Both the position numbers and the translations under genes were made by a program. A DNA stretch of 64,000 nt from Gayadomonas joobiniege G7 (GTDB lineage Bacteria > Pseudomonadota > Gammaproteobacteria > Enterobacterales > Alteromonadaceae). Positions 1 through 64,000 of the stretch are shown here, piece after piece (the first letter of the stretch is position 1; every line of letters starts with the position of its first letter). Location of the stretch: assembly GCF_000300815.1 (NCBI RefSeq), contig NZ_AMRX01000007.1, positions 310,001-374,000 of the forward strand. The letters are read 5' to 3'. Below the pieces are notes generated by a model. It worked only from the letters and a program-made list of their open reading frames with translations. It was not told where the DNA came from and ran no database searches.

Positions 1-1514
1 ACGGCAAGATCATAACGCACACCTGAAGCGATGAGGATCTTTTTAATGCCTTTTACAGCACGAGCTTTACGGTACAAATTAACCGTGGGGCTTTGGTCTG
101 TATCCATGTGACCACAAATATCGGGCCACACACAAGACATCCGGCGGCAAGTTTGCTCAGCTTTAGGATGTTTACAGCGCAACTTATACATGTTAGCTGT
201 TGGTCCCCCCAAATCAGAGATAACGCCGGTAAAACCTGGCACTTTATCGCGAATTTGTTCAACCTCTTTGATGATAGATTCTTCGGAGCGGCTTTGAATA
301 ATTCGACCTTCGTGCTCTGTAATAGAACAAAAAGTACAGCCGCCAAAACAGCCTCGCATGATATTCACCGAGGTTTTTATCATGTCGTACGCAGGTATTT
401 TTGCTTTGCCATAACTTGGGTGTGGAACCCGAGCGTACGGCAGATCAAACACTGCATCCATTTCTGAAGTCTCTAGCGGATAGGCGGGCGGATTAATCCA
501 AACAATGCGGTCACCATGGCGCTGTACTAAAGCCCGTGCACACCCTGGGTTAGTTTCTTGATGTAAAATACGTGAGGTATGTGCGTAATAAGTTTTTTGC
601 GCGCGCACCACATCATAAGGGGGTAAATTAACATATGTCATTTCCCACGGCCGCCGAGTTTTAGCAGGCTGAATTTGCACAACTTTAGCTTCTTGCGGGT
701 TGGCTTCGCTTTGTTTGCTGTCACAGCTTGATTCTTGAATCATTTCGTAGGGGCTGGGAATAGGATCAATTTTACCTATTTGATCAACTTCGGTTGAATC
801 AACGCCAAACCAACCTGGTAATGGCTCTTTTCGGAGCACAGCGGTACCGCGAATATTTTGCATTTCGGCTAAGGTTTCACCAGCAGCAAAACGGTGCGCA
901 ACTTCCGCTAGTGGTCGTTCAGCGTTGCCAAAAATTAGCATATCCGCTTTTGAGTCAAACAATACTGAGCGGCGCACTTTATCTGACCAATAATCATAAT
1001 GCGCAATCCGCCTTAAACTCGCTTCTATGCCACCAATCACAACGGGTACCTTAAAAGCTTCTTTACACCTTTGAGTATAAACAGTAACCGCACGATCAGG
1101 ACGTTTGCCCCCAACATTCCCCGCAGTATAAGCATCGTCATGGCGCAACTTACGATCTGCGGTATACCTGTTGATCATAGAATCCATGTTGCCCGCGGTT
1201 ACGCCAAAAAATAGTTTTGGCTCGCCCAGTTTCATAAAGTCTTTTTTGCTCGTCCAGTCTGGCTGTGAAATGATACCCACTTTAAAACCTTGCGCTTCTA
1301 GCATACGGCCAATTACCGCCATACCAAAACTGGGGTGATCAACGTAAGCATCCCCCGTGACAATAATAATGTCACACTGAGTCCAACCGAGCTGTTTCAT
1401 TTCTTTGCGAGACATGGGTAAAAAAGGTGCCGCTTGCGCAGCATGCACACCATCAGTGTAAGAAAATAGATCACGCTCAGCGCGCATTCTTTGCATATGT
1501 TGTTTGGCTACCAT
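1..1514 (-). CDS. ygiQ: YgiQ family radical SAM protein (3' part outside window)
   Basis: The minus-strand reading frame is open from the ATG at 1514 to the window edge, giving about 504 residues; the C-terminal part lies outside. The translation reads like E. coli YgiQ along its whole length: an N-terminal block with [10 protein letters not shown] and [13 protein letters not shown], a middle block with [18 protein letters not shown], and a radical SAM core with [11 protein letters not shown], whose CxxxCxxC cysteines bind the 4Fe-4S cluster that cleaves S-adenosylmethionine. The cellular reaction of YgiQ is not established, although the family (UPF0313) is conserved in many bacteria. Start choice: MVAKQH is the first ATG. 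The gene is divergent from the protease at 1642, so the 127 bp between them hold both promoters. The identification is firm; the function is not. Confidence 0.95.
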
Positions 1515-1641
1515 AATTAACCCGCTTGACTACCAAAAATGGGGCGGCAGTTTACCAGATAGCCAACTTGAATAAAATCTTTGATCTATTGGTTAAAACG
1601 AGGCTTAATAGTAGATTAAAGTTAAAAAACTTAGGTGGTGT

Positions 1642-3669
1642 ATGCGCTATTTTGTCTTCTGGTGTTTATTTACGTTTAGTGCCAATAGCTTAGCTTGGCA
1701 AACCCTATCACAAAGTCGGTTTGCTTCGCCGGAAGAACCATTGCAAATAAAATTTACTCAAAGTGAAATAAAACAAATAGACGAGTTAAAAAGCTTAGCC
1801 GCAAACGAGTTTATTCAAATACAGCTACCCACCAGCGATATACAACCACTAACTTTTATCCTCTCGCGCAGCGAAATACTGCAAAATAACCTCGCCAAGC
1901 GTTACCCCAACTTGCATACTTTTAGCGGACACCAAGTTAATCAACCTGATAACTTAATCGTGTTGACCTTGGCAGACTCAGGACTAATTGCCGATTATCA
2001 AGATCAGCATCTAAGCTGGCGACTGACTCAGCAAAGTTCAGATGTTTTTGATTTGCAAATGCAAACCAGCAAACCGTTAATGACTGATAAAATATTCAAT
2101 GAAATCCCGCAAATTGAACTCGCTGCGCGTGGCTCGTTACAAAAACCCGAGCAACTGATTCAATACCGTTTAGCCGTAGCAACCACGTCAGGTTACAATC
2201 AGCTTTTTGATAACAATAAACCCCGTATTTTAGCACAGGTGGTTAATACCATAAGTCGGGTAAATCAAGTATTTGAACGTGATTTGGGCATTTCTTTAGT
2301 ACTAGTGGATAACACAGATTTATTATTTTTTACCGATCCGGCTAGCGATCCATTTAGCGATCAATCGAACGAATTTGAAAACGATTTAGATGTATTGCAA
2401 AACCAGATAGATAACCGCATTGGTAGCGAAAACTATGATATTGGTCATCTGTTTGGCACTGCGGGTGGTGGGCTTGCACAAGTGGGAAGCGTTTGTGTTG
2501 AGTCCTATAAAGCACAAGGAATTTCGGCCTACCCTCAACCTTTTGGTAACCTGTTTGCAATTGATTATGTTGCTCATGAAATTGCCCACCAGTTTGGTGC
2601 TCATCATACCTTTAACGGTACTGCCGGCAATTGTGGTGCAGTAGGCGCTAGAAGCCCAGATGATGCCTACGAGTTAGGTAGTGGTGTCACTATAATGGGT
2701 TATGCGGGTCTTTGCCAAGAAACTTTCAAAACAGAAAATGTGCAATTTTCGTCTATCTCGGCCTTTCATGCCCACAGTATTGATGAGATAAACCAATTTG
2801 TGGACTCGGGCTTCGGCCGCACCTGTGGCAATGTTATTAACCAAGACAACAATGCCCCTGAAATTACTTCAATACTAACCACCAAAACCATTCCTGCGCT
2901 AACACCATTTATACTTGAAGCCAAGGCTACCGATGCCGATAACGACAGCTTAAGTTATAGTTGGGAGCAATACAATTTAGGCAGCGAAACCGAATCGTAT
3001 GAAGATTGGCAAGATGCAAAAAGTGGCCCCCAGTTTAGAAGTTATCTGCCTTCCGAAAACCCAACCCGCTTTTTACCCAGGTTAGAAAAAATTGTATTTA
3101 ACAGCATCAACAGAGATGAGCTCCTTAGTGCATCAGAACGTGACTATCGGTTTAAGTTAACGGTACGTGATAATAAAGGCAGTGTAGCGCAAACCACTCA
3201 AAGGGTATCGCTGGATGCCAATAGCGGGCCTTTTATCGTTACTGAACCTGCCGACGATATAGAGTTAGTAGGTTTACAAAATCTGCTCGTTAAATGGAAT
3301 GACGCAAACACCCGTTTTTATTGCAAACAAGTAGACATCTGGTTGGATACTGCCAGTGAACTGACCTTTGACTGGCTGTTAGCCGCTAAGGTGGATAACA
3401 ATGGCGAATATAAGGTATCGTTACCCAACATTCGTGTTTATGATGGCCATGTTATGGTGGCCTGTAGTCAACGCAGTTTTTTTAACATAGCATCTGGTGC
3501 TGTGACTATAGTGCTAGATGAAAGCTCACCAACCTCAGCAAAACCCAGTTATCCGACACCTACAGAATTAGCAAACGCCACTAACAGCTCTAGCGGCGGT
3601 AGTAGCAGTGCTTTTACCCTAGGTATTATTTTACTTATTTTAATTCGCCGCCCCTTGAAACTGTCATAA
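1642..3669 (+). CDS. Secreted metzincin zinc protease with GlyGly-CTERM tail
   Basis: A 675-residue extracellular metallopeptidase of the reprolysin-like (M12B-type) group. A signal peptide occupies about the first 18 residues. The catalytic zinc motif HEIAHQFGAHH is at residues 312-322 (zinc ligands H312, H316, H322; general base E313), and the Met-turn follows in VTIMGYAG near residue 351. Downstream are Ig/cadherin-like repeats (PEITSILTT..., then a second block with DNKGSVAQTTQ). The C-terminus has GGSSSAFTLGIILLILIRR, a Gly/Ser-rich stretch, a hydrophobic segment and basic residues, which matches the GlyGly-CTERM sorting signal handled by rhombosortase and type II secretion. An ATG preceded by AGGTGG is the start. 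It stands alone between ygiQ and ssrA and is probably a core gene. The natural substrate is unknown. Confidence 0.9.
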   Translation: MRYFVFWCLFTFSANSLAWQTLSQSRFASPEEPLQIKFTQSEIKQIDELKSLAANEFIQIQLPTSDIQPLTFILSRSEILQNNLAKRYPNLHTFSGHQVNQPDNLIVLTLADSGLIADYQDQHLSWRLTQQSSDVFDLQMQTSKPLMTDKIFNEIPQIELAARGSLQKPEQLIQYRLAVATTSGYNQLFDNNKPRILAQVVNTISRVNQVFERDLGISLVLVDNTDLLFFTDPASDPFSDQSNEFENDLDVLQNQIDNRIGSENYDIGHLFGTAGGGLAQVGSVCVESYKAQGISAYPQPFGNLFAIDYVAHEIAHQFGAHHTFNGTAGNCGAVGARSPDDAYELGSGVTIMGYAGLCQETFKTENVQFSSISAFHAHSIDEINQFVDSGFGRTCGNVINQDNNAPEITSILTTKTIPALTPFILEAKATDADNDSLSYSWEQYNLGSETESYEDWQDAKSGPQFRSYLPSENPTRFLPRLEKIVFNSINRDELLSASERDYRFKLTVRDNKGSVAQTTQRVSLDANSGPFIVTEPADDIELVGLQNLLVKWNDANTRFYCKQVDIWLDTASELTFDWLLAAKVDNNGEYKVSLPNIRVYDGHVMVACSQRSFFNIASGAVTIVLDESSPTSAKPSYPTPTELANATNSSSGGSSSAFTLGIILLILIRRPLKLS

Positions 3670-3696
3670 AAGTGCATATTTAGTTAACAGGCGGGC

Positions 3697-3725
3697 TTGA
3701 TGTTTAGGTTTAAAAGCCTTACACT
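3697..3725 (+). promoter_or_regulatory. Putative sigma-70 promoter of ssrA
   Basis: TTGATG (3697-3702) and TACACT (3720-3725) are separated by 17 bp, about 30 bp before the mature 5' end of tmRNA. That leaves a short 5' leader for RNase P to remove. Prediction from sequence only. Confidence 0.55.
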
Positions 3726-3844
3726 CCCGCCCTACTTTGAGAGTTTCCCTGATCAGGGGCCGATTAGGATTCGACGGATTTCTAAAACTCCAAGGTGCAT
3801 GCCGTGGGGCGGTTGGCCACGTAAAAAGCCGCAAAAAAATAGTC

Positions 3845-3880
3845 GCAAACGACGAAACTTACGCTTTAGCAGCTTAATAA
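3845..3880 (+). other. tmRNA proteolysis-tag reading frame
   Basis: Resume codon GCA follows the usual TAGTC signal. It reads ANDETYALAA and ends in two TAA stops. The C-terminal LAA is what ClpXP and ClpAP recognise. It differs from the E. coli tag (ANDENYALAA) by one residue (T for N). Confidence 0.95.
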
Positions 3881-4099
3881 CCTGCTAGTAGCACTTCTGC
3901 CCTAGCTTCCGACTGTAAGACGGGGAATCACAGGAGTTCAAACCCAAACAGTATAGTGTGGATGCTCCCACCTGAGAGCTGAAGCATGAAATCTAATTCA
4001 GGTTAGCTTGGCAGTGGCGTGTTTGTTCGCAGCTACCAAGTGAAATTAAAAACAAACTAAGCATGTAGTACCGAGGACGGCGGTTATTCGGACGGGGGT

Positions 4100-4121
4100 T
4101 CAAATCCCCCCGGCTCCACCA
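4100..4121 (+). repeat. Island 1 left attachment repeat (attL, in ssrA 3' end)
   Basis: A 22-bp stretch, TCAAATCCCCCC followed by GGCTCCACCA, that ends exactly at the tmRNA CCA. It is repeated identically and in the same orientation at 23069-23090. The T-arm/acceptor 3' half of ssrA is the classic crossover site of P4/CP4-57-type integrases. Confidence 0.93.
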
Positions 4122-4230
4122 CCATCACTTCCATACACGTCCAACAACATCCAAAAACACCATAAAAACCATATATTTAAGATATATTCAGTCCAGTAAT
4201 GTCCAAGGAAATCCGTGGGCAACCAGAACA

Positions 4231-4284
4231 TTTAGTATTCCTTTTAGTATTCCAGATTTTGTATTAGAGTATTTGGAATACAAA
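4231..4284 (+). promoter_or_regulatory. Integrase promoter/arm repeats, TTTAGTATTCC motif
   Basis: Two direct copies of TTTAGTATTCC (4231 and 4244) are followed by an inverted copy in TTTGGAATAC (about 4273). The same block recurs after attR at 23195-23238, and one copy also lies at about 22991. Shorter GTCCA repeats lie upstream (about 4140-4205). The placement fits integrase arm-type sites, an operator over the integrase promoter, or both. Confidence 0.55.
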
Positions 4285-4302
4285 AGCGTAAAGGGAACAC
4301 AA

Positions 4303-5517
4303 ATGGCTAGAAAAACCACCAGCTTATCGGCAACAGAAGTCAAAAATGCCAAACTCAAGGAGAAAGACTACGTCCTTTCCGACGGCAATGGTTTGCAATT
4401 ACGGATTAGAAGCAATGGCTCACGACTTTGGAACCTTAATTACATACACCCTCATACGAAAAAGCGAGTGAACATTGGGCTAGGAACCTACCCGGCAGTC
4501 TCACTAGCTGATGCAAGAACCCAGACTATCGAATATCGATCTTTACTGGCTAAGGGTGTAGATCCCAAAAGTTATAGAAACTCCAGCATTGCAAACAATA
4601 AACAATTAACAGAGAACAAACTAATTATGATTGCACGCCGGTGGTTTGATTTAAAGAAAGATGAAGTAACCAAAGACTACGCTGAGGATATTTGGAGATC
4701 GCTGGAAAACCATATATTTCCAACGCTTGCCGATACACCGATCAACCAGATTACAGCACCAGAGGTAATCTCTATATTAAAGCCACTAGAAGCCAAAGGA
4801 AGCTTAGAGACAGTAAAAAGAGTGACACAACGATTAAATGAAATAATGGTTTATGCTGTTAACTCTGGACTTATCCCAGCAAACCCACTAACAAACATAA
4901 GAGCAACCTTTAAAAAGCCTAAAAAAGAGTCGATGAAATCAGTGCCACCAACTGAGTTGCCTAAACTTATGCTGGCTATCCATACTGCTAGTATAAGGAA
5001 AACAACACGCTATTTGATTGAATGGCAACTGCATACCATGACACGCCCAATAGAAGCGGCAACTACACGATGGGAAGAAATTGATTTAAAAAATAAAATA
5101 TGGCGTATACCGGCTTCTAAGATGAAAAAACGGAGAGACCATAGTATCCCATTAACTGACCAGTGTTTGGCGCTTATAGAGGCTATGAGGCCCATTAGCG
5201 GCCATAGAGAATATGTGTTCCCTGCTGACCGTAATCCGCGGTCGCACACCAACAGCCAAACTGCTAATATGGCTTTAAAAAGAATGGGTTATGAGAACAA
5301 ATTAGTCAGTCACGGATTGCGCTCGATAGCCAGTACAGCACTAAACGAACATGGCTTTGATCCGGATTTAATAGAATCAGCGCTAGCGCATGAGGATAAG
5401 AACCAGATTAGAGCGGCATATAACCGTGCCGAATATATTGAAAGGAGAAGGGAAATGATGTGCTGGTGGAGTGACTATATAGAAAAGGCGTCAAATGTAA
5501 ATGTTTCTATTAAATAG
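4303..5517 (+). CDS. P4/CP4-57-type tyrosine integrase
   Basis: This site-specific recombinase is expected to insert and excise island 1 at the ssrA 3' end. From the preferred ATG it has 404 residues: an N-terminal DUF4102 arm-binding domain (LSDGNGLQLRI, then IGLGTYPAVSLADAR), a SAM-like core-binding domain, and a catalytic domain with TRPIEA (Arg I), HGLRS (His-x-x-Arg) and a late HEDKNQIRAAYNRAEY holding the second His and the nucleophilic Tyr. Start choice: a longer frame begins at a TTG at 4273, but ATG 4303 has AAGGGAACACAA just upstream and begins MARKTT, as is usual in the family. It lies 180 bp from attL and points inward. Confidence 0.94.
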   Translation: MARKTTSLSATEVKNAKLKEKDYVLSDGNGLQLRIRSNGSRLWNLNYIHPHTKKRVNIGLGTYPAVSLADARTQTIEYRSLLAKGVDPKSYRNSSIANNKQLTENKLIMIARRWFDLKKDEVTKDYAEDIWRSLENHIFPTLADTPINQITAPEVISILKPLEAKGSLETVKRVTQRLNEIMVYAVNSGLIPANPLTNIRATFKKPKKESMKSVPPTELPKLMLAIHTASIRKTTRYLIEWQLHTMTRPIEAATTRWEEIDLKNKIWRIPASKMKKRRDHSIPLTDQCLALIEAMRPISGHREYVFPADRNPRSHTNSQTANMALKRMGYENKLVSHGLRSIASTALNEHGFDPDLIESALAHEDKNQIRAAYNRAEYIERRREMMCWWSDYIEKASNVNVSIK

Positions 5518-5552
5518 CATTAATTGAATAAGTGCAGACTAATGTGTGTTCA

Positions 5553-5675
5553 ATGGATAAGACAGAACTCAGACAAAAAATGAAGAGCTCTGGAGAGCAG
5601 AGTGTCAGCAAATTGCTGGAAGATAACTCGGCGCCCTTCAAGCTTGCTCTATGTCGGCTACCTATAACAGACTAA
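5553..5675 (+). CDS. Possible small protein, 40 aa
   Basis: An ATG frame of 40 codons (starts MDKTELRQKM, ends RLPITD) between the integrase and the NTPase gene. No recognisable domain and no strong ribosome site. It may be a real small gene, a leader or chance. Confidence 0.25.
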   Translation: MDKTELRQKMKSSGEQSVSKLLEDNSAPFKLALCRLPITD

Positions 5676-5770
5676 TTATACCCATATTGCTTAAAGACAT
5701 TACCTAAAAACTCTGTTAGATTTTTCGAGTAATTCTACACCCTTTTACCTCAGGAAAATGACTGCTGCCT

Positions 5771-8700
5771 ATGTTTTCGAAGCTATATTTACAGCGTAGA
5801 CTCTCAAATGAAGACAAGACTTTCTCAGAAGTAGAGCTCTTAGCTATTTCAAATTACGTTGTCGTGTTAGCCGAACCTGGAAGTGGTAAAACCGAACTTC
5901 TTGGAAGTTTGGCTCAACAGTTGGGTACATCTTCAGTTACCGCAAACATGTTCGTACAATTAGGCGCTAGACACGAGAATTCACCACTTGTTATTGATGC
6001 TTTTGATGAACTGGCCAAAATTGATCAAAGTGGCATTCATAAACTTCTGGCAAAGATAACGATGGCAAAACCCACTCATGTCATTATTTCTAGCAGATCT
6101 AGTGAGTGGGATATATCTGCCACAAATGCAGTTAAGAATTTTTTGGGAATTGAACCATTGGTGGTTAGGCTCTGCGAGTTCGGTGATTCTGAGCAACGTG
6201 CGATCTTTGAGCACCATGCACCAGGAGAAGAGTTCACTAGATTCTATTCAGAAGTATGTAGATTTGATCTGGAAGCCCTTCTGCCTAATCCTCAGTTCCT
6301 GAAAATGTTTGCTGACGCTTATCTTGAAAGCGAAAGAAACTTTGCAGATAAACAATCTATCTTCAAACTTGCAGTGGAACGTTTAGCTAGAGAAGTAAGT
6401 CAAACGTCCTCAAGAACCAGCCTATCACTTTCCGCAAGTCAAAAAGTCGATATTTCGTCAGAGGTATTTGCCAAACTGCTATTGTCTGGAGCAGAAGGAG
6501 TAAGCGTCAGCGAAATCGAAGAAAACCGCATATATCCTTTACTTACATCACTTGCTGGTAATGATCCATCAGTTTTCAATGTCCTTGCGACTCGGCTTTT
6601 CAAGCCAGGGGAGAGTACTGACCAACACCGTCCAGTCCACAAAATCGTAGCTGAGTATTGTGCAGCTGCCCACCTTGCAAAGCGAATAGTAGACCCAGCA
6701 GATGCTCTAACACTACATCAATGCCTACCAATTATTGCGCCCAATTCTACCGTAAGAGATGAACTTCGTGGGCTACTGGGCTGGATGGCTGCTTTGGGGA
6801 ATAAGGCTGTCCAGCATGCGGCAATTGAACTCGACCCTTACGCAGTCCTTGCAAACGGAGACCCCTCTCAGCTAGCCCCGTCATCAAAGCAATTACTTTT
6901 GACTAAACTGAAGGAAATCGAGGAAACGGATCCATATTTTAGGAGAAGCGATTTTTCGCGTAGGTTTAGTGTTGCAGGCTTTTTCACAGAAGATATTATC
7001 GTAGATATCAAAGCACTGCTTAACAGCCAAGGAGATGGGCAACTACGTAATTTAATTCTTGAACTATTGATTGAATCTCCAATCGCTCACTTATTGATAG
7101 ATGAGTTACGTCAGATCTTCTTGCATCCTCAAGAGGACAAGTATAATCGTATTTATGCAATTAAATGTCTTTTGGGTTGTACCACCTATGCGTATGAATC
7201 AGACTTAACGAATCTTTTATCTGAAGCCAGTCCAGCATCACTTGAGGTGGTCGCTAAAGGAATGGAGCTCCTTGATTTAAATATGTTTGAGTTATCGTTT
7301 CTTGAAACGTACTTTTTGGCTTGTGCAAATTTATATCCAAGCAATAAGCTTCGATTTGAACGAGTGATCGGATCTCGTTATTTTATAAAGTCTATAATCT
7401 TCAGATTAAATCAAGAAAACGTTGAGCAACTGTTAGATATACTAACTCGAGGCCTTACCTGTACCTGTGGTTTAAAATCCTATGAATGTGATTGTCGAAA
7501 CGGGATAAGTAAGATTGTCGGACATATGCTCGACCGTTATTTTGATATAGCGCTACCACCATATGAACCACTACGTGTTTGGAGCTGGGTTAAAAATTTA
7601 AACTTTCATGAAAGTATAGGGCCCCAACATAGTACTTCTGTAAAAGTTCTATATGAAAACAGAGAGTTGAGACAAGGGATTCTCTCGCATGTTTTTGCTA
7701 AATTAAATGATCGCGAAATAATATTTGATACCAAGATGCATAAGTTCCATCTTCAATCGCACTCAGGCCTCCCTTTATGCCTTGAGGACCACAAGTATAT
7801 AGTTGATCTAGCATTTTATAAAAATAACCCTGAGCTATGGGTAAGTTTTATTGCAAGACACAACAGGCTCCGTTCTGCTGAGGAAAGAGGTCCAGATAAG
7901 TTTCGACGTCACATGCGAGTTCAAGCATTGGAGAAGCCGATGCTTATGAGAGAATGGGCTAAATTTAACAGAGCTGATTCGCTATCTGCAAAAGAAGCGT
8001 ATAGGCGATGGGTAACTAAAAGTAATCGAATGTCTCGGCGAAAAAATAAGAGACAAAATGAAATTTATGCCGAAAGTACACAATATATCCGAGAAAATAG
8101 AGAGCTTGTTGAAAGTGGGCGTCATTGGAGTTTTTTAGTTCAATTTGCGCAGACCATACTTACAAAACCAAAAGATATTGCTCTGAAATTTGGCGATACA
8201 GAAATTGTGAAAAACGCTCTCAGGAATTGCCTCGAATTCATAGAACCACATGTCCCTGACTTGAATAAACTGGCCGAGTTGCGATGTTCCTCCACTGGGT
8301 TATATGTTGAAACAATACTTTTTGCTTCTTGTCTTGAAATAATGCGGAAAAATGGCAATCTAAACAGAGTTAAACCAAGATTACTCCTTGCTCTAAAGAC
8401 CAACTTAGATTTTCCTTATGATGCGGTTGATGAAACCGAGTACGACGTTCTAAAAGCAGAAGTTAATCACTTACTGTTCCCTAATAATGAATCCATTGAG
8501 CAGTATCTCCGTTCTTATGTCGAACCGCAGTTGGCAAATTCTCAGTGCTCTCATCCGAGAATAGATATGTTGAAGTATGATGAAATATTCACTCCCTTGC
8601 GGGCAAAGCTGTCAATTGAATGGCTTGAACGTTTCGATGAGTTAGGTTTTTCCGCACTTGATACGCTGTTCGATCTCGCAATGCAGTTTGGAGACAGAAA

Positions 8701-9814
8701 TATACTTAATGACATCATTCGGACCCGCTGTTCTGATTATTTATCTAAATTCCCTGAACAGACAAATGATGAAAACATCGAACAAAAACGTAAGTTTTGG
8801 TTCGTTAGAGCTTTCTATTTTCTGGATTTACAAGTAGCGAAGCCATATTTTGATTGGCTAAAAAATGATAGAGACTCACTACTTTTGTTTGAGGGGCACT
8901 CAAGTAAAATGAATCGAGATAGTTCTTCTTACTGGCCAAATCTGACATCCACTAAAATAGAATTAATTTTAGTAGCTTTCTTTCATCAATGGCCGAAGGT
9001 TCACCTCCCTAGCAGTTGGGGAACTGGAAGTCCAAAAGGAGAAACTGCATATCGTTTTCTTACTGACATTATTTGGTCAATAGGCAGCGATGTCCCTGAT
9101 GAAGCAATTCCCGTCCTTAATCGCCTTATTCAAGATCACATTTTTAGTGATATTCAGAGAGAGTTGAAAAGCATAAAAGCTGAGCAGCTGCGGAAAAAGT
9201 CACTGAGAGATTTCGAGCCACCTACTCCAGAAAAAATTGTGGATTTATTGGACAATAACGCTGTTGTTACAGTGGAAGGATTACGACAACTTGTTCTTCA
9301 AAAATTAGAAGACTATCAGAAGGATATAGATGGAGGAGAATTCAATGCTGCTACGCGATATTATACGAAAGATGATAACGGGAAAGTTATACACCGAAAT
9401 GAAGTTAGCTGCGTTGAGATAATTGCCGAACGTCTGAACTTAGTACTTTACCCCCAAAGTATTGCTATTTCGCGTGAACATCAGACTAAAAATCAAAATA
9501 GAATTGATATAACAGCAGCGAAAATGATTGAAGGTAAAAGACGACTACTTGTAATTGAAGCTAAAGGGCAATGGCACAAGGATTTGTATACAGCAGCTTC
9601 CGCTCAGTTGTATCAACGCTATTCAATTCACCCTGATGCAGAACAGCAGGGTATATATCTTGTCATATGGTTTAGCGCTAATGAAGATATTGCTGGGCGT
9701 AAAAATATTGGAATTAACTGTGCTCAGGATCTCAAATTAAGTATTGAAGAAAAGTTACCACCAGAGATCAAAGGGCTGATAGATGTATTTGTCTTAGATG
9801 TCTCGCTTTCCTAA
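5771..9814 (+). CDS. NACHT/STAND-like NTPase with C-terminal PD-(D/E)xK-like nuclease domain; probable defence protein
   Basis: A single 1347-residue protein. At the N-terminus is a P-loop, AEPGSGKTELL (K40, T41), then a Walker B-like VIDAFDELA (D76, D79, E80) and IISSRSSEW near residue 108, which fits a NACHT/STAND-type ATPase. A long middle (about 250-1150) is helical and repeat-like with no motif I recognise; a Cys cluster, TCTCGLKSYECDC, is near residue 560. The C-terminus has RIDI (D1246) and VIEAKGQWH (E1263, K1265), a PD-(D/E)xK arrangement. Family knowledge: NACHT and Avs proteins sense phage proteins with their repeats and then activate an effector. Inference: here the effector is a nuclease fused at the C-terminus. 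It sits alone between the integrase and the RM genes, a common place for defence cargo. No partner gene is evident. Confidence 0.72.
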   Translation: MFSKLYLQRRLSNEDKTFSEVELLAISNYVVVLAEPGSGKTELLGSLAQQLGTSSVTANMFVQLGARHENSPLVIDAFDELAKIDQSGIHKLLAKITMAKPTHVIISSRSSEWDISATNAVKNFLGIEPLVVRLCEFGDSEQRAIFEHHAPGEEFTRFYSEVCRFDLEALLPNPQFLKMFADAYLESERNFADKQSIFKLAVERLAREVSQTSSRTSLSLSASQKVDISSEVFAKLLLSGAEGVSVSEIEENRIYPLLTSLAGNDPSVFNVLATRLFKPGESTDQHRPVHKIVAEYCAAAHLAKRIVDPADALTLHQCLPIIAPNSTVRDELRGLLGWMAALGNKAVQHAAIELDPYAVLANGDPSQLAPSSKQLLLTKLKEIEETDPYFRRSDFSRRFSVAGFFTEDIIVDIKALLNSQGDGQLRNLILELLIESPIAHLLIDELRQIFLHPQEDKYNRIYAIKCLLGCTTYAYESDLTNLLSEASPASLEVVAKGMELLDLNMFELSFLETYFLACANLYPSNKLRFERVIGSRYFIKSIIFRLNQENVEQLLDILTRGLTCTCGLKSYECDCRNGISKIVGHMLDRYFDIALPPYEPLRVWSWVKNLNFHESIGPQHSTSVKVLYENRELRQGILSHVFAKLNDREIIFDTKMHKFHLQSHSGLPLCLEDHKYIVDLAFYKNNPELWVSFIARHNRLRSAEERGPDKFRRHMRVQALEKPMLMREWAKFNRADSLSAKEAYRRWVTKSNRMSRRKNKRQNEIYAESTQYIRENRELVESGRHWSFLVQFAQTILTKPKDIALKFGDTEIVKNALRNCLEFIEPHVPDLNKLAELRCSSTGLYVETILFASCLEIMRKNGNLNRVKPRLLLALKTNLDFPYDAVDETEYDVLKAEVNHLLFPNNESIEQYLRSYVEPQLANSQCSHPRIDMLKYDEIFTPLRAKLSIEWLERFDELGFSALDTLFDLAMQFGDRNILNDIIRTRCSDYLSKFPEQTNDENIEQKRKFWFVRAFYFLDLQVAKPYFDWLKNDRDSLLLFEGHSSKMNRDSSSYWPNLTSTKIELILVAFFHQWPKVHLPSSWGTGSPKGETAYRFLTDIIWSIGSDVPDEAIPVLNRLIQDHIFSDIQRELKSIKAEQLRKKSLRDFEPPTPEKIVDLLDNNAVVTVEGLRQLVLQKLEDYQKDIDGGEFNAATRYYTKDDNGKVIHRNEVSCVEIIAERLNLVLYPQSIAISREHQTKNQNRIDITAAKMIEGKRRLLVIEAKGQWHKDLYTAASAQLYQRYSIHPDAEQQGIYLVIWFSANEDIAGRKNIGINCAQDLKLSIEEKLPPEIKGLIDVFVLDVSLS

Positions 9815-10001
9815 AGCGTAACCGTCGGTCAAACCACACCTACACAAAACCATTTAATGACTTCAGGCTTATTTCTATAACTATTCCGAGAAGCCAAAAT
9901 GTCGAACCCAAAAACAGAGGTCAGAAGGTTACCAAAACCGGTCAAGTTAATTGTCGCCTAATATTACACAGAATCTGTTACAGGGTCCTACACTATAGAA
10001 G

Positions 10002-10775
10002 CTACTTTTTAGTTATTTTTGGCCCGAAGTAAACAATTTGAATGTCTTTTTGCTCTGGCAATATAGGCCACTCAAAATATACTCTGACTTGAGGTGTCTT
10101 AATTTTCCCATGAAAACTGTACTCCCTCTTAGTTCCATCTCTACTGTCTAAAAACCTAAGTTTACTTTGGAACGCCCTTTTGTCTTGAGCTGTTTCATCA
10201 GAAAACCACGCCTTATCTCCTTGAAAAAACTCTCTCACAATACAATTCGTTCGCTCAGTCCGGTTTCCTTGTTCATCCCTACTAGCCAAATACTCCTCTA
10301 AAACACGGCATAACTCCCGCATCCTGTCATAAACGGTCTTGTTATACGGCATGGTATTGATTTGCTGCAACAAACTAGTTGAAAAAACCAGGCTTGTAAA
10401 GTCTTTAGCTAACCTTTCTATGGCTTCTTGCCAATTAGTCGGTTCTGGCAAAGATGTTTTGCAAGAATCTAAAAGTTGCTTACAAGTCCAGAGGTTATCA
10501 ATGTCATAAGTTCCCTTTACGTCTTCTGGTATACCATGTTTAACTTGCAAAGGAGTAACATCATAACGCCCAGAAAAGCTAAAAGAAGCAACATGCTGCA
10601 AAATGATCGACTTTCTCGCACATTCTCCTAACCCATGATCTGTTACATCAATATTACTATACTCGAAATAATCATCTTCATTTTCTGTTCTGCGATCACA
10701 CCAGAAAGGCCCCATTTTACTTACCCAAGACATAATTTGATTTTTTAAGTCTCTAGGTGCTTCAGTAAGAACCAA
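10002..10775 (-). CDS. Unrecognised protein, 5' end probably removed by an IS remnant
   Basis: I do not recognise this family. The 257-residue frame starts at a TTG (10775) with no convincing ribosome site. The frame is open further back to 10820, but those codons run into the terminal repeat of the IS3-family remnant at 10798-10947. The likely reading is that the native start was lost when the element inserted or recombined, leaving a truncated gene. The remaining protein is soluble and charged, with CDRRTENEDDYFEY near the start, a helical middle and a beta-rich end (VRVYFEWPI, IQIVYFGPK). It follows hsdR on the same strand and may once have been the last gene of that operon. The function is unknown. 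Confidence 0.5.
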   Translation of the reverse strand: MVLTEAPRDLKNQIMSWVSKMGPFWCDRRTENEDDYFEYSNIDVTDHGLGECARKSIILQHVASFSFSGRYDVTPLQVKHGIPEDVKGTYDIDNLWTCKQLLDSCKTSLPEPTNWQEAIERLAKDFTSLVFSTSLLQQINTMPYNKTVYDRMRELCRVLEEYLASRDEQGNRTERTNCIVREFFQGDKAWFSDETAQDKRAFQSKLRFLDSRDGTKREYSFHGKIKTPQVRVYFEWPILPEQKDIQIVYFGPKITKK

Positions 10776-10797
10776 TTGTGAAAAGTTTTTATTATTA

Positions 10798-10947
10798 CAA
10801 ACTGGTAAGGCCTGACTTCTCTAGACACCTACTATCTGTTTAAATTCATCTGAATATCGGATACCTTTACCCATGATTTTCCTCTTTATGGTTCCAGTTA
10901 CATTTTTACCATAAAAAGTGTCCGGGAATCTCAGGCCTTACCAGTTT
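10798..10947 (-). mobile_element. 150-bp IS3-family remnant (MITE-like)
   Basis: Perfect 17-bp inverted ends, AAACTGGTAAGGCCTGA (10798-10814) and its complement (10931-10947), with weaker pairing continuing inward. On the minus strand a short frame starts at about 10876 and reads MGKGIRYSDEFKQIVGV before a TAG; this is the typical start of an IS3-family OrfA transposase. The rest of the transposase is gone. No clear target duplication is visible. It lies between hsdR and the truncated 257-residue gene. Confidence 0.7.
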
Positions 10948-10964
10948 CAGATCTGTTTATTCAG

Positions 10965-13900
10965 TTAGTGGATAGAATTATCCGAGTTACTCTTCCATTT
11001 ACTATGTTTCCTAAAATCGACGACATTCGGGCTATTGGCGATTGCCTCATCGATCACTGCCTGATCATTTTTCTCTTCACGACGTTTTTGGTACTTTTTT
11101 CGTATGACATTAGGAATCAAAACAAATGATGCCCAGAATGAAGCTTTTGCGACATCATAAATAGCACTTTCAATGTACGTCCGAAAATTCTCGTCTCCAA
11201 CAACCTCTACAGCATAAGCAATAAATTCATTGTATATACTGCCGTCTCTTGCCGATCTTAATGCCCAGACGACTCCACTTCGACCTTCTTCGTACAAAGG
11301 CAGATCTAAGTCCTTAGTGGCTTGTTCCAACTCTGACAAAGCGATCATTGTAGTGTCTAATATCAACGAAGAAACAATGCCTAACTCTTTAAGCTCACTG
11401 TAATATCCTGTAGTGAAAAGCGCACCAAAATCCCTCTCATAAGGTAATTCGGTTTTAAATGTGATCGTGGCTAGTTCTTGAGTATTAGCAAGTCGAGAAA
11501 CTTGAGAAGCGCGATAGAGTTTTTTATTTCCTAATAGCAACGGAATTGGTTCAGATGGTCGCTCATCGTTACTGACGCGACTGGGATTGTTTCTCTTAAA
11601 ATTCTCAGCCTGCTCAAAAATCTCTTTATACACTTCATCACGATCAATCGGCGGATAACCCCACTCATCGAGCAAAATGATCAGGTCAAAGTGCAATTCA
11701 GCTTTGATATCGTCTCGCTTGTTCCAATCCGTGTATTTAGCTTTGTCATCAATGACCTTCTTCACCTCTTTAGATAGGTCAAGCAGCTTCTCTTCGGGAT
11801 AAGTAAAGTCATACTTATGAGCCAATGAAATGAGAATGTCGTAAAAGGCTTTTTCTTCAAAATCTATTCCCATTTCACCAAACGAGGCCATTTCAGCACG
11901 TAGTTCATTGTAAAGGTTAATAATTTCATCAGAAAAATCATTAATGACTTCCGAGCGAAGTACATCCTTTTCATCACGCTCATTGTACTTTTCAACCAAC
12001 ATATTCATTTTCTTAGTGAAATCGACACCTTTCACTTTATTGGTCTTTTTAAACTCGCCAATCGCCTTAGCAAGCATTTGCTGAAGCAATTGAAGTTTCG
12101 TATTGGGCTGCTTCACCATCTCCAGTTTGGCGAGATAATCATCATCAAAAATATCAATCTCGCCACCGTCTTTCTCACCCAGCTTAAAGATCTCTTCGAC
12201 TCCATCACTGATCAGAGCATCTTTGACCAAATCCCTTACTCTGCGGTTCATTTGCTCTACATCTGGCGCACCGCCAGTGGTGATTTTAAATACAATGGTT
12301 CGAACCGCTAGATAATAATGAATCTTGTCCTTATGCTCTTTGGTCAGCTCACTGCTACCCACACAAATGTCATAAGCCGATTTAAGACGTTTGGTCAAAT
12401 CCATAAACGTCTTTTCAAACTTCTTGGTTCTAAGTGCAAAATCAGCAGAGGCATTTAAACAATGTAACTGCTCAAGTGGAGTACCATTGAAATAAGGCTT
12501 AGAGTCGAACTTATGGAACAGCCCATCCAATAGGCTCAGGTGATCCTTAACGATAATGACTGACTGTTTAATGTCTTCTAAGTTCTGATCTTGTCCCGCT
12601 GTGTATTGGGAAAGAGCAAGGTTCATCTGTTTTTTTATGCCGATGTAATCGACTACCAAACCATTCTCTTTACCTTCAAATTTACGATTTACTCTTGAAA
12701 TGGTTTGGATCAGATTATGCTTTTGCAAAGGCTTATCAATGTAGATGGTATCGAGGAACGGCACATCAAAGCCCGTTAACCACATATCAACCACAATAGC
12801 AATTTTGAAGTTCGATTTACCGTTTTTAAACTGACGATCCAGCTCTTTACGGTACTCTTTGTTACCGAGTTTGTTCCACAGAGCTTTATCATCGTCTTTG
12901 TTACGAGTCATAATCATCTTGACTCGTTCCATCGGCTTCACTTTCTTCTTATCACTTTCTGATAGAGTTGCACCGTCCTCACAGACTTTTACCTCATCCC
13001 ACTCAGGACGAAGCGCAATCAGTTCATTGTAGAACTGATAAGCGATTTCACGGCTGCTACAAACGAACATTGCTTTGCCTTTTTGAGTCGTGCCTTCTTC
13101 AACACGGTTCTCATAATGCTCAACAAAGTCTTTCGCTATGGCTTTGATACGCTCTGGGTCGCCCAGTATGGTAGACATACTCGCCATAGCCGTTTTGCTT
13201 TTATCTATTTGGTATTCGTTTGTTCCTGCTTCTTCACACTCTTTATAGTATTTTTCGACTTCATCAAGCTGGCGACCATCGAGTAACACTTTTGCTGCTC
13301 GGCCTTCATACACAATACGAACAGTAATTTCATCGTAAACCGATTCGGTCATTGTGTAGCTATCGACAACCGCACCAAATACATCCAGCGTTGCGTCAAT
13401 CGGTGTGCCAGTAAAGCCGACATAAGTAGCGTTTGGTAAAGAGTCGTGAAGATACTTAGCAAAGCCGTAAGTCTTTTTCACTCCGTCTTCTGTGACAGTA
13501 ATTTTCTGTTCTAAATTGGTTTGGCTGCGGTGCGCTTCATCCGAGATACAAATGACGTTGGTTCGCTCCGTCAGCAGCTCCAAATCTTCAGTAAATTTAT
13601 GGATGGTAGTCAGGAATACACCACCACTTTTACGCCCTTTCAGGTGCTCACGAAGTTCAGCACGACTCTCTACGCTGATGATGTTTTGATCGCCCACGTA
13701 ACCTTTTGCATTGGTGAATTGACCCGAAAGCTGATCATCCAGATCAGTACGATCAGTGATGAGAATGATGGTTGGGCTGCCCAACCCGACATCTTTCATC
13801 AGTAGACGAGATAAGAACAACATGGTGTAGCTCTTACCACAACCAGTCGCACCGAAATACGTACCACCCTTACCGTCACCACTCACCAGCTTACCGTGCT

Positions 13901-14747
13901 CATCAAAACACTTCATATGTTGTTTGATATTGGCAAAAAGCTTTGTTGCTGCGTAATACTGAGGATAACGACAAACAATCTTTTCTTGTTTGCTTGAGGT
14001 GTCAGGTAAGTAGATAAAGTGGCGTATCACATCCGTGAGTCGTTTCTTGTTAAATAAGCCGCTGATCATCGTAAACAATGAATCAATACCGTCTTTGTCT
14101 AGCTTATCTTCACCCGTAATTTTACGCCAAGAGTAATAAAACTCGTATGGGGCAAAATATGACCCCATTTTATTGTTCACACCATCGCTAATCACACACA
14201 GAGCGTTGTATTTGAATAGTTCAGGGATATCTCGATCATAACGAGTGGTTAGCTGCTTATACGCATCGTATATAGTCGCTTCTTCACGAATGGCACTCTT
14301 AAATTCAAATACCACAAGGGGTAAACCATTGATGTAAAGAATCCCATCAGGGATACGCAACTCATAGCCTTGTATCTCCATTTGGTTAACGATGCGATAG
14401 CGGTTGTTCTCTAGGTCAACGTAGTCGAGTAGCTGAATGTATAAATCTTTCTGGCTTGCATCTTCACGCTTGAGCAAAAAACCATCAGAGACAAACTTCA
14501 TTATGGATTTATTGGTATCGTAGAGATCCGAAGCAGGAAGATACTCAAGCTTATGGATGATTTGCTCTATCTCATAGGCTGTAATACCTTTCGCTTGATA
14601 ACGTTTGGCTAGAAATTCACGAAGATCGGACTTAATCAGCACATCTTCAGGTGCTCGCTCAATCTCCTCACCACGAGTATGTGGATAGCCTTCTTTCCCT
14701 AGCAGTTCAATGATGGCTTGTTCTAGCCTTTCTTCTGTGAATTTCAC
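10965..14747 (-). CDS. hsdR: Type I restriction enzyme R subunit (system 1)
   Basis: The 1260-residue motor and nuclease subunit of a type I RM complex: it translocates DNA using ATP and cuts unmodified DNA far from the site. The N-terminal nuclease has PDGILYINGLPLVVFEFKS (PD...ExK, about residues 132-150). The helicase has GATGCGKSYTM (Walker A, about 297-305), ISDEAHRS (DEAH, about 400) and GFTGTPI. VVDMWLTGFDVP and TISRVNR belong to the second RecA domain. The long helical C-terminus would contact HsdM and HsdS. Full length for the family. It begins 2 bp after hsdS ends, so M, S and R are one operon. The gene downstream on the same strand is truncated by an IS remnant. Confidence 0.96.
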   Translation of the reverse strand: MKFTEERLEQAIIELLGKEGYPHTRGEEIERAPEDVLIKSDLREFLAKRYQAKGITAYEIEQIIHKLEYLPASDLYDTNKSIMKFVSDGFLLKREDASQKDLYIQLLDYVDLENNRYRIVNQMEIQGYELRIPDGILYINGLPLVVFEFKSAIREEATIYDAYKQLTTRYDRDIPELFKYNALCVISDGVNNKMGSYFAPYEFYYSWRKITGEDKLDKDGIDSLFTMISGLFNKKRLTDVIRHFIYLPDTSSKQEKIVCRYPQYYAATKLFANIKQHMKCFDEHGKLVSGDGKGGTYFGATGCGKSYTMLFLSRLLMKDVGLGSPTIILITDRTDLDDQLSGQFTNAKGYVGDQNIISVESRAELREHLKGRKSGGVFLTTIHKFTEDLELLTERTNVICISDEAHRSQTNLEQKITVTEDGVKKTYGFAKYLHDSLPNATYVGFTGTPIDATLDVFGAVVDSYTMTESVYDEITVRIVYEGRAAKVLLDGRQLDEVEKYYKECEEAGTNEYQIDKSKTAMASMSTILGDPERIKAIAKDFVEHYENRVEEGTTQKGKAMFVCSSREIAYQFYNELIALRPEWDEVKVCEDGATLSESDKKKVKPMERVKMIMTRNKDDDKALWNKLGNKEYRKELDRQFKNGKSNFKIAIVVDMWLTGFDVPFLDTIYIDKPLQKHNLIQTISRVNRKFEGKENGLVVDYIGIKKQMNLALSQYTAGQDQNLEDIKQSVIIVKDHLSLLDGLFHKFDSKPYFNGTPLEQLHCLNASADFALRTKKFEKTFMDLTKRLKSAYDICVGSSELTKEHKDKIHYYLAVRTIVFKITTGGAPDVEQMNRRVRDLVKDALISDGVEEIFKLGEKDGGEIDIFDDDYLAKLEMVKQPNTKLQLLQQMLAKAIGEFKKTNKVKGVDFTKKMNMLVEKYNERDEKDVLRSEVINDFSDEIINLYNELRAEMASFGEMGIDFEEKAFYDILISLAHKYDFTYPEEKLLDLSKEVKKVIDDKAKYTDWNKRDDIKAELHFDLIILLDEWGYPPIDRDEVYKEIFEQAENFKRNNPSRVSNDERPSEPIPLLLGNKKLYRASQVSRLANTQELATITFKTELPYERDFGALFTTGYYSELKELGIVSSLILDTTMIALSELEQATKDLDLPLYEEGRSGVVWALRSARDGSIYNEFIAYAVEVVGDENFRTYIESAIYDVAKASFWASFVLIPNVIRKKYQKRREEKNDQAVIDEAIANSPNVVDFRKHSKWKSNSDNSIH

Positions 14748-14749
14748 TA

Positions 14750-15946
14750 TTAGTGTCCCCTATACATCTGCCCTAAGAGAAGGCTTTTTAGCTCAACTAA
14801 TTTCCCATTTTCTTTGTTAAACACCCTTTGCTGGCGCTGAACCTTCTCAAAAATTTGCTCAAATGATTCTTGTAAAGATTCTTGTGGAATTGGCACTACT
14901 ACTTTTTCCAAATCACCAATCGTTATCATTGACTGAGCAGAACCACTATCAAGACTTCTAAGATTTTTGAACTTAAGGAAGTAATACAGAAAGCCTTTTC
15001 GGACAGATGATTGACATATCGAAGCAACAATACTTAGATTCGTGATAAAAGCCTTTGGAGGAGACATAACAACGTTCCCAGTCCCACTCACCCCTCGGCA
15101 AACAATTAAAATTTCGGGATTCTCATACATAAACTCACTGTAGTAACCTCGAATACCATACCCAGAGAACACTGGAAACCCTTCGCTGGTAAACTTGTCT
15201 GAGTTAAGCATTTTACCGTACTTCATATCGACCAGGGTGCCCAAGTTCCCTATATTCCAGATAGTTGGAACCTCACATTCAAGCTCCTCACTGTACGCTA
15301 CATCTCCCCCAGAAGACTTATAAGGCTTTCCTTCTAGTTCAGGTTTACCGATGAATTCTGCATATTCTTTAGAGATCGGGAACTCAAAGTCTATAAACCA
15401 CTGTTTGTAAATAGCTTGAGCGGTATCTTCTAGCTTTTGAATAAGTTGTTCGTTTAGTGCAATACGGTCATTGACGACATTGTATTCACGAACGATTTCA
15501 CGCTGCTTTTCGATTGATGGGACTGGTAGTTCAACATCACACATTTCTTGCCAATCAAAAATTTCACGAACTGAACCATGAGACTTAAACCGAGCATAGC
15601 GATCAAATTCAGGTCGTCTAAACCACATCATCAAATATTCTGGGTCTAGCAGATTTAAGTCTTTAACCTCAAATACAGTATAAGCTTGGGATACCAACGC
15701 CTGCTCTAACGAATCAAGCATTGCGATCCCCATTTTATCTCCCCTACGAGATGTATCAGGTACGTAGGTGAATTGATGTTTTCTTACGATTTTGTACTTT
15801 TTAAAGTCAGTTCCTACAGTGTTAGCAACAGAATCAATAAACACCTTCTGGGTTGATACACCAAGTAAGTTATCCTTACGGTTTTCTTTATTTCTAGTGT
15901 CAACGACCTGAATAAACTGACCTAGTTTTTTATAGTTTGATCTCAT
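14750..15946 (-). CDS. hsdS: Type I RM specificity subunit (system 1)
   Basis: Determines the DNA sequence that the HsdM and HsdR subunits act on. About 398 residues with two target-recognition domains, each followed by a conserved helix: PVPSIEKQREIVREY closes the first and IPQESLQESFEQIFE the second, the normal two-TRD layout. Start choice: a longer frame begins at 15967, but ATG 15946 (MRSNYKKLG) matches the usual start and overlaps the end of hsdM by 17 bp, typical of translational coupling. The two TRDs differ from those of the second HsdS at 32876-34066, so the two systems should recognise different sites. Confidence 0.93.
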   Translation of the reverse strand: MRSNYKKLGQFIQVVDTRNKENRKDNLLGVSTQKVFIDSVANTVGTDFKKYKIVRKHQFTYVPDTSRRGDKMGIAMLDSLEQALVSQAYTVFEVKDLNLLDPEYLMMWFRRPEFDRYARFKSHGSVREIFDWQEMCDVELPVPSIEKQREIVREYNVVNDRIALNEQLIQKLEDTAQAIYKQWFIDFEFPISKEYAEFIGKPELEGKPYKSSGGDVAYSEELECEVPTIWNIGNLGTLVDMKYGKMLNSDKFTSEGFPVFSGYGIRGYYSEFMYENPEILIVCRGVSGTGNVVMSPPKAFITNLSIVASICQSSVRKGFLYYFLKFKNLRSLDSGSAQSMITIGDLEKVVVPIPQESLQESFEQIFEKVQRQQRVFNKENGKLVELKSLLLGQMYRGH

Positions 15947-17507
15947 AGCCCAGCTCTTTAAAAACATTTAGCAAGTCATTCTTCGATTGTTCTTCTTTTA
16001 CAAGTAGAGAACCAAAATCACCTCTTAATCTGTTCATCTTGTCATCAAAATTGACATTCTCATCTCTGTTAATGAACTCAATGTATTTACTAGGAACAAG
16101 CGAGTAATCTTTCGCTGAAACTTCCGTTTTCTTTGCAGAGTAACAATATTCAGCAATGTCCTTGTAATTCTCTTCCGCCCCCACTTGCTGCCAAGTGTGA
16201 AGCGTATTTGCAAAGTCTTGAATGTCTTGCTCAGAGAACTGAACAAACTTTTTCTCAAACGGTTCACCACGTTGACGCAGATCCATAAACAGAATTTCTT
16301 CTTCACGGTCACGATAATTACGAGTGACATCTTCGTGCGGAACAATGCGCTCTTTTTTGTTTTTGTTGAGTATCCATAAGGTGACACTGATATCAGTGGT
16401 GTAGAACATACTGCGAGGCAAAATAATTACTGCCTCAACTAGATTATTTTCAATCAACTTCTTGCGGATAGCTTTTTCCGTACCATCGCCAGAGAGAGCA
16501 CCATTTGACAGAATAAAACCAGCTACTCCATTTTCAGACAGCTTGGAAACCATATGTAAAATCCAACCATAGTTGGCATTACCTGTTTGTGGAGTTTCGT
16601 AGCCATCCCAACGATGATCATCAACCAGCTCATCGGAAGCTCGCCATTCTTTCTGATTGAATGGTGGATTCGCCATAATAAAATCAGCTTTAAGAGTTTC
16701 ATGCTGATCATTGGCAAAGGTATCTTTTGCGGCTGCGCCAAGGTTGGCAGAGATACCGCGAATAGCAAGGTTCATTTTCGCTAGTTTGTAGGTTGCGCCT
16801 GTGTACTCTTGACCATACACAGAAATGTCTTTCTTATTGCCTTTGTGGTTCTCAATGAACTTCATTGACTGAACAAACATACCGCCCGAACCACAACAAG
16901 GGTCATAGATTTTACCTTTGTATGGTTCAATCAGTTCTGCAATTAGGTTAACGATGCTCTTTGGTGTATAGAACTCGCCCTTACCCTTACCCTCTGCAAT
17001 CGCAAATTTAGACAAGAAATATTCATAGACTCGACCTACCACATCTTCGTGCGGATTCGCTAAAGTGTCGATATTGTTAATCACATCGATCAGCGCAGAT
17101 AGCTTGCTGACATCCAAACCAAGACGAGAGAAGTAGTTATCAGGCAACGCACCTTGCAGTGCTTTGTTGGTTTTCTCGATGGTGCTTAGAGCTGTATCGA
17201 TCTTTAGAGCAATATCTTCTTGTTTAGCGTTTTGCTGAACAAAGCTCCAGCGGCTCTCTTCTGGGAGATAAAAGACGTTTTCTTTAGTGTATGCCTGAAC
17301 TAAATCAACATACTTTTCTTGCCCTGCATCAATCAGATCTTGCTTGCGCTTCTCGAACGTATCGCTGATGAATTTGAGGAAAATCAGGCTTAATACGATG
17401 TGTTTGTATTCTGACGATTCAACACTACCACGCAGCTTGTTCGCTGCATCCCAAAGTGTTTCTTCAAATGATTTTTCTTTCTTCTTTGCTACTGCTTTTT
17501 TAGCCAT
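15930..17507 (-). CDS. hsdM: Type I RM DNA adenine methyltransferase subunit (system 1)
   Basis: A 525-residue N6-adenine methyltransferase that, with HsdS, protects host sites and, with HsdR, forms the restriction complex. An N-terminal helical HsdM_N domain (SFEETLWDAANKLRGSVE) is followed by the catalytic domain: FYTPKSIVNLIAEL near residue 180, the SAM-binding motif DPCCGSGGMF near 200, and the catalytic NPPF (ANPPFNQKEW) near 278. Full length. It is the first gene of the leftward M-S-R operon and has AGGAAAAGG just before its ATG. An XRE regulator lies about 350 bp upstream. Confidence 0.96.
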   Translation of the reverse strand: MAKKAVAKKKEKSFEETLWDAANKLRGSVESSEYKHIVLSLIFLKFISDTFEKRKQDLIDAGQEKYVDLVQAYTKENVFYLPEESRWSFVQQNAKQEDIALKIDTALSTIEKTNKALQGALPDNYFSRLGLDVSKLSALIDVINNIDTLANPHEDVVGRVYEYFLSKFAIAEGKGKGEFYTPKSIVNLIAELIEPYKGKIYDPCCGSGGMFVQSMKFIENHKGNKKDISVYGQEYTGATYKLAKMNLAIRGISANLGAAAKDTFANDQHETLKADFIMANPPFNQKEWRASDELVDDHRWDGYETPQTGNANYGWILHMVSKLSENGVAGFILSNGALSGDGTEKAIRKKLIENNLVEAVIILPRSMFYTTDISVTLWILNKNKKERIVPHEDVTRNYRDREEEILFMDLRQRGEPFEKKFVQFSEQDIQDFANTLHTWQQVGAEENYKDIAEYCYSAKKTEVSAKDYSLVPSKYIEFINRDENVNFDDKMNRLRGDFGSLLVKEEQSKNDLLNVFKELGYEIKL

Positions 17508-17855
17508 TCAACCTTTTCCTAAGATTAAAATAAAAACTATGTATAAGCCTGAACTATCAATAAGCTCACAAATTTGAAAATTCGTAGAGCGACTTATTAC
17601 TAACTTTATTCTTTTTCTATCCATGCATCGCGTTACTGCACTCAAATTGCTGACTTTTAGCGAATTGAGTTCAGCATATCAAAGCTATTTAAAATAAATT
17701 GAATCTATCAACGTATTGAATTAATAAATTTCACTTTTCTTAGATACCATTAGAGAGTATGGAAAAATGAAAGATTATACAATAAGTTGAACATTGTGAG
17801 GTGTTAGAAATTAGCAATTTTTCCGTTAAGAAATAAACGAAAAGAGCATCACTGG
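17508..17855. other. Intergenic region upstream of hsdM
   Basis: 348 bp, strongly AT-rich, between hsdM and the XRE gene. It must hold the hsdM promoter, but I could not single out one -35/-10 pair. No gene and no clear inverted-repeat operator seen. Confidence 0.5.
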
Positions 17856-18101
17856 TTATTTCTTTATGTTTAGCTTCGTTTCTACTTCTGATGGTTCAGG
17901 AAATATCTCCGATGGTTTACACCCAAGAACATGAATTATCTCATAAACCCTTTCACATGAGACAGGCACTACAGCCCTTTCAATACGACTCAGGTAACTC
18001 GCCTCTATGCCAATCTTTTCTGCTAGTTCAGCTTGAGATATGGAACGCTTCGTTCTCGCAAGTTTAATATTCATTCCAATCAGTTTTTGAACTGGCTGCA
18101 T
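17856..18101 (-). CDS. XRE-family transcriptional regulator, possible RM controller
   Basis: An 81-residue DNA-binding protein consisting almost entirely of one Cro/C1-type helix-turn-helix: IKLARTKRSISQAELAEK, then IGIEASYLSRIER (residues about 13-45), with a short charged C-terminal tail (EPSEVETKLNIKK). The size and position, just upstream of and in the same direction as hsdM-hsdS-hsdR, resemble the small C (controller) proteins that delay restriction until methylation is in place. C proteins are best known from type II systems, so a general element repressor is equally possible. ATG start. Confidence 0.85.
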   Translation of the reverse strand: MQPVQKLIGMNIKLARTKRSISQAELAEKIGIEASYLSRIERAVVPVSCERVYEIIHVLGCKPSEIFPEPSEVETKLNIKK

Positions 18102-18229
18102 CTAAAGATCTCACAACGTAAAACGTAAATATTCTCATATTGCGATACCTCAACCCATGACATATAATGAAAGAAATTAACATATATGTTATTTAATGAA
18201 CTATTCTATCAATATTTTTTGGTGTAGTA

Positions 18230-18337
18230 ATGACAATAGAACCTCTAATCAAACAAGTAATTTGCATGAAGAATATGGATAGGTTTTCAGTAACAGAAAT
18301 TCGCGCAGCTTTTATTGCACTTTCTAAATCACGCTAA
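18230..18337 (+). CDS. Possible small protein, 35 aa
   Basis: An ATG frame of 35 codons (MTIEPLIKQVICMKN..., ends ALSKSR) preceded by TTGGTGTAGTA, a weak ribosome site. The sequence MDRFSVTEIRAAFIAL looks like a real helical stretch. No family recognised. It may be a remnant. Confidence 0.3.
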   Translation: MTIEPLIKQVICMKNMDRFSVTEIRAAFIALSKSR

Positions 18338-18625
18338 ATAAATGCTTAGTTAAATTTCGACAGACGGATCCGTACCAGACATCCGAGGAGGTCACAACAG
18401 GTTATTGGTCGACATTTAGTACTTGGAAGGGTCGCTCAACTAACAGCACTTTTCTATCAGGGACATTTAACTTGCCCAGATTAGCATTCTACTGGTATTT
18501 ATGATTGTGCTGTTTTTTTGCCTCCTGTTAAATATGAACAGACACAATTCGAATCAGGAGCAGGAAATTACGACGATAATACGTAAATGATAATTAAGTA
18601 ATTTTTAGTTATCGACTTTTATCAC
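18338..18625. other. Non-coding or decayed stretch before alpA
   Basis: About 290 bp between the small ORF and alpA with no long frame on either strand and no clear repeat. It may be remnant sequence. Confidence 0.4.
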
Positions 18626-18811
18626 TCAATACCCTTCCCTATTTTCCACCTTATCCATCATCCAATCGGTCACTTCATCTTCCACCCAAGCAACTGACCT
18701 GCCGCCTAATGATACAGCCTTAGGAAACTTTTCTTCTTTCATAAATTGGTAAATAGATGACCGACTAAGTGTTGTAATTTCAATAACTTCTTTTAATTTA
18801 ATAAATCGCAT
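18626..18811 (-). CDS. AlpA-family excision/transcription regulator
   Basis: A 61-residue MerR-like winged-helix protein typical of AlpA: MRFIKLKEVIEITTLSRSS, then IYQFMKEEKFPKAVSLGG, then VAWVEDEVTDWMMDKVENRE. In CP4-57, AlpA activates the integrase gene and so promotes excision; the same role is likely here because this island also sits in ssrA. A diverged, broken AlpA copy lies at 42279-42509. The gene faces away from the radC-like gene, so the 135 bp between them carry both promoters. Confidence 0.92.
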   Translation of the reverse strand: MRFIKLKEVIEITTLSRSSIYQFMKEEKFPKAVSLGGRSVAWVEDEVTDWMMDKVENREGY

Positions 18812-18946
18812 TTGTATGCCCTTGGTTATTTAAGACATACAATGACGCAAACACATATTTGCTAATTTTAGGCCGCTAAAAATCGATTCCAAAAAATTAC
18901 ATTTACATATTACTACTGTGCATTAACTACAATTAGGAGACCTACA

Positions 18947-19423
18947 ATGCACAGTACTCAACCGGTAACTTGCCGATTAAACCTTACATCCGCTGATCAA
19001 TGCGTGCTTGAGCACGCGGCTAGCATTATCAGCAAGCAATTCGTCCAGTCAGATGTTTTTACCTCTGTCGATTTAGTTAAACAGTTTCTTAGCTGCAAAC
19101 TGGCGACTCAGCAAAGAGAAGTTTTCAGTGTAATGTTGCTCACAAACCAGCACCACCTTATAAGCTACCAGGAGCTGTTCTACGGCACTATAGACGGCGC
19201 AAGCATATACCCTAGGGAAGTTGTAAAACTATGCCTTCAGAGTAACGCTGCGGCCGTTATATTCGCTCATAATCACCCCTCTGGTGTAACTGAACCTTCT
19301 AGCGCTGATAAGCAAATAACACAGCGCCTGAAAAGCGCGCTGGGTTTAGTGGATATAAGAGTATTGGACCACTTCATCGTTGGAGCCAATTGTTTTTCTA
19401 TGGCCGAGCACGGCATGGTGTAA
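18947..19423 (+). CDS. RadC/YeeS-like JAB-domain protein
   Basis: A 158-residue member of the RadC (MPN/JAB metalloprotease-fold) family, of the short form carried on mobile elements. The metal-binding signature is AHNHPSGVTEPSSAD (H-x-H followed by a downstream Asp, about residues 107-121). The N-terminal helix-hairpin-helix part of chromosomal RadC is absent, which is normal for the island form. AGGAG lies 10 bp before the ATG. Despite the name, a DNA-repair function has not been shown for these proteins. It begins a rightward run with the DUF2787 and recombinase genes. Confidence 0.92.
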   Translation: MHSTQPVTCRLNLTSADQCVLEHAASIISKQFVQSDVFTSVDLVKQFLSCKLATQQREVFSVMLLTNQHHLISYQELFYGTIDGASIYPREVVKLCLQSNAAAVIFAHNHPSGVTEPSSADKQITQRLKSALGLVDIRVLDHFIVGANCFSMAEHGMV

Positions 19424-19434
19424 GGAGCAAAAAA

Positions 19435-19857
19435 ATGAATTTAAACATTGACCAAGAATCTCGCTTGCCATTGCCTACTACGATTTATCGGATACTAGGC
19501 GATGAAACCAAAAGGCTATCAACCGACATTTCCACAGCACAAGCGATCACATTCAACTTTCGAGATCCGACCTATACGGCTGAAAATGGAGGCTTTCACC
19601 CTGTTGAGATCCGGCTAGAGCAAATCGATGGCCGGTGGAAGATGATATACATAACGGATTTTCAATTTGTGGGCTTTCCTTTCCCTGAACTCATTAAAGC
19701 AATTGACGTGTGCTTCGGCACCGGTCGTTTGTTTCAGTTTGGGCTTCAGGTATTGGCAAAGTTTCAAATGCGAGAAGTGTTCGAGTTGTTTATTCGCAAC
19801 TTCATCACTTATTACGAATTGGGGGCTTATGAGGTTGATATCAGCATAGAGCGATAA
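19435..19857 (+). CDS. DUF2787 family protein
   Basis: A 140-residue protein of unknown function, often found on Vibrio and Alteromonadales islands beside radC-like genes. Signature pieces: ITFNFRDPTYTAENGGFHPVEI and WKMIYITDFQFVGFPFPEL. A frame is open from 19390, overlapping the radC-like gene, but ATG 19435 has AAGGAG 7 bp upstream and fits the family start. It lies 11 bp after the radC-like stop and is probably co-transcribed with it. Confidence 0.88.
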   Translation: MNLNIDQESRLPLPTTIYRILGDETKRLSTDISTAQAITFNFRDPTYTAENGGFHPVEIRLEQIDGRWKMIYITDFQFVGFPFPELIKAIDVCFGTGRLFQFGLQVLAKFQMREVFELFIRNFITYYELGAYEVDISIER

Positions 19858-19881
19858 TCCCCCTAAACCGAATCTCTGGCT

Positions 19882-19988
19882 AACTTCCCAAAATGATAAA
19901 ACGGGAAGTTTCGAGCCCTTTAAAACGGGGACTTAATGTCTAAAAACCGGCTTTAAGTTCCTTTTTTAGTAAAATACCGAAAAAAAGG
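19882..19988 (+). promoter_or_regulatory. Hairpin cluster ahead of the small recombinase
   Basis: AACTTCCC (19882-19889) pairs with GGGAAGTT (19903-19910). CCTTTTTT (19960-19967) pairs with AAAAAAGG (19981-19988), and the second arm contains the AAGGA ribosome site of the recombinase at 19998. Further imperfect copies (GGGGACTTA, TAAGTTCC) lie between. Possible translational control, a terminator for the upstream genes, or recombinase binding sites. Confidence 0.4.
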
Positions 19989-19997
19989 AAGCAACTC

Positions 19998-20558
19998 ATG
20001 TCTGAAGTTCAAGCTGTAAAATCTGAAGAAATGATCCGACTAATTAGCCATTTATTGGAAATCCGCACCAGCCGACAAATGTCTGATGTTTGGAACATTG
20101 GCATAAACCTAGCTCTACGCATTTCTGATTTGCTATCCATCAAGTTTAGCGATATTTGCGATGACCGACTAGTAATTAAGGAGTCCAAAACAGGCAAACT
20201 AGCAAACATTCAGCTTAATGCCAAAACGATAACACGCATTAACACAATAAAACAGCAGCACCCGGACCATATATACGTTTTTCAATCATACCGAAACAAA
20301 CAAGCTCTCAACAACTGCCCTAGACCAATTACTAGAAGAGCCGTATCGATGGCCTTTAGCTCAGTTGGCGAAGAAGTAAAATTGAAGTTAGGCACACATT
20401 CAATGCGTAAAACGCGCGGATATATGCTCTATCAGAAGACTAAAGACATCGGGCGGGTTATGAAGATGCTAAGGCATACGTCAGAGTCGGCGACATTGAG
20501 ATACATCGGAATCACTCAAGATGAAATAGACTGCGACTTTAAGGAACTGGTGCTATAA
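19998..20558 (+). CDS. Short tyrosine recombinase (catalytic domain only)
   Basis: A 186-residue tyrosine recombinase without an N-terminal arm-binding domain, similar in size to FimB/FimE. Catalytic motifs: NLALRISDLLSI (Arg I), LGTHSMRKTRGY (His-x-x-Arg), MKMLRHTSESAT (His) and RYIGI (Tyr nucleophile). A Lys in SKTGKLANI is in the expected beta-hairpin place. ATG start with AAGGAA 8 bp upstream. It is the second recombinase in island 1, so it may resolve dimers, invert a switch or act on a second site. Its target is not visible; the hairpins just upstream are candidates. Confidence 0.9.
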   Translation: MSEVQAVKSEEMIRLISHLLEIRTSRQMSDVWNIGINLALRISDLLSIKFSDICDDRLVIKESKTGKLANIQLNAKTITRINTIKQQHPDHIYVFQSYRNKQALNNCPRPITRRAVSMAFSSVGEEVKLKLGTHSMRKTRGYMLYQKTKDIGRVMKMLRHTSESATLRYIGITQDEIDCDFKELVL

Positions 20559-20633
20559 ATGAGTTCGAGTACTGTTTAACTTGATCAGTACTCGATTCCA
20601 TTTTTTTTTATCTATACATTATTAAAGAAAACT

Positions 20634-21296
20634 CTATTTTTGACTCATACCAAAATTTCTTGAAGGAACTCCGTACACCTTAGTTTCGTATTTTGCTAAA
20701 TAAATTAGCCGATTAAGTACGCTCTTCAAAGAGGCCTCAAAGTCGTTAGACATAGGATTCAACCATGCAACTGGTTCATGAGGGAAATGTACTAACGTTT
20801 GAGCATGTTCGTAGTCTAATTTAAAAGTGGTAGACCAGGCCATTATTATCAAATGGGATAGGCCTCTGCGGTCTCTAAAATTACCGAGTTCATTATAAGA
20901 ATCTTTGTTAACAAAAATGGCAACATGGTAATGCGCACGGTTAGATTCATTTCCAATCTCACGTGCCCACAGGTATTTAAATCCTAATGGATATGTCCGC
21001 TTGCCCTCACGACGTTTTTTAGTTTGATCTGCTTTCAAACGGTATTTCAATGCCTCTATAAATCTAGAGATTGCAAATGTATGGTCTATTGGCGTATCCC
21101 TTGAATATTTGGGTATATGTAAGTCAAACCTAATTACACTTAGTCGTTTATTCTCCTTAAGCGATCTCCCCATTAGTTTATATATGCCATCAAAATATTC
21201 ATATTTGACATTGTATTTTTTATAACACGGTAACGTTTCAACCGGGATACTTTGCAAATATTTATCAATATTGCAATGGTGGTTTTGATTGTCCAT
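20634..21296 (-). CDS. YagK/YfjJ (inovirus Gp2-type) replication protein
   Basis: A 220-residue protein of the YagK/YfjJ C-terminal family, also called inovirus Gp2, members of which initiate rolling-circle-type replication. SVIRFDLHIP (about 53-62) is the first strand motif, AHYHVAIF holds a metal-binding His-hydrophobic-His (H122, H124), and YLAKYETK near the end (Y199, Y203, K206) could provide the nicking Tyr. YfjJ is also carried by CP4-57. The ATG is preceded by AGGAG, which forms one arm of an inverted repeat (21301-21339), suggesting self-limitation of expression. Hairpins at 21380-21446 just upstream are candidate origin structures. Replication activity is inferred from family, not shown. 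Confidence 0.82.
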   Translation of the reverse strand: MDNQNHHCNIDKYLQSIPVETLPCYKKYNVKYEYFDGIYKLMGRSLKENKRLSVIRFDLHIPKYSRDTPIDHTFAISRFIEALKYRLKADQTKKRREGKRTYPLGFKYLWAREIGNESNRAHYHVAIFVNKDSYNELGNFRDRRGLSHLIIMAWSTTFKLDYEHAQTLVHFPHEPVAWLNPMSNDFEASLKSVLNRLIYLAKYETKVYGVPSRNFGMSQK

Positions 21297-21300
21297 GACG

Positions 21301-21339
21301 AACTCCTATAACATTTATTGAATTGCCTCTATAGGAGTT
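21301..21339 (-). promoter_or_regulatory. Inverted repeat covering the ribosome site of the Rep-like gene
   Basis: AACTCCTATA (21301-21310) and TATAGGAGTT (21330-21339) are perfect 10-bp inverted arms. The arm nearest the gene contains its Shine-Dalgarno sequence. It could be an operator or an mRNA hairpin that limits translation. Confidence 0.55.
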
Positions 21340-21379
21340 GTGGTTGAATTATTTTTTAATTTTCGCTGTAACGTTTATT

Positions 21380-21446
21380 GCAATTCATAGCTGCTATGAA
21401 TTGCTATTCGGTTAAGATGCAATAGCACCTCAATAGTGCTATTGCA
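21380..21446. other. Two adjacent perfect hairpins, candidate replication origin
   Basis: GCAATTCATAG-CTG-CTATGAATTGC (21380-21404) has an 11-bp stem and 3-nt loop. TGCAATAGCAC (21418-21428) pairs with GTGCTATTGCA (21436-21446), an 11-bp stem with 7-nt loop. They lie 80-150 bp upstream of a His-hydrophobic-His Rep-like gene, the usual place for a double-strand origin. No coding frame crosses them. Confidence 0.5.
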
Positions 21447-21560
21447 GAGTGTAACTAGCTACCATAGTGTACAGTCCAATACTAGGCATCCCACACTACA
21501 TACCACTACGGATATTATATAAGGCTAGTGTACTTGTATAGTGATGCATCAGAGGTATTA

Positions 21561-21690
21561 AAAACAGCTATTAATAATAATCCGGCAATTAACATGAAAA
21601 GCTCCCCTTTGATTTCCGGCGTCAAGCTCATGGGTGCCCTTGGGATTCCTTTGTCTCGTGCACTAATATTTTTTTGGAGTTAGCTGTTTT
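21561..21690. repeat. Non-coding block bounded by a 10-bp inverted repeat
   Basis: AAAACAGCTA (21561-21570) and TAGCTGTTTT (21681-21690) bracket a block with two CCGG stretches and a T7 run, inside a 590-bp gene-free region (21297-21886). It could be part of the replication/packaging region or an RNA. Nothing else recognisable lies in this gap apart from the hairpins and iterons listed. Confidence 0.35.
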
Positions 21691-21777
21691 ACTACTTAGC
21701 ATTAAGTAAGTGCCTTTCATTCCGCTAAAACCCAATATTTACTTGCCATCCCACGCCAATTCAAACAGAATAGACAC

Positions 21778-21861
21778 TTATTAAATCATCAATAATTAAT
21801 TATTAAATTATCAATAAACACTTATTAAATAGTCAATAAATATTTAGTAAATAAACAATGT
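21778..21861 (+). repeat. Iterons: 18-bp repeats at 22-bp spacing
   Basis: TTATTAAATCATCAATAA (21778), TTATTAAATTATCAATAA (21800) and TTATTAAATAGTCAATAA (21822) recur exactly every 22 bp, and a weaker fourth copy starts at 21844. The spacing is about two helical turns, so a protein would bind all copies on one DNA face. The array ends about 26 bp before the gene at 21887. Confidence 0.7.
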
Positions 21862-21886
21862 AATAGTCAAATAGAGATGGAATATT

Positions 21887-22909
21887 ATGCTTAGTAAATT
21901 TAATAAAATAATGGAAAAATCTAAAAACGTACGTTCGTTTAAATGCCCTATGTTATTTGACATCTACGAACTGCTAACCTTTGAAGAAATATTACAACAC
22001 AGCAACCCTGATCTGCTCGCTGAAGAAATTCTAAGAGTAGAAAATAATAATGATGCTTTGGGAATGCTCACGCACATACAGAATGAGTATTATAACAGTG
22101 ATAAATTCATACAAACACCTGACAATGACAGACTATTAACCTTTGCGATATTATATTTCCGTCAAAATGTACCGCTTAAAAATATAAACCAATACACACT
22201 TGAGCCCACAATTGATATTAGAAATTTTGATTTATTTAATCGAGTAGTTGATAAAATATTCCCATATAGTAAACAGCCCAAATTAAATGTCGACACTCTT
22301 CGCCAAATAGAAAAGGCTTTATCAGCCCCTAAAAGTAACCGAAGCCAGAAAAAAAACGAACTAAGAATCCATTTGAACTTCATATATGATGCTGATGTTT
22401 TAAATTATAATATAACAACTCTAAAAACAGATAAGACCTATTGTCTAAACGAAATCAAAAAAATTTGGAATAACGCGTCGTCACTGGCAGATCCATTCGT
22501 AAAAAAAATAGAATATAAGGATAACGATATGGTCAATTATTATTGGGAAAATATTACAAATGCTATCCATTCTGAACTTTCCTTTAAGGTATCTAATTTT
22601 ACACTTTATGGCTTAGCGACAGACTCTTTTGAAAATAAATACACCTCTCTGGTTTCCCTCATAGATTATTTGTTTTATACCGATAAATCCTTTGCTGCAC
22701 TCGTTCTAAACAAAACTGCAAAAAACTGGAGTCAAAACAAGTTCAGACGAAATAATAAAAACAAAAAGTCATTCCAGTTTTTGATGGACATTACCTTGGA
22801 AGAAAAGATAAAGGAGTTAGCCATTAGAAAAGGTTTAAAAAAGAATGCCCTTATTGAAGAGTTGATTAATGAAGAGCATGCTAAATTAAAAAAGAAGCCT
22901 GAACTGTGA
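21887..22909 (+). CDS. Unrecognised protein, 340 aa, next to iterons
   Basis: I do not recognise the family. The protein is Asn/Lys-rich and soluble, and its codons are AT-rich compared with neighbours, which suggests transfer. The last 55 residues (LDITLEEKIKELAIRKGLKKNALIEELI, given here in part) resemble the helix-rich end of ribbon-helix-helix DNA-binding proteins: a short strand-like piece, then two helices. The ATG (MLSKFNK) has AGATGGA upstream, a weak ribosome site. The iteron array directly ahead suggests that the protein binds its own upstream region, as a replication initiator or autorepressor would. It is the last gene before attR. Role unknown. Confidence 0.6.
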   Translation: MLSKFNKIMEKSKNVRSFKCPMLFDIYELLTFEEILQHSNPDLLAEEILRVENNNDALGMLTHIQNEYYNSDKFIQTPDNDRLLTFAILYFRQNVPLKNINQYTLEPTIDIRNFDLFNRVVDKIFPYSKQPKLNVDTLRQIEKALSAPKSNRSQKKNELRIHLNFIYDADVLNYNITTLKTDKTYCLNEIKKIWNNASSLADPFVKKIEYKDNDMVNYYWENITNAIHSELSFKVSNFTLYGLATDSFENKYTSLVSLIDYLFYTDKSFAALVLNKTAKNWSQNKFRRNNKNKKSFQFLMDITLEEKIKELAIRKGLKKNALIEELINEEHAKLKKKPEL

Positions 22910-22949
22910 AATAAAAACCAGTCCCTTAAGTTATAGGACAAATCGGCTG

Positions 22950-23068
22950 ATGTGGGGGGTCAAAGCCCGCATTATGGAAAACCCACCCATTTTAGTATTC
23001 CAAAATGAATTCCAAGATAGTAAAAAAATATTTAATTTAATTTAAATTCAATCAATTAAAGAGTAAAA
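22950..23068. other. Right end of island 1 with integrase arm-like repeat
   Basis: Gene-free sequence containing TTTTAGTATTCCA at about 22990, the same motif as ahead of the integrase (4231) and after attR (23195). This matches an arm-type site of the integrase on the attR side. Confidence 0.5.
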
Positions 23069-23090
23069 TCAAATCCCCCCGGCTCCACCA
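23069..23090 (+). repeat. Island 1 right attachment repeat (attR, ssrA 3' copy)
   Basis: Identical over 22 bp to 4100-4121 and in the same orientation; sequence identity stops on both sides. Upstream there is no tmRNA body, so this is only the duplicated crossover segment. It is also the left end of island 2. Confidence 0.93.
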
Positions 23091-23097
23091 AATTCAG

Positions 23098-23125
23098 AAA
23101 AAAGACATCCTAGGATGTTTTTTTA
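23098..23125 (+). terminator. Rho-independent terminator after attR
   Basis: A run of A, the palindrome ACATCCTAGGATGT (23105-23118) and then a T-run. It lies 8 bp after the ssrA 3' copy, so it would terminate tmRNA transcription in an island-1-free chromosome. Island 1 separates the present ssrA from it. Confidence 0.75.
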
Positions 23126-23151
23126 TTTAAAATTAGAACTTTATCACCTTT

Positions 23152-23262
23152 TTAGTCCCGTAACGTCCAATAGAATCCACCAGTAACCAAGAAATTTAGT
23201 ATTCCAAAATACATATTAGAGTATTTGGAATACTAAAACGTTGAGTGATTACCATGGCTTTA
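23152..23262 (+). pseudogene. Remnant of a second integrase: promoter and first codons only
   Basis: Homologous by eye to 4190-4308: GTCC/GTCCAA repeats, then TTTAGTATTCCAAAATAC (23195-23212) and its near-perfect inverted partner (23221-23238), then ATG at 23254 followed by GCT as in the intact gene. After that the frame (MALIYITDIF...) departs from integrase and stops within 20 codons. The integrase body has been deleted. Confidence 0.65.
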
Positions 23263-23310
23263 ATATACATAACCGATATTTTTACCTTAATTATCAAACG
23301 ATAAATTATA

Positions 23311-26300
23311 CTAATTAACAGTAAACCACGTTTCCCAATTTGCACTATTAACAACACGTGCTTTTTCCAATGCCTTTGCCAACTTAACCAACTGCTGTTT
23401 TGGATCTTGGTTAAAATCGAGCTTATGTAAACCCCGCTCTACTTCAACTCGCCAATACCCAACCCCCTGATCAAAGGTGATTGTTGATTCATGTCCCCCA
23501 TCAAACTTTAATGTTAAGCTTCTTCGGTGAGGTACTTCATGCTTACCTACAACGTTCAGCTTGGCTTTTTCAGAGCAATTGTATTGTAGCCACGCGGTAA
23601 AAATATCTTGATAGTCGTCTTCATAAACCCAATCGTGTTGAATAGCATAACCAGGAGGTGCTTTTTTATCGGTAAAACAAGTGAATACTTCGATACTTGT
23701 TCTATCGTTTTTAGGTATAGCTGATAAAAATTCACATAACATCATCATACTCGTTGGGCTTTGAATATATCGGTCTGTATATGTTATCGACTGTAATGTA
23801 TTGGTACTAATATGCTTTTCCAAGTTTACATTGGCATTTGTTAAGTGAGTTAATAACCTTTTACCAAACCCGATTAGTGGACCGTTTAACTCACTGAGCG
23901 CTGACACTTCTACTGCCCCAATTTCTTTTTCAGCTTTAAATGAGATTTGTTTTCCAATTATCTCATGAAATTGTTCTGACTGTACCGTTATTTCGTCACT
24001 GACTAACCATTCCTCACCCGGCAATTGTGCTAGCGTATTAGGGTTAGCAATAGTAATATAATGATCACCTCTAATCACTTGAAATACTACGGGGTAATTA
24101 AGTTGAGAGGTATGTATATCTACGCCAATACTTTCTAGTTCAGATAGAAAAGCCCTAACATCATCATTAAATTTAACATCAGGCACAAAAACTTGTACTT
24201 TTATTTGATCCGCTAAATAACTATGAAAGTGTGATTTAAATTGTGCAATTGAAGTATCCCAATCATCTACATTTTTAGATAAAACAAACTTAACGGTATT
24301 CGGCTTACTTCTAATGAACTCACTTAATTTTTCTTTTAATGTACTGGCTACATATTCAACCGGAACGCTAGGCCCCAATAACTGTTGAAACTCTGTCGGT
24401 AAAGCTATATACGCATGTATACCATTCAACCATCCTAAAGCAGCCTTACGATCTAACAAATCTATATCATGTCTCGAGTCAGATTCAAGAAGACACTTAT
24501 GACAATAACAATCACACTCTTCATCACAACCTAATATATTTCGAGCTTTATCAAGTAAATTTTCAATGTTATCTTTTGCAGACGTCGCAAAACCAGCTCC
24601 GCCACTAACCATATCAAAAAGTTGAATCGCATGTGCTTTAGCATCTTTATCAATTAATGTAGGGCGACTGCCATAGCCAACCTCATTCACGGCAATACCA
24701 AGCTCATTGACTAGTGCTTTACGTAACGCAACAGCAAGAGTTACAGCAACCGATTCGTTATTTAAATATTCATTGGTTATTGGATTACGTAAAACCAGCT
24801 CAAATACATCGGTTGTGGTATTATATCCTAAATGTATTCCTTCTAAAATCTTTCCTGTAGCAGTGCATTCTGGTTTACCTTTATCATCTCGCTGAAATTT
24901 AGTTGGCATCGGTGGTCTATGTGGCGTTTCTAACGACAGTGCTTTAGGTAACTCTGATGTGGTTGTCATAGACTCGGCTTTACCACAACTCAAACAAACA
25001 CCATAACCAGTGCCATGTAAACCAGAGCTATGGTGAAATACACTGCCTGTTGTATCACTGATCATAAAGCCAATATCAGGGTTGGGTAGTGGTATGTGTG
25101 TTCCTTTACCCATCACCCACGGTTGTTCTACCGGAACATAATGTGTATTGGCAATATTGTTTGTAGGTTCTCGGTAAAAATCCACCACAAAGCCAGTCGG
25201 CTGAATGACCTTTCTTTGATTATTTAATTTAATAGGTTGAGCACACTCTACGTTAGAGCAAATAATATCATTTTGTTTACTTAAATCGGCTTCATAGCCT
25301 GTTTGCCCGCATTTAGCACAACGCCATGCAACATCAAACTTTTGAGAATCTTTGCCACCATCTACATGAATATTTTGCCAATTAAGAGAAATGCCTGCTG
25401 AGCGATGAACTCGTCCATCTAATACTAACTCAGTACCGGGCGCAAACTCACGAATAGCAACAGCTAAATTGCGACTAGGCATACCACGACTCACGGAAAC
25501 ATTATCTTCCCGTTCAATGCTTTTATCTTTATATTTTTCCTTATCTTGTTGTGTACGTTGCCAATCAATCAATGAATCAACTTTAATGTTTACAACATCA
25601 GTTGGAAATCCATAACCCGGTAAAAAGCCACGTGTTGCTAAATCCCTTAATAGATATTCCTTTATCAACCTATTTTGGTCGCTGTTTAGCCTGTGAGCAT
25701 ATGGCCCTTCTGGATCTATATTCTTTAATTCGCTTGCAATATAGTTATATTCCGCCAACCAACGGTTGGCTAAGTCTTCTATTTTACCAACCGTATCATC
25801 ACGTAAAGATTTAATGGATGAGTTAGCTAGTATTGTCCCTTTTACCAGCAATTTTATCTCTTCAGTTAAACCTGTACTTAAACTATCAACCCAGTCAATA
25901 AACTGTTCATATACAGCTTTTTCAGCCTCACCTTTAAAGTAAAACCACTGCAAATTTAAGAACAACTTCTCTTTACTTGTTGTGCCAATTTTGTCCCTTA
26001 AAAAGATGCCCAACAAAAATGAATTAACATGGCGTTGCACTATTTTTTTAGAGCTAAAAGTAACATTAGGAGCTAAGATTGGTGTAATAAAAGGCCATTT
26101 AGGCTCATTAAATACAAACTGGTCATGAGGGTTGCTTTTACAAATAGTAAAACCGATAGCCCGTGATTCACTTGAACGTCCCGCCCGGCCCGCTCTTTGT
26201 AAATAATTAGCAGGATGTGGGGGCACGTTATTCATCACAACTGCACTAATGCCACCAATATCAACCCCCATCTCCATTGTTGTTGAACAATTTAATACGT

Positions 26301-29300
26301 TCTTTTGTCCGTTTTTAAAACGTTCTTCGTAGCGCTCTAAGTTTTCAGACTTCTGCTGTGCTGAGTGCTCTGCCGTTGTATAATAAAAACCGCCTTCTAC
26401 TGCACTATCGTTAATATCCGTCCATAAATTTTGTTCACGTAAAAGCTTTACCTTTTCATCCTTAGCAATATTTTTTCTAGTTTCTGCCACATACCTAGAA
26501 TTATCTGTACTTGTGTCAAACTCCCAAATCGAAGGCAATGTAACAGACTTACATAAATAACTATCAGGATCTTTATTTGCCGGCATATAAGGCGATAAAC
26601 CTGCAAAAACTGTATCTATTAATTTGTTGGTCACAGGGCAAATATACGCATCTGTAAATAAACTAAATTCAACAGTATTTAAGTTAAGTTGATACTGTTT
26701 TCCTGCATATTCATTTAGTGTACGAGTATTAACTAAAACATCCCAGGCAGACCTTAACCAGGTATTAATTTGGTCCTCTTCACGTTTACCTATGTTATTA
26801 AACTTTGCCGCTTTAATTAAAAGGTTAACGATGCGCTGTTGACGAGCCGTGCCTTTCTTGTATAAAGGCCAACGTTTTACGCTATTCTCATTTTCATCAC
26901 TTGAATCTGGGCTAATTAAAAATTTAGGATAAAAATGCATACCTACCCAGCGAGATATTTCATGTGGTATGTTTACATAGGTATTCTCACGGACATAAAA
27001 ATCCATGCACACTTTTAAATAGTTTTTCCAATCTTGCAGCGTAAAGTTATTTTCCTTCCAAAAATCTGGTACTTTATTGATCAACTCTATTTTAGGGTAA
27101 ACCAACTTTACTAACCCTTGCGTCTCAACGTTATTTCTATTTTTGGGACGACGGGCAACTTCTCGAGTTAATATCATTTCAGAAAGTTTTGTTGCATCAT
27201 TTAATGCAAATACTTCACGGGCAAGGTAATGGTTTTCAAAGGTCATTGATTTTGCGATATTATCGTCGCCTTTTAAAACGTCGATCATTTCCTTCCAGTT
27301 AACAGAGATCGGTTTTAGGCTTGGCTTTGTATTTGATTGAATGGCTACTATATATTGCTCAAGTGCAATAGCATCATCTGGTTTTACCTGCTTAATCGAC
27401 GGTAGTAAAATTTTTAGTGTGTCAATTGGCATTGAACTATAGTCTTTCACTTTTTCAAGAAGCTCAGGATCTATATCCATTTTTTCTTCAAGGTGCTTTT
27501 TAAGCTCTCTAACTAAAGACCCTCTAAAATAAGACCGCTCTGCCTCTTGTTGCATATTCACCGAAATTTTAGCGGTACCTTGACGGCTGTCGGTAAAGGT
27601 GATCAACCTGCGGCCACGTGCAGGCAGCTCATTCGGCCCAAGTTGTTTAGTGTCGCTATCTTTGTCTGCTTCAAAATCTGGGCAATACTCTAAAATTGTT
27701 GGTACAACATTGGTCGCATAAAAAGGCGCGCCCAACATAGCTCGCCTAAGTGCACGTGTATTTTTACCGGTATACCCACAGTTAGAACATTCTTGGTCAT
27801 CTTGTGGTCTTTCTGCTAAAAATATCTCACCTTCATCAAACGTCAGTTTTCCTTCTTTAGTTACACCTATTTTATAGTAACCACTTTCTTCATTTTCATT
27901 AGCACTAAACACAACGGGCTTTGATGTTTTATAGGTTGGTGATTTAGTACGTACATTGAGTTCATCTTGTAATTCGTCTTCCCGCTCCCCTTCGGTAAGA
28001 GCAAACTCATCAACATGACTATTTACCCATTGTTGGATATGTGAATTATTATCATAAACACCAAGTAAATGGGGTTCATTGCATTCTTCGCAAAAAGACA
28101 ATTCAAGCACAGGCGCACCACAGTCACAGCGTGTTCTGTGTTTGGAATATACAGTGCCAAACTGCCAGTTTTCTTTGAGTCCTGACGGTTGTTTATGACT
28201 ACAGTTTTTATCTATACATGACCACAAACCATCTAGTGTTCGTTGAAAATAATGTGCTCTTAGTTTTAAAAATGCTTCGTCATTTGCACTTGGTTTAGTC
28301 GCAGTACAAACATCAAGCCATTGATAAATTTCATCTTCAGTTAAATTAAAATGACTTAGACGCTGTTTAAGTTCATTAATCGTTTTGGGCGGGGTGTTTG
28401 GCTCGGTCAAAATAGCTCGTAACTCAACTGCTATTTCACTAGCTTCTAACGCCTGATACCTTAATTTTGAGATATCAGGATCACGTTTATCTTTTTTCTT
28501 TACCGGAACTATTCCTTCAGGCTCTATTTGTTTTATTTGAGCTAAAGATAGATCTTGTTTGGCTTTTTCTTCTAAAGGTGGTACAACTCGCTGACCACCA
28601 ATAACATCAACTTGATCAACCGAAATATTCGCTAAACTAGCAAGGTACATTTTTAATTTTTCTTCTGCTTTTGAGCCCGCAATGGTTGCTGAAGTTGCGA
28701 CAAACCTAATATTTTCAGGCCTTACTTCAAAAGCTTGCATGACTCGGCGTAATTGTAATGCTAATTCTGCGGCTTGTGAGCCAACATAGGTATGCGCTTC
28801 ATCCAATACAATCCACCGAAGTTTACCTTTAGACTTTTCAATAATGGGGGCGTCGGTTTGCCTAACCAGCATATACTCAAGCATGGTGCCATTAGTTACC
28901 AGAATTGGCGCTGGGTTTTCACGTAAGCCCTCTCGACACATAACCTCTTGTGGTCTCACTTTTTGTTTTTGCTTTTCTTTACCATTCAAATGTTCAGGCG
29001 TTTTACCATTAAACAAACAAAAACGAATATTCCCCTCAAAATGCTGAGTCCATGCGTTTAAACGTTCACGCTGAGAATTAATAAGCGCATTAAGTGGATA
29101 CAAAAATATCGCCCTAACACCTTCAAGTTGCTCTTTTGATTGTTCATACTCTCGATATAAATCTTCCAGCACTGGCACCATGAAACACTCTGTTTTACCA
29201 GATCCTGTACCGCTGGTAATGATCCGCGACTGCACTTTATCATCTAACAGCTCGTTCCATGCTTTATATTGGTGTGCAAATGGGTTCCATGTTTTCTTAA

Positions 29301-29577
29301 AGGCATAGCGATTGTTTTTGTCAGAGTCCAATGCATCTACTACAGCTTGCGACAATAAGCCTTCTGGTACCAGATCCCGCATCTGAAATTTAGTATTTCT
29401 TTCCCAACTAAACATTTGTTCAAAAACAGGTCCGTTAACAAACTGTTCATCTGTTTGCATTTTATTATTTAAGTGTTTTCTTAAATTAGGGTTATTAATA
29501 CCTAGCACACTTAATGTTGCCTCTTTAGCACGAGCATTGGCTTGTTTTTTTAGAGTTGAAAAAAATCCATTCATCAT
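23311..29577 (-). CDS. druE: DruE-like DEAD/DEAH helicase with DUF1998 (Druantia type III)
   Basis: A very large (about 2088 aa) superfamily 2 helicase. Motifs in order: ITSGTGSGKTE (Walker A, about residues 120-130), IVLDEAHTYVGSQAAEL (DEAH), two zinc-knuckle-like Cys sets (CDCGAPVLELSFCEEC, CSNCGYTG), the helicase C-terminal NCSTTMEMGVDIGG and QRAGRAGRSS, and a late DUF1998 region with CDCYCHKCLL and DLLDRKAALGWL. Size and layout match DruE, the shared protein of Druantia defence systems. Start choice: the frame is open from 29640, but ATG 29577 has AGGAATAAG before it and follows the druH stop by 1 bp. The pairing with the DruH-like gene defines type III. Last gene of the leftward defence operon. 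Confidence 0.85.
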   Translation of the reverse strand: MMNGFFSTLKKQANARAKEATLSVLGINNPNLRKHLNNKMQTDEQFVNGPVFEQMFSWERNTKFQMRDLVPEGLLSQAVVDALDSDKNNRYAFKKTWNPFAHQYKAWNELLDDKVQSRIITSGTGSGKTECFMVPVLEDLYREYEQSKEQLEGVRAIFLYPLNALINSQRERLNAWTQHFEGNIRFCLFNGKTPEHLNGKEKQKQKVRPQEVMCREGLRENPAPILVTNGTMLEYMLVRQTDAPIIEKSKGKLRWIVLDEAHTYVGSQAAELALQLRRVMQAFEVRPENIRFVATSATIAGSKAEEKLKMYLASLANISVDQVDVIGGQRVVPPLEEKAKQDLSLAQIKQIEPEGIVPVKKKDKRDPDISKLRYQALEASEIAVELRAILTEPNTPPKTINELKQRLSHFNLTEDEIYQWLDVCTATKPSANDEAFLKLRAHYFQRTLDGLWSCIDKNCSHKQPSGLKENWQFGTVYSKHRTRCDCGAPVLELSFCEECNEPHLLGVYDNNSHIQQWVNSHVDEFALTEGEREDELQDELNVRTKSPTYKTSKPVVFSANENEESGYYKIGVTKEGKLTFDEGEIFLAERPQDDQECSNCGYTGKNTRALRRAMLGAPFYATNVVPTILEYCPDFEADKDSDTKQLGPNELPARGRRLITFTDSRQGTAKISVNMQQEAERSYFRGSLVRELKKHLEEKMDIDPELLEKVKDYSSMPIDTLKILLPSIKQVKPDDAIALEQYIVAIQSNTKPSLKPISVNWKEMIDVLKGDDNIAKSMTFENHYLAREVFALNDATKLSEMILTREVARRPKNRNNVETQGLVKLVYPKIELINKVPDFWKENNFTLQDWKNYLKVCMDFYVRENTYVNIPHEISRWVGMHFYPKFLISPDSSDENENSVKRWPLYKKGTARQQRIVNLLIKAAKFNNIGKREEDQINTWLRSAWDVLVNTRTLNEYAGKQYQLNLNTVEFSLFTDAYICPVTNKLIDTVFAGLSPYMPANKDPDSYLCKSVTLPSIWEFDTSTDNSRYVAETRKNIAKDEKVKLLREQNLWTDINDSAVEGGFYYTTAEHSAQQKSENLERYEERFKNGQKNVLNCSTTMEMGVDIGGISAVVMNNVPPHPANYLQRAGRAGRSSESRAIGFTICKSNPHDQFVFNEPKWPFITPILAPNVTFSSKKIVQRHVNSFLLGIFLRDKIGTTSKEKLFLNLQWFYFKGEAEKAVYEQFIDWVDSLSTGLTEEIKLLVKGTILANSSIKSLRDDTVGKIEDLANRWLAEYNYIASELKNIDPEGPYAHRLNSDQNRLIKEYLLRDLATRGFLPGYGFPTDVVNIKVDSLIDWQRTQQDKEKYKDKSIEREDNVSVSRGMPSRNLAVAIREFAPGTELVLDGRVHRSAGISLNWQNIHVDGGKDSQKFDVAWRCAKCGQTGYEADLSKQNDIICSNVECAQPIKLNNQRKVIQPTGFVVDFYREPTNNIANTHYVPVEQPWVMGKGTHIPLPNPDIGFMISDTTGSVFHHSSGLHGTGYGVCLSCGKAESMTTTSELPKALSLETPHRPPMPTKFQRDDKGKPECTATGKILEGIHLGYNTTTDVFELVLRNPITNEYLNNESVAVTLAVALRKALVNELGIAVNEVGYGSRPTLIDKDAKAHAIQLFDMVSGGAGFATSAKDNIENLLDKARNILGCDEECDCYCHKCLLESDSRHDIDLLDRKAALGWLNGIHAYIALPTEFQQLLGPSVPVEYVASTLKEKLSEFIRSKPNTVKFVLSKNVDDWDTSIAQFKSHFHSYLADQIKVQVFVPDVKFNDDVRAFLSELESIGVDIHTSQLNYPVVFQVIRGDHYITIANPNTLAQLPGEEWLVSDEITVQSEQFHEIIGKQISFKAEKEIGAVEVSALSELNGPLIGFGKRLLTHLTNANVNLEKHISTNTLQSITYTDRYIQSPTSMMMLCEFLSAIPKNDRTSIEVFTCFTDKKAPPGYAIQHDWVYEDDYQDIFTAWLQYNCSEKAKLNVVGKHEVPHRRSLTLKFDGGHESTITFDQGVGYWRVEVERGLHKLDFNQDPKQQLVKLAKALEKARVVNSANWETWFTVN

Positions 29578-29578
29578 C

Positions 29579-32500
29579 TTATTCCTGAATAAAAAAGCAT
29601 AATGAGCATTGATAAACGGCATCAAACCAATTTCTATCAAACTCTATTAACTGGCGTAATAAAAAATAATTCACTTCTGAACAGCCAAGTACTTCTTCCC
29701 AAGTTACACTAGTTGAAGCAACAGCAGCCGCAACCATGGGGAAATACATAATTGAGCGTTGAAAGTCATGCGGAACATTAAAGAGTGTAAGTTCTGGGTA
29801 ATTCTTTCCAATCCATTCGCTAAGTTGAGTTTTATAATGCTGAGGCCAACGAACTATTTCATCAGCATTGTTCCTAAGCAAATTTTCACGGTAGAACTCC
29901 ACTAATCCAGAGTACCTTGCTTTATTGCTAGCATTTAATGAGAATAAATCAGGCAATGATACAAAACTACAAATAGCTTCTAACTTTTCAGCCGTATATT
30001 TAGCCACTAAAACATCTGGCAACCCCAATTGCGTCATATGTGATTCATAAAGGTTCTGTCCATGTTGCCACAAACTCAAGGGGATCAATTCCCAAACAAT
30101 ATTAAATTCTGTTTGTAGAATTTGTAGAACATTTGCGGTATTTAACTTAGTCGCAAAAGGTAAGATTGCCAAACAGTTAGGATGGCGCGCAAGTGCTTTA
30201 AAAGCCTCAAATGTTAACATCGGTAAGTGTGCATATTTTTCAATCAAACAATCCAAATAACGCCAGCCTGAATGCCCTATGTCTGTTGCCATAGCACTTA
30301 ACACTTCATCAAATACAAATTTATTAAACTGTGGATGAAAAACTTCTGCCGCTTTCCCTAACGAACGTATTCTATCAGGCGCCTCTGATTGTTCTGTGGG
30401 GGGAATAAACACAGGCCTAAATTGCACATTTGAACTTTGTGAAGGTACAGCAAGTTTAGGTGAGTCAATTACCGGGGGCAATTCAAAGGTGCCAATGCAT
30501 GCACCATCCGATGTTCGTTGCGCTAAAGATTGCGACTTTTGCTCTGGGTTAGCTAAGTTGATTAGTTCTACTTTTAAACCTGAAAAATCAACATCAGTGT
30601 GCGCATCAAACGTTAGAATGTTATGTTCTCTATTTCCTGTTAATGCAAACCAGCCGATAGTATATTGTTTTGTTCTCATTCCTGGCGCACTAATTAACAT
30701 TCTAACCACTTCATCGAGTTCTGAAGATTCAGCCGTTGCGAGTAATTCTTTTATTTTCTCCCGCAAATCAAAAAGGTTTACCTCTTCAACAAACTTATCA
30801 ACTTGATAATTAAATACATAAACTGCATTACCTTGCGCACTGGTTGGTGCTTTTAATTCTATTTCAAATGTCGTACAGGCTTTATGGGCCTCTTTGAATA
30901 AATTAATTCTAGCGCCCAGTAAATTATCGACTGAAAAGTGTCGCGGCAACTCTTTACCATTGCCATCAAACAACAATGCACCTTTGCTTGGGAAGGGTAA
31001 TTTTAGCTCTATAGGTTCAGCAAGTAAGTTTGCTTGTATCGCTATATTAAAATAGGCGGGTGGTATATGGTCGGCTTGTAAATTAATACGTTTGCCATGC
31101 GCTATATTTATCGCATTTGAGGTTAATTCACCTGTTACATTATAAATAAAGGTAGTGTCGCTATGAATTTTAACACAACCTTCGTTAGCACTATTACTCG
31201 CTTGTAGCTGCATGGAAAAATTAGCAGGTAAAATAGCCAACTTACGTCGGTACAGTGTTTTATTGTTACGCTTAACCCTTAAAACTTGTCGGCCATACAG
31301 GCCAGCACTATATCTCACTTTACCTAATTCATCGTCGCCCAAAAAAACTTGCGTTTGTTGGAGATCACAGCTTACTTTAGGCAAACCTTTAAACACCGGA
31401 TAGCCTTTGTCTGTTGTAAATTCAAACTCTTCTCCTGTGATAGTTAATAATTCTTTATTAAAACTCTCTTCTTTTGTTGATATTTCATACGTATCACCGT
31501 GATCATCAAAAACATACTTTAGTGTTAACACGCCACTAAATGTTAATAACCGGTAATTTGTTTTTTGGCTATCTTCATGCAAAGTTGCGTGCTCAAGCTC
31601 TATTTGTGCATTTTTTGAAGTAATAACAGCTAATGAGCCTGCTTTTTTACTTTTACTGCCCATACCATAAACAAGCTGCTTATCATCATCGGCTAGTAAT
31701 ATAATTGGCATTTCTTGATGTGGGATTGCCGAGGCTGGAATTTCTTCGGTATAACAAACTCGCCCCGCTTGCATAATAACAAGCTTTAAATCAGCGTCGT
31801 TTAAGCTACGTCTAAATTGCGCTTTTAATTTACGTGTGTGTAAAACAACATGGTCATTAACTGGCTCAGCACGCGCCATACCTAGGTCGGCGATTTGACG
31901 GCTCCCCTCATAAATTAATACTTCAACCATTGGCGCGGATAAGTCGTGTTTACTAACAGAAGCCGTAAACTTACTACTTACCGTAATACTCGCCGCAAAG
32001 GTCAATTCATCACTAGGTACTAACCACTGCTCTAATTTTAAACGTTCGGCGTTTTTTCTAAATTCTTTTCGTTGTTCAGCCGCAGATTTAAGCAGGCCAG
32101 ATAAAAAGTCATCGCCGGTTTGATCATCAAACGGGATAGGAAAACTCACTCGCCATTTAGGCAAAGTTGAGTCAAGAAATTGCGTAGGATTACTTTGTTG
32201 TTCAAGCGCGTAAGTATCAATTAACCCATATAAGTTACTCACCATGTCATGGAGTAATTCAACCGTACTCAGCTCTTTAAATGCATCGGGCATTCTTACT
32301 AATTGCTGTTCAATTAACGGAATGGGCGACTGGCCAAAGGTTTTTGCTTTGTCATAATCGGCAAGTAAACGTTTAAACAAACTTTGAAACCGACTGCCCT
32401 GCTCGGCCAACAAACCAAAGGGTAAGCCACCTTCAGCGTAAACAGAGCCTAAATAATCATTGCGATTACCGCTGTGTTTATTAATGGGGCGCAGCCAAAA

Positions 32501-32839
32501 GTTCAGCCCTTTGGTAACAGCGGTTGAACGTTGGTTGGCGTCTATTTCATAACCCAAGGCTGCAAATATACCAGACCAAGTCCACCCAGAGCGGTATTCT
32601 CGTCGGTACCACTCAGCGCTAAACAAACAAAAAGCCGCACACCAATATTTGTTTTTAAACGTCGCGTTATTAGGCGCTTGTTGTTGTAATAAAGATTTTA
32701 GTCGAGAGTAATCCCCTACACTTAAATGATAGGTAAATAACGCAGCAGCAGTGGGGACTCGCAAGTTTCTTTTCGATAAAAACTCCGTGATAAAAGTAGT
32801 TACGTTATCTAATGTAACGGGCTTAAAAATTTCTGACAT
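29579..32839 (-). CDS. druH: DruH-like protein (STY4851/ECs_5259 type), Druantia type III
   Basis: A 1086-residue protein with no catalytic motif I can see. The N-terminus carries a conserved-looking stretch, WCAAFCLFSAEWYRREYRSG followed by WTWSGIFAALGY (about residues 67-99), which I associate with the STY4851/ECs_5259 family found beside DruE helicases. The middle is beta-rich, with repeated short strands suggesting Ig-like or jelly-roll modules; the end is helical. Its mechanism is unknown. It stops 1 bp before druE starts, so the two are translationally coupled, and 36 bp separate it from hsdS. The assignment rests on size, the partner gene and the N-terminal pattern. Confidence 0.72.
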   Translation of the reverse strand: MSEIFKPVTLDNVTTFITEFLSKRNLRVPTAAALFTYHLSVGDYSRLKSLLQQQAPNNATFKNKYWCAAFCLFSAEWYRREYRSGWTWSGIFAALGYEIDANQRSTAVTKGLNFWLRPINKHSGNRNDYLGSVYAEGGLPFGLLAEQGSRFQSLFKRLLADYDKAKTFGQSPIPLIEQQLVRMPDAFKELSTVELLHDMVSNLYGLIDTYALEQQSNPTQFLDSTLPKWRVSFPIPFDDQTGDDFLSGLLKSAAEQRKEFRKNAERLKLEQWLVPSDELTFAASITVSSKFTASVSKHDLSAPMVEVLIYEGSRQIADLGMARAEPVNDHVVLHTRKLKAQFRRSLNDADLKLVIMQAGRVCYTEEIPASAIPHQEMPIILLADDDKQLVYGMGSKSKKAGSLAVITSKNAQIELEHATLHEDSQKTNYRLLTFSGVLTLKYVFDDHGDTYEISTKEESFNKELLTITGEEFEFTTDKGYPVFKGLPKVSCDLQQTQVFLGDDELGKVRYSAGLYGRQVLRVKRNNKTLYRRKLAILPANFSMQLQASNSANEGCVKIHSDTTFIYNVTGELTSNAINIAHGKRINLQADHIPPAYFNIAIQANLLAEPIELKLPFPSKGALLFDGNGKELPRHFSVDNLLGARINLFKEAHKACTTFEIELKAPTSAQGNAVYVFNYQVDKFVEEVNLFDLREKIKELLATAESSELDEVVRMLISAPGMRTKQYTIGWFALTGNREHNILTFDAHTDVDFSGLKVELINLANPEQKSQSLAQRTSDGACIGTFELPPVIDSPKLAVPSQSSNVQFRPVFIPPTEQSEAPDRIRSLGKAAEVFHPQFNKFVFDEVLSAMATDIGHSGWRYLDCLIEKYAHLPMLTFEAFKALARHPNCLAILPFATKLNTANVLQILQTEFNIVWELIPLSLWQHGQNLYESHMTQLGLPDVLVAKYTAEKLEAICSFVSLPDLFSLNASNKARYSGLVEFYRENLLRNNADEIVRWPQHYKTQLSEWIGKNYPELTLFNVPHDFQRSIMYFPMVAAAVASTSVTWEEVLGCSEVNYFLLRQLIEFDRNWFDAVYQCSLCFFIQE

Positions 32840-32875
32840 ATCAACGTCCTTGTTATTGTTGTTTTAAACTAAAGG

Positions 32876-34066
32876 CTATAATTCGCCAGCGAAAGCTTTT
32901 TGGCTTAGTGAGTGGAAGTTCTCTTGTAATTTATTAGTTGAGCCAAGGGCTAAGCAATCAAACTCATTTATTTTTTTTACGACTTTAAGAAATTGCAATT
33001 GCTTCTCAATAGGTGGTAAAACAACCTTAATTTTGCTCAATCCTTCTTGGTTTATATTCGTTATTGTTGCTGTATTAGAAGCATCAATAAGTTTTCTCCT
33101 TTGGGAGTTGGTTCTAAGCTGAATTGACAAAAATTTTGAATCGACATCAGGTGAATTGACTGACATTTTTATCATGAAGGAGCTAAACAAGCATGGCTCT
33201 GATGAGTCATATGCAGAGCAAAAAGCTACACCATCTCTTTTTACTGATGAGCGAACGAACAGTAAATCCCCCTCTTGCAACAAATACTTCTCAATCTCCT
33301 TATCACTAACTTCAAGCAAAGAATATTTGACTGGTGAAAAGTAAGGCTTCTCATAAAGATCACCAATATTGGCAACTTTGTGCCCTTTTCCATAAAACTC
33401 TTTATTCTTTCCAATACCATTTTGGAAAGAGCTGGCTATATCTCCAAGTGTTTTAACTTCCCATCCCTTAGGGTTGGTGACGGGATCGCCGAACATATCT
33501 AGAAAGACGCTGCGGAGGAAGTCGTCGGCGAGGTCAATGGCTTGTTGGCGTTTGCGGCGCACACTGTCGGCTTTATCTAAAATCGCGGCGATGCGTTTTT
33601 GTTCGTCCAGTGGCGGGAGTGGGATTTCCGTTTCTCTAGCACGACTAATTGTATAAGTTCCGACAGTTGCACCACTAGAGTTTTGAATAAACCTTTGTAC
33701 TACTGGGCTAGCAATAGCATATTGAACATATGAAATATCAACATCAATTTTTTTACGAAGCTTAATAACACTTGCGTCTTTAAAATAGAATTTGTCACCT
33801 TTTTGCACTGCGTATGTCAAACCTAAGGTCCCAACAGCAGTGACTAATATATCTCCTTCCTCTGGGGCACCAAACTTCGCTTTGTATTCTACATACATTG
33901 CTTCATCGATGAATAAATCATTATCAACTTTCCCTTCTCGTGAGAGTACAGCAATTTCTCTAGCTCGATAAAAAGGGATTCCTTCTTCCCTCCAATCTTT
34001 CTGATGTACGCGCTTACTTGAAGTAATTTCAAAGATATCCCCCAGCTTCACCATCGGCCAACTCAC
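32876..34066 (-). CDS. hsdS: Type I RM specificity subunit (system 2)
   Basis: A 396-residue HsdS with two target-recognition domains. The first ([20 protein letters not shown]... to [20 protein letters not shown]) ends in the conserved helix [19 protein letters not shown]. The second starts [16 protein letters not shown] and ends [38 protein letters not shown] is a typical end-of-TRD pattern. It overlaps hsdM by 4 bp (ATGA type), a coupled arrangement. It is unrelated at TRD level to the HsdS at 14750-15946, so the target differs. The downstream neighbour is the Druantia-like pair. Confidence 0.94.
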
Positions 34067-35643
34067 AGCATGCCCTCCAGCTCTTTCAACTCAGCCAAGA
34101 TCTCGTTTTCCAACGCTACCAACTTACTCAATATCAATTTTGGCGCTTCGTATTGCTCTTCCTCATAAACCACCTCTTTGTAGCGGTTAATGGAAAGATC
34201 ATATTTATTTGAAGTGATGTCTTCTTTGCTGACCCAAAACGCTTTTTGCGTTTTATCGTTTGCCTCAGTTTCAGCGATAGCTTTGTCACGGGCTTTAAAC
34301 TGGGCAACCAAATCTGGCAGGTCGTTATCTTTAATCGGTGTGCGTTTATCATCGAGCGAAAAGCCATCGGCTTGCACATCATAAAACCATACATGATCAG
34401 TGGTTCCGCCCTTGGTGAATATTAAAATCGCGGTTGATACACCCGCATAAGGTTTAAATACCCCACTAGGCAGTGAAATCACCGCCTCAAGCTGGTTATT
34501 ATCCACTAATAGTTTACGCAATTGTTGGTGCGCATTAGATGAGCCAAATAAAACACCATCAGGCACGATAGTCGCTGAGCGGCCACCTATACGTAACATG
34601 CGTTCAATCAACGCCACAAAAAGCAACTCAGTCTTTTTGGTTTTTACTTTACGTAAAATTTCTGGGCAAACATCTTCTTCATCTAACGAGCCTTTGAACG
34701 GAGGATTGGCGAGAATAATTTCCATGCCTTCTTTTGCTTCAGCAGGAAACTTCTCTAAGAAAGATTGGCTTAAGGTATCTTGGTAGTGGATATCGGGCTG
34801 TTTAATGCCGTGCATCACTAAGTTCATAGCCGCAACCCTTAACATGGTGGCATCAAAATCAAAGCCGTGGAACATATCGGTATCGATGTGTTTACGTGCA
34901 TCTTCGTCAATTAAATCGCCTGAATACAAGACGTTTTCAAGCTGTTTACCGTTGCTGTCTAATAACGGCTTGCCATCGACATCAAATAGCGGCTCGCGTT
35001 CAATACCTTCTGGTGAGGTATATTTCTCAAGTAGGTACTCGTAAGACACTGATAAGAAGCCACCTGTGCCCGTTGATGGGTCACAAATACGGCTGTTTTT
35101 ATCTGGGTCCATCATTTCCACCATTGCACGAATAATGTGGCGTGGCGTTCTAAACTGGCCGTTAATACCTGCCGTGGTTAACTTACTTAATAGATATTCA
35201 TATAAGTCACCTTTGGTATCAGAGTTTTCTAATGGTAAGTCGTTCACCATCTCTACCGCTTTCACTAATAGCGATTGCTTTTGGATCATCAACTGCGCGT
35301 CTTTCATAAACTCGTTGAAAATAGCGCCTTCGGTTGATTCATCATCATTGGCTTTAGAGAAATACGGAAATAGCTCGTCCTTAACCACTTTATAAAGTTC
35401 TTCCGCGCCTAAATGACGCAGGTTTTGCCAACGCAAATGTTGTTCGTTGTCATTAAAGCGGCGGGTAAACGGCTTTTTGATTCTGGCGAAACGCTTTTCA
35501 TCGGCTTGCTCATTCATATCGAGCATACGGGCATACATTAAAAAGGTAATTTGCTCGATTACCGTTAGCGGGTTGGTAATGCCGCCCGTCCAAAATTCTT
35601 CCCAAAGTTTGTCTATTTTGCTTTTAAGCTGACCTGTGATCAT
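34063..35643 (-). CDS. hsdM: Type I RM DNA adenine methyltransferase subunit (system 2)
   Basis: A 526-residue N6-adenine methyltransferase. The HsdM_N region ([16 protein letters not shown]) is followed by [15 protein letters not shown] near residue 165, the SAM motif [10 protein letters not shown] near 183, and the catalytic ANPPFKGS near 313. Full length. It is about 60 bp downstream of the rhuM-fic gene in the same direction. Sequence features differ clearly from the system 1 HsdM (DPCCGSGG, NPPFNQ), so the two systems belong to different type I families. Confidence 0.96.
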
Positions 35644-35704
35644 GTTTTATATTTTTCCTTTATGGCGGGCTAACGCCCCACCTACTGCTATATTATTGGG
35701 TTGT

Positions 35705-36679
35705 TTAATTCACGCTCAATAAGTTTTCAATTAAGCGAATAATGGTGTCTTTTTCTTGCGGCCTAGACTCTGCAACTAACAAAGTAATGGCCGCTAAGCC
35801 GGTGTCATTAATTACGGGTTGGTAATTGTCATTTAATAAACGGTTATTCCGATTTAAAAAATCGACAAATAAAAATGCGGCAGTACGTTTGTTGCCATCA
35901 CTAAAGGGGTGATTTTTTACCACAAAGTACAACAAGTGCGCGGCTTTACTTTCAATACTTGGATAAGCCGGTTCACCAAATACGGTTTGATCGAGTGCGC
36001 CCCAAATTGCGGCTAAACCATCTTCTCGTTCCTGTGCAAACAAAGGCGTGGCTTCTCCTTTATTGATAAGATTTTTTTTAAGTTCAGCAATGGCCGTTTT
36101 AGCATCGGCAAGTGGCGTTAACTCGCCACCTTGCTGGCCTTGGGGTGTTTCTAACAGGCCTTCGTCGTATCGCTGTAACCATAAAAACGTTTGGGTATAA
36201 CTGGCAATAATATCAACTAGCCCTACACCAAATTCACTGTTTTGCGGTAAAGCAGACGCACGTTTTACAAGTAACAACGCTTTTTCAAGCTCCTTGGCGT
36301 TTTGGCTTAAACGATCCTGGTTTAATGTGTAACCTTTGAGCAAGTGTTGCTTAAGCGTTTTTGTTGCCCATTGGCGAAACTTTACACCTTGTTGAGACTT
36401 TACTCGGTAACCGACAGAGATGATTACATCAAGGTTATAATGATTAGTTTGATAAGTTTTGCCGTCGGAAGCAGTTATCCGGAATTTCCGGACAACTTCA
36501 CTTTCAACCAACTCATTGTCTTTAAAAATATTACGGATATGCTCTGAAATGGTTCTTTTATTTTTATCAAATAGGGCTACCATATCAGCCTGAGTTAACC
36601 AAACTGACTCATCTTGCAAGGTAACTGCAAGTTGTAAGCTGCCATCGTCATTTTGAAACACTTCTACTTGATTAGCCAT
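35705..36679 (-). CDS. rhuM: RhuM-Fic/Doc fusion protein
   Basis: 324 residues. The N-terminal half is RhuM-like (VWLTQADMVALFDKNKRTISEH, then VVRKFRITASDGKTYQTNHY, then VISVGYRVKSQQGVKFRQW), a domain common beside type I RM genes. The C-terminal half is a Fic/Doc domain with HPFSDGNKRTAAFLF, catalytic His at residue 256. Fic enzymes transfer AMP or phosphate to target proteins; Doc-type members (HxFxxxNKR) phosphorylate EF-Tu. The gene starts exactly where hsdR stops, so it is co-translated with the restriction subunit. No inhibitory antitoxin gene is adjacent; the RhuM part might restrain the Fic part. Activity and role are inferred. Confidence 0.9.
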   Translation of the reverse strand: MANQVEVFQNDDGSLQLAVTLQDESVWLTQADMVALFDKNKRTISEHIRNIFKDNELVESEVVRKFRITASDGKTYQTNHYNLDVIISVGYRVKSQQGVKFRQWATKTLKQHLLKGYTLNQDRLSQNAKELEKALLLVKRASALPQNSEFGVGLVDIIASYTQTFLWLQRYDEGLLETPQGQQGGELTPLADAKTAIAELKKNLINKGEATPLFAQEREDGLAAIWGALDQTVFGEPAYPSIESKAAHLLYFVVKNHPFSDGNKRTAAFLFVDFLNRNNRLLNDNYQPVINDTGLAAITLLVAESRPQEKDTIIRLIENLLSVN

Positions 36680-39600
36680 TTACATGCTCACTTCTTTAGC
36701 TACCGTTTGTTTTTTATTACCCAACTCCACATCAAACTGTTTAATAAACTGTTCAATCACATCGGCTTGCGCTTCACTAAATACGCCGTCTAATCCCATG
36801 TCATGTACTTGGGTAAAGGGTGCATCGTACAGCTGATCAATTTTGATAACACCATATCGCACTAAGTGATTTTTTAATAAACCAATAAAACGCTGTTGTT
36901 TCGCATTCATATGGGTATGGGTTTGCTGTACAAATTGTGTAAAACGCTGTTCTATTACGTCTTTGTCCATACCAACAATAGTGCGTAGAATTTTATCTAA
37001 GCTTGCCGTTGAATCTGGATAAAATTCTTTTAAGGTATTTAAGTCTACATTCGGGTTTTGAATGTGAACCAAAGCATTTAAGCGAGCGATATCATCTTCG
37101 GTAACTGGGCTACCGGCACGGATTTTTTGTAATACGCTATCGGTTTCAAATAGTGGTGCTAAGGTTTTTTCCACCTCTTGGCGGAATATTTGATAGTCAA
37201 TCGACACTATCTTGGTGGGGCGCTCTGTAACCTGATAGTCAGCTTCATTTTCTCTTATGTCTAAGATAACTTCTTGTGAAGGCTGTTTTATACCTTTTTC
37301 TCTTAAATGAATAACGCTACGCAATGCCTTGCGACTGGTTTCCAGTGTTTCAAAACCGTCTATTGATGCTGTTAGGTTCTGCCAGTATTCCTCTTTTTGA
37401 ATATCTGCAATAAAACTTGCCTTAGCACGCACCTCATTTAAGTGCATTTGTAGTTTTTCTATCTTCACCATTAATGCTTGCCTAGCTAAGTCGATTTGGC
37501 TTGGGTCGGTGTATAGCAAAGTTTGGATAATGCCGATTTCATTATCAAATTTATAGGCTTCTGACTGGCCCATAATATTGCGCCATTGCATCAGAGGTGC
37601 AATATGTTCATAGAGACTTGCTTTAGTTTCTGGGGCAAACTGGTTGAGGTATTTTTCGTCTTTGCATGCTTCAACTACCTGCCAATTGTCACGCACCGCG
37701 ATGGTATTCATATCAAGTGACCACACATCTTGATGAATGAGTTTTATCACTTCATCAAACGTTGCAACATCGGCTTTTTTAAGTGCGGTTTCAGCCAATA
37801 ACAAGCGTGATTCAAATAGCTTTTGAGTCAGCGATTTTGACTGTTTAACGTCCTCTTCTTCTGGGTCCATATCGAAGTATTCGAAGTTTTCCCAGTGATC
37901 GAAAATCAAGAAGTGGCTTTTGTCTTTGCCTGCGCCGCTCTCTACACCAGCATAGAGATCTTTACACAAGCGCGTGCCACGCCCAATCATTTGCCAGAAC
38001 TTCACTTTCGATTTAATTGGCTTAGCAAATACGAGATTTACACATTCAGGCACATCAATACCTGTGTCGAGCATATCAACCGAGACGGCTATGCGAATGC
38101 TGTTTTCATCTGTCGATTTAAAATCGTCAATAAGCTCTTCAGCACGTTCATATTTCGAGTGAATAACTCGGCAAAAGTTATTCCCCAACTGCGGATACAT
38201 TTCTGCAAATAGGTTTGCCATAAGTTCGGCGTGAGCAATATTCCGCGCAAATACAATTGTTTTACCCGGCAATTGACCATCAACATCACGTAAACCTTTT
38301 TCCATCAGGTTACGCAGTATCACACGGTTGGTATCTTTGTTTTTTACCGCTTCATCGATTTGTTTGGCGTCGAAGTCTAACTCGTTAGGGTCAATGCCTT
38401 GCTCTTCTAGTTCCGCGATCTGCTCGTCGGTGAGATTATTTTTACTGATCCCTTCGCGCAGGAATTTAGTGGTAAAGCTTACGATTTTGTAGGGTACTAA
38501 GTTACCGTCTTCTATCGCTTGCTCTAGCGGGTAATTCGCCGTCGGCATTTTAAAATCGCAACCAAATAACTGACAGGTAGAACGAGACACCATTTCAACT
38601 GGGGTTGCAGTTAAGCCAACTTCTAATGCATCAAAGTATTTGAATATGTCGCCGTAAACATTGTAAATAGAACGATGTGATTCATCGGCAATAATAAGAT
38701 CAAAATAGCCAACATCATACTTTTGGAATATACGCATCATGCCCGGATAGGTTGCAATAAAAACACGAGCACTGCTTGCTGCTTCTTTTTTACTTTTTCC
38801 AACCACATAAAGCGGCTCTTTGGTAAATTCGTTAAAGGCATTACCCGCTTGTTTACGAAGCTCCTTTCGGTCACATAGGAATAAAACACGTTTTGCCCAG
38901 CCTGCATCGAGTAGCCGTTTGGCTAAAGCAATTGATACACGGGTTTTACCCGTACCTGTTGCTTGTACGATAAGAGATTTACGGTGTTTGTTGGTGAAAC
39001 GCTCACAGACTCGCGATATGGTTTCCATTTGGTATAGCCGACCAGCTACATCGGTATCAATAGGCGTTTGGTTGAGATCTTTTTTCAAAGTTCGCTGCTT
39101 AACAAGGTATTGCAGCGAGTCTTTTGAATAATAACCATAAAGCTTGCGGCTGTTATATCCTTGAGCATCATCTAAGATACGAATGTCGTAGCCATTTGAA
39201 TAGAATATTACAGGGCGTTGACCAAATTCTTTTTCCAGTGCATCAGCATAGATTTTGGCTTGCTCGCGGCCTTTTTCAACTGATTCACGAGTACGCTTTG
39301 CTTCAATAACTGCCAATGGCTTACCATCATCATCCCACAGAACGTAATCAGCTCTTCCGTTTCCACTATTCGTTGGCTGATGTGGCAAATCTACTTCTTT
39401 GCCCACTTCATCGGTGCTAGATTCGTCCAGTGATACATTCCAGCCCGCTGCACGTAAATCCATATCAATAATTCGGGCGCGAGTTTCATCCTCGTCAAAC
39501 TTAAAGCTTGATGTGATGTTCTTATTCAGCGATTGCACTTGGCTGACTTTTTCAGAGTCAATTGCTTGTTTAAGCTTGGATGCTTCAATTTGCGCTAACC

Positions 39601-40150
39601 TTTGCGCTTTCTCGGAAGCTTCCAGTTCCTCTAATGCTTTCTTTAACCGTGCTTCGTTTTCAGCTAGCTGTTTTTCAAGTTGTGTGTTCTTTTTAACAAA
39701 CTCTGCCCCAGATTGATCAATAGGTTTTGTTTGTTCTGGGATCGTAAACTCAGGACAATCTTCTTGCTTGCCTCCCGCATAAGCCATATAGAGGTAACTA
39801 GCGACAAAGTAACTTTCTTTTAATATCCAGATAGCTTGCTGTTGATCGACTTTGCCTTCATGCGCAGCTTGGTTACCGCTTTTACGGATCGCATGAAGTT
39901 TGTCAGTAATTAAGCTAGGTACGACACTTGTGAAGTCGTCTGAGGTTAACTTGTCATAGATGTTAGAGTTGGGGAATACAGGTAGGCGAAGCTCCTTGTA
40001 CAAATATCCAACCACTTTTTCAGCAAAACAGCGCAACTTTACTAAAGCACTTTGTGGGTCACTGACCACATAGTCTTCTGCAAATGCAGCAAGCTGATGT
40101 AATTCAGGCCATTTGGTTTGGATATGTTCAAAATTCATTGATTGCTTCAT
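36680..40150 (-). CDS. hsdR: Type I restriction enzyme R subunit (system 2)
   Basis: 1156 residues. An N-terminal DUF4145-like region (about 5-120) and a coiled coil (about 150-205, LEKQLAENEARLKKALEEL) precede the nuclease domain with GNGRADYVLWDDDGKPLAVIEAKR (PD...ExK, about 260-285). The helicase motor has QATGTGKTRVS (Walker A, about 397), IIADESHRS (DESH), GLTATPV and MIGRGTRLC. The C-terminus is helical. This architecture is the EcoKI/EcoEI-like form and differs from system 1. First gene of the operon: ATG 40150 is about 20 nt from the predicted sigma-54 transcription start, with AAGGA and AGGA upstream. A second ATG at 40138 is possible. Confidence 0.95.
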   Translation of the reverse strand: MKQSMNFEHIQTKWPELHQLAAFAEDYVVSDPQSALVKLRCFAEKVVGYLYKELRLPVFPNSNIYDKLTSDDFTSVVPSLITDKLHAIRKSGNQAAHEGKVDQQQAIWILKESYFVASYLYMAYAGGKQEDCPEFTIPEQTKPIDQSGAEFVKKNTQLEKQLAENEARLKKALEELEASEKAQRLAQIEASKLKQAIDSEKVSQVQSLNKNITSSFKFDEDETRARIIDMDLRAAGWNVSLDESSTDEVGKEVDLPHQPTNSGNGRADYVLWDDDGKPLAVIEAKRTRESVEKGREQAKIYADALEKEFGQRPVIFYSNGYDIRILDDAQGYNSRKLYGYYSKDSLQYLVKQRTLKKDLNQTPIDTDVAGRLYQMETISRVCERFTNKHRKSLIVQATGTGKTRVSIALAKRLLDAGWAKRVLFLCDRKELRKQAGNAFNEFTKEPLYVVGKSKKEAASSARVFIATYPGMMRIFQKYDVGYFDLIIADESHRSIYNVYGDIFKYFDALEVGLTATPVEMVSRSTCQLFGCDFKMPTANYPLEQAIEDGNLVPYKIVSFTTKFLREGISKNNLTDEQIAELEEQGIDPNELDFDAKQIDEAVKNKDTNRVILRNLMEKGLRDVDGQLPGKTIVFARNIAHAELMANLFAEMYPQLGNNFCRVIHSKYERAEELIDDFKSTDENSIRIAVSVDMLDTGIDVPECVNLVFAKPIKSKVKFWQMIGRGTRLCKDLYAGVESGAGKDKSHFLIFDHWENFEYFDMDPEEEDVKQSKSLTQKLFESRLLLAETALKKADVATFDEVIKLIHQDVWSLDMNTIAVRDNWQVVEACKDEKYLNQFAPETKASLYEHIAPLMQWRNIMGQSEAYKFDNEIGIIQTLLYTDPSQIDLARQALMVKIEKLQMHLNEVRAKASFIADIQKEEYWQNLTASIDGFETLETSRKALRSVIHLREKGIKQPSQEVILDIRENEADYQVTERPTKIVSIDYQIFRQEVEKTLAPLFETDSVLQKIRAGSPVTEDDIARLNALVHIQNPNVDLNTLKEFYPDSTASLDKILRTIVGMDKDVIEQRFTQFVQQTHTHMNAKQQRFIGLLKNHLVRYGVIKIDQLYDAPFTQVHDMGLDGVFSEAQADVIEQFIKQFDVELGNKKQTVAKEVSM

Positions 40151-40181
40151 TCCTAGTTATTCCTTGTGTCGCTTCCTATAT

Positions 40182-40198
40182 GGCAAGCACAGTGCCAA
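40182..40198 (-). promoter_or_regulatory. Sigma-54 (RpoN) promoter of the defence operon
   Basis: On the minus strand the sequence reads TTGGCACTGTGCTTGCC. The -24 GG and -12 GC are separated by the required 10 bp, and it agrees with the consensus YTGGCACGRNNNTTGCW at nearly every position. It lies in the 56-bp gap between the sigma-54 activator gene and hsdR, and points at hsdR. Transcription should start at about 40171. Confidence 0.85.
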
Positions 40199-40206
40199 AT
40201 TTGAAA

Positions 40207-41724
40207 TTATTGTTGATTATCTGCTTTATCATTTTCAATTCCCAATCGCTTCATCCAATTTGTTAGCGTTTGATGGTCTTTTAAGCCCAACATTTGGGTA
40301 GCGTGTTTTTTAACATTTCCGCTTGCCTTTAATGCTGCTTCAACATATTTTTTTTGATAATTTTCAGTTAGTTGAATTATATCCACTTTATCATTATAAG
40401 ACAGCCTAACATCCTTTTTTTTCTCATCAAGTCTTCTATTTATGATCGCTTCAGACAATTCCTTTTCACCTACCAATCTTGTATCTGTCCAGAGAAAAGC
40501 CCTATTTAATGTGCTCCACAATTCACGAATATTGCCTAGCCATGATTGCGATAAAATAAATTTAATTCCATTTTCGGAAACTTTTTTACTTATATAGTCT
40601 GGGTGTTTTGAACCTGAATCATTAATTTTTTCTGTCAGTTGTTCAACTATAGCTGGAATATCTTCAAGTCGATCTCTAAGTGGTGGCATATTGATAATGC
40701 CCACCGCTAATCGATAAAACAGATCTTCTCGAAAATCCCCTTGTTCAATCAAGGTGGTCAAATCTTGGTGGGTAGCCGCGATAACGCGCACATCGACATT
40801 AATGGTTTTTGTATCACCAAGTCTGGTAATTTCACCTTGTTGTAATGCCCTTAGAAGCTTAACTTGTATATCAGGTTTTAATTCACCCACTTCATCTAAA
40901 AATAAAGTACCGCCATTGGCTTGCTCAAATAGACCAGCATAATCTTTATCTGCGCCAGTAAACGCCCCTTTTTTATGACCAAACAGTGTTGAATCAACTA
41001 GATTTTCAGCAAGCGCACCACAGTTTACAACTCTAATAGGCTTATTTGCTCTAAGGCTACCTTTGTGGATAGCATTTGCCATTAGCTCTTTACCAGTACC
41101 TGTTTCACCTAAGATAAGTGCTGGAACTTCGGACGCTGCTATTCTTTTTGCCTTTTCAACCACCTCGCGCATTGCTTTAGATTCAGCCGTTAATTCAAAA
41201 AATGCTTTTTGTATTTTAGGTAATGAAGTCGCTGTATGAGCAATGTTCTTTGAGGCAGACTTTACGTATTCTTTACCGAAATCCAGTGGTATTTCGACTT
41301 CTTCAATAACGTTTTTCGGAGACGATTGCACAAAGCGTGTATTGGACTTTCCTTTACCATGCAGTACAGAAAGGGTTGTCATTGCGGGCGTGCCGGACGT
41401 TAGATTGATCGATAGAATGTCAGATTCTTCAGATAATTTAGTTATCCATTTTTCCGTTTCAACTGAAATAGATTGGTAGTCAATTGGATTTAGGATCTTT
41501 GCCATGTGAATTTTAATATCATTTGAAGGGCGTCTTATCATGGCCATACGCTTTTTCAAAAAGCGTTCAAACGAATCCCACTTAGCTTCATCTTTGTTAG
41601 AAAGAATAACGATTTTATCGAATGGAACTTTAGATTTTGTCGCGAGTGAAACAATAGCCGCGTTTTGCTCTTGCTCCATGCTTTCAATATCGCGATTACC
41701 AAGCCATGTAAAAAGTGTATGCAC
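40207..41724 (-). CDS. RtcR-like sigma-54 activator with CARF-like sensor domain
   Basis: A 505-residue bacterial enhancer-binding protein. The N-terminus (1-160) starts HTLFTWLGNRD and has INLTSGTPAMTTL (about 106-118) and RFVQSSPKN, matching the pattern in E. coli RtcR (ITTGTHVAQ... IQSSPP), a CARF-type domain that senses nucleotide or RNA-end ligands. The AAA+ domain has GETGTGKE (206-213), the sigma-54 contact loop GAFTGA (253-258), Walker B TLFLDE (273-278) and FREDLFYRL. A Fis-type helix-turn-helix (about 464-495) ends the protein. Start: GTG 41724; the only nearby ATG (41749) is in another frame. The promoter at 40182-40198 lies just downstream and drives the RM-Druantia operon, so this protein is its likely switch. 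The ligand is unknown. Confidence 0.9.
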   Translation of the reverse strand: MHTLFTWLGNRDIESMEQEQNAAIVSLATKSKVPFDKIVILSNKDEAKWDSFERFLKKRMAMIRRPSNDIKIHMAKILNPIDYQSISVETEKWITKLSEESDILSINLTSGTPAMTTLSVLHGKGKSNTRFVQSSPKNVIEEVEIPLDFGKEYVKSASKNIAHTATSLPKIQKAFFELTAESKAMREVVEKAKRIAASEVPALILGETGTGKELMANAIHKGSLRANKPIRVVNCGALAENLVDSTLFGHKKGAFTGADKDYAGLFEQANGGTLFLDEVGELKPDIQVKLLRALQQGEITRLGDTKTINVDVRVIAATHQDLTTLIEQGDFREDLFYRLAVGIINMPPLRDRLEDIPAIVEQLTEKINDSGSKHPDYISKKVSENGIKFILSQSWLGNIRELWSTLNRAFLWTDTRLVGEKELSEAIINRRLDEKKKDVRLSYNDKVDIIQLTENYQKKYVEAALKASGNVKKHATQMLGLKDHQTLTNWMKRLGIENDKADNQQ

Positions 41725-41949
41725 TGTCGAATTGCTTATTTTTATTCATTTGTAAATCATCTTACATGAAATAATTATTTTTACCTAATGTAAGGAATAA
41801 GCTTGATTTATCATAGAAGGCTTAAAAAAATATGTCATGTGTTTAGCAGTAGTTTGCTCGATGACACCAAATAATTTCGAACTAAACCCACACCTACATT
41901 ACCCATTCGCTAACAATCCGATAAACTTTAAATTTAAGAGGTAATAAAC

Positions 41950-42282
41950 ATAATTCAATGTCCGAAATGTCAGTCAAAAAATGTGGTGCAATTAAACTAT
42001 GGTAAGCGTATTGCGGGTGGGATTGGTATGGCTTCCGGTTTTTGGGCCAGTTTGAAGTCGGCTTCGTACGGTGCGCAAATTGTGATTAAAGTTGATGCGT
42101 TTTCCTAGCCATTTGGCATAACAACTGGTGCCATTTTAGGAGGGCTAGCCGGCGGCTTGGTCGGTTATAAAATTGGTGAAAAGCTTGGTGAAGTGATTGA
42201 TGAAAATATTCCCGATAATTGTCAGTGTTTAAGCTGTAACTATAAGTTTGGTTTAGCTAATCAAAAATCAACTGGCCTTTAA
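41950..42282 (+). pseudogene. Broken zinc-ribbon/glycine-zipper membrane protein gene
   Basis: A 110-codon frame reads QCPKCQSKNVVQLNYGKR, then a Gly-rich segment, then an in-frame TAG at 42106, then GAILGGLAGGLVGYKIGEKLGE and CQCLSCNYKFG. The paired CxxC motifs form a zinc ribbon and GxxxG repeats form a glycine zipper. No ATG is present: the expected start is ATA at 41950, 7 bp after AAGAGG. Both a lost start and a nonsense codon mark it as dead unless suppressed. Confidence 0.7.
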
Positions 42283-42509
42283 GCAAACATAAACCTAACC
42301 GGATTGCGCTTTATATGGCGCATGTGGGTAGCTATGCTTTTATATTTCATTGGCAATTCCCAAGCATAAGTTGCATCACGCCGCTTCGCTATGCGCTGCT
42401 GTATCCAGTCTTCTACTTCAACCTCCACCCAAGCAACATTTCTAACCCCTAAATCAAAAGGATGTGGGAAACGCCCAGTTTTAACATATTCATACAAGCT
42501 CACTAAATG
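42279..42509 (-). pseudogene. AlpA-family regulator fragment
   Basis: The C-terminal two-thirds of an AlpA-like protein: LVSLYEYVKTGRFPHPF, then NVAWVEVEVEDWIQQRIAKR. The first helix-turn-helix segment is missing; upstream codons of the open frame (to 42551) are only the antisense of the neighbouring XRE remnant. The junction near 42510 joins two truncated genes head to head. It is probably the relic of island 2's excision regulator. Confidence 0.65.
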
Positions 42510-42518
42510 GGGGCTACG

Positions 42519-42847
42519 ATGAATAAGCCAAGAAATAAAGAGTCCGTACAAGATACGGCAGCTCGTTTAAGAACAAACAGAATCATCAAACACTTATTGC
42601 TTGGAGAGCTAATACAAGGCCAAGCGTTAAAAAGTTTACGTATAAGTATACTAGGACTCAAACAGGATGTGTTCGCAAGACTGGTCGATGTCTCAAAAAA
42701 ACACGCTCAGGTATAGCGAATGATTGGGGTCGCGACAATACAGACATTCTCAACTAGGTATTTAAACCATTTGGCTTAAAAGTTGGATTGCTACCCTCTT
42801 CTCCCTATCTATTAAGATCTTTATTATCAGATGGTGAAGATGGGTAA
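42519..42847 (+). pseudogene. XRE/HipB-like regulator, frameshifted
   Basis: ATG 42519 starts MNKPRNKESVQDTAARLRTN and continues into a helix-turn-helix (GLKQDVFARLVDVSKK). A run of seven A at about 42693-42699 shifts the frame; the homologous remainder continues in the next frame with an extra TAG, then VFKPFGLKVGLLPSSPYLL, to the stop at 42845. The intact ancestor would be a HipB-type antitoxin-like regulator of about 108 residues. Confidence 0.65.
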
Positions 42848-43337
42848 AGTGATCAGTCTCAGCGTCATTTTTTAGCTCAAATGACTATAACCTGCGAGTT
42901 CTACCTGATTCGTTTAGCCAGCAACTTGTTAACAAAAACCAATAAAATAACAAGTCAAAACAAAGTGATCTTAAAAAACCAAATATAAATCAGACACTTC
43001 AAATAAAAATTAAAACAAGCTTTTAGAGTATTATTCAACCATCCCCAAAAAATCACAAGTGCATGTTTAAAATAAAGTTTTAAGTTTAAAACTCATGTAA
43101 CTTATAAAATTACACAATGTCAACAATGTGCAATCACCAATAAAAAATAATCAAAAAAAACACTTGCACACTGTTAACAATAGTCTATATATTAAAACAC
43201 GCTTATTTTTGTTAACCAAGAATTAACAACTTAATTAACAAAAAAAGACTCGATGGAAGCCAAAATAATAAAGCAGCATCAACTTACGCGTTAACTATTA
43301 CACAGACAAAACACAAACTTTTTGAGGAGGCGTTCAA
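42848..43337 (+). promoter_or_regulatory. Leader and promoter region of the TonB receptor gene
   Basis: 490 bp, AT-rich, with no gene. A likely promoter is TTGCAC (43164-43169) with TATATT (43188-43193). AACAATGTGCAA (43122-43133) and TTGCACACTGTT (43164-43175) are near-perfect inverted arms, and TGTTAACA lies in the promoter spacer; this could be a repressor site. A long untranslated leader ends in GAGGAGG just before the ATG at 43338. Confidence 0.5.
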
Positions 43338-46300
43338 ATGCCGAACAAAAAACAGAGTTTCCAACTCAGCGCCTTAACGATAGCGGTGCTGGGAAGCAGT
43401 ACAAGCATGTTAGCCAGCGCAGCAGAAGAAAACACTGACGATACAGAAGTCATTGAGGTACAGGGATACCGAGGCAGTATTCTCAAATCAATCAACGAAA
43501 AAAGAAACGCTTCTACCGTGGTTGATTCAATTTTTGCTGAAGATATTGGTAAAACGACAGACCAAAATATCGCCGATGCCCTTTCACGGGTGACAGGTGT
43601 ATCTATCAACACCGAAGACGGTGAAGGCACCAGTGTTACTATCCGAGGTGCGCAATCAGATTTTACTAATATCTCGTTAAACGGCGTTACGTTAACCAGT
43701 TCAGATACCAATAATACAGTCGATTTAAGTACGTTTTCGGCAGACATTTTATCACAAATTAGTGTGTATAAAACGTCAAGTGCCGACCATGATGAAGGGT
43801 CGCTGGGCGCAAATGTGGTGCTAAGAACAGCAAAACCATTAAGCCTTAAAAATGACCGCATGAATGTAACCTATCAAGGTCGTTATAATGACTTTGCTGA
43901 TAAATACGACCACAAACTTAGCGGATCTTTTTCTAAAAAATTCTTTGACGATACCTTTGGCATTATAGTCACGCTCGCAGACGAAACACAGGCGATTCGC
44001 CGAGATGAAGTACGAGGTAACATTAACGACCCTTATTTGCTCAAAACGATCCCTAAAAGATATACCATTATTGATGGTGAAAATGGCCCAGAAGCACAAG
44101 AGATCCCTGTCGCTCGAGATCAAAATGGCGAACTTTTATACGGTGGCGACCCCTACTTCACCCTGCGAAATTTAAACTATAGTTTGGGTCAAAATCAAAG
44201 AGACAGATTTACCGCAACCACAGGTTTTCAATGGTTACCAAACGACGAAACCAATATCCAGCTTGATTTAAGTTATTCGTTCCAGCAAGTAATTCGTGAC
44301 GATCATAATGTTGGCATTCAAATGCCAGACATGGACACAGATCCCAATTTAACGGTGGCAGGTATTACCGATCCGGCACAAATCAACGACCCAGACTGGA
44401 CTCCAGATATCTTACAATATGGGCCCAATAATCCTATATTGGATAACAATGGTAATACCATATATTACCCCTTGGTTCCAGACCCTCAAGAAGACTGGTG
44501 GGTATTTAACACTGATAATCGCACCATGATAAAGGCGCTTAACAGAAAAACCCGAGGCACTATAAACCGTCAACAGCAACAAGACGAAACTAAAAACAAA
44601 GTCGCCACTCTGCGCTTTGATACCTGGATCACTGACAATTTAAAAGTCGAAGCTAAACTTGGTTACTCAAGCTCTAACTTCGATATTGTAGATAACTCAA
44701 GTGTCAGTTCAGCAACTTGGTTTATATTGCATGGGAACGAAATAGACGATATTCCAGTTGACACACTTTATCCAACCGGCATTGATTGCACTTCAGGTAT
44801 GTGCCAAATGGTCGTGGGTGATGGAGAATTAACTCAAACACCGGGTGGAAACCAACAAGGCCGAGCCCATACGACTTTTATTCCTGAAAATCCGTACGCG
44901 CAACATTTAGGCGGTGTCCGCTTAGCCGATGGTTATACCAAAGATGTGAACAAGAGCTTGTTTTTAGATTTTGATTGGGACGTAGATTATCTTGGTGTGA
45001 CTAAAGTGGAATGGGGTTATAAAATTTCTCAGCGTGACAAAGATGTATATCGAAACAACGCGAATATTACCGACCATAGTCCAACCATTTTTGATCCGCT
45101 AACAGGCAAAGAAGTCACTAGTACTAACTTTTCAGCGTACACAACCAATGAGATTTTAGATCCAGACCAAAGCTGGGAATACGGCGACGATTGGTTAGAC
45201 GGTTTAGTCGCAAAAGATCCTAAATATAGTTTAGGTTTTATCGAAAACGGTTGGCCATTAATTAATGCCCGCACAGCTTTCCAAAAAGCCTTCGCTTTAG
45301 AAAAATATGAATTAGACAATGATGCGACTCAGAGCCGTCAAACGATTCAAGACAACTATTCATTTTATGGCAAGCTTAACTTTGAATATTTTGATGGCCG
45401 TTTAACCGGTGATTTAGGGGTTCGTTTTGTTCACACAGAAATAGAAGCCAAAAAAGGTAAATCTGCCGTTGTTTTCCGCAATGACGACCGCTTGTTCGAC
45501 CCTTTAAAACTGGTTAACAATGGTTTGTTTGATCCTTCTAACCCACCTTGTCCATCGGTCAGAAATAACGCGGCAATACAAACAATGCGTATTGACGGAA
45601 CTGGGGTCGTGCCAGATGGCACCTCAGTTACAGATATTCGCACTGGTCAGGTATACGGCCCAGGCGATTCCGTGCCAAATCAATACCCATGTTATGAGCG
45701 CGAAATTGGCCAGCAAAGCCCGGCTGAAACCGTAGATAACCCTAACTACATTCCATACAACCAAGCCAGCCGAGACCGTAGTTGGTGGTGGAACTACCGT
45801 CACGGAGATATTACCACAGCGTTGGATCCTGCATTGTTCCGCCGCGAATTTGATAGTGCTGGAACTGGAGAAAGTGATATCTGGTTACCCAGCTTAAATT
45901 TAAATTACCAATTAACCCGAGATTTAATCGGTCGTTTTGCGGTATCAAAAACCATGTCAAGACCAGCATTCGATTGGTTACGTCCAGGTTTTAGAATCAG
46001 CGAAAATGTCTGGGGACTTAAACAGTCAAATATGGATGCACCTAATCCTCAATTAAAACCATTGCAATCTAAAAACCTAGATTTATCCATTGAATGGTAC
46101 TTTAACAAAGAGGGTCAATTGTCTTTAGCCTACTTTAGAAAAGATATGACCGACTTCCCACTCGAAGTAAGAGATTCATTCTATTGGGCCGATATTCGCG
46201 ATAAAACCGACTTAACTGAACTTAATATCGAAGATATTTTAATTGCCAAAAATGATGCGTACAAACCAGGTGTCGCTATTGAAGATGAAGGCGGCTACGC

Positions 46301-47102
46301 CTGTATGCCAGACAGATACAATACTGGCCAGCTTGCCAGTGCTATGAAAATTCAGTGTAACGAAGTCATAGCAACCTTTAGGGTCAATGGTGAAGATCAA
46401 AAATCTGAAGGTATTGAGTTTGCCTATCGCCAGACTTACGACTTTTTACCCGCACCTTTTGATGGTTTAGGGGCAGATTTTAACTACACATACGCAAAAA
46501 CCGAACAAGGCCCTGTCTTTTTAGAGCTCTCTGGACGTACTTTGCCAGCGGCGCCACAGGTGAACACCCCTAAACACTCGGCAAATACATCCTTGTATTG
46601 GCAGAAAAAAGGTCACTCTATGCGTTTAACACATAGATATACAGGGATAAAACTAAATCGACGTTTAGCACAAGCTGATCTTTGGTTAGACGAAAAATCT
46701 CAATTAGATTTTGCATTTAACTATAAAGTTAATAACCAAATCAGTATAAGTTTTAATGCGTTGAATTTAACAGATGAAGAAAACCGTCTGTTTTTTACCA
46801 GTCGGGAGTATGACTTTGGTGAAAAAATCCAAAATGAAGACGGCCATTATTTAGATATTAACGGCGATGTGATAACTGTTTCAAACATTGTAGATACACT
46901 GCCTGATGGCTCAACCGTCACTCAAACGACCCCTGCAACTATGGAGCAAATTGAGCAATCTCAAGCGCTTCAAGATATGTTAGTGCCCGATGTTTATAAC
47001 GAAGGCAACCCCATGGACGATAGCAGTGTTGATAAAAGCCGCACAGTGCAAAATTACAAAACCGGTCGTCAATTCCGTTTAGGTATACGAGTCAATTTCT
47101 AG
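43338..47102 (+). CDS. TonB-dependent receptor, oligosaccharide importer type
   Basis: A 1254-residue outer-membrane beta-barrel that imports a ligand using TonB/ExbBD energy. A signal peptide covers about 1-29 (cleavage after SASA/A). The TonB box is in DTEVIEVQGYRGS, and the plug domain (about 45-170) contains NIADALSRVTGVSI and GTSVTIRGAQSDF. The barrel ends RQFRLGIRVNF, with the C-terminal Phe that BAM recognises. It resembles the large TIGR01782-type receptors of Alteromonadales and Xanthomonadales that serve glycan loci. The gene leads an operon with a surface lipoprotein and two halogenase-like genes. The substrate is probably a sulfated glycan fragment, judging from the neighbouring sulfatase and hydrolases; this is inference. 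Confidence 0.93.
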   Translation: MPNKKQSFQLSALTIAVLGSSTSMLASAAEENTDDTEVIEVQGYRGSILKSINEKRNASTVVDSIFAEDIGKTTDQNIADALSRVTGVSINTEDGEGTSVTIRGAQSDFTNISLNGVTLTSSDTNNTVDLSTFSADILSQISVYKTSSADHDEGSLGANVVLRTAKPLSLKNDRMNVTYQGRYNDFADKYDHKLSGSFSKKFFDDTFGIIVTLADETQAIRRDEVRGNINDPYLLKTIPKRYTIIDGENGPEAQEIPVARDQNGELLYGGDPYFTLRNLNYSLGQNQRDRFTATTGFQWLPNDETNIQLDLSYSFQQVIRDDHNVGIQMPDMDTDPNLTVAGITDPAQINDPDWTPDILQYGPNNPILDNNGNTIYYPLVPDPQEDWWVFNTDNRTMIKALNRKTRGTINRQQQQDETKNKVATLRFDTWITDNLKVEAKLGYSSSNFDIVDNSSVSSATWFILHGNEIDDIPVDTLYPTGIDCTSGMCQMVVGDGELTQTPGGNQQGRAHTTFIPENPYAQHLGGVRLADGYTKDVNKSLFLDFDWDVDYLGVTKVEWGYKISQRDKDVYRNNANITDHSPTIFDPLTGKEVTSTNFSAYTTNEILDPDQSWEYGDDWLDGLVAKDPKYSLGFIENGWPLINARTAFQKAFALEKYELDNDATQSRQTIQDNYSFYGKLNFEYFDGRLTGDLGVRFVHTEIEAKKGKSAVVFRNDDRLFDPLKLVNNGLFDPSNPPCPSVRNNAAIQTMRIDGTGVVPDGTSVTDIRTGQVYGPGDSVPNQYPCYEREIGQQSPAETVDNPNYIPYNQASRDRSWWWNYRHGDITTALDPALFRREFDSAGTGESDIWLPSLNLNYQLTRDLIGRFAVSKTMSRPAFDWLRPGFRISENVWGLKQSNMDAPNPQLKPLQSKNLDLSIEWYFNKEGQLSLAYFRKDMTDFPLEVRDSFYWADIRDKTDLTELNIEDILIAKNDAYKPGVAIEDEGGYACMPDRYNTGQLASAMKIQCNEVIATFRVNGEDQKSEGIEFAYRQTYDFLPAPFDGLGADFNYTYAKTEQGPVFLELSGRTLPAAPQVNTPKHSANTSLYWQKKGHSMRLTHRYTGIKLNRRLAQADLWLDEKSQLDFAFNYKVNNQISISFNALNLTDEENRLFFTSREYDFGEKIQNEDGHYLDINGDVITVSNIVDTLPDGSTVTQTTPATMEQIEQSQALQDMLVPDVYNEGNPMDDSSVDKSRTVQNYKTGRQFRLGIRVNF

Positions 47103-47170
47103 GACCAGAATGTAGACAATGCCAATTAATAGAAATATGACTAAACAGAATAAGTTTTGGAGAAAGCCCT

Positions 47171-49060
47171 ATGAGTTGTTTTAAACACTCTTTATTAAGC
47201 ACAATTATTGCAGCCAGTTTAACTGCCTGTAGTGGTGATGACATAGACAATAGCTATGACAATAATATTGCTCAAATGAGCACTAGCGAGCCTGAGTTTA
47301 TTGTTGAATTTAACGAAAATGATCCTATTACCCGAATCGATTTAACTCAAAACGTTGATAACCCGGCCGGCACTCAAATTTACGCCTTGGATGTTACGCT
47401 TATTATTGATGAAGACGGCGATTGGGTGCACGATCAACGACAAAGTGTTGTCAATGATGTTCCGCAATTTGAAGAAGATGGCGTCACCCCAAAAATGGAA
47501 GACGTACCTTTTGATGGTACGTATGGTGGTGAATATGGTGGCTACCGACCTCCCTATATTAGAACAATCCGTCAATACGGTGAACAAGGTTATCAAGTCC
47601 TGGATCGCCAAGAAGCTGGTATCTTGCAAGAAGGTAGCAAATTGTTGATACAGCCTTTCACATGGACAGATCAGTTGGCGGTTGGTGAAACCCGCGAATA
47701 TCATTACATTTATGATCTGGACAATGGCTACAATGATGGCGATTTTGACATCACAGATGACTATTTGCGACGTAAAATCATCGTTCGGGTCACAGGCGTC
47801 GAAGACCCAGTCACCGAAATCAACGTGTTAGAAGGTGATAGTATCTCTGCGCCGCAAAGTAGCTCAGATCCGTCTGCTAACGACTATTACCCAATTGCTG
47901 TCAATGCTGAAGTAATGCCAAATTACGCTTCCTATCCAGCGCTCATCTGGGAATCAGCTGATCCTTCCGTTGCTAAAGTAATGTTCACCGAAGATGATCC
48001 GAACACAGCCGTGAACGAAAGTTTACAAGCAACCATTTTAGGGGTCGCCGCCGAAAGTGACACTGTGGATGGCGTCACTCAAATCACTGCTCGTTTAGCT
48101 GGTGGTGCCAATAAAGACACTATCATGAAAACTATCGATGTGATAGTGCCTCGTTTGCCAACAGGGCCAGTGCGAACCGAACTGCAAATTTCTGGTATGG
48201 TAACGTCAGGCAATTATAACCTTGAAGCAGATGAGAACTTACAACTGTCTGTGCGTGTCATACCAGATGATCCGGCCATTGACATAGATAGAAGTGTCAC
48301 TTGGGCGTCTTCAAACCCAGCGGCGGTTACTGTCAGCGAACAAGGTTTAGTCACAGTTGTAGACAGAGCCCAAGGGCCTGCCACCATCACAGTGACAACC
48401 AACACAGATAACCGTATTTCTGCGCTCACCATAAACCCAGTGCCAAGCACGAGTATATTAGCGGATAATGCAGGTTTTGAATCTGGAGCAGTCTTGCCAT
48501 GGGAGAAAAAGTGGCAAAGTCCAACCGCGGATGGCACAGCGTCACCGTCAAAAATTGTTGTGACTGATGCCGCCAAAAAAGACGGTGATAAGGGGCTCCA
48601 TTTAACAGGTGTGACCCCGCATGGTGCTAAAAATACCACAGGGGGCATATCAATCTCGGCTGCTGAATTTAAAAAAATTCGGCCTGCCAATTTTGCAGAC
48701 GGCAGCAAAAACCGAAAGTTCCGCATGAGTTGGGACATGAAAGTAAACAATGCGGTAGAGGGTACACCGGTTAAACACCGGCCTGTGATTTTACTGCAAA
48801 CCCCTTGGGCGCAACAGTACCCAACGGCTGCCGTTACAGAGGTCACCTCTGATGCTTGGGCCACTTATCATGTTGAATTTGACGAGCCTGACTTTAGCGA
48901 GGTGCAAACAAACAATGGCTTAGTCAACAACGTAGACGATGACGGTAAACTGTTGCAAGACAATATCATGCTCATTCATGAAATACTCAGCGGCGTTACG
49001 ACACTGGATATTTATTATGACAATATTAGATTCAAGTGTATCGAAAACTGCAGTGAATAA
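47171..49060 (+). CDS. Surface lipoprotein with Ig-like (Big2) and carbohydrate-binding-like domains
   Basis: 629 residues. The lipobox LTAC places the acylated Cys at residue 20. Two bacterial Ig-like regions follow, one around SYPALIWESADPSVAKV and one around SVTWASSNPAAVTVSEQG, both with the WxSSxPxVAxV pattern of Big2. The C-terminal 190 residues (ADNAGFESGAVLPWEKKW to TTLDIYYDNIRF) look like a CBM4/9-type jelly-roll that binds carbohydrate. It follows the receptor by 68 bp. The likely role is surface glycan capture for the receptor, comparable to SusE/SusD helpers. No enzyme motif is seen. Confidence 0.8.
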   Translation: MSCFKHSLLSTIIAASLTACSGDDIDNSYDNNIAQMSTSEPEFIVEFNENDPITRIDLTQNVDNPAGTQIYALDVTLIIDEDGDWVHDQRQSVVNDVPQFEEDGVTPKMEDVPFDGTYGGEYGGYRPPYIRTIRQYGEQGYQVLDRQEAGILQEGSKLLIQPFTWTDQLAVGETREYHYIYDLDNGYNDGDFDITDDYLRRKIIVRVTGVEDPVTEINVLEGDSISAPQSSSDPSANDYYPIAVNAEVMPNYASYPALIWESADPSVAKVMFTEDDPNTAVNESLQATILGVAAESDTVDGVTQITARLAGGANKDTIMKTIDVIVPRLPTGPVRTELQISGMVTSGNYNLEADENLQLSVRVIPDDPAIDIDRSVTWASSNPAAVTVSEQGLVTVVDRAQGPATITVTTNTDNRISALTINPVPSTSILADNAGFESGAVLPWEKKWQSPTADGTASPSKIVVTDAAKKDGDKGLHLTGVTPHGAKNTTGGISISAAEFKKIRPANFADGSKNRKFRMSWDMKVNNAVEGTPVKHRPVILLQTPWAQQYPTAAVTEVTSDAWATYHVEFDEPDFSEVQTNNGLVNNVDDDGKLLQDNIMLIHEILSGVTTLDIYYDNIRFKCIENCSE

Positions 49061-49089
49061 ACCCTGAAGTCACTCTAATCGGCTTGCCT

Positions 49090-49116
49090 TTGCCTCTGCT
49101 GATGAGGCAGAGGCAA
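49090..49116 (+). other. Strong hairpin between lipoprotein and halogenase-like gene
   Basis: TTGCCTCTGC and GCAGAGGCAA form a perfect 10-bp stem with a 7-nt loop. There is no T-run after it, so it is more likely an mRNA processing or stabilising element, or a partial attenuator, than a full terminator. Confidence 0.55.
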
Positions 49117-49158
49117 GACTATGCTAAAGTGAAAAAAATAACTTGATGCGGAGGTTTT

Positions 49159-50622
49159 TTGCAAACACACATATTGTTATTGCTTGATGAACACATCAGT
49201 GGTTGGATGGCAGCCATTTCCTTTGCCAAACTCCGGCAAATTAAGTTAACTATAATAGAGCAGGAACAAACAAGCACACCCGCTAATCCAATTTATACCA
49301 CTAATAAACATTTTTCACAGTGGTTAACACAATCACAAATAACCAGCAGCCAGTGGATAACCGCCAGCCAAGCTAACTTTAATCTAGGCACTGAATTTGT
49401 TGATTGGAATAGTCGGCCAGATTATCAGCGGTATTTATTACCTGCCATCTCGGCAACTGATAAATTTTACGCCAATCAATTTATCGACAATATTAATTGG
49501 CGCAAACAAAACTTTGATAGTAAAACACAACCTGATAACTTTTTTTTAAGTGGCTATTTAGCGGCGAATAACCTAGCCCCAGTTGAACCTGAAAATTTTC
49601 CATTTCCAGTTGATTTTGGATATCAGTTTGCACAAAAGCCTGCAGTAGATTACTTTCGTGAACGATTAAAAGACGACAATATCCATCTGCAAACACAACA
49701 ATCAGTACACCCCAAACAAGCCCTAATCGATGCCGCCGATCTGATTTTTGATTGCCGGCAAACGCATAACTTGCTTGCCCAGCAAGAATCGTTAAACGAA
49801 CCCAACAGCCCTATCAATACCAGAAAAATAAGCATTAGTTTGGCTGCCTCAAATGATTTACGGCCGGTTACCCAAGTGACCGCAAAACCCAATGGCGTGC
49901 TCAAACAGGCAGCCAGCTTTGATAACCAAAACATCAGTTTTTATTTTAACCAGCAGGCATGCTCAGTTGAAACAGCCGAAAAAGAGCTCCGACAATATGT
50001 CCCTAGCGATGCTCAGATCACTAATGTAACGGACCTTAACAATAAACGGCTGACAAACTGCTGGCAGGATAAGCTGATAGCGCTCGGCCCCGCATATTGT
50101 GCCAATGTGCCGTTGGACGATGCTGATTTAACAATAGAAAGCCTTTTAATCAGTCGCTTTTATGAGTTATTCCAAATGCCTCAACTAACGCCTGAACAAA
50201 TATTGAGAAAGCGCCGTAAAATCAACCTATATGCCGCTTACCTCGCCCAAGAGATTGCTGATTTTAACGCCCTACATTACCTGTTATGCGATCGACAAGA
50301 TAACAACTATTGGCATTTAGCAAAACAAGTTTCACTTTCACCAGTCGCCGAACGTATGATTATGGCGTGGCAACAAAACAACAAGTTTCCAGAAACCTAT
50401 CACAACAACAATTACCATATATATCCACTCGCAGCTTGGTACGCATTATTAGCTGGCAATGGTTTTTTTCCTATGCCAGCCAGGCTCAAAAAAAGCCCTA
50501 GCGAAGCCGAACAAAATAGCCGTCAAGCAAACGAGTTTTTTAGTCAGTGCAGCAAAAACTTCGGCAATAACAGGCAAACTATTCAAGATATTTTAAACGG
50601 GCAGCTAAATGAACAAAGATAA
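49159..50622 (+). CDS. Degenerate flavin-dependent halogenase-like protein
   Basis: 487 residues, similar in plan to the next gene but without its catalytic features. The FAD loop GGGTAGWMAA is replaced by LDEHISGWMAA. The halogenase Lys motif (ATFKTGI in the neighbour) reads ANFNLGTEF, and neither the WxWxIP motif nor an EPLEAT motif is present. It still has the helical C-terminus with the family's overall length. It probably cannot bind FAD or halogenate, and may be a partner or regulatory subunit of the intact paralogue. Start is a TTG with GGAGG 8 bp upstream; no ATG fits. It overlaps the next gene by 14 bp, implying coupled translation. Confidence 0.75.
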   Translation: MQTHILLLLDEHISGWMAAISFAKLRQIKLTIIEQEQTSTPANPIYTTNKHFSQWLTQSQITSSQWITASQANFNLGTEFVDWNSRPDYQRYLLPAISATDKFYANQFIDNINWRKQNFDSKTQPDNFFLSGYLAANNLAPVEPENFPFPVDFGYQFAQKPAVDYFRERLKDDNIHLQTQQSVHPKQALIDAADLIFDCRQTHNLLAQQESLNEPNSPINTRKISISLAASNDLRPVTQVTAKPNGVLKQAASFDNQNISFYFNQQACSVETAEKELRQYVPSDAQITNVTDLNNKRLTNCWQDKLIALGPAYCANVPLDDADLTIESLLISRFYELFQMPQLTPEQILRKRRKINLYAAYLAQEIADFNALHYLLCDRQDNNYWHLAKQVSLSPVAERMIMAWQQNNKFPETYHNNNYHIYPLAAWYALLAGNGFFPMPARLKKSPSEAEQNSRQANEFFSQCSKNFGNNRQTIQDILNGQLNEQR

Positions 50623-52132
50623 ACATATTTTAGTGGTCGGCGGTGGAACAGCTGGCTGGATGGCCGCCAGTTTATTAAACCGTAAATTAAAAAGTGCGGG
50701 CTTTACGGTGAGTTTATTAGAGTCCTCACAAATTGAAACCATAGGGGTTGGCGAGGGGTCAACGCCCTACTTAGCTAAATTTTTTAGTGCACTTGATATT
50801 GCAGAAAACGAATGGATGACAGCGTGCAATGCGACTTTTAAAACGGGTATTCGCTTTTTAAATTGGTCATCCGTGCGAGGTTCTGAGCAATATTTTCATC
50901 CGTTTTATTCGCTCGTTGATTTTGAGCATGCTAGCCAATTTGAATATCAAACGCGTTTGAAACGCCATTTTTATGATGTTGAGGCGCATCCAGATAAATA
51001 TTTTTTGGCTCAATCACTCTCTTGCCAATGCAAAGCACCCAAAGCCACAGAGAATTTCCCGTTCAAACTGGATTATGCTTACCATTTTGATGCTGCTCGG
51101 CTTGCTCAATTTTTAAAAGAAAAAGCCATATCTGCCGGAGTTCAACACTTAACAGGCACTGTGGATTCGGTAAAACTAAAAAACGATGGGGACATAGAGT
51201 CGCTGCATTTAGCCGATGGCAGAAGGGTTCAAGCTGACTTTTTTTGTGATTGTACCGGCTTTCGCTCTTTGTTGATGCAGCAAAATTATCAGGTTAAATT
51301 TATTTCGTATCAACACCGCTTGTTAAATGATGCGGCGGTGGCGCTACCAACAGAGCTACCAACAGAGATTGACAAAGCGATTCCTTCAGCCACTCAAAGT
51401 TATGCCTTATCAAGCGGTTGGGCTTGGCAGATCCCACTCACAAATCGCTACGGCAACGGCTATGTGTATAGCTCTGCACACATCACAGCTGAACAAGCAG
51501 AAGCTGAACTAAAACAACACTTAGGTTTAGATAAAAACGCCGAGATTCCTGCACGTCATTTAAAAATGCGTGTCGGCCGCTTGAATAAACATTGGCAGCA
51601 CAATTGTATTGCAATTGGTTTGTCACAAGGGTTTATCGAACCACTTGAGGCCACTGCTTTGCATTTAGTGCAGTACATGATTGATCAGTTTATCACGCTT
51701 TATCAGCAGGGAGGTTATAGTAATAAATACCAAGATGAGTTAAACCACAAGGTTAACCGCCAATTTGATAATATTTTAGATTACGTCAGTATGCATTACC
51801 TAACAAACTCTTATCAAAACAGTTCATACTGGCAAGATGCTCGTCGAGTGCCGGCCAGTGAGATACAAAACCAAATATTAAATGACTGGCATCGAGGCGA
51901 AGATTTAGCCGCTACCTTAACAAGATTGAGGATCACTGATGCTTATAGCTCAAGCTCTTGGCATTGTTTGCTGGCTGGATCTGGTTACTATCGTCAAGAT
52001 CAACAGCTACGGCCAATTGATGTCAATATTGAACAGATAGATCAGGATAAAATCTCAGACTTTATTCGCCGTTGCAGTTTAAACTACCCTGATCACAACA
52101 CCTATCTAAAAAAGATGAGCGCTCAATCATAA
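50609..52132 (+). CDS. Tryptophan halogenase-family flavoprotein
   Basis: 507 residues. FAD-binding VVGGGTAGWMAA (about 9-20), the family motif GVGEGSTPYL (47-56), Lys78 in ATFKTGI at the position of the catalytic Lys of PrnA, GWAWQIP matching WxWxIP, and GFIEPLEATALHL carrying the conserved Glu. By family it would use reduced FAD, O2 and halide to halogenate a substrate. Homologues beside TonB receptors in Alteromonadales and Xanthomonadales have no proven substrate, so halogenation of tryptophan should not be assumed. No flavin reductase is nearby. Last gene of the rightward operon; followed by a two-way terminator. Confidence 0.88.
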   Translation: MNKDKHILVVGGGTAGWMAASLLNRKLKSAGFTVSLLESSQIETIGVGEGSTPYLAKFFSALDIAENEWMTACNATFKTGIRFLNWSSVRGSEQYFHPFYSLVDFEHASQFEYQTRLKRHFYDVEAHPDKYFLAQSLSCQCKAPKATENFPFKLDYAYHFDAARLAQFLKEKAISAGVQHLTGTVDSVKLKNDGDIESLHLADGRRVQADFFCDCTGFRSLLMQQNYQVKFISYQHRLLNDAAVALPTELPTEIDKAIPSATQSYALSSGWAWQIPLTNRYGNGYVYSSAHITAEQAEAELKQHLGLDKNAEIPARHLKMRVGRLNKHWQHNCIAIGLSQGFIEPLEATALHLVQYMIDQFITLYQQGGYSNKYQDELNHKVNRQFDNILDYVSMHYLTNSYQNSSYWQDARRVPASEIQNQILNDWHRGEDLAATLTRLRITDAYSSSSWHCLLAGSGYYRQDQQLRPIDVNIEQIDQDKISDFIRRCSLNYPDHNTYLKKMSAQS

Positions 52133-52136
52133 TGCT

Positions 52137-52169
52137 AAAGGGCAGCGTTTTTTAACAACTGCCCTTTTT
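52137..52169. terminator. Bidirectional terminator between convergent operons
   Basis: AAAGGGCAG (52137-52145) pairs with CTGCCCTTT (52159-52167), with A/T runs on both sides. It separates the rightward receptor-halogenase operon from the leftward hydrolase-sulfatase operon. Confidence 0.85.
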
Positions 52170-52182
52170 AATTTAAGCGTTA

Positions 52183-54873
52183 TTAAGCGAGCTCTACCAA
52201 CAAGGTTTGACCATTATTCACTGTCAGCGGTTGATCAAATTTTAACTCGTAAAAACCATCGCTGGCTTTCATATTGGCTGAAAATTGACGCCCATTGATA
52301 CTCACCTTGGCCCCTTTAGCATCCAACTGCTTAAGCTGACCTAAGCGCAGATGGCGGAGTTCAAGTTGCCCATATCTAAGCTCTATTTCAACGGTTTGCT
52401 GTTTAGTATTTGCGCTTTGTCTAAACTGCCCCCAACCTTCGGCCGTGGTAAAGGCGGCTTTAAAGTTTTCTGGTTGCAAAATAGGTTTCAGGGTTAACGA
52501 TGCTTCTGGTCCATCATACTGATAACCACAAACAGCTAAAAAGGCACTATAGCTGGCCATTGCACGCGAGTAGTGATCGCTACATTCAACTTCATTATAA
52601 GGATTACGACGCTCAGGTGCATATCTATCATAGATGGCTTTACCAATCGTCAAACCTTGCTCAACCATGCCAAGTCTAAGCATATGGGCTGCAACTTGCC
52701 ATTCAAAACCTGTCATGCATTCATTTAAATAGCCTGCATAATTTTTATTGCCGCTTTTAGGTTCAACTTTACCATTTGGAAAGCTACACATCACAAGCCC
52801 AGCTTCACCGGGTGCGGCGTACCAGCGGCCTTCTTTCATGATATCGCGGAACGCACCAACATCAGGCGAAAAGTTATATTTATATAGGGACTCAAGCGCC
52901 TGTTTGGTTTTATCATTTGGCAATATTGGCGGCAAACCTACTTCGTGCAACCAACTTTCCCCGAGTACCTGATCAATGTGGCAACCATTAGTCGAGCCAT
53001 GCATTTTTGTTTCATCATCTGGTGGAATATGAACAAAATAACCGAAGTCTTCTCGCCACAACTGACTCACCATGGCTGGCACACCTTTAGCAATAATCTG
53101 CTGGTAACGCTGCGCAACTTGAGGTTCATTCATTTGCTCTGCCATTTTAGCGGCCGCCCGCAACGCAGCATGATAAACATTAATTAACCAAGGTACTCTG
53201 CCATGCCAAGGCTCATCCAAGGTATTATGCTGCGCACCCGCTAAAATACCGTCTTCATCAGGATCCCACTCTTTAATGACAAAATCCATCGACAGTTTGA
53301 CTCGCGGCCAGATGCTTTGCAAAAAGCGGTAATCCGTCGTCATCTGACTTTCGCGTAATACCCGAATGATAGTGCCGCAGGTACCATCTAGTGCATCATC
53401 TTTACCTTTAGCACCATCTCGCATGGTATACCGAAAATACACCATGCCATTGTCTTCATTAAAACCTTTTCCGTATTCGATACGGTCTCGACATTCACGC
53501 TCAATTTGCGGAAAAATACGCGCTAATCCTTGCGCATAGTTCCAAACGTGGGTGCAATTGCCTGGACAACATCTAACCCCTTCTTCGAGGTTGTAAATAT
53601 CTGTGCTTTCACCTTCTGGATAAATTCTTTGCGCGGTTTGCGTTTGCATACAATCAATCGGAATAAAACTACGCTCTAACAACCAATAAGGCAAACTTGA
53701 GTCATACCAGGTATCAACCCAATTTTGGCTAAGGCTAAATAGCTTTGACTCTTTTTTGGCAACTTGATTTGCAGCCATGGCTGCACTACCGAACACTGTT
53801 GCGTAATGATATTCACCCGGCGCTGTCGCTTTATCACCATGCCCAAATCTGGTTCCGTAACGTAACTTAGGCACTCGCCAAGCTACCGCAAAGATGACCG
53901 TTTTTTGCTCACCTGGTTTAAGACTTATTTGTTTACCTAGCGCTGCATACAAAGGTTTGGTTCCAGCCTGTTGAATCGACTTTTGGGTTTCTTGAGCACT
54001 TGACTTAAAAATCCCGTCAATACCGGCACTGGTTTTATTTAAATTAACAAAATCAGCCGATGGTTCCCCCACTAAAGCTAACGCAATTGAATTGCTATCG
54101 CTTTTAGTCGATAAACACTCAACGCTGGTCATCTCAGAAAATGATTGCAAGCGGTTTATTTTATCTTCTGTCTTGGCGTTTTTGTCGTTTTTTATCCAAC
54201 CAGCAACAGAAGCCGTTTGAGTGGTATCACTCCGGTTAGTTAAGTTATAACGCATGATCACAACTGGATAGCTAGAGTCGTCCCGGTTAAGCGGCACAAA
54301 GGGTGTATAAGCCTGTAACTCAACATCAATTGGGCAGTTGTTATCACTATAATTGACTTTTCCCATCGGGTATTGGTTAGTAAATTGAACCTGGGAAAAA
54401 CCTTGCGCTGATAAAGGGTGCACTTTGTCATTGACCTCAAGCGCAAACCCTTCTTCCAGATCGGTTGGCACAGCATAAGGTTCTAAGTAGGCTGCGCCTT
54501 TGGGGTTGTTTTTATTTCCTTTTTTTGCCGTTAAGTTCCAATACCAGAGCTGCCCGTCTGCACTTAAATACACCTGCCCTGTACCTAAACCATTAATTGG
54601 CATGCCCACATAATTAACCGATTTAGCATCAACGGTGAGTGGCTTGCCTCTTTGATACAGACTGTCTATCCAACTGCTGGTTAACTTTTTATCGGCTGGT
54701 ATGACTTTATTAAAATCTTCCGCTAAAAAAGGCCCGGCCATAGCTTCTACCCGGCTCGCCATCATCATGGCTGCAGTAATAGAGCTGGCTTTTAAAAAAT
54801 CACGTCGATTTATTCCTTGCGCTAAACCAGTAAAAGCACTGTGCATGTTGGTTTTATCTTTATTGATGGTCAT
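52183..54873 (-). CDS. GH116-like glycoside hydrolase, Tat-exported
   Basis: 896 residues. A twin-arginine signal NRRDFLKASSITAAMMMA (about 23-40) directs folded export. The rest matches the GBA2/DUF608 plan of GH116 (beta-glucosidase, xylosidase or glucosaminidase): a beta-sandwich N-terminal domain, then an (alpha/alpha)6 barrel with CCPGNCTHVWNYAQ, QHNTLDEPWHG (about 550) and GCHIDQVLGESW (about 633, the acid/base Asp region). The residue before the QHNT stretch where I expect a Glu nucleophile reads LAGAQHNT, so catalysis may differ; alignment is needed. Third gene of a leftward operon, 13 bp after the sulfatase. Confidence 0.82.
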   Translation of the reverse strand: MTINKDKTNMHSAFTGLAQGINRRDFLKASSITAAMMMASRVEAMAGPFLAEDFNKVIPADKKLTSSWIDSLYQRGKPLTVDAKSVNYVGMPINGLGTGQVYLSADGQLWYWNLTAKKGNKNNPKGAAYLEPYAVPTDLEEGFALEVNDKVHPLSAQGFSQVQFTNQYPMGKVNYSDNNCPIDVELQAYTPFVPLNRDDSSYPVVIMRYNLTNRSDTTQTASVAGWIKNDKNAKTEDKINRLQSFSEMTSVECLSTKSDSNSIALALVGEPSADFVNLNKTSAGIDGIFKSSAQETQKSIQQAGTKPLYAALGKQISLKPGEQKTVIFAVAWRVPKLRYGTRFGHGDKATAPGEYHYATVFGSAAMAANQVAKKESKLFSLSQNWVDTWYDSSLPYWLLERSFIPIDCMQTQTAQRIYPEGESTDIYNLEEGVRCCPGNCTHVWNYAQGLARIFPQIERECRDRIEYGKGFNEDNGMVYFRYTMRDGAKGKDDALDGTCGTIIRVLRESQMTTDYRFLQSIWPRVKLSMDFVIKEWDPDEDGILAGAQHNTLDEPWHGRVPWLINVYHAALRAAAKMAEQMNEPQVAQRYQQIIAKGVPAMVSQLWREDFGYFVHIPPDDETKMHGSTNGCHIDQVLGESWLHEVGLPPILPNDKTKQALESLYKYNFSPDVGAFRDIMKEGRWYAAPGEAGLVMCSFPNGKVEPKSGNKNYAGYLNECMTGFEWQVAAHMLRLGMVEQGLTIGKAIYDRYAPERRNPYNEVECSDHYSRAMASYSAFLAVCGYQYDGPEASLTLKPILQPENFKAAFTTAEGWGQFRQSANTKQQTVEIELRYGQLELRHLRLGQLKQLDAKGAKVSINGRQFSANMKASDGFYELKFDQPLTVNNGQTLLVELA

Positions 54874-54886
54874 AATTTAAGTATCC

Positions 54887-56515
54887 TCAATTTTGCTCCG
54901 GCTGATAGAGCTCATTCAGCTTTTGTTTCATTTGTGCAACAATTTCAGGGTGCTTTCCTGCTATGTTAGTGGTTTGGTATGGATCTTTGACTAAATCATA
55001 TAGCTGCTCTGCTGGCGCATCTGGCAATAACTTGCCGTTGGCCATATCAGAGTTTTTCCCGCCAATAAAGTTAACTGCGGCAGGCCCACCCCAAGCATGA
55101 TGATGCGGTTTAGATCCGCTAAATCCACCACTGCCTTGAGCTGGAATATACACCCACTTGCCGTCTCTAACGGCTAAGTTTTTAGGCTGACGCGGTGCAA
55201 TTAATAATTCTTCGCGAACCGGTTCATCACTCGTTCCTAACAAAGCAGGCAAGGCGTTAATGCTGTCGCTATCCGATGGGATCAACTCAGTTTGCCCAGT
55301 TAAATGGGCAAAGCTGCTATACATATCCATTAACGAAACCAATTGATTAGACACTTGACCCGGTTTTATTTTGTTAGGCCAATAGGTGATCATAGGTATT
55401 CGGTGACCTCCTTCCCATGCACCAAATTTAAAACCAAGTAAATCACCGTTTATTTTGTGGCCTGCCTGATACGCATTGCGCGCACCTAAATTCAGCATGC
55501 CGCCATTGTCACTGGCAAACACTATCAGGGTGTTGTCAGCTAGGTTATTTTTTTCTAAATATTCAACAATTTCTCCGACCATCCAGTCGAGTTCATGAAT
55601 AAAGTCTCCATATAAACCAATTTCACTGGTGCCTTTAAACCGTGGCGCTGGGGTAAATGGATGGTGGATTTGCGTCGTGGCAAAATATAAAAAAAATGGC
55701 TGATGTTTGTTGCTTTCAATCCACTGCAATGCTTTATGTGTGTATTGAACACCCAACTGCTCGTCATCAAACAAAGCATGGGCTTTTTTACCACCCGCGA
55801 AGCGGTTTGCTACTTTATTAGAGGCTTCAGGTGGAAAAGTTCGAGTTTCGGTTGGTTTGTATTTATCGTATAAAGGCGAGCCTGGATGACCTAAATAAAT
55901 GAGCGGATCATCTGGGTCATGCCCTACCACCATTTCGTTTTCTACATGCACATAAGGCGGACCGCTGTTAACCAAGGGTATACCATAATAATAATCAAAA
56001 CCTAGGTCTCTTGGGCCTGGCGTTAATGGCATTGACCAGTCGTTTTTTTCTGATTTAAAACCTAAATGCCATTTACCTATAGCCGCTGTTTTATATCCTT
56101 TTTGTTTAAATACATCGGCTAAGGTTTGCTGCTCTGGTTTGATGATCATTTTAGAAACAGGGGAAATCGGCCCCCAAGCCCCATTATGATTTTGGGTTTT
56201 AATATGTGCTTTATACGGATATTCGCCCGTTAAAAACGCATAACGGGATGGACTGCAAACCGCCGAAACCGAATGTGCATCAGTGAACATACGGCCCTGC
56301 TGAGCCAACTTATCTATATTGGGTGTTTTAACTTTAGTTGCACCATATACACCTAGGTCGCCATACCCTAAATCATCCGCCAAAATCACTATCACATTGG
56401 GTGGCTCAGTGCTGGTTATTGTTTTTTGGGCACTTTCACTATTGCTGTTGTTTTGTTGGCAAGCCGATGTGAACAGCACGCAGACCGCACTTAACGCAAG
56501 ATATGTTTTTTTCAT
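54887..56515 (-). CDS. Sulfatase (S1 family, Cys-type)
   Basis: 542 residues. Removes sulfate esters, here probably from a carbohydrate. The signature CSPSR starts at Cys87, which must be converted to formylglycine; metal ligands are in LADDLGYGDLG (45-55), and KWHLGFK and FASDNGG are the other family motifs. A signal peptide with a possible lipobox ends at Cys19 (TSAC), so it may be a periplasmic lipoprotein. No maturase (FGE or anSME) gene is in the window. It lies between two GH116-like genes in one operon, suggesting desulfation followed by glycoside cleavage. Confidence 0.93.
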   Translation of the reverse strand: MKKTYLALSAVCVLFTSACQQNNSNSESAQKTITSTEPPNVIVILADDLGYGDLGVYGATKVKTPNIDKLAQQGRMFTDAHSVSAVCSPSRYAFLTGEYPYKAHIKTQNHNGAWGPISPVSKMIIKPEQQTLADVFKQKGYKTAAIGKWHLGFKSEKNDWSMPLTPGPRDLGFDYYYGIPLVNSGPPYVHVENEMVVGHDPDDPLIYLGHPGSPLYDKYKPTETRTFPPEASNKVANRFAGGKKAHALFDDEQLGVQYTHKALQWIESNKHQPFFLYFATTQIHHPFTPAPRFKGTSEIGLYGDFIHELDWMVGEIVEYLEKNNLADNTLIVFASDNGGMLNLGARNAYQAGHKINGDLLGFKFGAWEGGHRIPMITYWPNKIKPGQVSNQLVSLMDMYSSFAHLTGQTELIPSDSDSINALPALLGTSDEPVREELLIAPRQPKNLAVRDGKWVYIPAQGSGGFSGSKPHHHAWGGPAAVNFIGGKNSDMANGKLLPDAPAEQLYDLVKDPYQTTNIAGKHPEIVAQMKQKLNELYQPEQN

Positions 56516-56551
56516 TTTTTAAAATCCTATTTTTTTTAGGGTGGCCATGTT

Positions 56552-59500
56552 TTACGCAGACGCCTTTATTATTTCAACGTCTAAAGTCTGCCCTGCTTGC
56601 AAATCTATCGGCTTAGCAAACTTCAGTTGTAATTCGTCATTGATTTGCTGATGGCTTAAAATAATCTCACGCCCGTTTAATTTCGCTTGGACTGAGTTAA
56701 CTGGGTTGCTAGCGGTTAAAATCAATTGGGCGACATTTATCTGCCCCTCGGCAATTTCAATTTGGCTCTTCATGCCAGTAGCCGTCTGTTGTTGGCTGTA
56801 CAAACCATAACCTTCAGCGCCACTAAAAAAGCTTTTATGATTAGCCACATGAATGCGAGGTTTAAACCCTAATAAACCGGCAGGCCCATCATAAATAAAA
56901 CCTTGTAGGGCTAATAATGCAGACCAAACACTTAGCGAGCGACCATAGTACTTGCCACACTCATCATCCCCGAACGGATTACCTGAGGTTCCTCGTGGGC
57001 CGGTTTCCATATCAGTCACCCCTTCGGTTCGTAAACGGCCGTCGTAGCGATCGGCAATGACTTTGATTAGCATTAACCCTTCGCGCAACATGCCGTTTTG
57101 AATCATGCTAGCACCGGCACCGTATTCAAAACCTGTCATGACTTCGTCACCGTATTTCATACCAGGGATCGGCTGAGGATTTTTAGGCCAAGTGATCATC
57201 TTGGTTCCGCCATCACTAATTTCGCAATACTGGCGAGGTTTAAGCGACTGACCATAAAAATCTGCTAAAAAGTTATATCTAAGCAATGATTGCATCGCTT
57301 TTTCAGTGCGTTCTTTAGGATAATTTCGATCGATATTGATTTGATCAGCCCACCATTCACCTAATACTTGGTCGATATGGCACCCATCTAAATAATCTTG
57401 TACCCTTTCTTGGCCAGCTTCTTGAATATAATATTCACCGTTCCATAAACGTTCGTTTTGCAATTGTTTCCCTGACGTCCTGATGCGGCGATATTCTTTA
57501 GCGAGATCATTTTCTTGCATAACATCTGCCATCCGAGCAGCGGCTTCTAACGCAGATAAATATAAACTGCCAATCCATGACGAGCACCCCATAATGGCAC
57601 CATCTAAGGTGTTGTGCTGCCGATTTTGCATATAACCATCGCGGTTGGGATCCCAATGCTCAATCGCCGCATTCATAGATTTTTTTACTTTAGGCCAAAG
57701 GCTTTTTAACCAGCTATCATCAACTGAACATTGATACTCTCGGTATGTATTTAAAATAGTGCCAAAAAAGCCATCAGCGGCTTCTTTATGTTTACTAGTA
57801 TGACGATATCGTAAAACGCCAGACTCTGTTTGAAAGTCATAATCTTGTTCGCGCATTTTGCGCCCCAGCTCTGGCAATAAGCGGGCATGTAGTTGGGCAT
57901 AATGCCAAACGTGCGTGCAATTACCTGGGCAACAGCCGTCATCTGATTTAGTGCCTTCCCACGCCCCAAAATAACCATCTTTTGACCAGAAACAGGTTTG
58001 GCTACGCAGTACGGCGGTTTGTGATGACAAACGATCTAATAACCATACCGGTAAGTTAGAGGCATACAAAGTATCGTGGAATTTACGTGTTCGGGCCGTT
58101 AAATCAGCGAGATTTTTTTGCACATAAGCGTTAACGGCCAGCGCATCAGGCCACCAATTGTTATACATTTGGCCATAGCGTTCTTGCCACTTTTGGCTAC
58201 CAGCATGTTTTGTATCGGTAAAATACCAAGACAAAACAAAAGTAACCGATTGGGTTTCGCCCGGCGCTAGCGTCAACGCACTTGCCACAGCCGCCCGCTG
58301 AGTTTTGCCCTGAGGGGAAGGCTGAGTTTGGGTTTCACCGTCCAATTGGCCTGATTGGAAAAAGGCACTATGTAAACTTTGGCTATCTTGCCAGTTGGCG
58401 ATGGCAGTTGAGTTATTGTGATAAGCGGCTAAGACCATTCCAGCCTGTTGACCATTTTGCTGCATATAAACCAGCGTAGCGCCATCAGCAGAGATGACTT
58501 TGTTGTGATTGCCGCCATAAGCCTGGCCTTTTTTATCATAACCCAAGATGTTTTTTTGTGCGGCCAGCAGATCCACTGAAACAAGCGCCGTCGATGTATT
58601 TGTGACTGTGGTTGTATATATGGCACAAGGTAACGCTGAGTTTTTTAAATCCATTGGAATAAATGGGTTAAATATTTCAGTTTTAACCGTGACTGGTAGC
58701 TGTGCATCATTATAAAAGTAGTTTGCGAACGGATATTCGCCTTCAAACGCAATTGACGAAACGGGTGAAAAATCAGCCGCCGCTTCGGTTTGCAAAGCTT
58801 TCACTACAGCGGGTTCGTCATTTGTTTGAGTTCTAATGGCTAAAAAACAATCTTCGTGAAAAATTTCTTCAAAGTTGGTCGCTATCTGCCAAATACCCGG
58901 CTGACCTTTACCATTAAATTGTATGCCACCGGCACCTATACCACCGACAGTGAAATTTATGGCCTGCAAATGTTCGCCCGTATACCTGCGGGTTTGGCCG
59001 CGTTCAGTGAGTTCACTACTTTCTAAATAGGCTCGGGTTTTAGCATCTCGTATCGCGTTTTGCCGCTTTTTAACCTGCTCAACTAGCACACCTGTGGCAG
59101 CGAGCTTGTCTTGCCAGCCGGCTTGTTTTAAATCTTTTTGAATTTCAGCTTGCGTTAAACCTTTGCCAAAACAAGCGACTTCATCTAGCTTGATGGCGGT
59201 TGATCCCCAGTCATTATCTGGTGCTTGACCAAAGTACATAGTCGATTTTTTCGGCCCGCGACGGGTAAACTCAAGTGCCCCACCCACTAAGCTACATTCA
59301 AACCCATCCACATAAACTCGGATATCCAAATCAAAACTGGTGATGGCAAAGTGATACCAGCGCCCTACTTCTATGGCTTTACCCGTTGGCAAATCAATTC
59401 TAGTCACAATTTTATCGTGCGTATTTCGATATAAGAGTGCCGACATATCGTTTTTAACGCCGATAATATAGCGCACATCATCTTTACTGGTTTGCGCCAT

Positions 59501-59914
59501 CAATACAGGGTCATCACCATTTTCGGGCAAGCGGTCGACTTTAAAAAAGAATGCCAAAGTCGCGGCACGATCACGTAAATGTTCAGCTTCAGTCTCTTGT
59601 AAATAACTGGCTGGGTCCAACGCCAACGCTTGACCGTTGGCAATGCCCTCTACAAGTTTTGGGTTACCAATTTTTGTCGCTGCTCGGCCACTCAAGGCAT
59701 CTTTGTAATCACCATCAAAGCGCCAGTAACCACGCAAAGAATCATGTGCTGTAATGGCTTTTGCATAGTTTTCACCCGCGCTTTTATTGAAAGACCAAAG
59801 TTGACCTGTACAGCCGGCTAAGGTGAGTCCACCTGCGGCAATTAAAAAATGACGCCGCGATTGTGAAACGGGTGTGCAGCATAACTTATTTTCATTGTTG
59901 ACTTTACACGACAT
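56552..59914 (-). CDS. GH116-like hydrolase with LamG domain, Tat lipoprotein
   Basis: About 1120 residues. The N-terminus has a twin-arginine signal ending in a lipobox: SRRHFLIAAGGLTLAGC. A LamG/concanavalin-type module follows (about 55-290: GYWRFDGDYKDALSG to DEVACFGKGLTQAEIQ), then a GH116-type module with CCPGNCTHVWHYAQ, RQHNTLDGAIMG (about 767) and GCHIDQVLGEWW (about 846). As in its paralogue at 52183, the expected Glu before QHNT is absent (YMQNRQHNT). Start choice: a frame is open to 59950, but ATG 59914 has AAGGACAAGG upstream. First gene of the leftward operon. Probably anchored to a membrane and acting on a glycan. Confidence 0.8.
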   Translation of the reverse strand: MSCKVNNENKLCCTPVSQSRRHFLIAAGGLTLAGCTGQLWSFNKSAGENYAKAITAHDSLRGYWRFDGDYKDALSGRAATKIGNPKLVEGIANGQALALDPASYLQETEAEHLRDRAATLAFFFKVDRLPENGDDPVLMAQTSKDDVRYIIGVKNDMSALLYRNTHDKIVTRIDLPTGKAIEVGRWYHFAITSFDLDIRVYVDGFECSLVGGALEFTRRGPKKSTMYFGQAPDNDWGSTAIKLDEVACFGKGLTQAEIQKDLKQAGWQDKLAATGVLVEQVKKRQNAIRDAKTRAYLESSELTERGQTRRYTGEHLQAINFTVGGIGAGGIQFNGKGQPGIWQIATNFEEIFHEDCFLAIRTQTNDEPAVVKALQTEAAADFSPVSSIAFEGEYPFANYFYNDAQLPVTVKTEIFNPFIPMDLKNSALPCAIYTTTVTNTSTALVSVDLLAAQKNILGYDKKGQAYGGNHNKVISADGATLVYMQQNGQQAGMVLAAYHNNSTAIANWQDSQSLHSAFFQSGQLDGETQTQPSPQGKTQRAAVASALTLAPGETQSVTFVLSWYFTDTKHAGSQKWQERYGQMYNNWWPDALAVNAYVQKNLADLTARTRKFHDTLYASNLPVWLLDRLSSQTAVLRSQTCFWSKDGYFGAWEGTKSDDGCCPGNCTHVWHYAQLHARLLPELGRKMREQDYDFQTESGVLRYRHTSKHKEAADGFFGTILNTYREYQCSVDDSWLKSLWPKVKKSMNAAIEHWDPNRDGYMQNRQHNTLDGAIMGCSSWIGSLYLSALEAAARMADVMQENDLAKEYRRIRTSGKQLQNERLWNGEYYIQEAGQERVQDYLDGCHIDQVLGEWWADQINIDRNYPKERTEKAMQSLLRYNFLADFYGQSLKPRQYCEISDGGTKMITWPKNPQPIPGMKYGDEVMTGFEYGAGASMIQNGMLREGLMLIKVIADRYDGRLRTEGVTDMETGPRGTSGNPFGDDECGKYYGRSLSVWSALLALQGFIYDGPAGLLGFKPRIHVANHKSFFSGAEGYGLYSQQQTATGMKSQIEIAEGQINVAQLILTASNPVNSVQAKLNGREIILSHQQINDELQLKFAKPIDLQAGQTLDVEIIKASA

Positions 59915-60112
59915 TGTTACCTTGTCCTTTGTGAGTTGACAACTTATCAATATTGAGCGAGATCACCTTAGCTGTAGTGCCATCCTAAGTTGATATTGAT
60001 AAGCGAATAAACTTGTTTCAAATAAGACAAATAAACTTCAATAAACCCGCAACAAAATTTAACGGCTGTGTTAAAAACTATTGAGGCTGACAGTGTTTAT
60101 AAGGTAGGAAAG

Positions 60113-60140
60113 TAAAAAAGCCGGATCTGGCAACCCGGCT
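60113..60140 (-). terminator. Rho-independent terminator of purB
   Basis: On the minus strand AGCCGGG pairs with CCGGCT and is followed by a T-run. It is a few bases past the purB stop. Confidence 0.8.
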
Positions 60141-60147
60141 CTATGGG

Positions 60148-61539
<1,392 letters not shown>

Positions 61540-62163
61540 TTAAATTTGTTTACCCGCCTGCATTGCAAATTGCAGGTATTTTTGTCTTTGAAATATAATA
61601 TTGCGTCTTTTACCACCCAGCTGTCGCCATAATACAGCCGAGCGAATAGCAGCCATTAACAAAGCTCGGACTCGGCTTTGCACCATTTTTTGCTGCAATA
61701 AATTGGGGTTACCTAATACTTGTATCCGTGGCCCAAGCGGGCTAATAATAGTTTTATAAGCATCGGCAAAAGCTTCGATAACAAAATCATGAGTAAGCTC
61801 ATAGTGAACTAGTTTTTGTTCTATTTGCTCAATTTGTTGTGCCAGCTGGTTTAATGCCTTTGGGTGTTTATTGAGCTTACGCTCCAGTGTTAATACGCTT
61901 AATACGTAACGCGTCAGCTCTGTATCTTTGCTTTGCCCTTGTGCAGACAGTTGGGCGACTAGCAACTTTAAGCCATTTTCAAGGTTGTGATTGCCATCAT
62001 ATACGGCTTCAACTGATTCCGGATTAACTTGCAAGACACTGCTTAAACTTACTTGTAAGTATTGGCTATCAAGCTGGCCTTTTCGAGCCACAGTTTGCAC
62101 ATAATGGCACGCCTGGCAAACACCGGCCAGTGCTAACGTTTGTTCTAAAGTCACCTGCGCCAT
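61540..62163 (-). CDS. hflD: HflD-like high-frequency lysogenisation protein
   Basis: About 207 residues, alpha-helical, cytosolic or membrane-associated. In E. coli HflD binds the lambda CII activator and favours lysis; its normal role is not settled. Start choice: the frame is open to 62205, but ATG 62163 ([10 protein letters not shown]) overlaps the mnmA stop by 1 bp (TAATG), matching the conserved coupling. It sits between mnmA and purB as in E. coli. Confidence 0.92.
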   Translation of the reverse strand: MAQVTLEQTLALAGVCQACHYVQTVARKGQLDSQYLQVSLSSVLQVNPESVEAVYDGNHNLENGLKLLVAQLSAQGQSKDTELTRYVLSVLTLERKLNKHPKALNQLAQQIEQIEQKLVHYELTHDFVIEAFADAYKTIISPLGPRIQVLGNPNLLQQKMVQSRVRALLMAAIRSAVLWRQLGGKRRNIIFQRQKYLQFAMQAGKQI

Positions 62164-63266
62164 TATTTTGCTTCCAATTGATCTATGATAGCGCCGCCAA
62201 GGCAAATCTGGCCATGGTAAAAAACAGCTGACTGACCCGGTGTAACCGCTGCAACAGGTTCATCAAACACCACTTTAAAGGTATCTTCATCTAATTTTTG
62301 CAAAGTACAACCAATGTCCGCTTGTCGATAACGTGTTTTCACAGTGCAAACAAAGCCATCTGCAGGCCCAACTCTATCCACCCAATGGCACTGTTTAACC
62401 AACATAGCAGTTGAGAATAATCTTGGGTGGTCACTGCCTTGAGCAACAATTAAAACGTTCCGTTCAAGATCTTTATCAACCGTGTACCAAGGGGCTTCAC
62501 CCGCATCTTTTAAACCGCCAATCCCTAGCCCTTTGCGCTGACCTAGGGTGTGATACATTAACCCCTGGTGTTCACCTATTACTTCGCCATCTACTGTCTC
62601 TATTTTGCCAGGCTGAGCTGGTAAATATTGCTGTAAAAAGTCTTTAAACTTGCGCTCACCAATAAAACAAATACCGGTAGAGTCTTTTTTATTGGCGGTG
62701 ACTAGACCTTGTTCTTCAGCAATTTTACGCACTTGTGGTTTTTCTAAACCACCAACAGGGAATAACGTTTGCGCTATATGCTGCTCAGCCAATGTATATA
62801 AAAAATAACTTTGATCTTTATTGTTATCCAAGCCTCGTAACATTTGCCAATGGCCATTGGTCAATTGTCGCTGCACATAGTGGCCAGTGGCAATGTAGTC
62901 AGCACCTAACGCTTCAGCGGCAAATTCTAAAAAGGCTTTAAACTTAATTTCTTTATTGCACATTATATCTGGATTTGGGGTGCGCCCAGCTTTGTATTCA
63001 GCCAGAAAATACTCAAATACATTGTCCCAGTATTCGGCCGCAAAATTAACGGTATGCAGTTCAATGCCTAACTTGTCTGCTACCGCTTGAGCATCTTTTA
63101 AATCTTCAGCAGCTGCGCAATATTCGTCAGTATCGTCTTCTTCCCAGTTTTTCATAAATAAACCTTCGACCTGATAACCCTGCTCTATTAATAAATAGGC
63201 AGATACCGAAGAGTCGACACCACCAGACATTCCTACGATGACTTTTTTATCACTATTGCTCGACAT
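62163..63266 (-). CDS. mnmA: tRNA 2-thiouridylase
   Basis: 367 residues. Adds sulfur to U34 of Lys, Glu and Gln tRNAs. The PP-loop [12 protein letters not shown] near residue 13 binds ATP. The two catalytic Cys are in DIMCNKEI (about 103) and [11 protein letters not shown] (about 200). Full length and core. hflD follows with a 1-bp overlap. Confidence 0.97.
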
Positions 63267-63320
63267 TGATTTGCTTCTCGCTGCTAAAAAGGGGCGCTAT
63301 ATTAACATTCATTCGCCCAG

Positions 63321-63776
63321 CTATAAATAACTCTGTACTGCATCTAATGGATAAGATTTACCCGCCAAATACTCTTTAATGCAATGTTGAACCATAAAGC
63401 TGCGCATTTGACTGGTTTTTTGCTCGATTTCTGCCCAAGTCATCCATCTGGCGGCAATAATATCACTGTCTTGTGGAAAAGTTTCAGGAAAGTCTTGCTC
63501 CCCTAACTCTATGGCATAACAAAAACGCAAATACTGAATGTTTTTTTCTTTGATTTCGCTATGGTAAATGCCGACCAACTTTTGTGGTTCTAAGCTTAGG
63601 CCGGTTTCTTCATATAACTCACGTTTTGCTGCATCAATCAAGGTTTCATCTGCTTCCAGGTGGCCTGCAGGCTGATTAAAAACCCGTTGTCCATCATCGA
63701 TTTCTTCAACAATTAAAAACTTATCCTGACAGCGCACAATACAGGCAACCGTAGTGTTGGGTTTAAACATTATCAT
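63321..63776 (-). CDS. nudJ: Nudix hydrolase, NudJ type
   Basis: 151 residues. The Nudix box [17 protein letters not shown] plus YEETGL (about 38-60) fits GX5EX7REUXEEXGU and coordinates Mg2+ for cleaving nucleoside diphosphate-linked substrates. NudJ in E. coli acts on HMP-PP and on nucleoside di- and triphosphates. It overlaps the end of rluE by 4 bp and precedes mnmA, the conserved order. Confidence 0.9.
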
Positions 63777-64000
63777 CTCCTCTTTTTATTCACGCCGGCT
63801 AACACTTGTTTAACGTCAGCCCAAGGCACTTCGCGCCATTCTCCGGGCGCTAGTTCAGAAAGCTCAAAACCGGCTTGCTGAACTCGAATTAATCTAAGGG
63901 TTGGCAGCCCGACAGCTGCGGTCATTCGTCTTACTTGGCGGTTTTTCCCCTCCGTTATGCGAATTTCTAACCAGCTATCTGGCACAGTTTTGCGCGCTCT
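63773..64000 (-). CDS. rluE: 23S rRNA pseudouridine synthase RluE, C-terminal part
   Basis: Only the last 76 residues are in the window; the frame runs off the right edge. [19 protein letters not shown] followed by [14 protein letters not shown] is the conserved C-terminal segment of the RsuA/RluB/E/F family. The gene order rluE-nudJ-mnmA identifies it as RluE, which modifies U2457. Confidence 0.92.

Follow-up and report, generated by a model that had tools for sequence, protein, structure and literature searches.

Gene content of the locus

The window, a 64-kb (64,000 nt) stretch of the Gayadomonas joobiniege genome, contains a gene for a sigma-54 activator followed by six genes of a defence operon, from the restriction subunit of a type I system to a Druantia helicase (Table 1). 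The activator and all six operon genes are on one strand. The combination that defines Druantia type III, DruE3 together with DruH3, is present with high scores for both.

Table 1. Genes and predicted regulatory features of the activator and defence operon region, with positions in the window
Feature	Position	Strand	Basis or remark
Tandem palindromes before activator gene, 41751–41766 and 41770–41785, 19 nt apart	41751..41785		Candidate self-regulation site
CARF-AAA+-HTH sigma-54 activator, RtcR_PspF2 type, 505 aa	40207..41724	-	PADLOC and Pfam profiles
Candidate enhancer (UAS) in activator coding sequence, tandem palindromes 40575–40590 and 40555–40570	40555..40590		Synonymous conservation, matrix
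-24/-12 (sigma-54) promoter of operon, TGGCACTGTGCTTGCC	40182..40197	-	Predicted +1 at 40171; conserved in homologues
hsdR, type I restriction subunit, first gene of operon	36680..40150	-	PADLOC REase_I 886.3 bits
RhuM-Fic protein	35705..36679	-	Pfam RhuM 88.5 bits, Fic 49.3 bits
hsdM, type I methyltransferase	34063..35643	-	PADLOC MTase_I 605.4 bits
hsdS, specificity subunit	32876..34066	-	PADLOC Specificity_I 327.7 bits
DruH, Druantia type III	29579..32839	-	PADLOC DruH3 1070.6 bits; NCBIfam YjiT_fam 1102.8 (cut-off 150)
DruE helicase, Druantia type III	23311..29640	-	PADLOC DruE3 2413.9 bits

The activator ORF opens with a GTG codon. Its product carries the three motifs reported in the initial annotation, TSGTPAM (aa 109–115), QSSPKN (aa 133–138), and GAFTGA (aa 253–258), and matches the PADLOC profile RtcR_PspF2 (PDLC01995) over its full length (594.5 bits, residues 2–497 against profile positions 2–481 of 481; no cut-off is supplied for this profile), the runner-up profiles scoring 255 and 190 bits. 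The PADLOC family names presumably follow Makarova 2020. Of the two further domains proposed in that annotation, the AAA+ domain is clear (PF00158, 228.8 bits, cut-off 20.2) and includes GAFTGA; the Fis-type helix-turn-helix reaches 16.2 bits with Pfam HTH_8, below the cut-off of 22, in a region that is aligned across homologues. The score with NCBIfam RtcR (NF038308) is 308.9 bits, and the equivalog cut-off of 650 is not reached. A search of the genome for RtcB (PF01139, E 0.001), positive in nine of 14 control genomes, gave no match. With the RtcR cut-off missed by far and RtcB missing from the genome, the activator is best called RtcR-like rather than RtcR.

The predicted CARF assignment of the N-terminal domain rests on profile membership. 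The domain scores 21.5 bits with Pfam Cas_Csm6_CARF (cut-off 27.5) and matches PADLOC CARF_HEPN at E 8.8e-6; the best match among PDB profiles is a weak one to Csm6 (E 0.1). A single-sequence AlphaFold2 model had a pLDDT of 35, too low for use. Two distant CARF relatives were seen among the viral contigs searched.

Homologues and their linkage to defence genes

Forty homologue loci besides the window were compared: one from genome contigs, seven plasmid-borne, and the rest from other genomes. After a truncated homologue (L130, 308 aa) was dropped there were 40 activators to be counted, including the window's own, with 41 loci in all. Codon work used 38 genes (L130, L155, and L160 left out); in it the row for L129 is off by one codon owing to an in-frame stop at codon 271, which does not affect the DNA-level scans of position and spacing. 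The contig scan, by whole-protein alignment with the patterns falling in the AAA+ domain, produced one close relative, L018, and 79 other loci that served as control activators, 78 of them usable. These controls were thus picked by AAA+ similarity, and only the match of L019 begins before residue 60.

The initial annotation had named a lack of linkage between homologues and defence operons as something that would speak against its reading. Such a lack was not seen: directly downstream of 38 of the 40 activators is a restriction or other conflict-system operon. A match to HsdR starts within 100 nt of the activator stop in 29 of 40; at L113 hsdR is split, with its best piece from 1,509 nt and an ORF beginning at +31. 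Six activators (L116, L117, L134, L137, L151, and L163) lead operons of the VWA-PP2C-kinase type, the VWA match of L134 starting only at 4,406, behind a DUF4258 gene at 166, and two more (L118 and L132) head MoxR-VWA pairs. None of the 23 query proteins was found downstream of the L131 activator, and at L156 the opposite strand carries the hsd genes. Within the 4.0–22.2 kb of downstream sequence per locus, Druantia III occurs in at least six of the 41 loci and RhuM-Fic in at least three. No Hsd or Dru gene, and no VWA gene of that kind, was found downstream of any of the 78 control activators. HsdR comes next in 14 of 17 later-found loci held out of the comparison, where flanks of 1.5 kb were available.

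A conserved -24/-12 element at the end of the activator gene

The gap between the activator and hsdR is 56 nt long, and its minus strand reads TTGGCACTGTGCTTGCC at 40198–40182. This matches 10 of the 12 consensus letters of a -24/-12 element, with GG at 40196/40195 and GC at 40184/40183 in the correct spacing; the element itself, TGGCACTGTGCTTGCC (40197–40182), starts 9 nt past the activator stop. The element, its spacing, and a +1 at 40171 had all been proposed in the initial annotation, and comparison within the family bears the proposal out. An element of at least 9/12 is located between -30 and +100 relative to the stop codon in 35 of 40 activators, compared to 21 of 661 other ORF ends taken from these loci as controls, 2.4% of 19,700 random 130-nt stretches, and two of 78 ends of other sigma-54 activators. 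It is also found in 16 of the 17 hold-out loci, most of which belong to one family. The T, C, and A of TGGCA, none of them required by the search, are present in 35, 35, and 34 of the 35 elements, while the four spacer letters are variable. As a control, the same consensus recovered the site upstream of rtcB in E. coli K-12 at 12/12.

Five activators (L116, L125, L129, L131, and L156) have no element in the scanned stretch. L116 has a 9/12-type site at +165, ahead of the first operon gene, and in L116, L134, and L137 generally the promoter is displaced to 83–165 nt past the activator stop, still before the first operon gene. In L125 and L129 the -24 half is preserved and the -12 is degenerate. 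No -24/-12 element was found in the scanned stretch of L131 or L156. The G. joobiniege genome has a gene for RpoN. Overall, sigma-54 control of the operon by the activator is very likely, judging by the conservation of both the element and the defence linkage in the family, much as the initial annotation had it for a CARF-type activator acting from this element; the promoter at 40182–40197 is presumably in use.

Tandem palindromes before and within the activator gene

A count of perfect inverted repeats before activator genes brought out GTAA-N6-TTAC, found in 12 of 40 loci and 15 times in the 21,589 nt before activator genes, versus 15 times in 917,078 nt elsewhere. The broader consensus is GNAA-N6-TTNC, in tandem pairs 19–20 nt apart, positioned before the activator gene and also inside its coding sequence. 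The matrix used for searching was built from 11 non-coding upstream sites, including the one at 41751, so upstream hits in 11 loci are circular, whereas coding, gap, and downstream hits are not. The pair before the activator gene is the top-scoring one of the window, which has the intragenic pair as its other good example and no extra pair. The intragenic palindromes of the window, spaced by 20 nt, precede the -24 element by 393 and 373 nt; in the family the distance from such a pair to the promoter is about 340–395 nt.

Although derived from non-coding sites, the matrix also matched the final 400 nt of the activator gene. When it was compared with synonymous-codon shuffles at 1,212 coding positions, the top two were codon 385 (z 13.9) and codon 379 (z 10.6), 20 nt apart, with every other position at z 6.5 or less. 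Independently of the matrix, codons 381–386 are the gene's peak of synonymous-codon conservation: in 655 pairs below 62% identity, the observed/expected ratio there is 2.2, the mean over about 500 windows being 1.06 (sd 0.15). The peak is 7.8 sd over the gene mean, and 6.2 sd for pairs under 40% identity; it stays in first place for pairs under 45% and under 40%. The highest windows of the control genes were 5.3 sd (HsdR) and 4.1 sd (HsdM).

Of the spacings scanned, from 10 to 40 nt, 20 nt occurs in 17 of 41 loci and each of the others in three at most. Only 14 of 41 loci have a strong intragenic tandem pair above threshold, and the first palindrome is individually significant by synonymous shuffles in 17 of 38 genes (13 of 16 from the order to which the window belongs and 4 of 22 from elsewhere). 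The intragenic signal stands out best around the clade of the window; among pseudomonad and betaproteobacterial relatives it is weaker, and the pairs in hold-out loci L164–L166 are weak. In L116 and L137, where a longer distance separates the operon from the activator, the pair is instead in the gap between the two, at -99/-79 (L116) and -89/-69 (L137) relative to the -24 element, again with a spacing of 20 nt. This relocation to a gap, at enhancer distance, speaks against an origin in coding constraint. In none of the 40 loci does a sigma-54 element of 9/12 or better lie in the stretch from the upstream palindromes to the start of the activator gene, so self-activation via sigma-54 is not indicated there. 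The palindromes are presumably binding sites of the activator.

Strong pairs outside the activator region are rare, with nine in 864,268 positions, all of them 8.7–15 kb downstream of the activator. The one at L114 precedes druH, and those at L112, L126, L127, and L119 precede a helicase gene. Four of the nine (L114, L119, L121, and L160) are followed by a sigma-54 element of 9–11/12 at 88–120 nt. As 218 of 16,400 random 80-nt stretches contain such an element, four of nine would be expected by chance with a probability of about 4e-6, considering that distance only; over the full 350 nt inspected the estimate is on the order of 1e-3. The other five have TGGCAT with a degenerate -12, with L112, L126, and L127 being nearly identical sequences.

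Comparison with known systems

The initial annotation suggested that the arrangement could be previously undescribed, which it is not as a concept. RtcR-like CARF-AAA-HTH proteins beside R-M genes were predicted as sigma-54 activators of DNA restriction by Makarova 2014 (PMC4012209), with the same domains, linkage, and type of control as here, and Bell 2024 (PMC11090510) also predicted such control. The superoperons described in the latter are led by RtcR homologues, with type I RM right behind the CARF gene, Druantia type III later on, and all on one strand, like the present locus. The six operon proteins here match RM, RhuM-Fic, and Druantia, with no CoCoNuT gene (CnuB, CnuC, or CnuH) noticed among these Pfam and PADLOC matches. 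The differences are in the sites. The available text of Makarova 2014 gives no promoter or binding site, and in that of Bell 2024 the word "promoter" is used once, without a named site, while here both kinds of site were located and found to be conserved. No report of a promoter or enhancer for these operons was found in the openly licensed literature searched. The concept was thus predicted before; the promoter, palindrome, and candidate enhancer sites appear to be new.

E. coli RtcR has the same architecture and a -24/-12 promoter, with 28% identity over 400 aligned positions, but reads TTGTHVA and QSSPPR where the activator has TSGTPAM and QSSPKN. The rtcBA genes also differ in their divergent order and their RNA-repair target, and no matching palindrome pair was found there (best single score 9.0). 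Other dedicated regulators of RM systems or defence islands include RptR (PMC12255303) and BrxR/WYL (PMC9122601). RptR is a repressor, unlike the activator described here, and "CARF" and "RtcR" do not occur in the main text of that paper. The existence of an RM repressor also makes the premise of the initial annotation, that RM systems are normally constitutive, too strong. Intragenic sigma-54 binding is known in general (PMC4591121).

A possible mode of action and its alternatives

Comparison of sequences, which establishes the family, the conserved promoter and palindrome pairs, the linkage, and an RpoN in the genome, makes it highly probable that the locus is a signal-gated, sigma-54-dependent switch for the defence operon, with an enhancer inside the activator coding sequence. 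The CARF domain would sense a small signal from infection or RNA damage, freeing the AAA+ ring to assemble on the tandem palindromes and to loop to RNA polymerase-sigma-54 waiting at 40182–40197. Transcription would then run from about 40171 through hsdR, rhuM-fic, hsdM, hsdS, druH, and druE. Activator, enhancer, and promoter would form a single compact cassette, and extra copies of the pair may serve later defence modules in some islands, while the pair ahead of the activator gene probably determines how much activator is made. Gating by a ligand is suggested by analogy to RtcR, whose CARF domain keeps it inactive and whose ligands are tRNA fragments ending in a cyclic phosphate (PMC7790460), making 2',3'-cyclic-phosphate RNA the precedent.

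That the operon is silent until a ligand appears is a prediction of the initial annotation. The sigma-54 promoter could be real but a mere boost, with sigma-70 read-through keeping restriction and methylation partly on, which we regard as possible, if unlikely. The activator and operon are on the same strand, and no terminator-like site is listed for the minus strand of the short gap between them, so read-through from the activator's own promoter is possible; a 10/12 sigma-70-like site is found at 41838–41810, upstream of the activator gene, and if the methyltransferase were completely silent, the host would have no protection when the operon is induced. The site itself is weak evidence, because sigma-70-like sites in the region number 37 against 51.7 in shuffles, and upstream of hsdM in 30 loci such promoters are not above shuffles either (mean 3.5 versus 4.8).

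The nature of the trigger allows an equally tentative alternative, in which RNA damage or translation stress of any cause is sensed and the defence genes are incidental members of a stress regulon. The tRNA-fragment ligand of RtcR, the nearest characterised relative (PMC7790460), fits this, as do the motifs common to both proteins. The genome has no PF01139 match, however, and genes next to the family's members belong to defence or conflict modules, not to repair.

It is improbable that the palindromes belong to another regulator, or that constraint on the protein or its codons explains the intragenic ones, with the true enhancer elsewhere. A conserved protein stretch (KKxS...A) is encoded there, binding by the activator is a prediction, and E. 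coli rtcBA has no comparable pair; against this are the synonymous-shuffle control, the pairs in the non-coding gaps of L116 and L137 at enhancer distance, and the confinement of pairs to the neighbourhood of activator genes and nine downstream places in 864 kb. A chance origin of the -24/-12 match can practically be dismissed: sites of at least 10/12 do occur four times in the window (two on the minus strand, including the operon promoter, and two on the plus strand), but the element keeps its position in 35 of 40 and in 16 of 17 loci, which refutes chance as a general account.

Returning to the signal-gated switch, a broader reading would join several of these observations, though we consider it rather doubtful: a portable alarm cassette with an intragenic enhancer, in which extra enhancer-promoter pairs wire later modules into the regulon and induction amounts to programmed self-restriction (abortive infection). 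The methyltransferase is in the same operon and no promoter of its own was detected, so restriction may meet an unmethylated chromosome and induction may act as abortive infection. If the operon is off before the signal, methylation would be off as well, and the host's own DNA would become exposed once the operon is induced. The sharp question raised is whether the host is methylated before the alarm.

To our knowledge, it is little understood what keeps RM, Druantia, and similar systems off or on. An enhancer within the coding sequence of its own activator would, if true, be an unusual cis-regulatory arrangement. The conserved promoter and candidate enhancer make a ten-year-old prediction, that CARF proteins control restriction via sigma-54, directly testable, and the promoter-enhancer signature could be used to locate the whole regulon in any genome.

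Cargo and surroundings

Activators of this CARF-AAA+-HTH family also lead other cargo. A JukA-JukB pair (PADLOC; JukB 471 bits) lies behind an activator of the same kind at one locus, L114, with type I RM on one side and Druantia III on the other. Recurrent after hsdS, at L112 and relatives, is an AAA/DUF3696 protein with a ~296-aa partner, AriA-like by a weak PADLOC match. In two loci MoxR-VWA pairs stand in place of restriction genes, and both the sigma-54 promoter and the palindromes (GNAA-N6-TTNC) are present. Distant relatives of the sensor domain (24–26% identity) are encoded on two viral contigs, L181 and L182.

In the window, the ORFs at 18947-21296, beside the defence operon, suggest a mobile island; the ones at 43338-52132 are apparently unrelated.

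Coordinates of cargo and neighboring ORFs
Feature	Location	Coordinates
JukA-JukB	L114	27886-29573
AAA/DUF3696 protein and partner	L112	27796-30152
MoxR-VWA	L118	21613-24664
MoxR-VWA	L132	12347-15452
RadC-like, recombinase-like, phage-replication-like ORFs (by eye)	window	18947-21296
One TonB-dependent-receptor-like, two flavin-halogenase-like ORFs (by eye)	window	43338-52132

Promoter loss and additional palindromes

An in-frame stop interrupts the L129 activator gene at codon 271, and the promoter there has a degenerate -12 element; the two may be decaying in parallel. L156 looks like a rearrangement, since its upstream DNA is identical to that of L157, whereas the sequence past the activator stop differs, the promoter is gone, and the hsd genes are inverted and further away.

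Further tandem palindromes occur in the same islands, 8.7–15 kb past the activator stop, in nine loci (L112, L114, L119, L121, L123, L126, L127, L128, and L160), followed in four by a sigma-54 element. This arrangement suggests a multi-promoter defence regulon.
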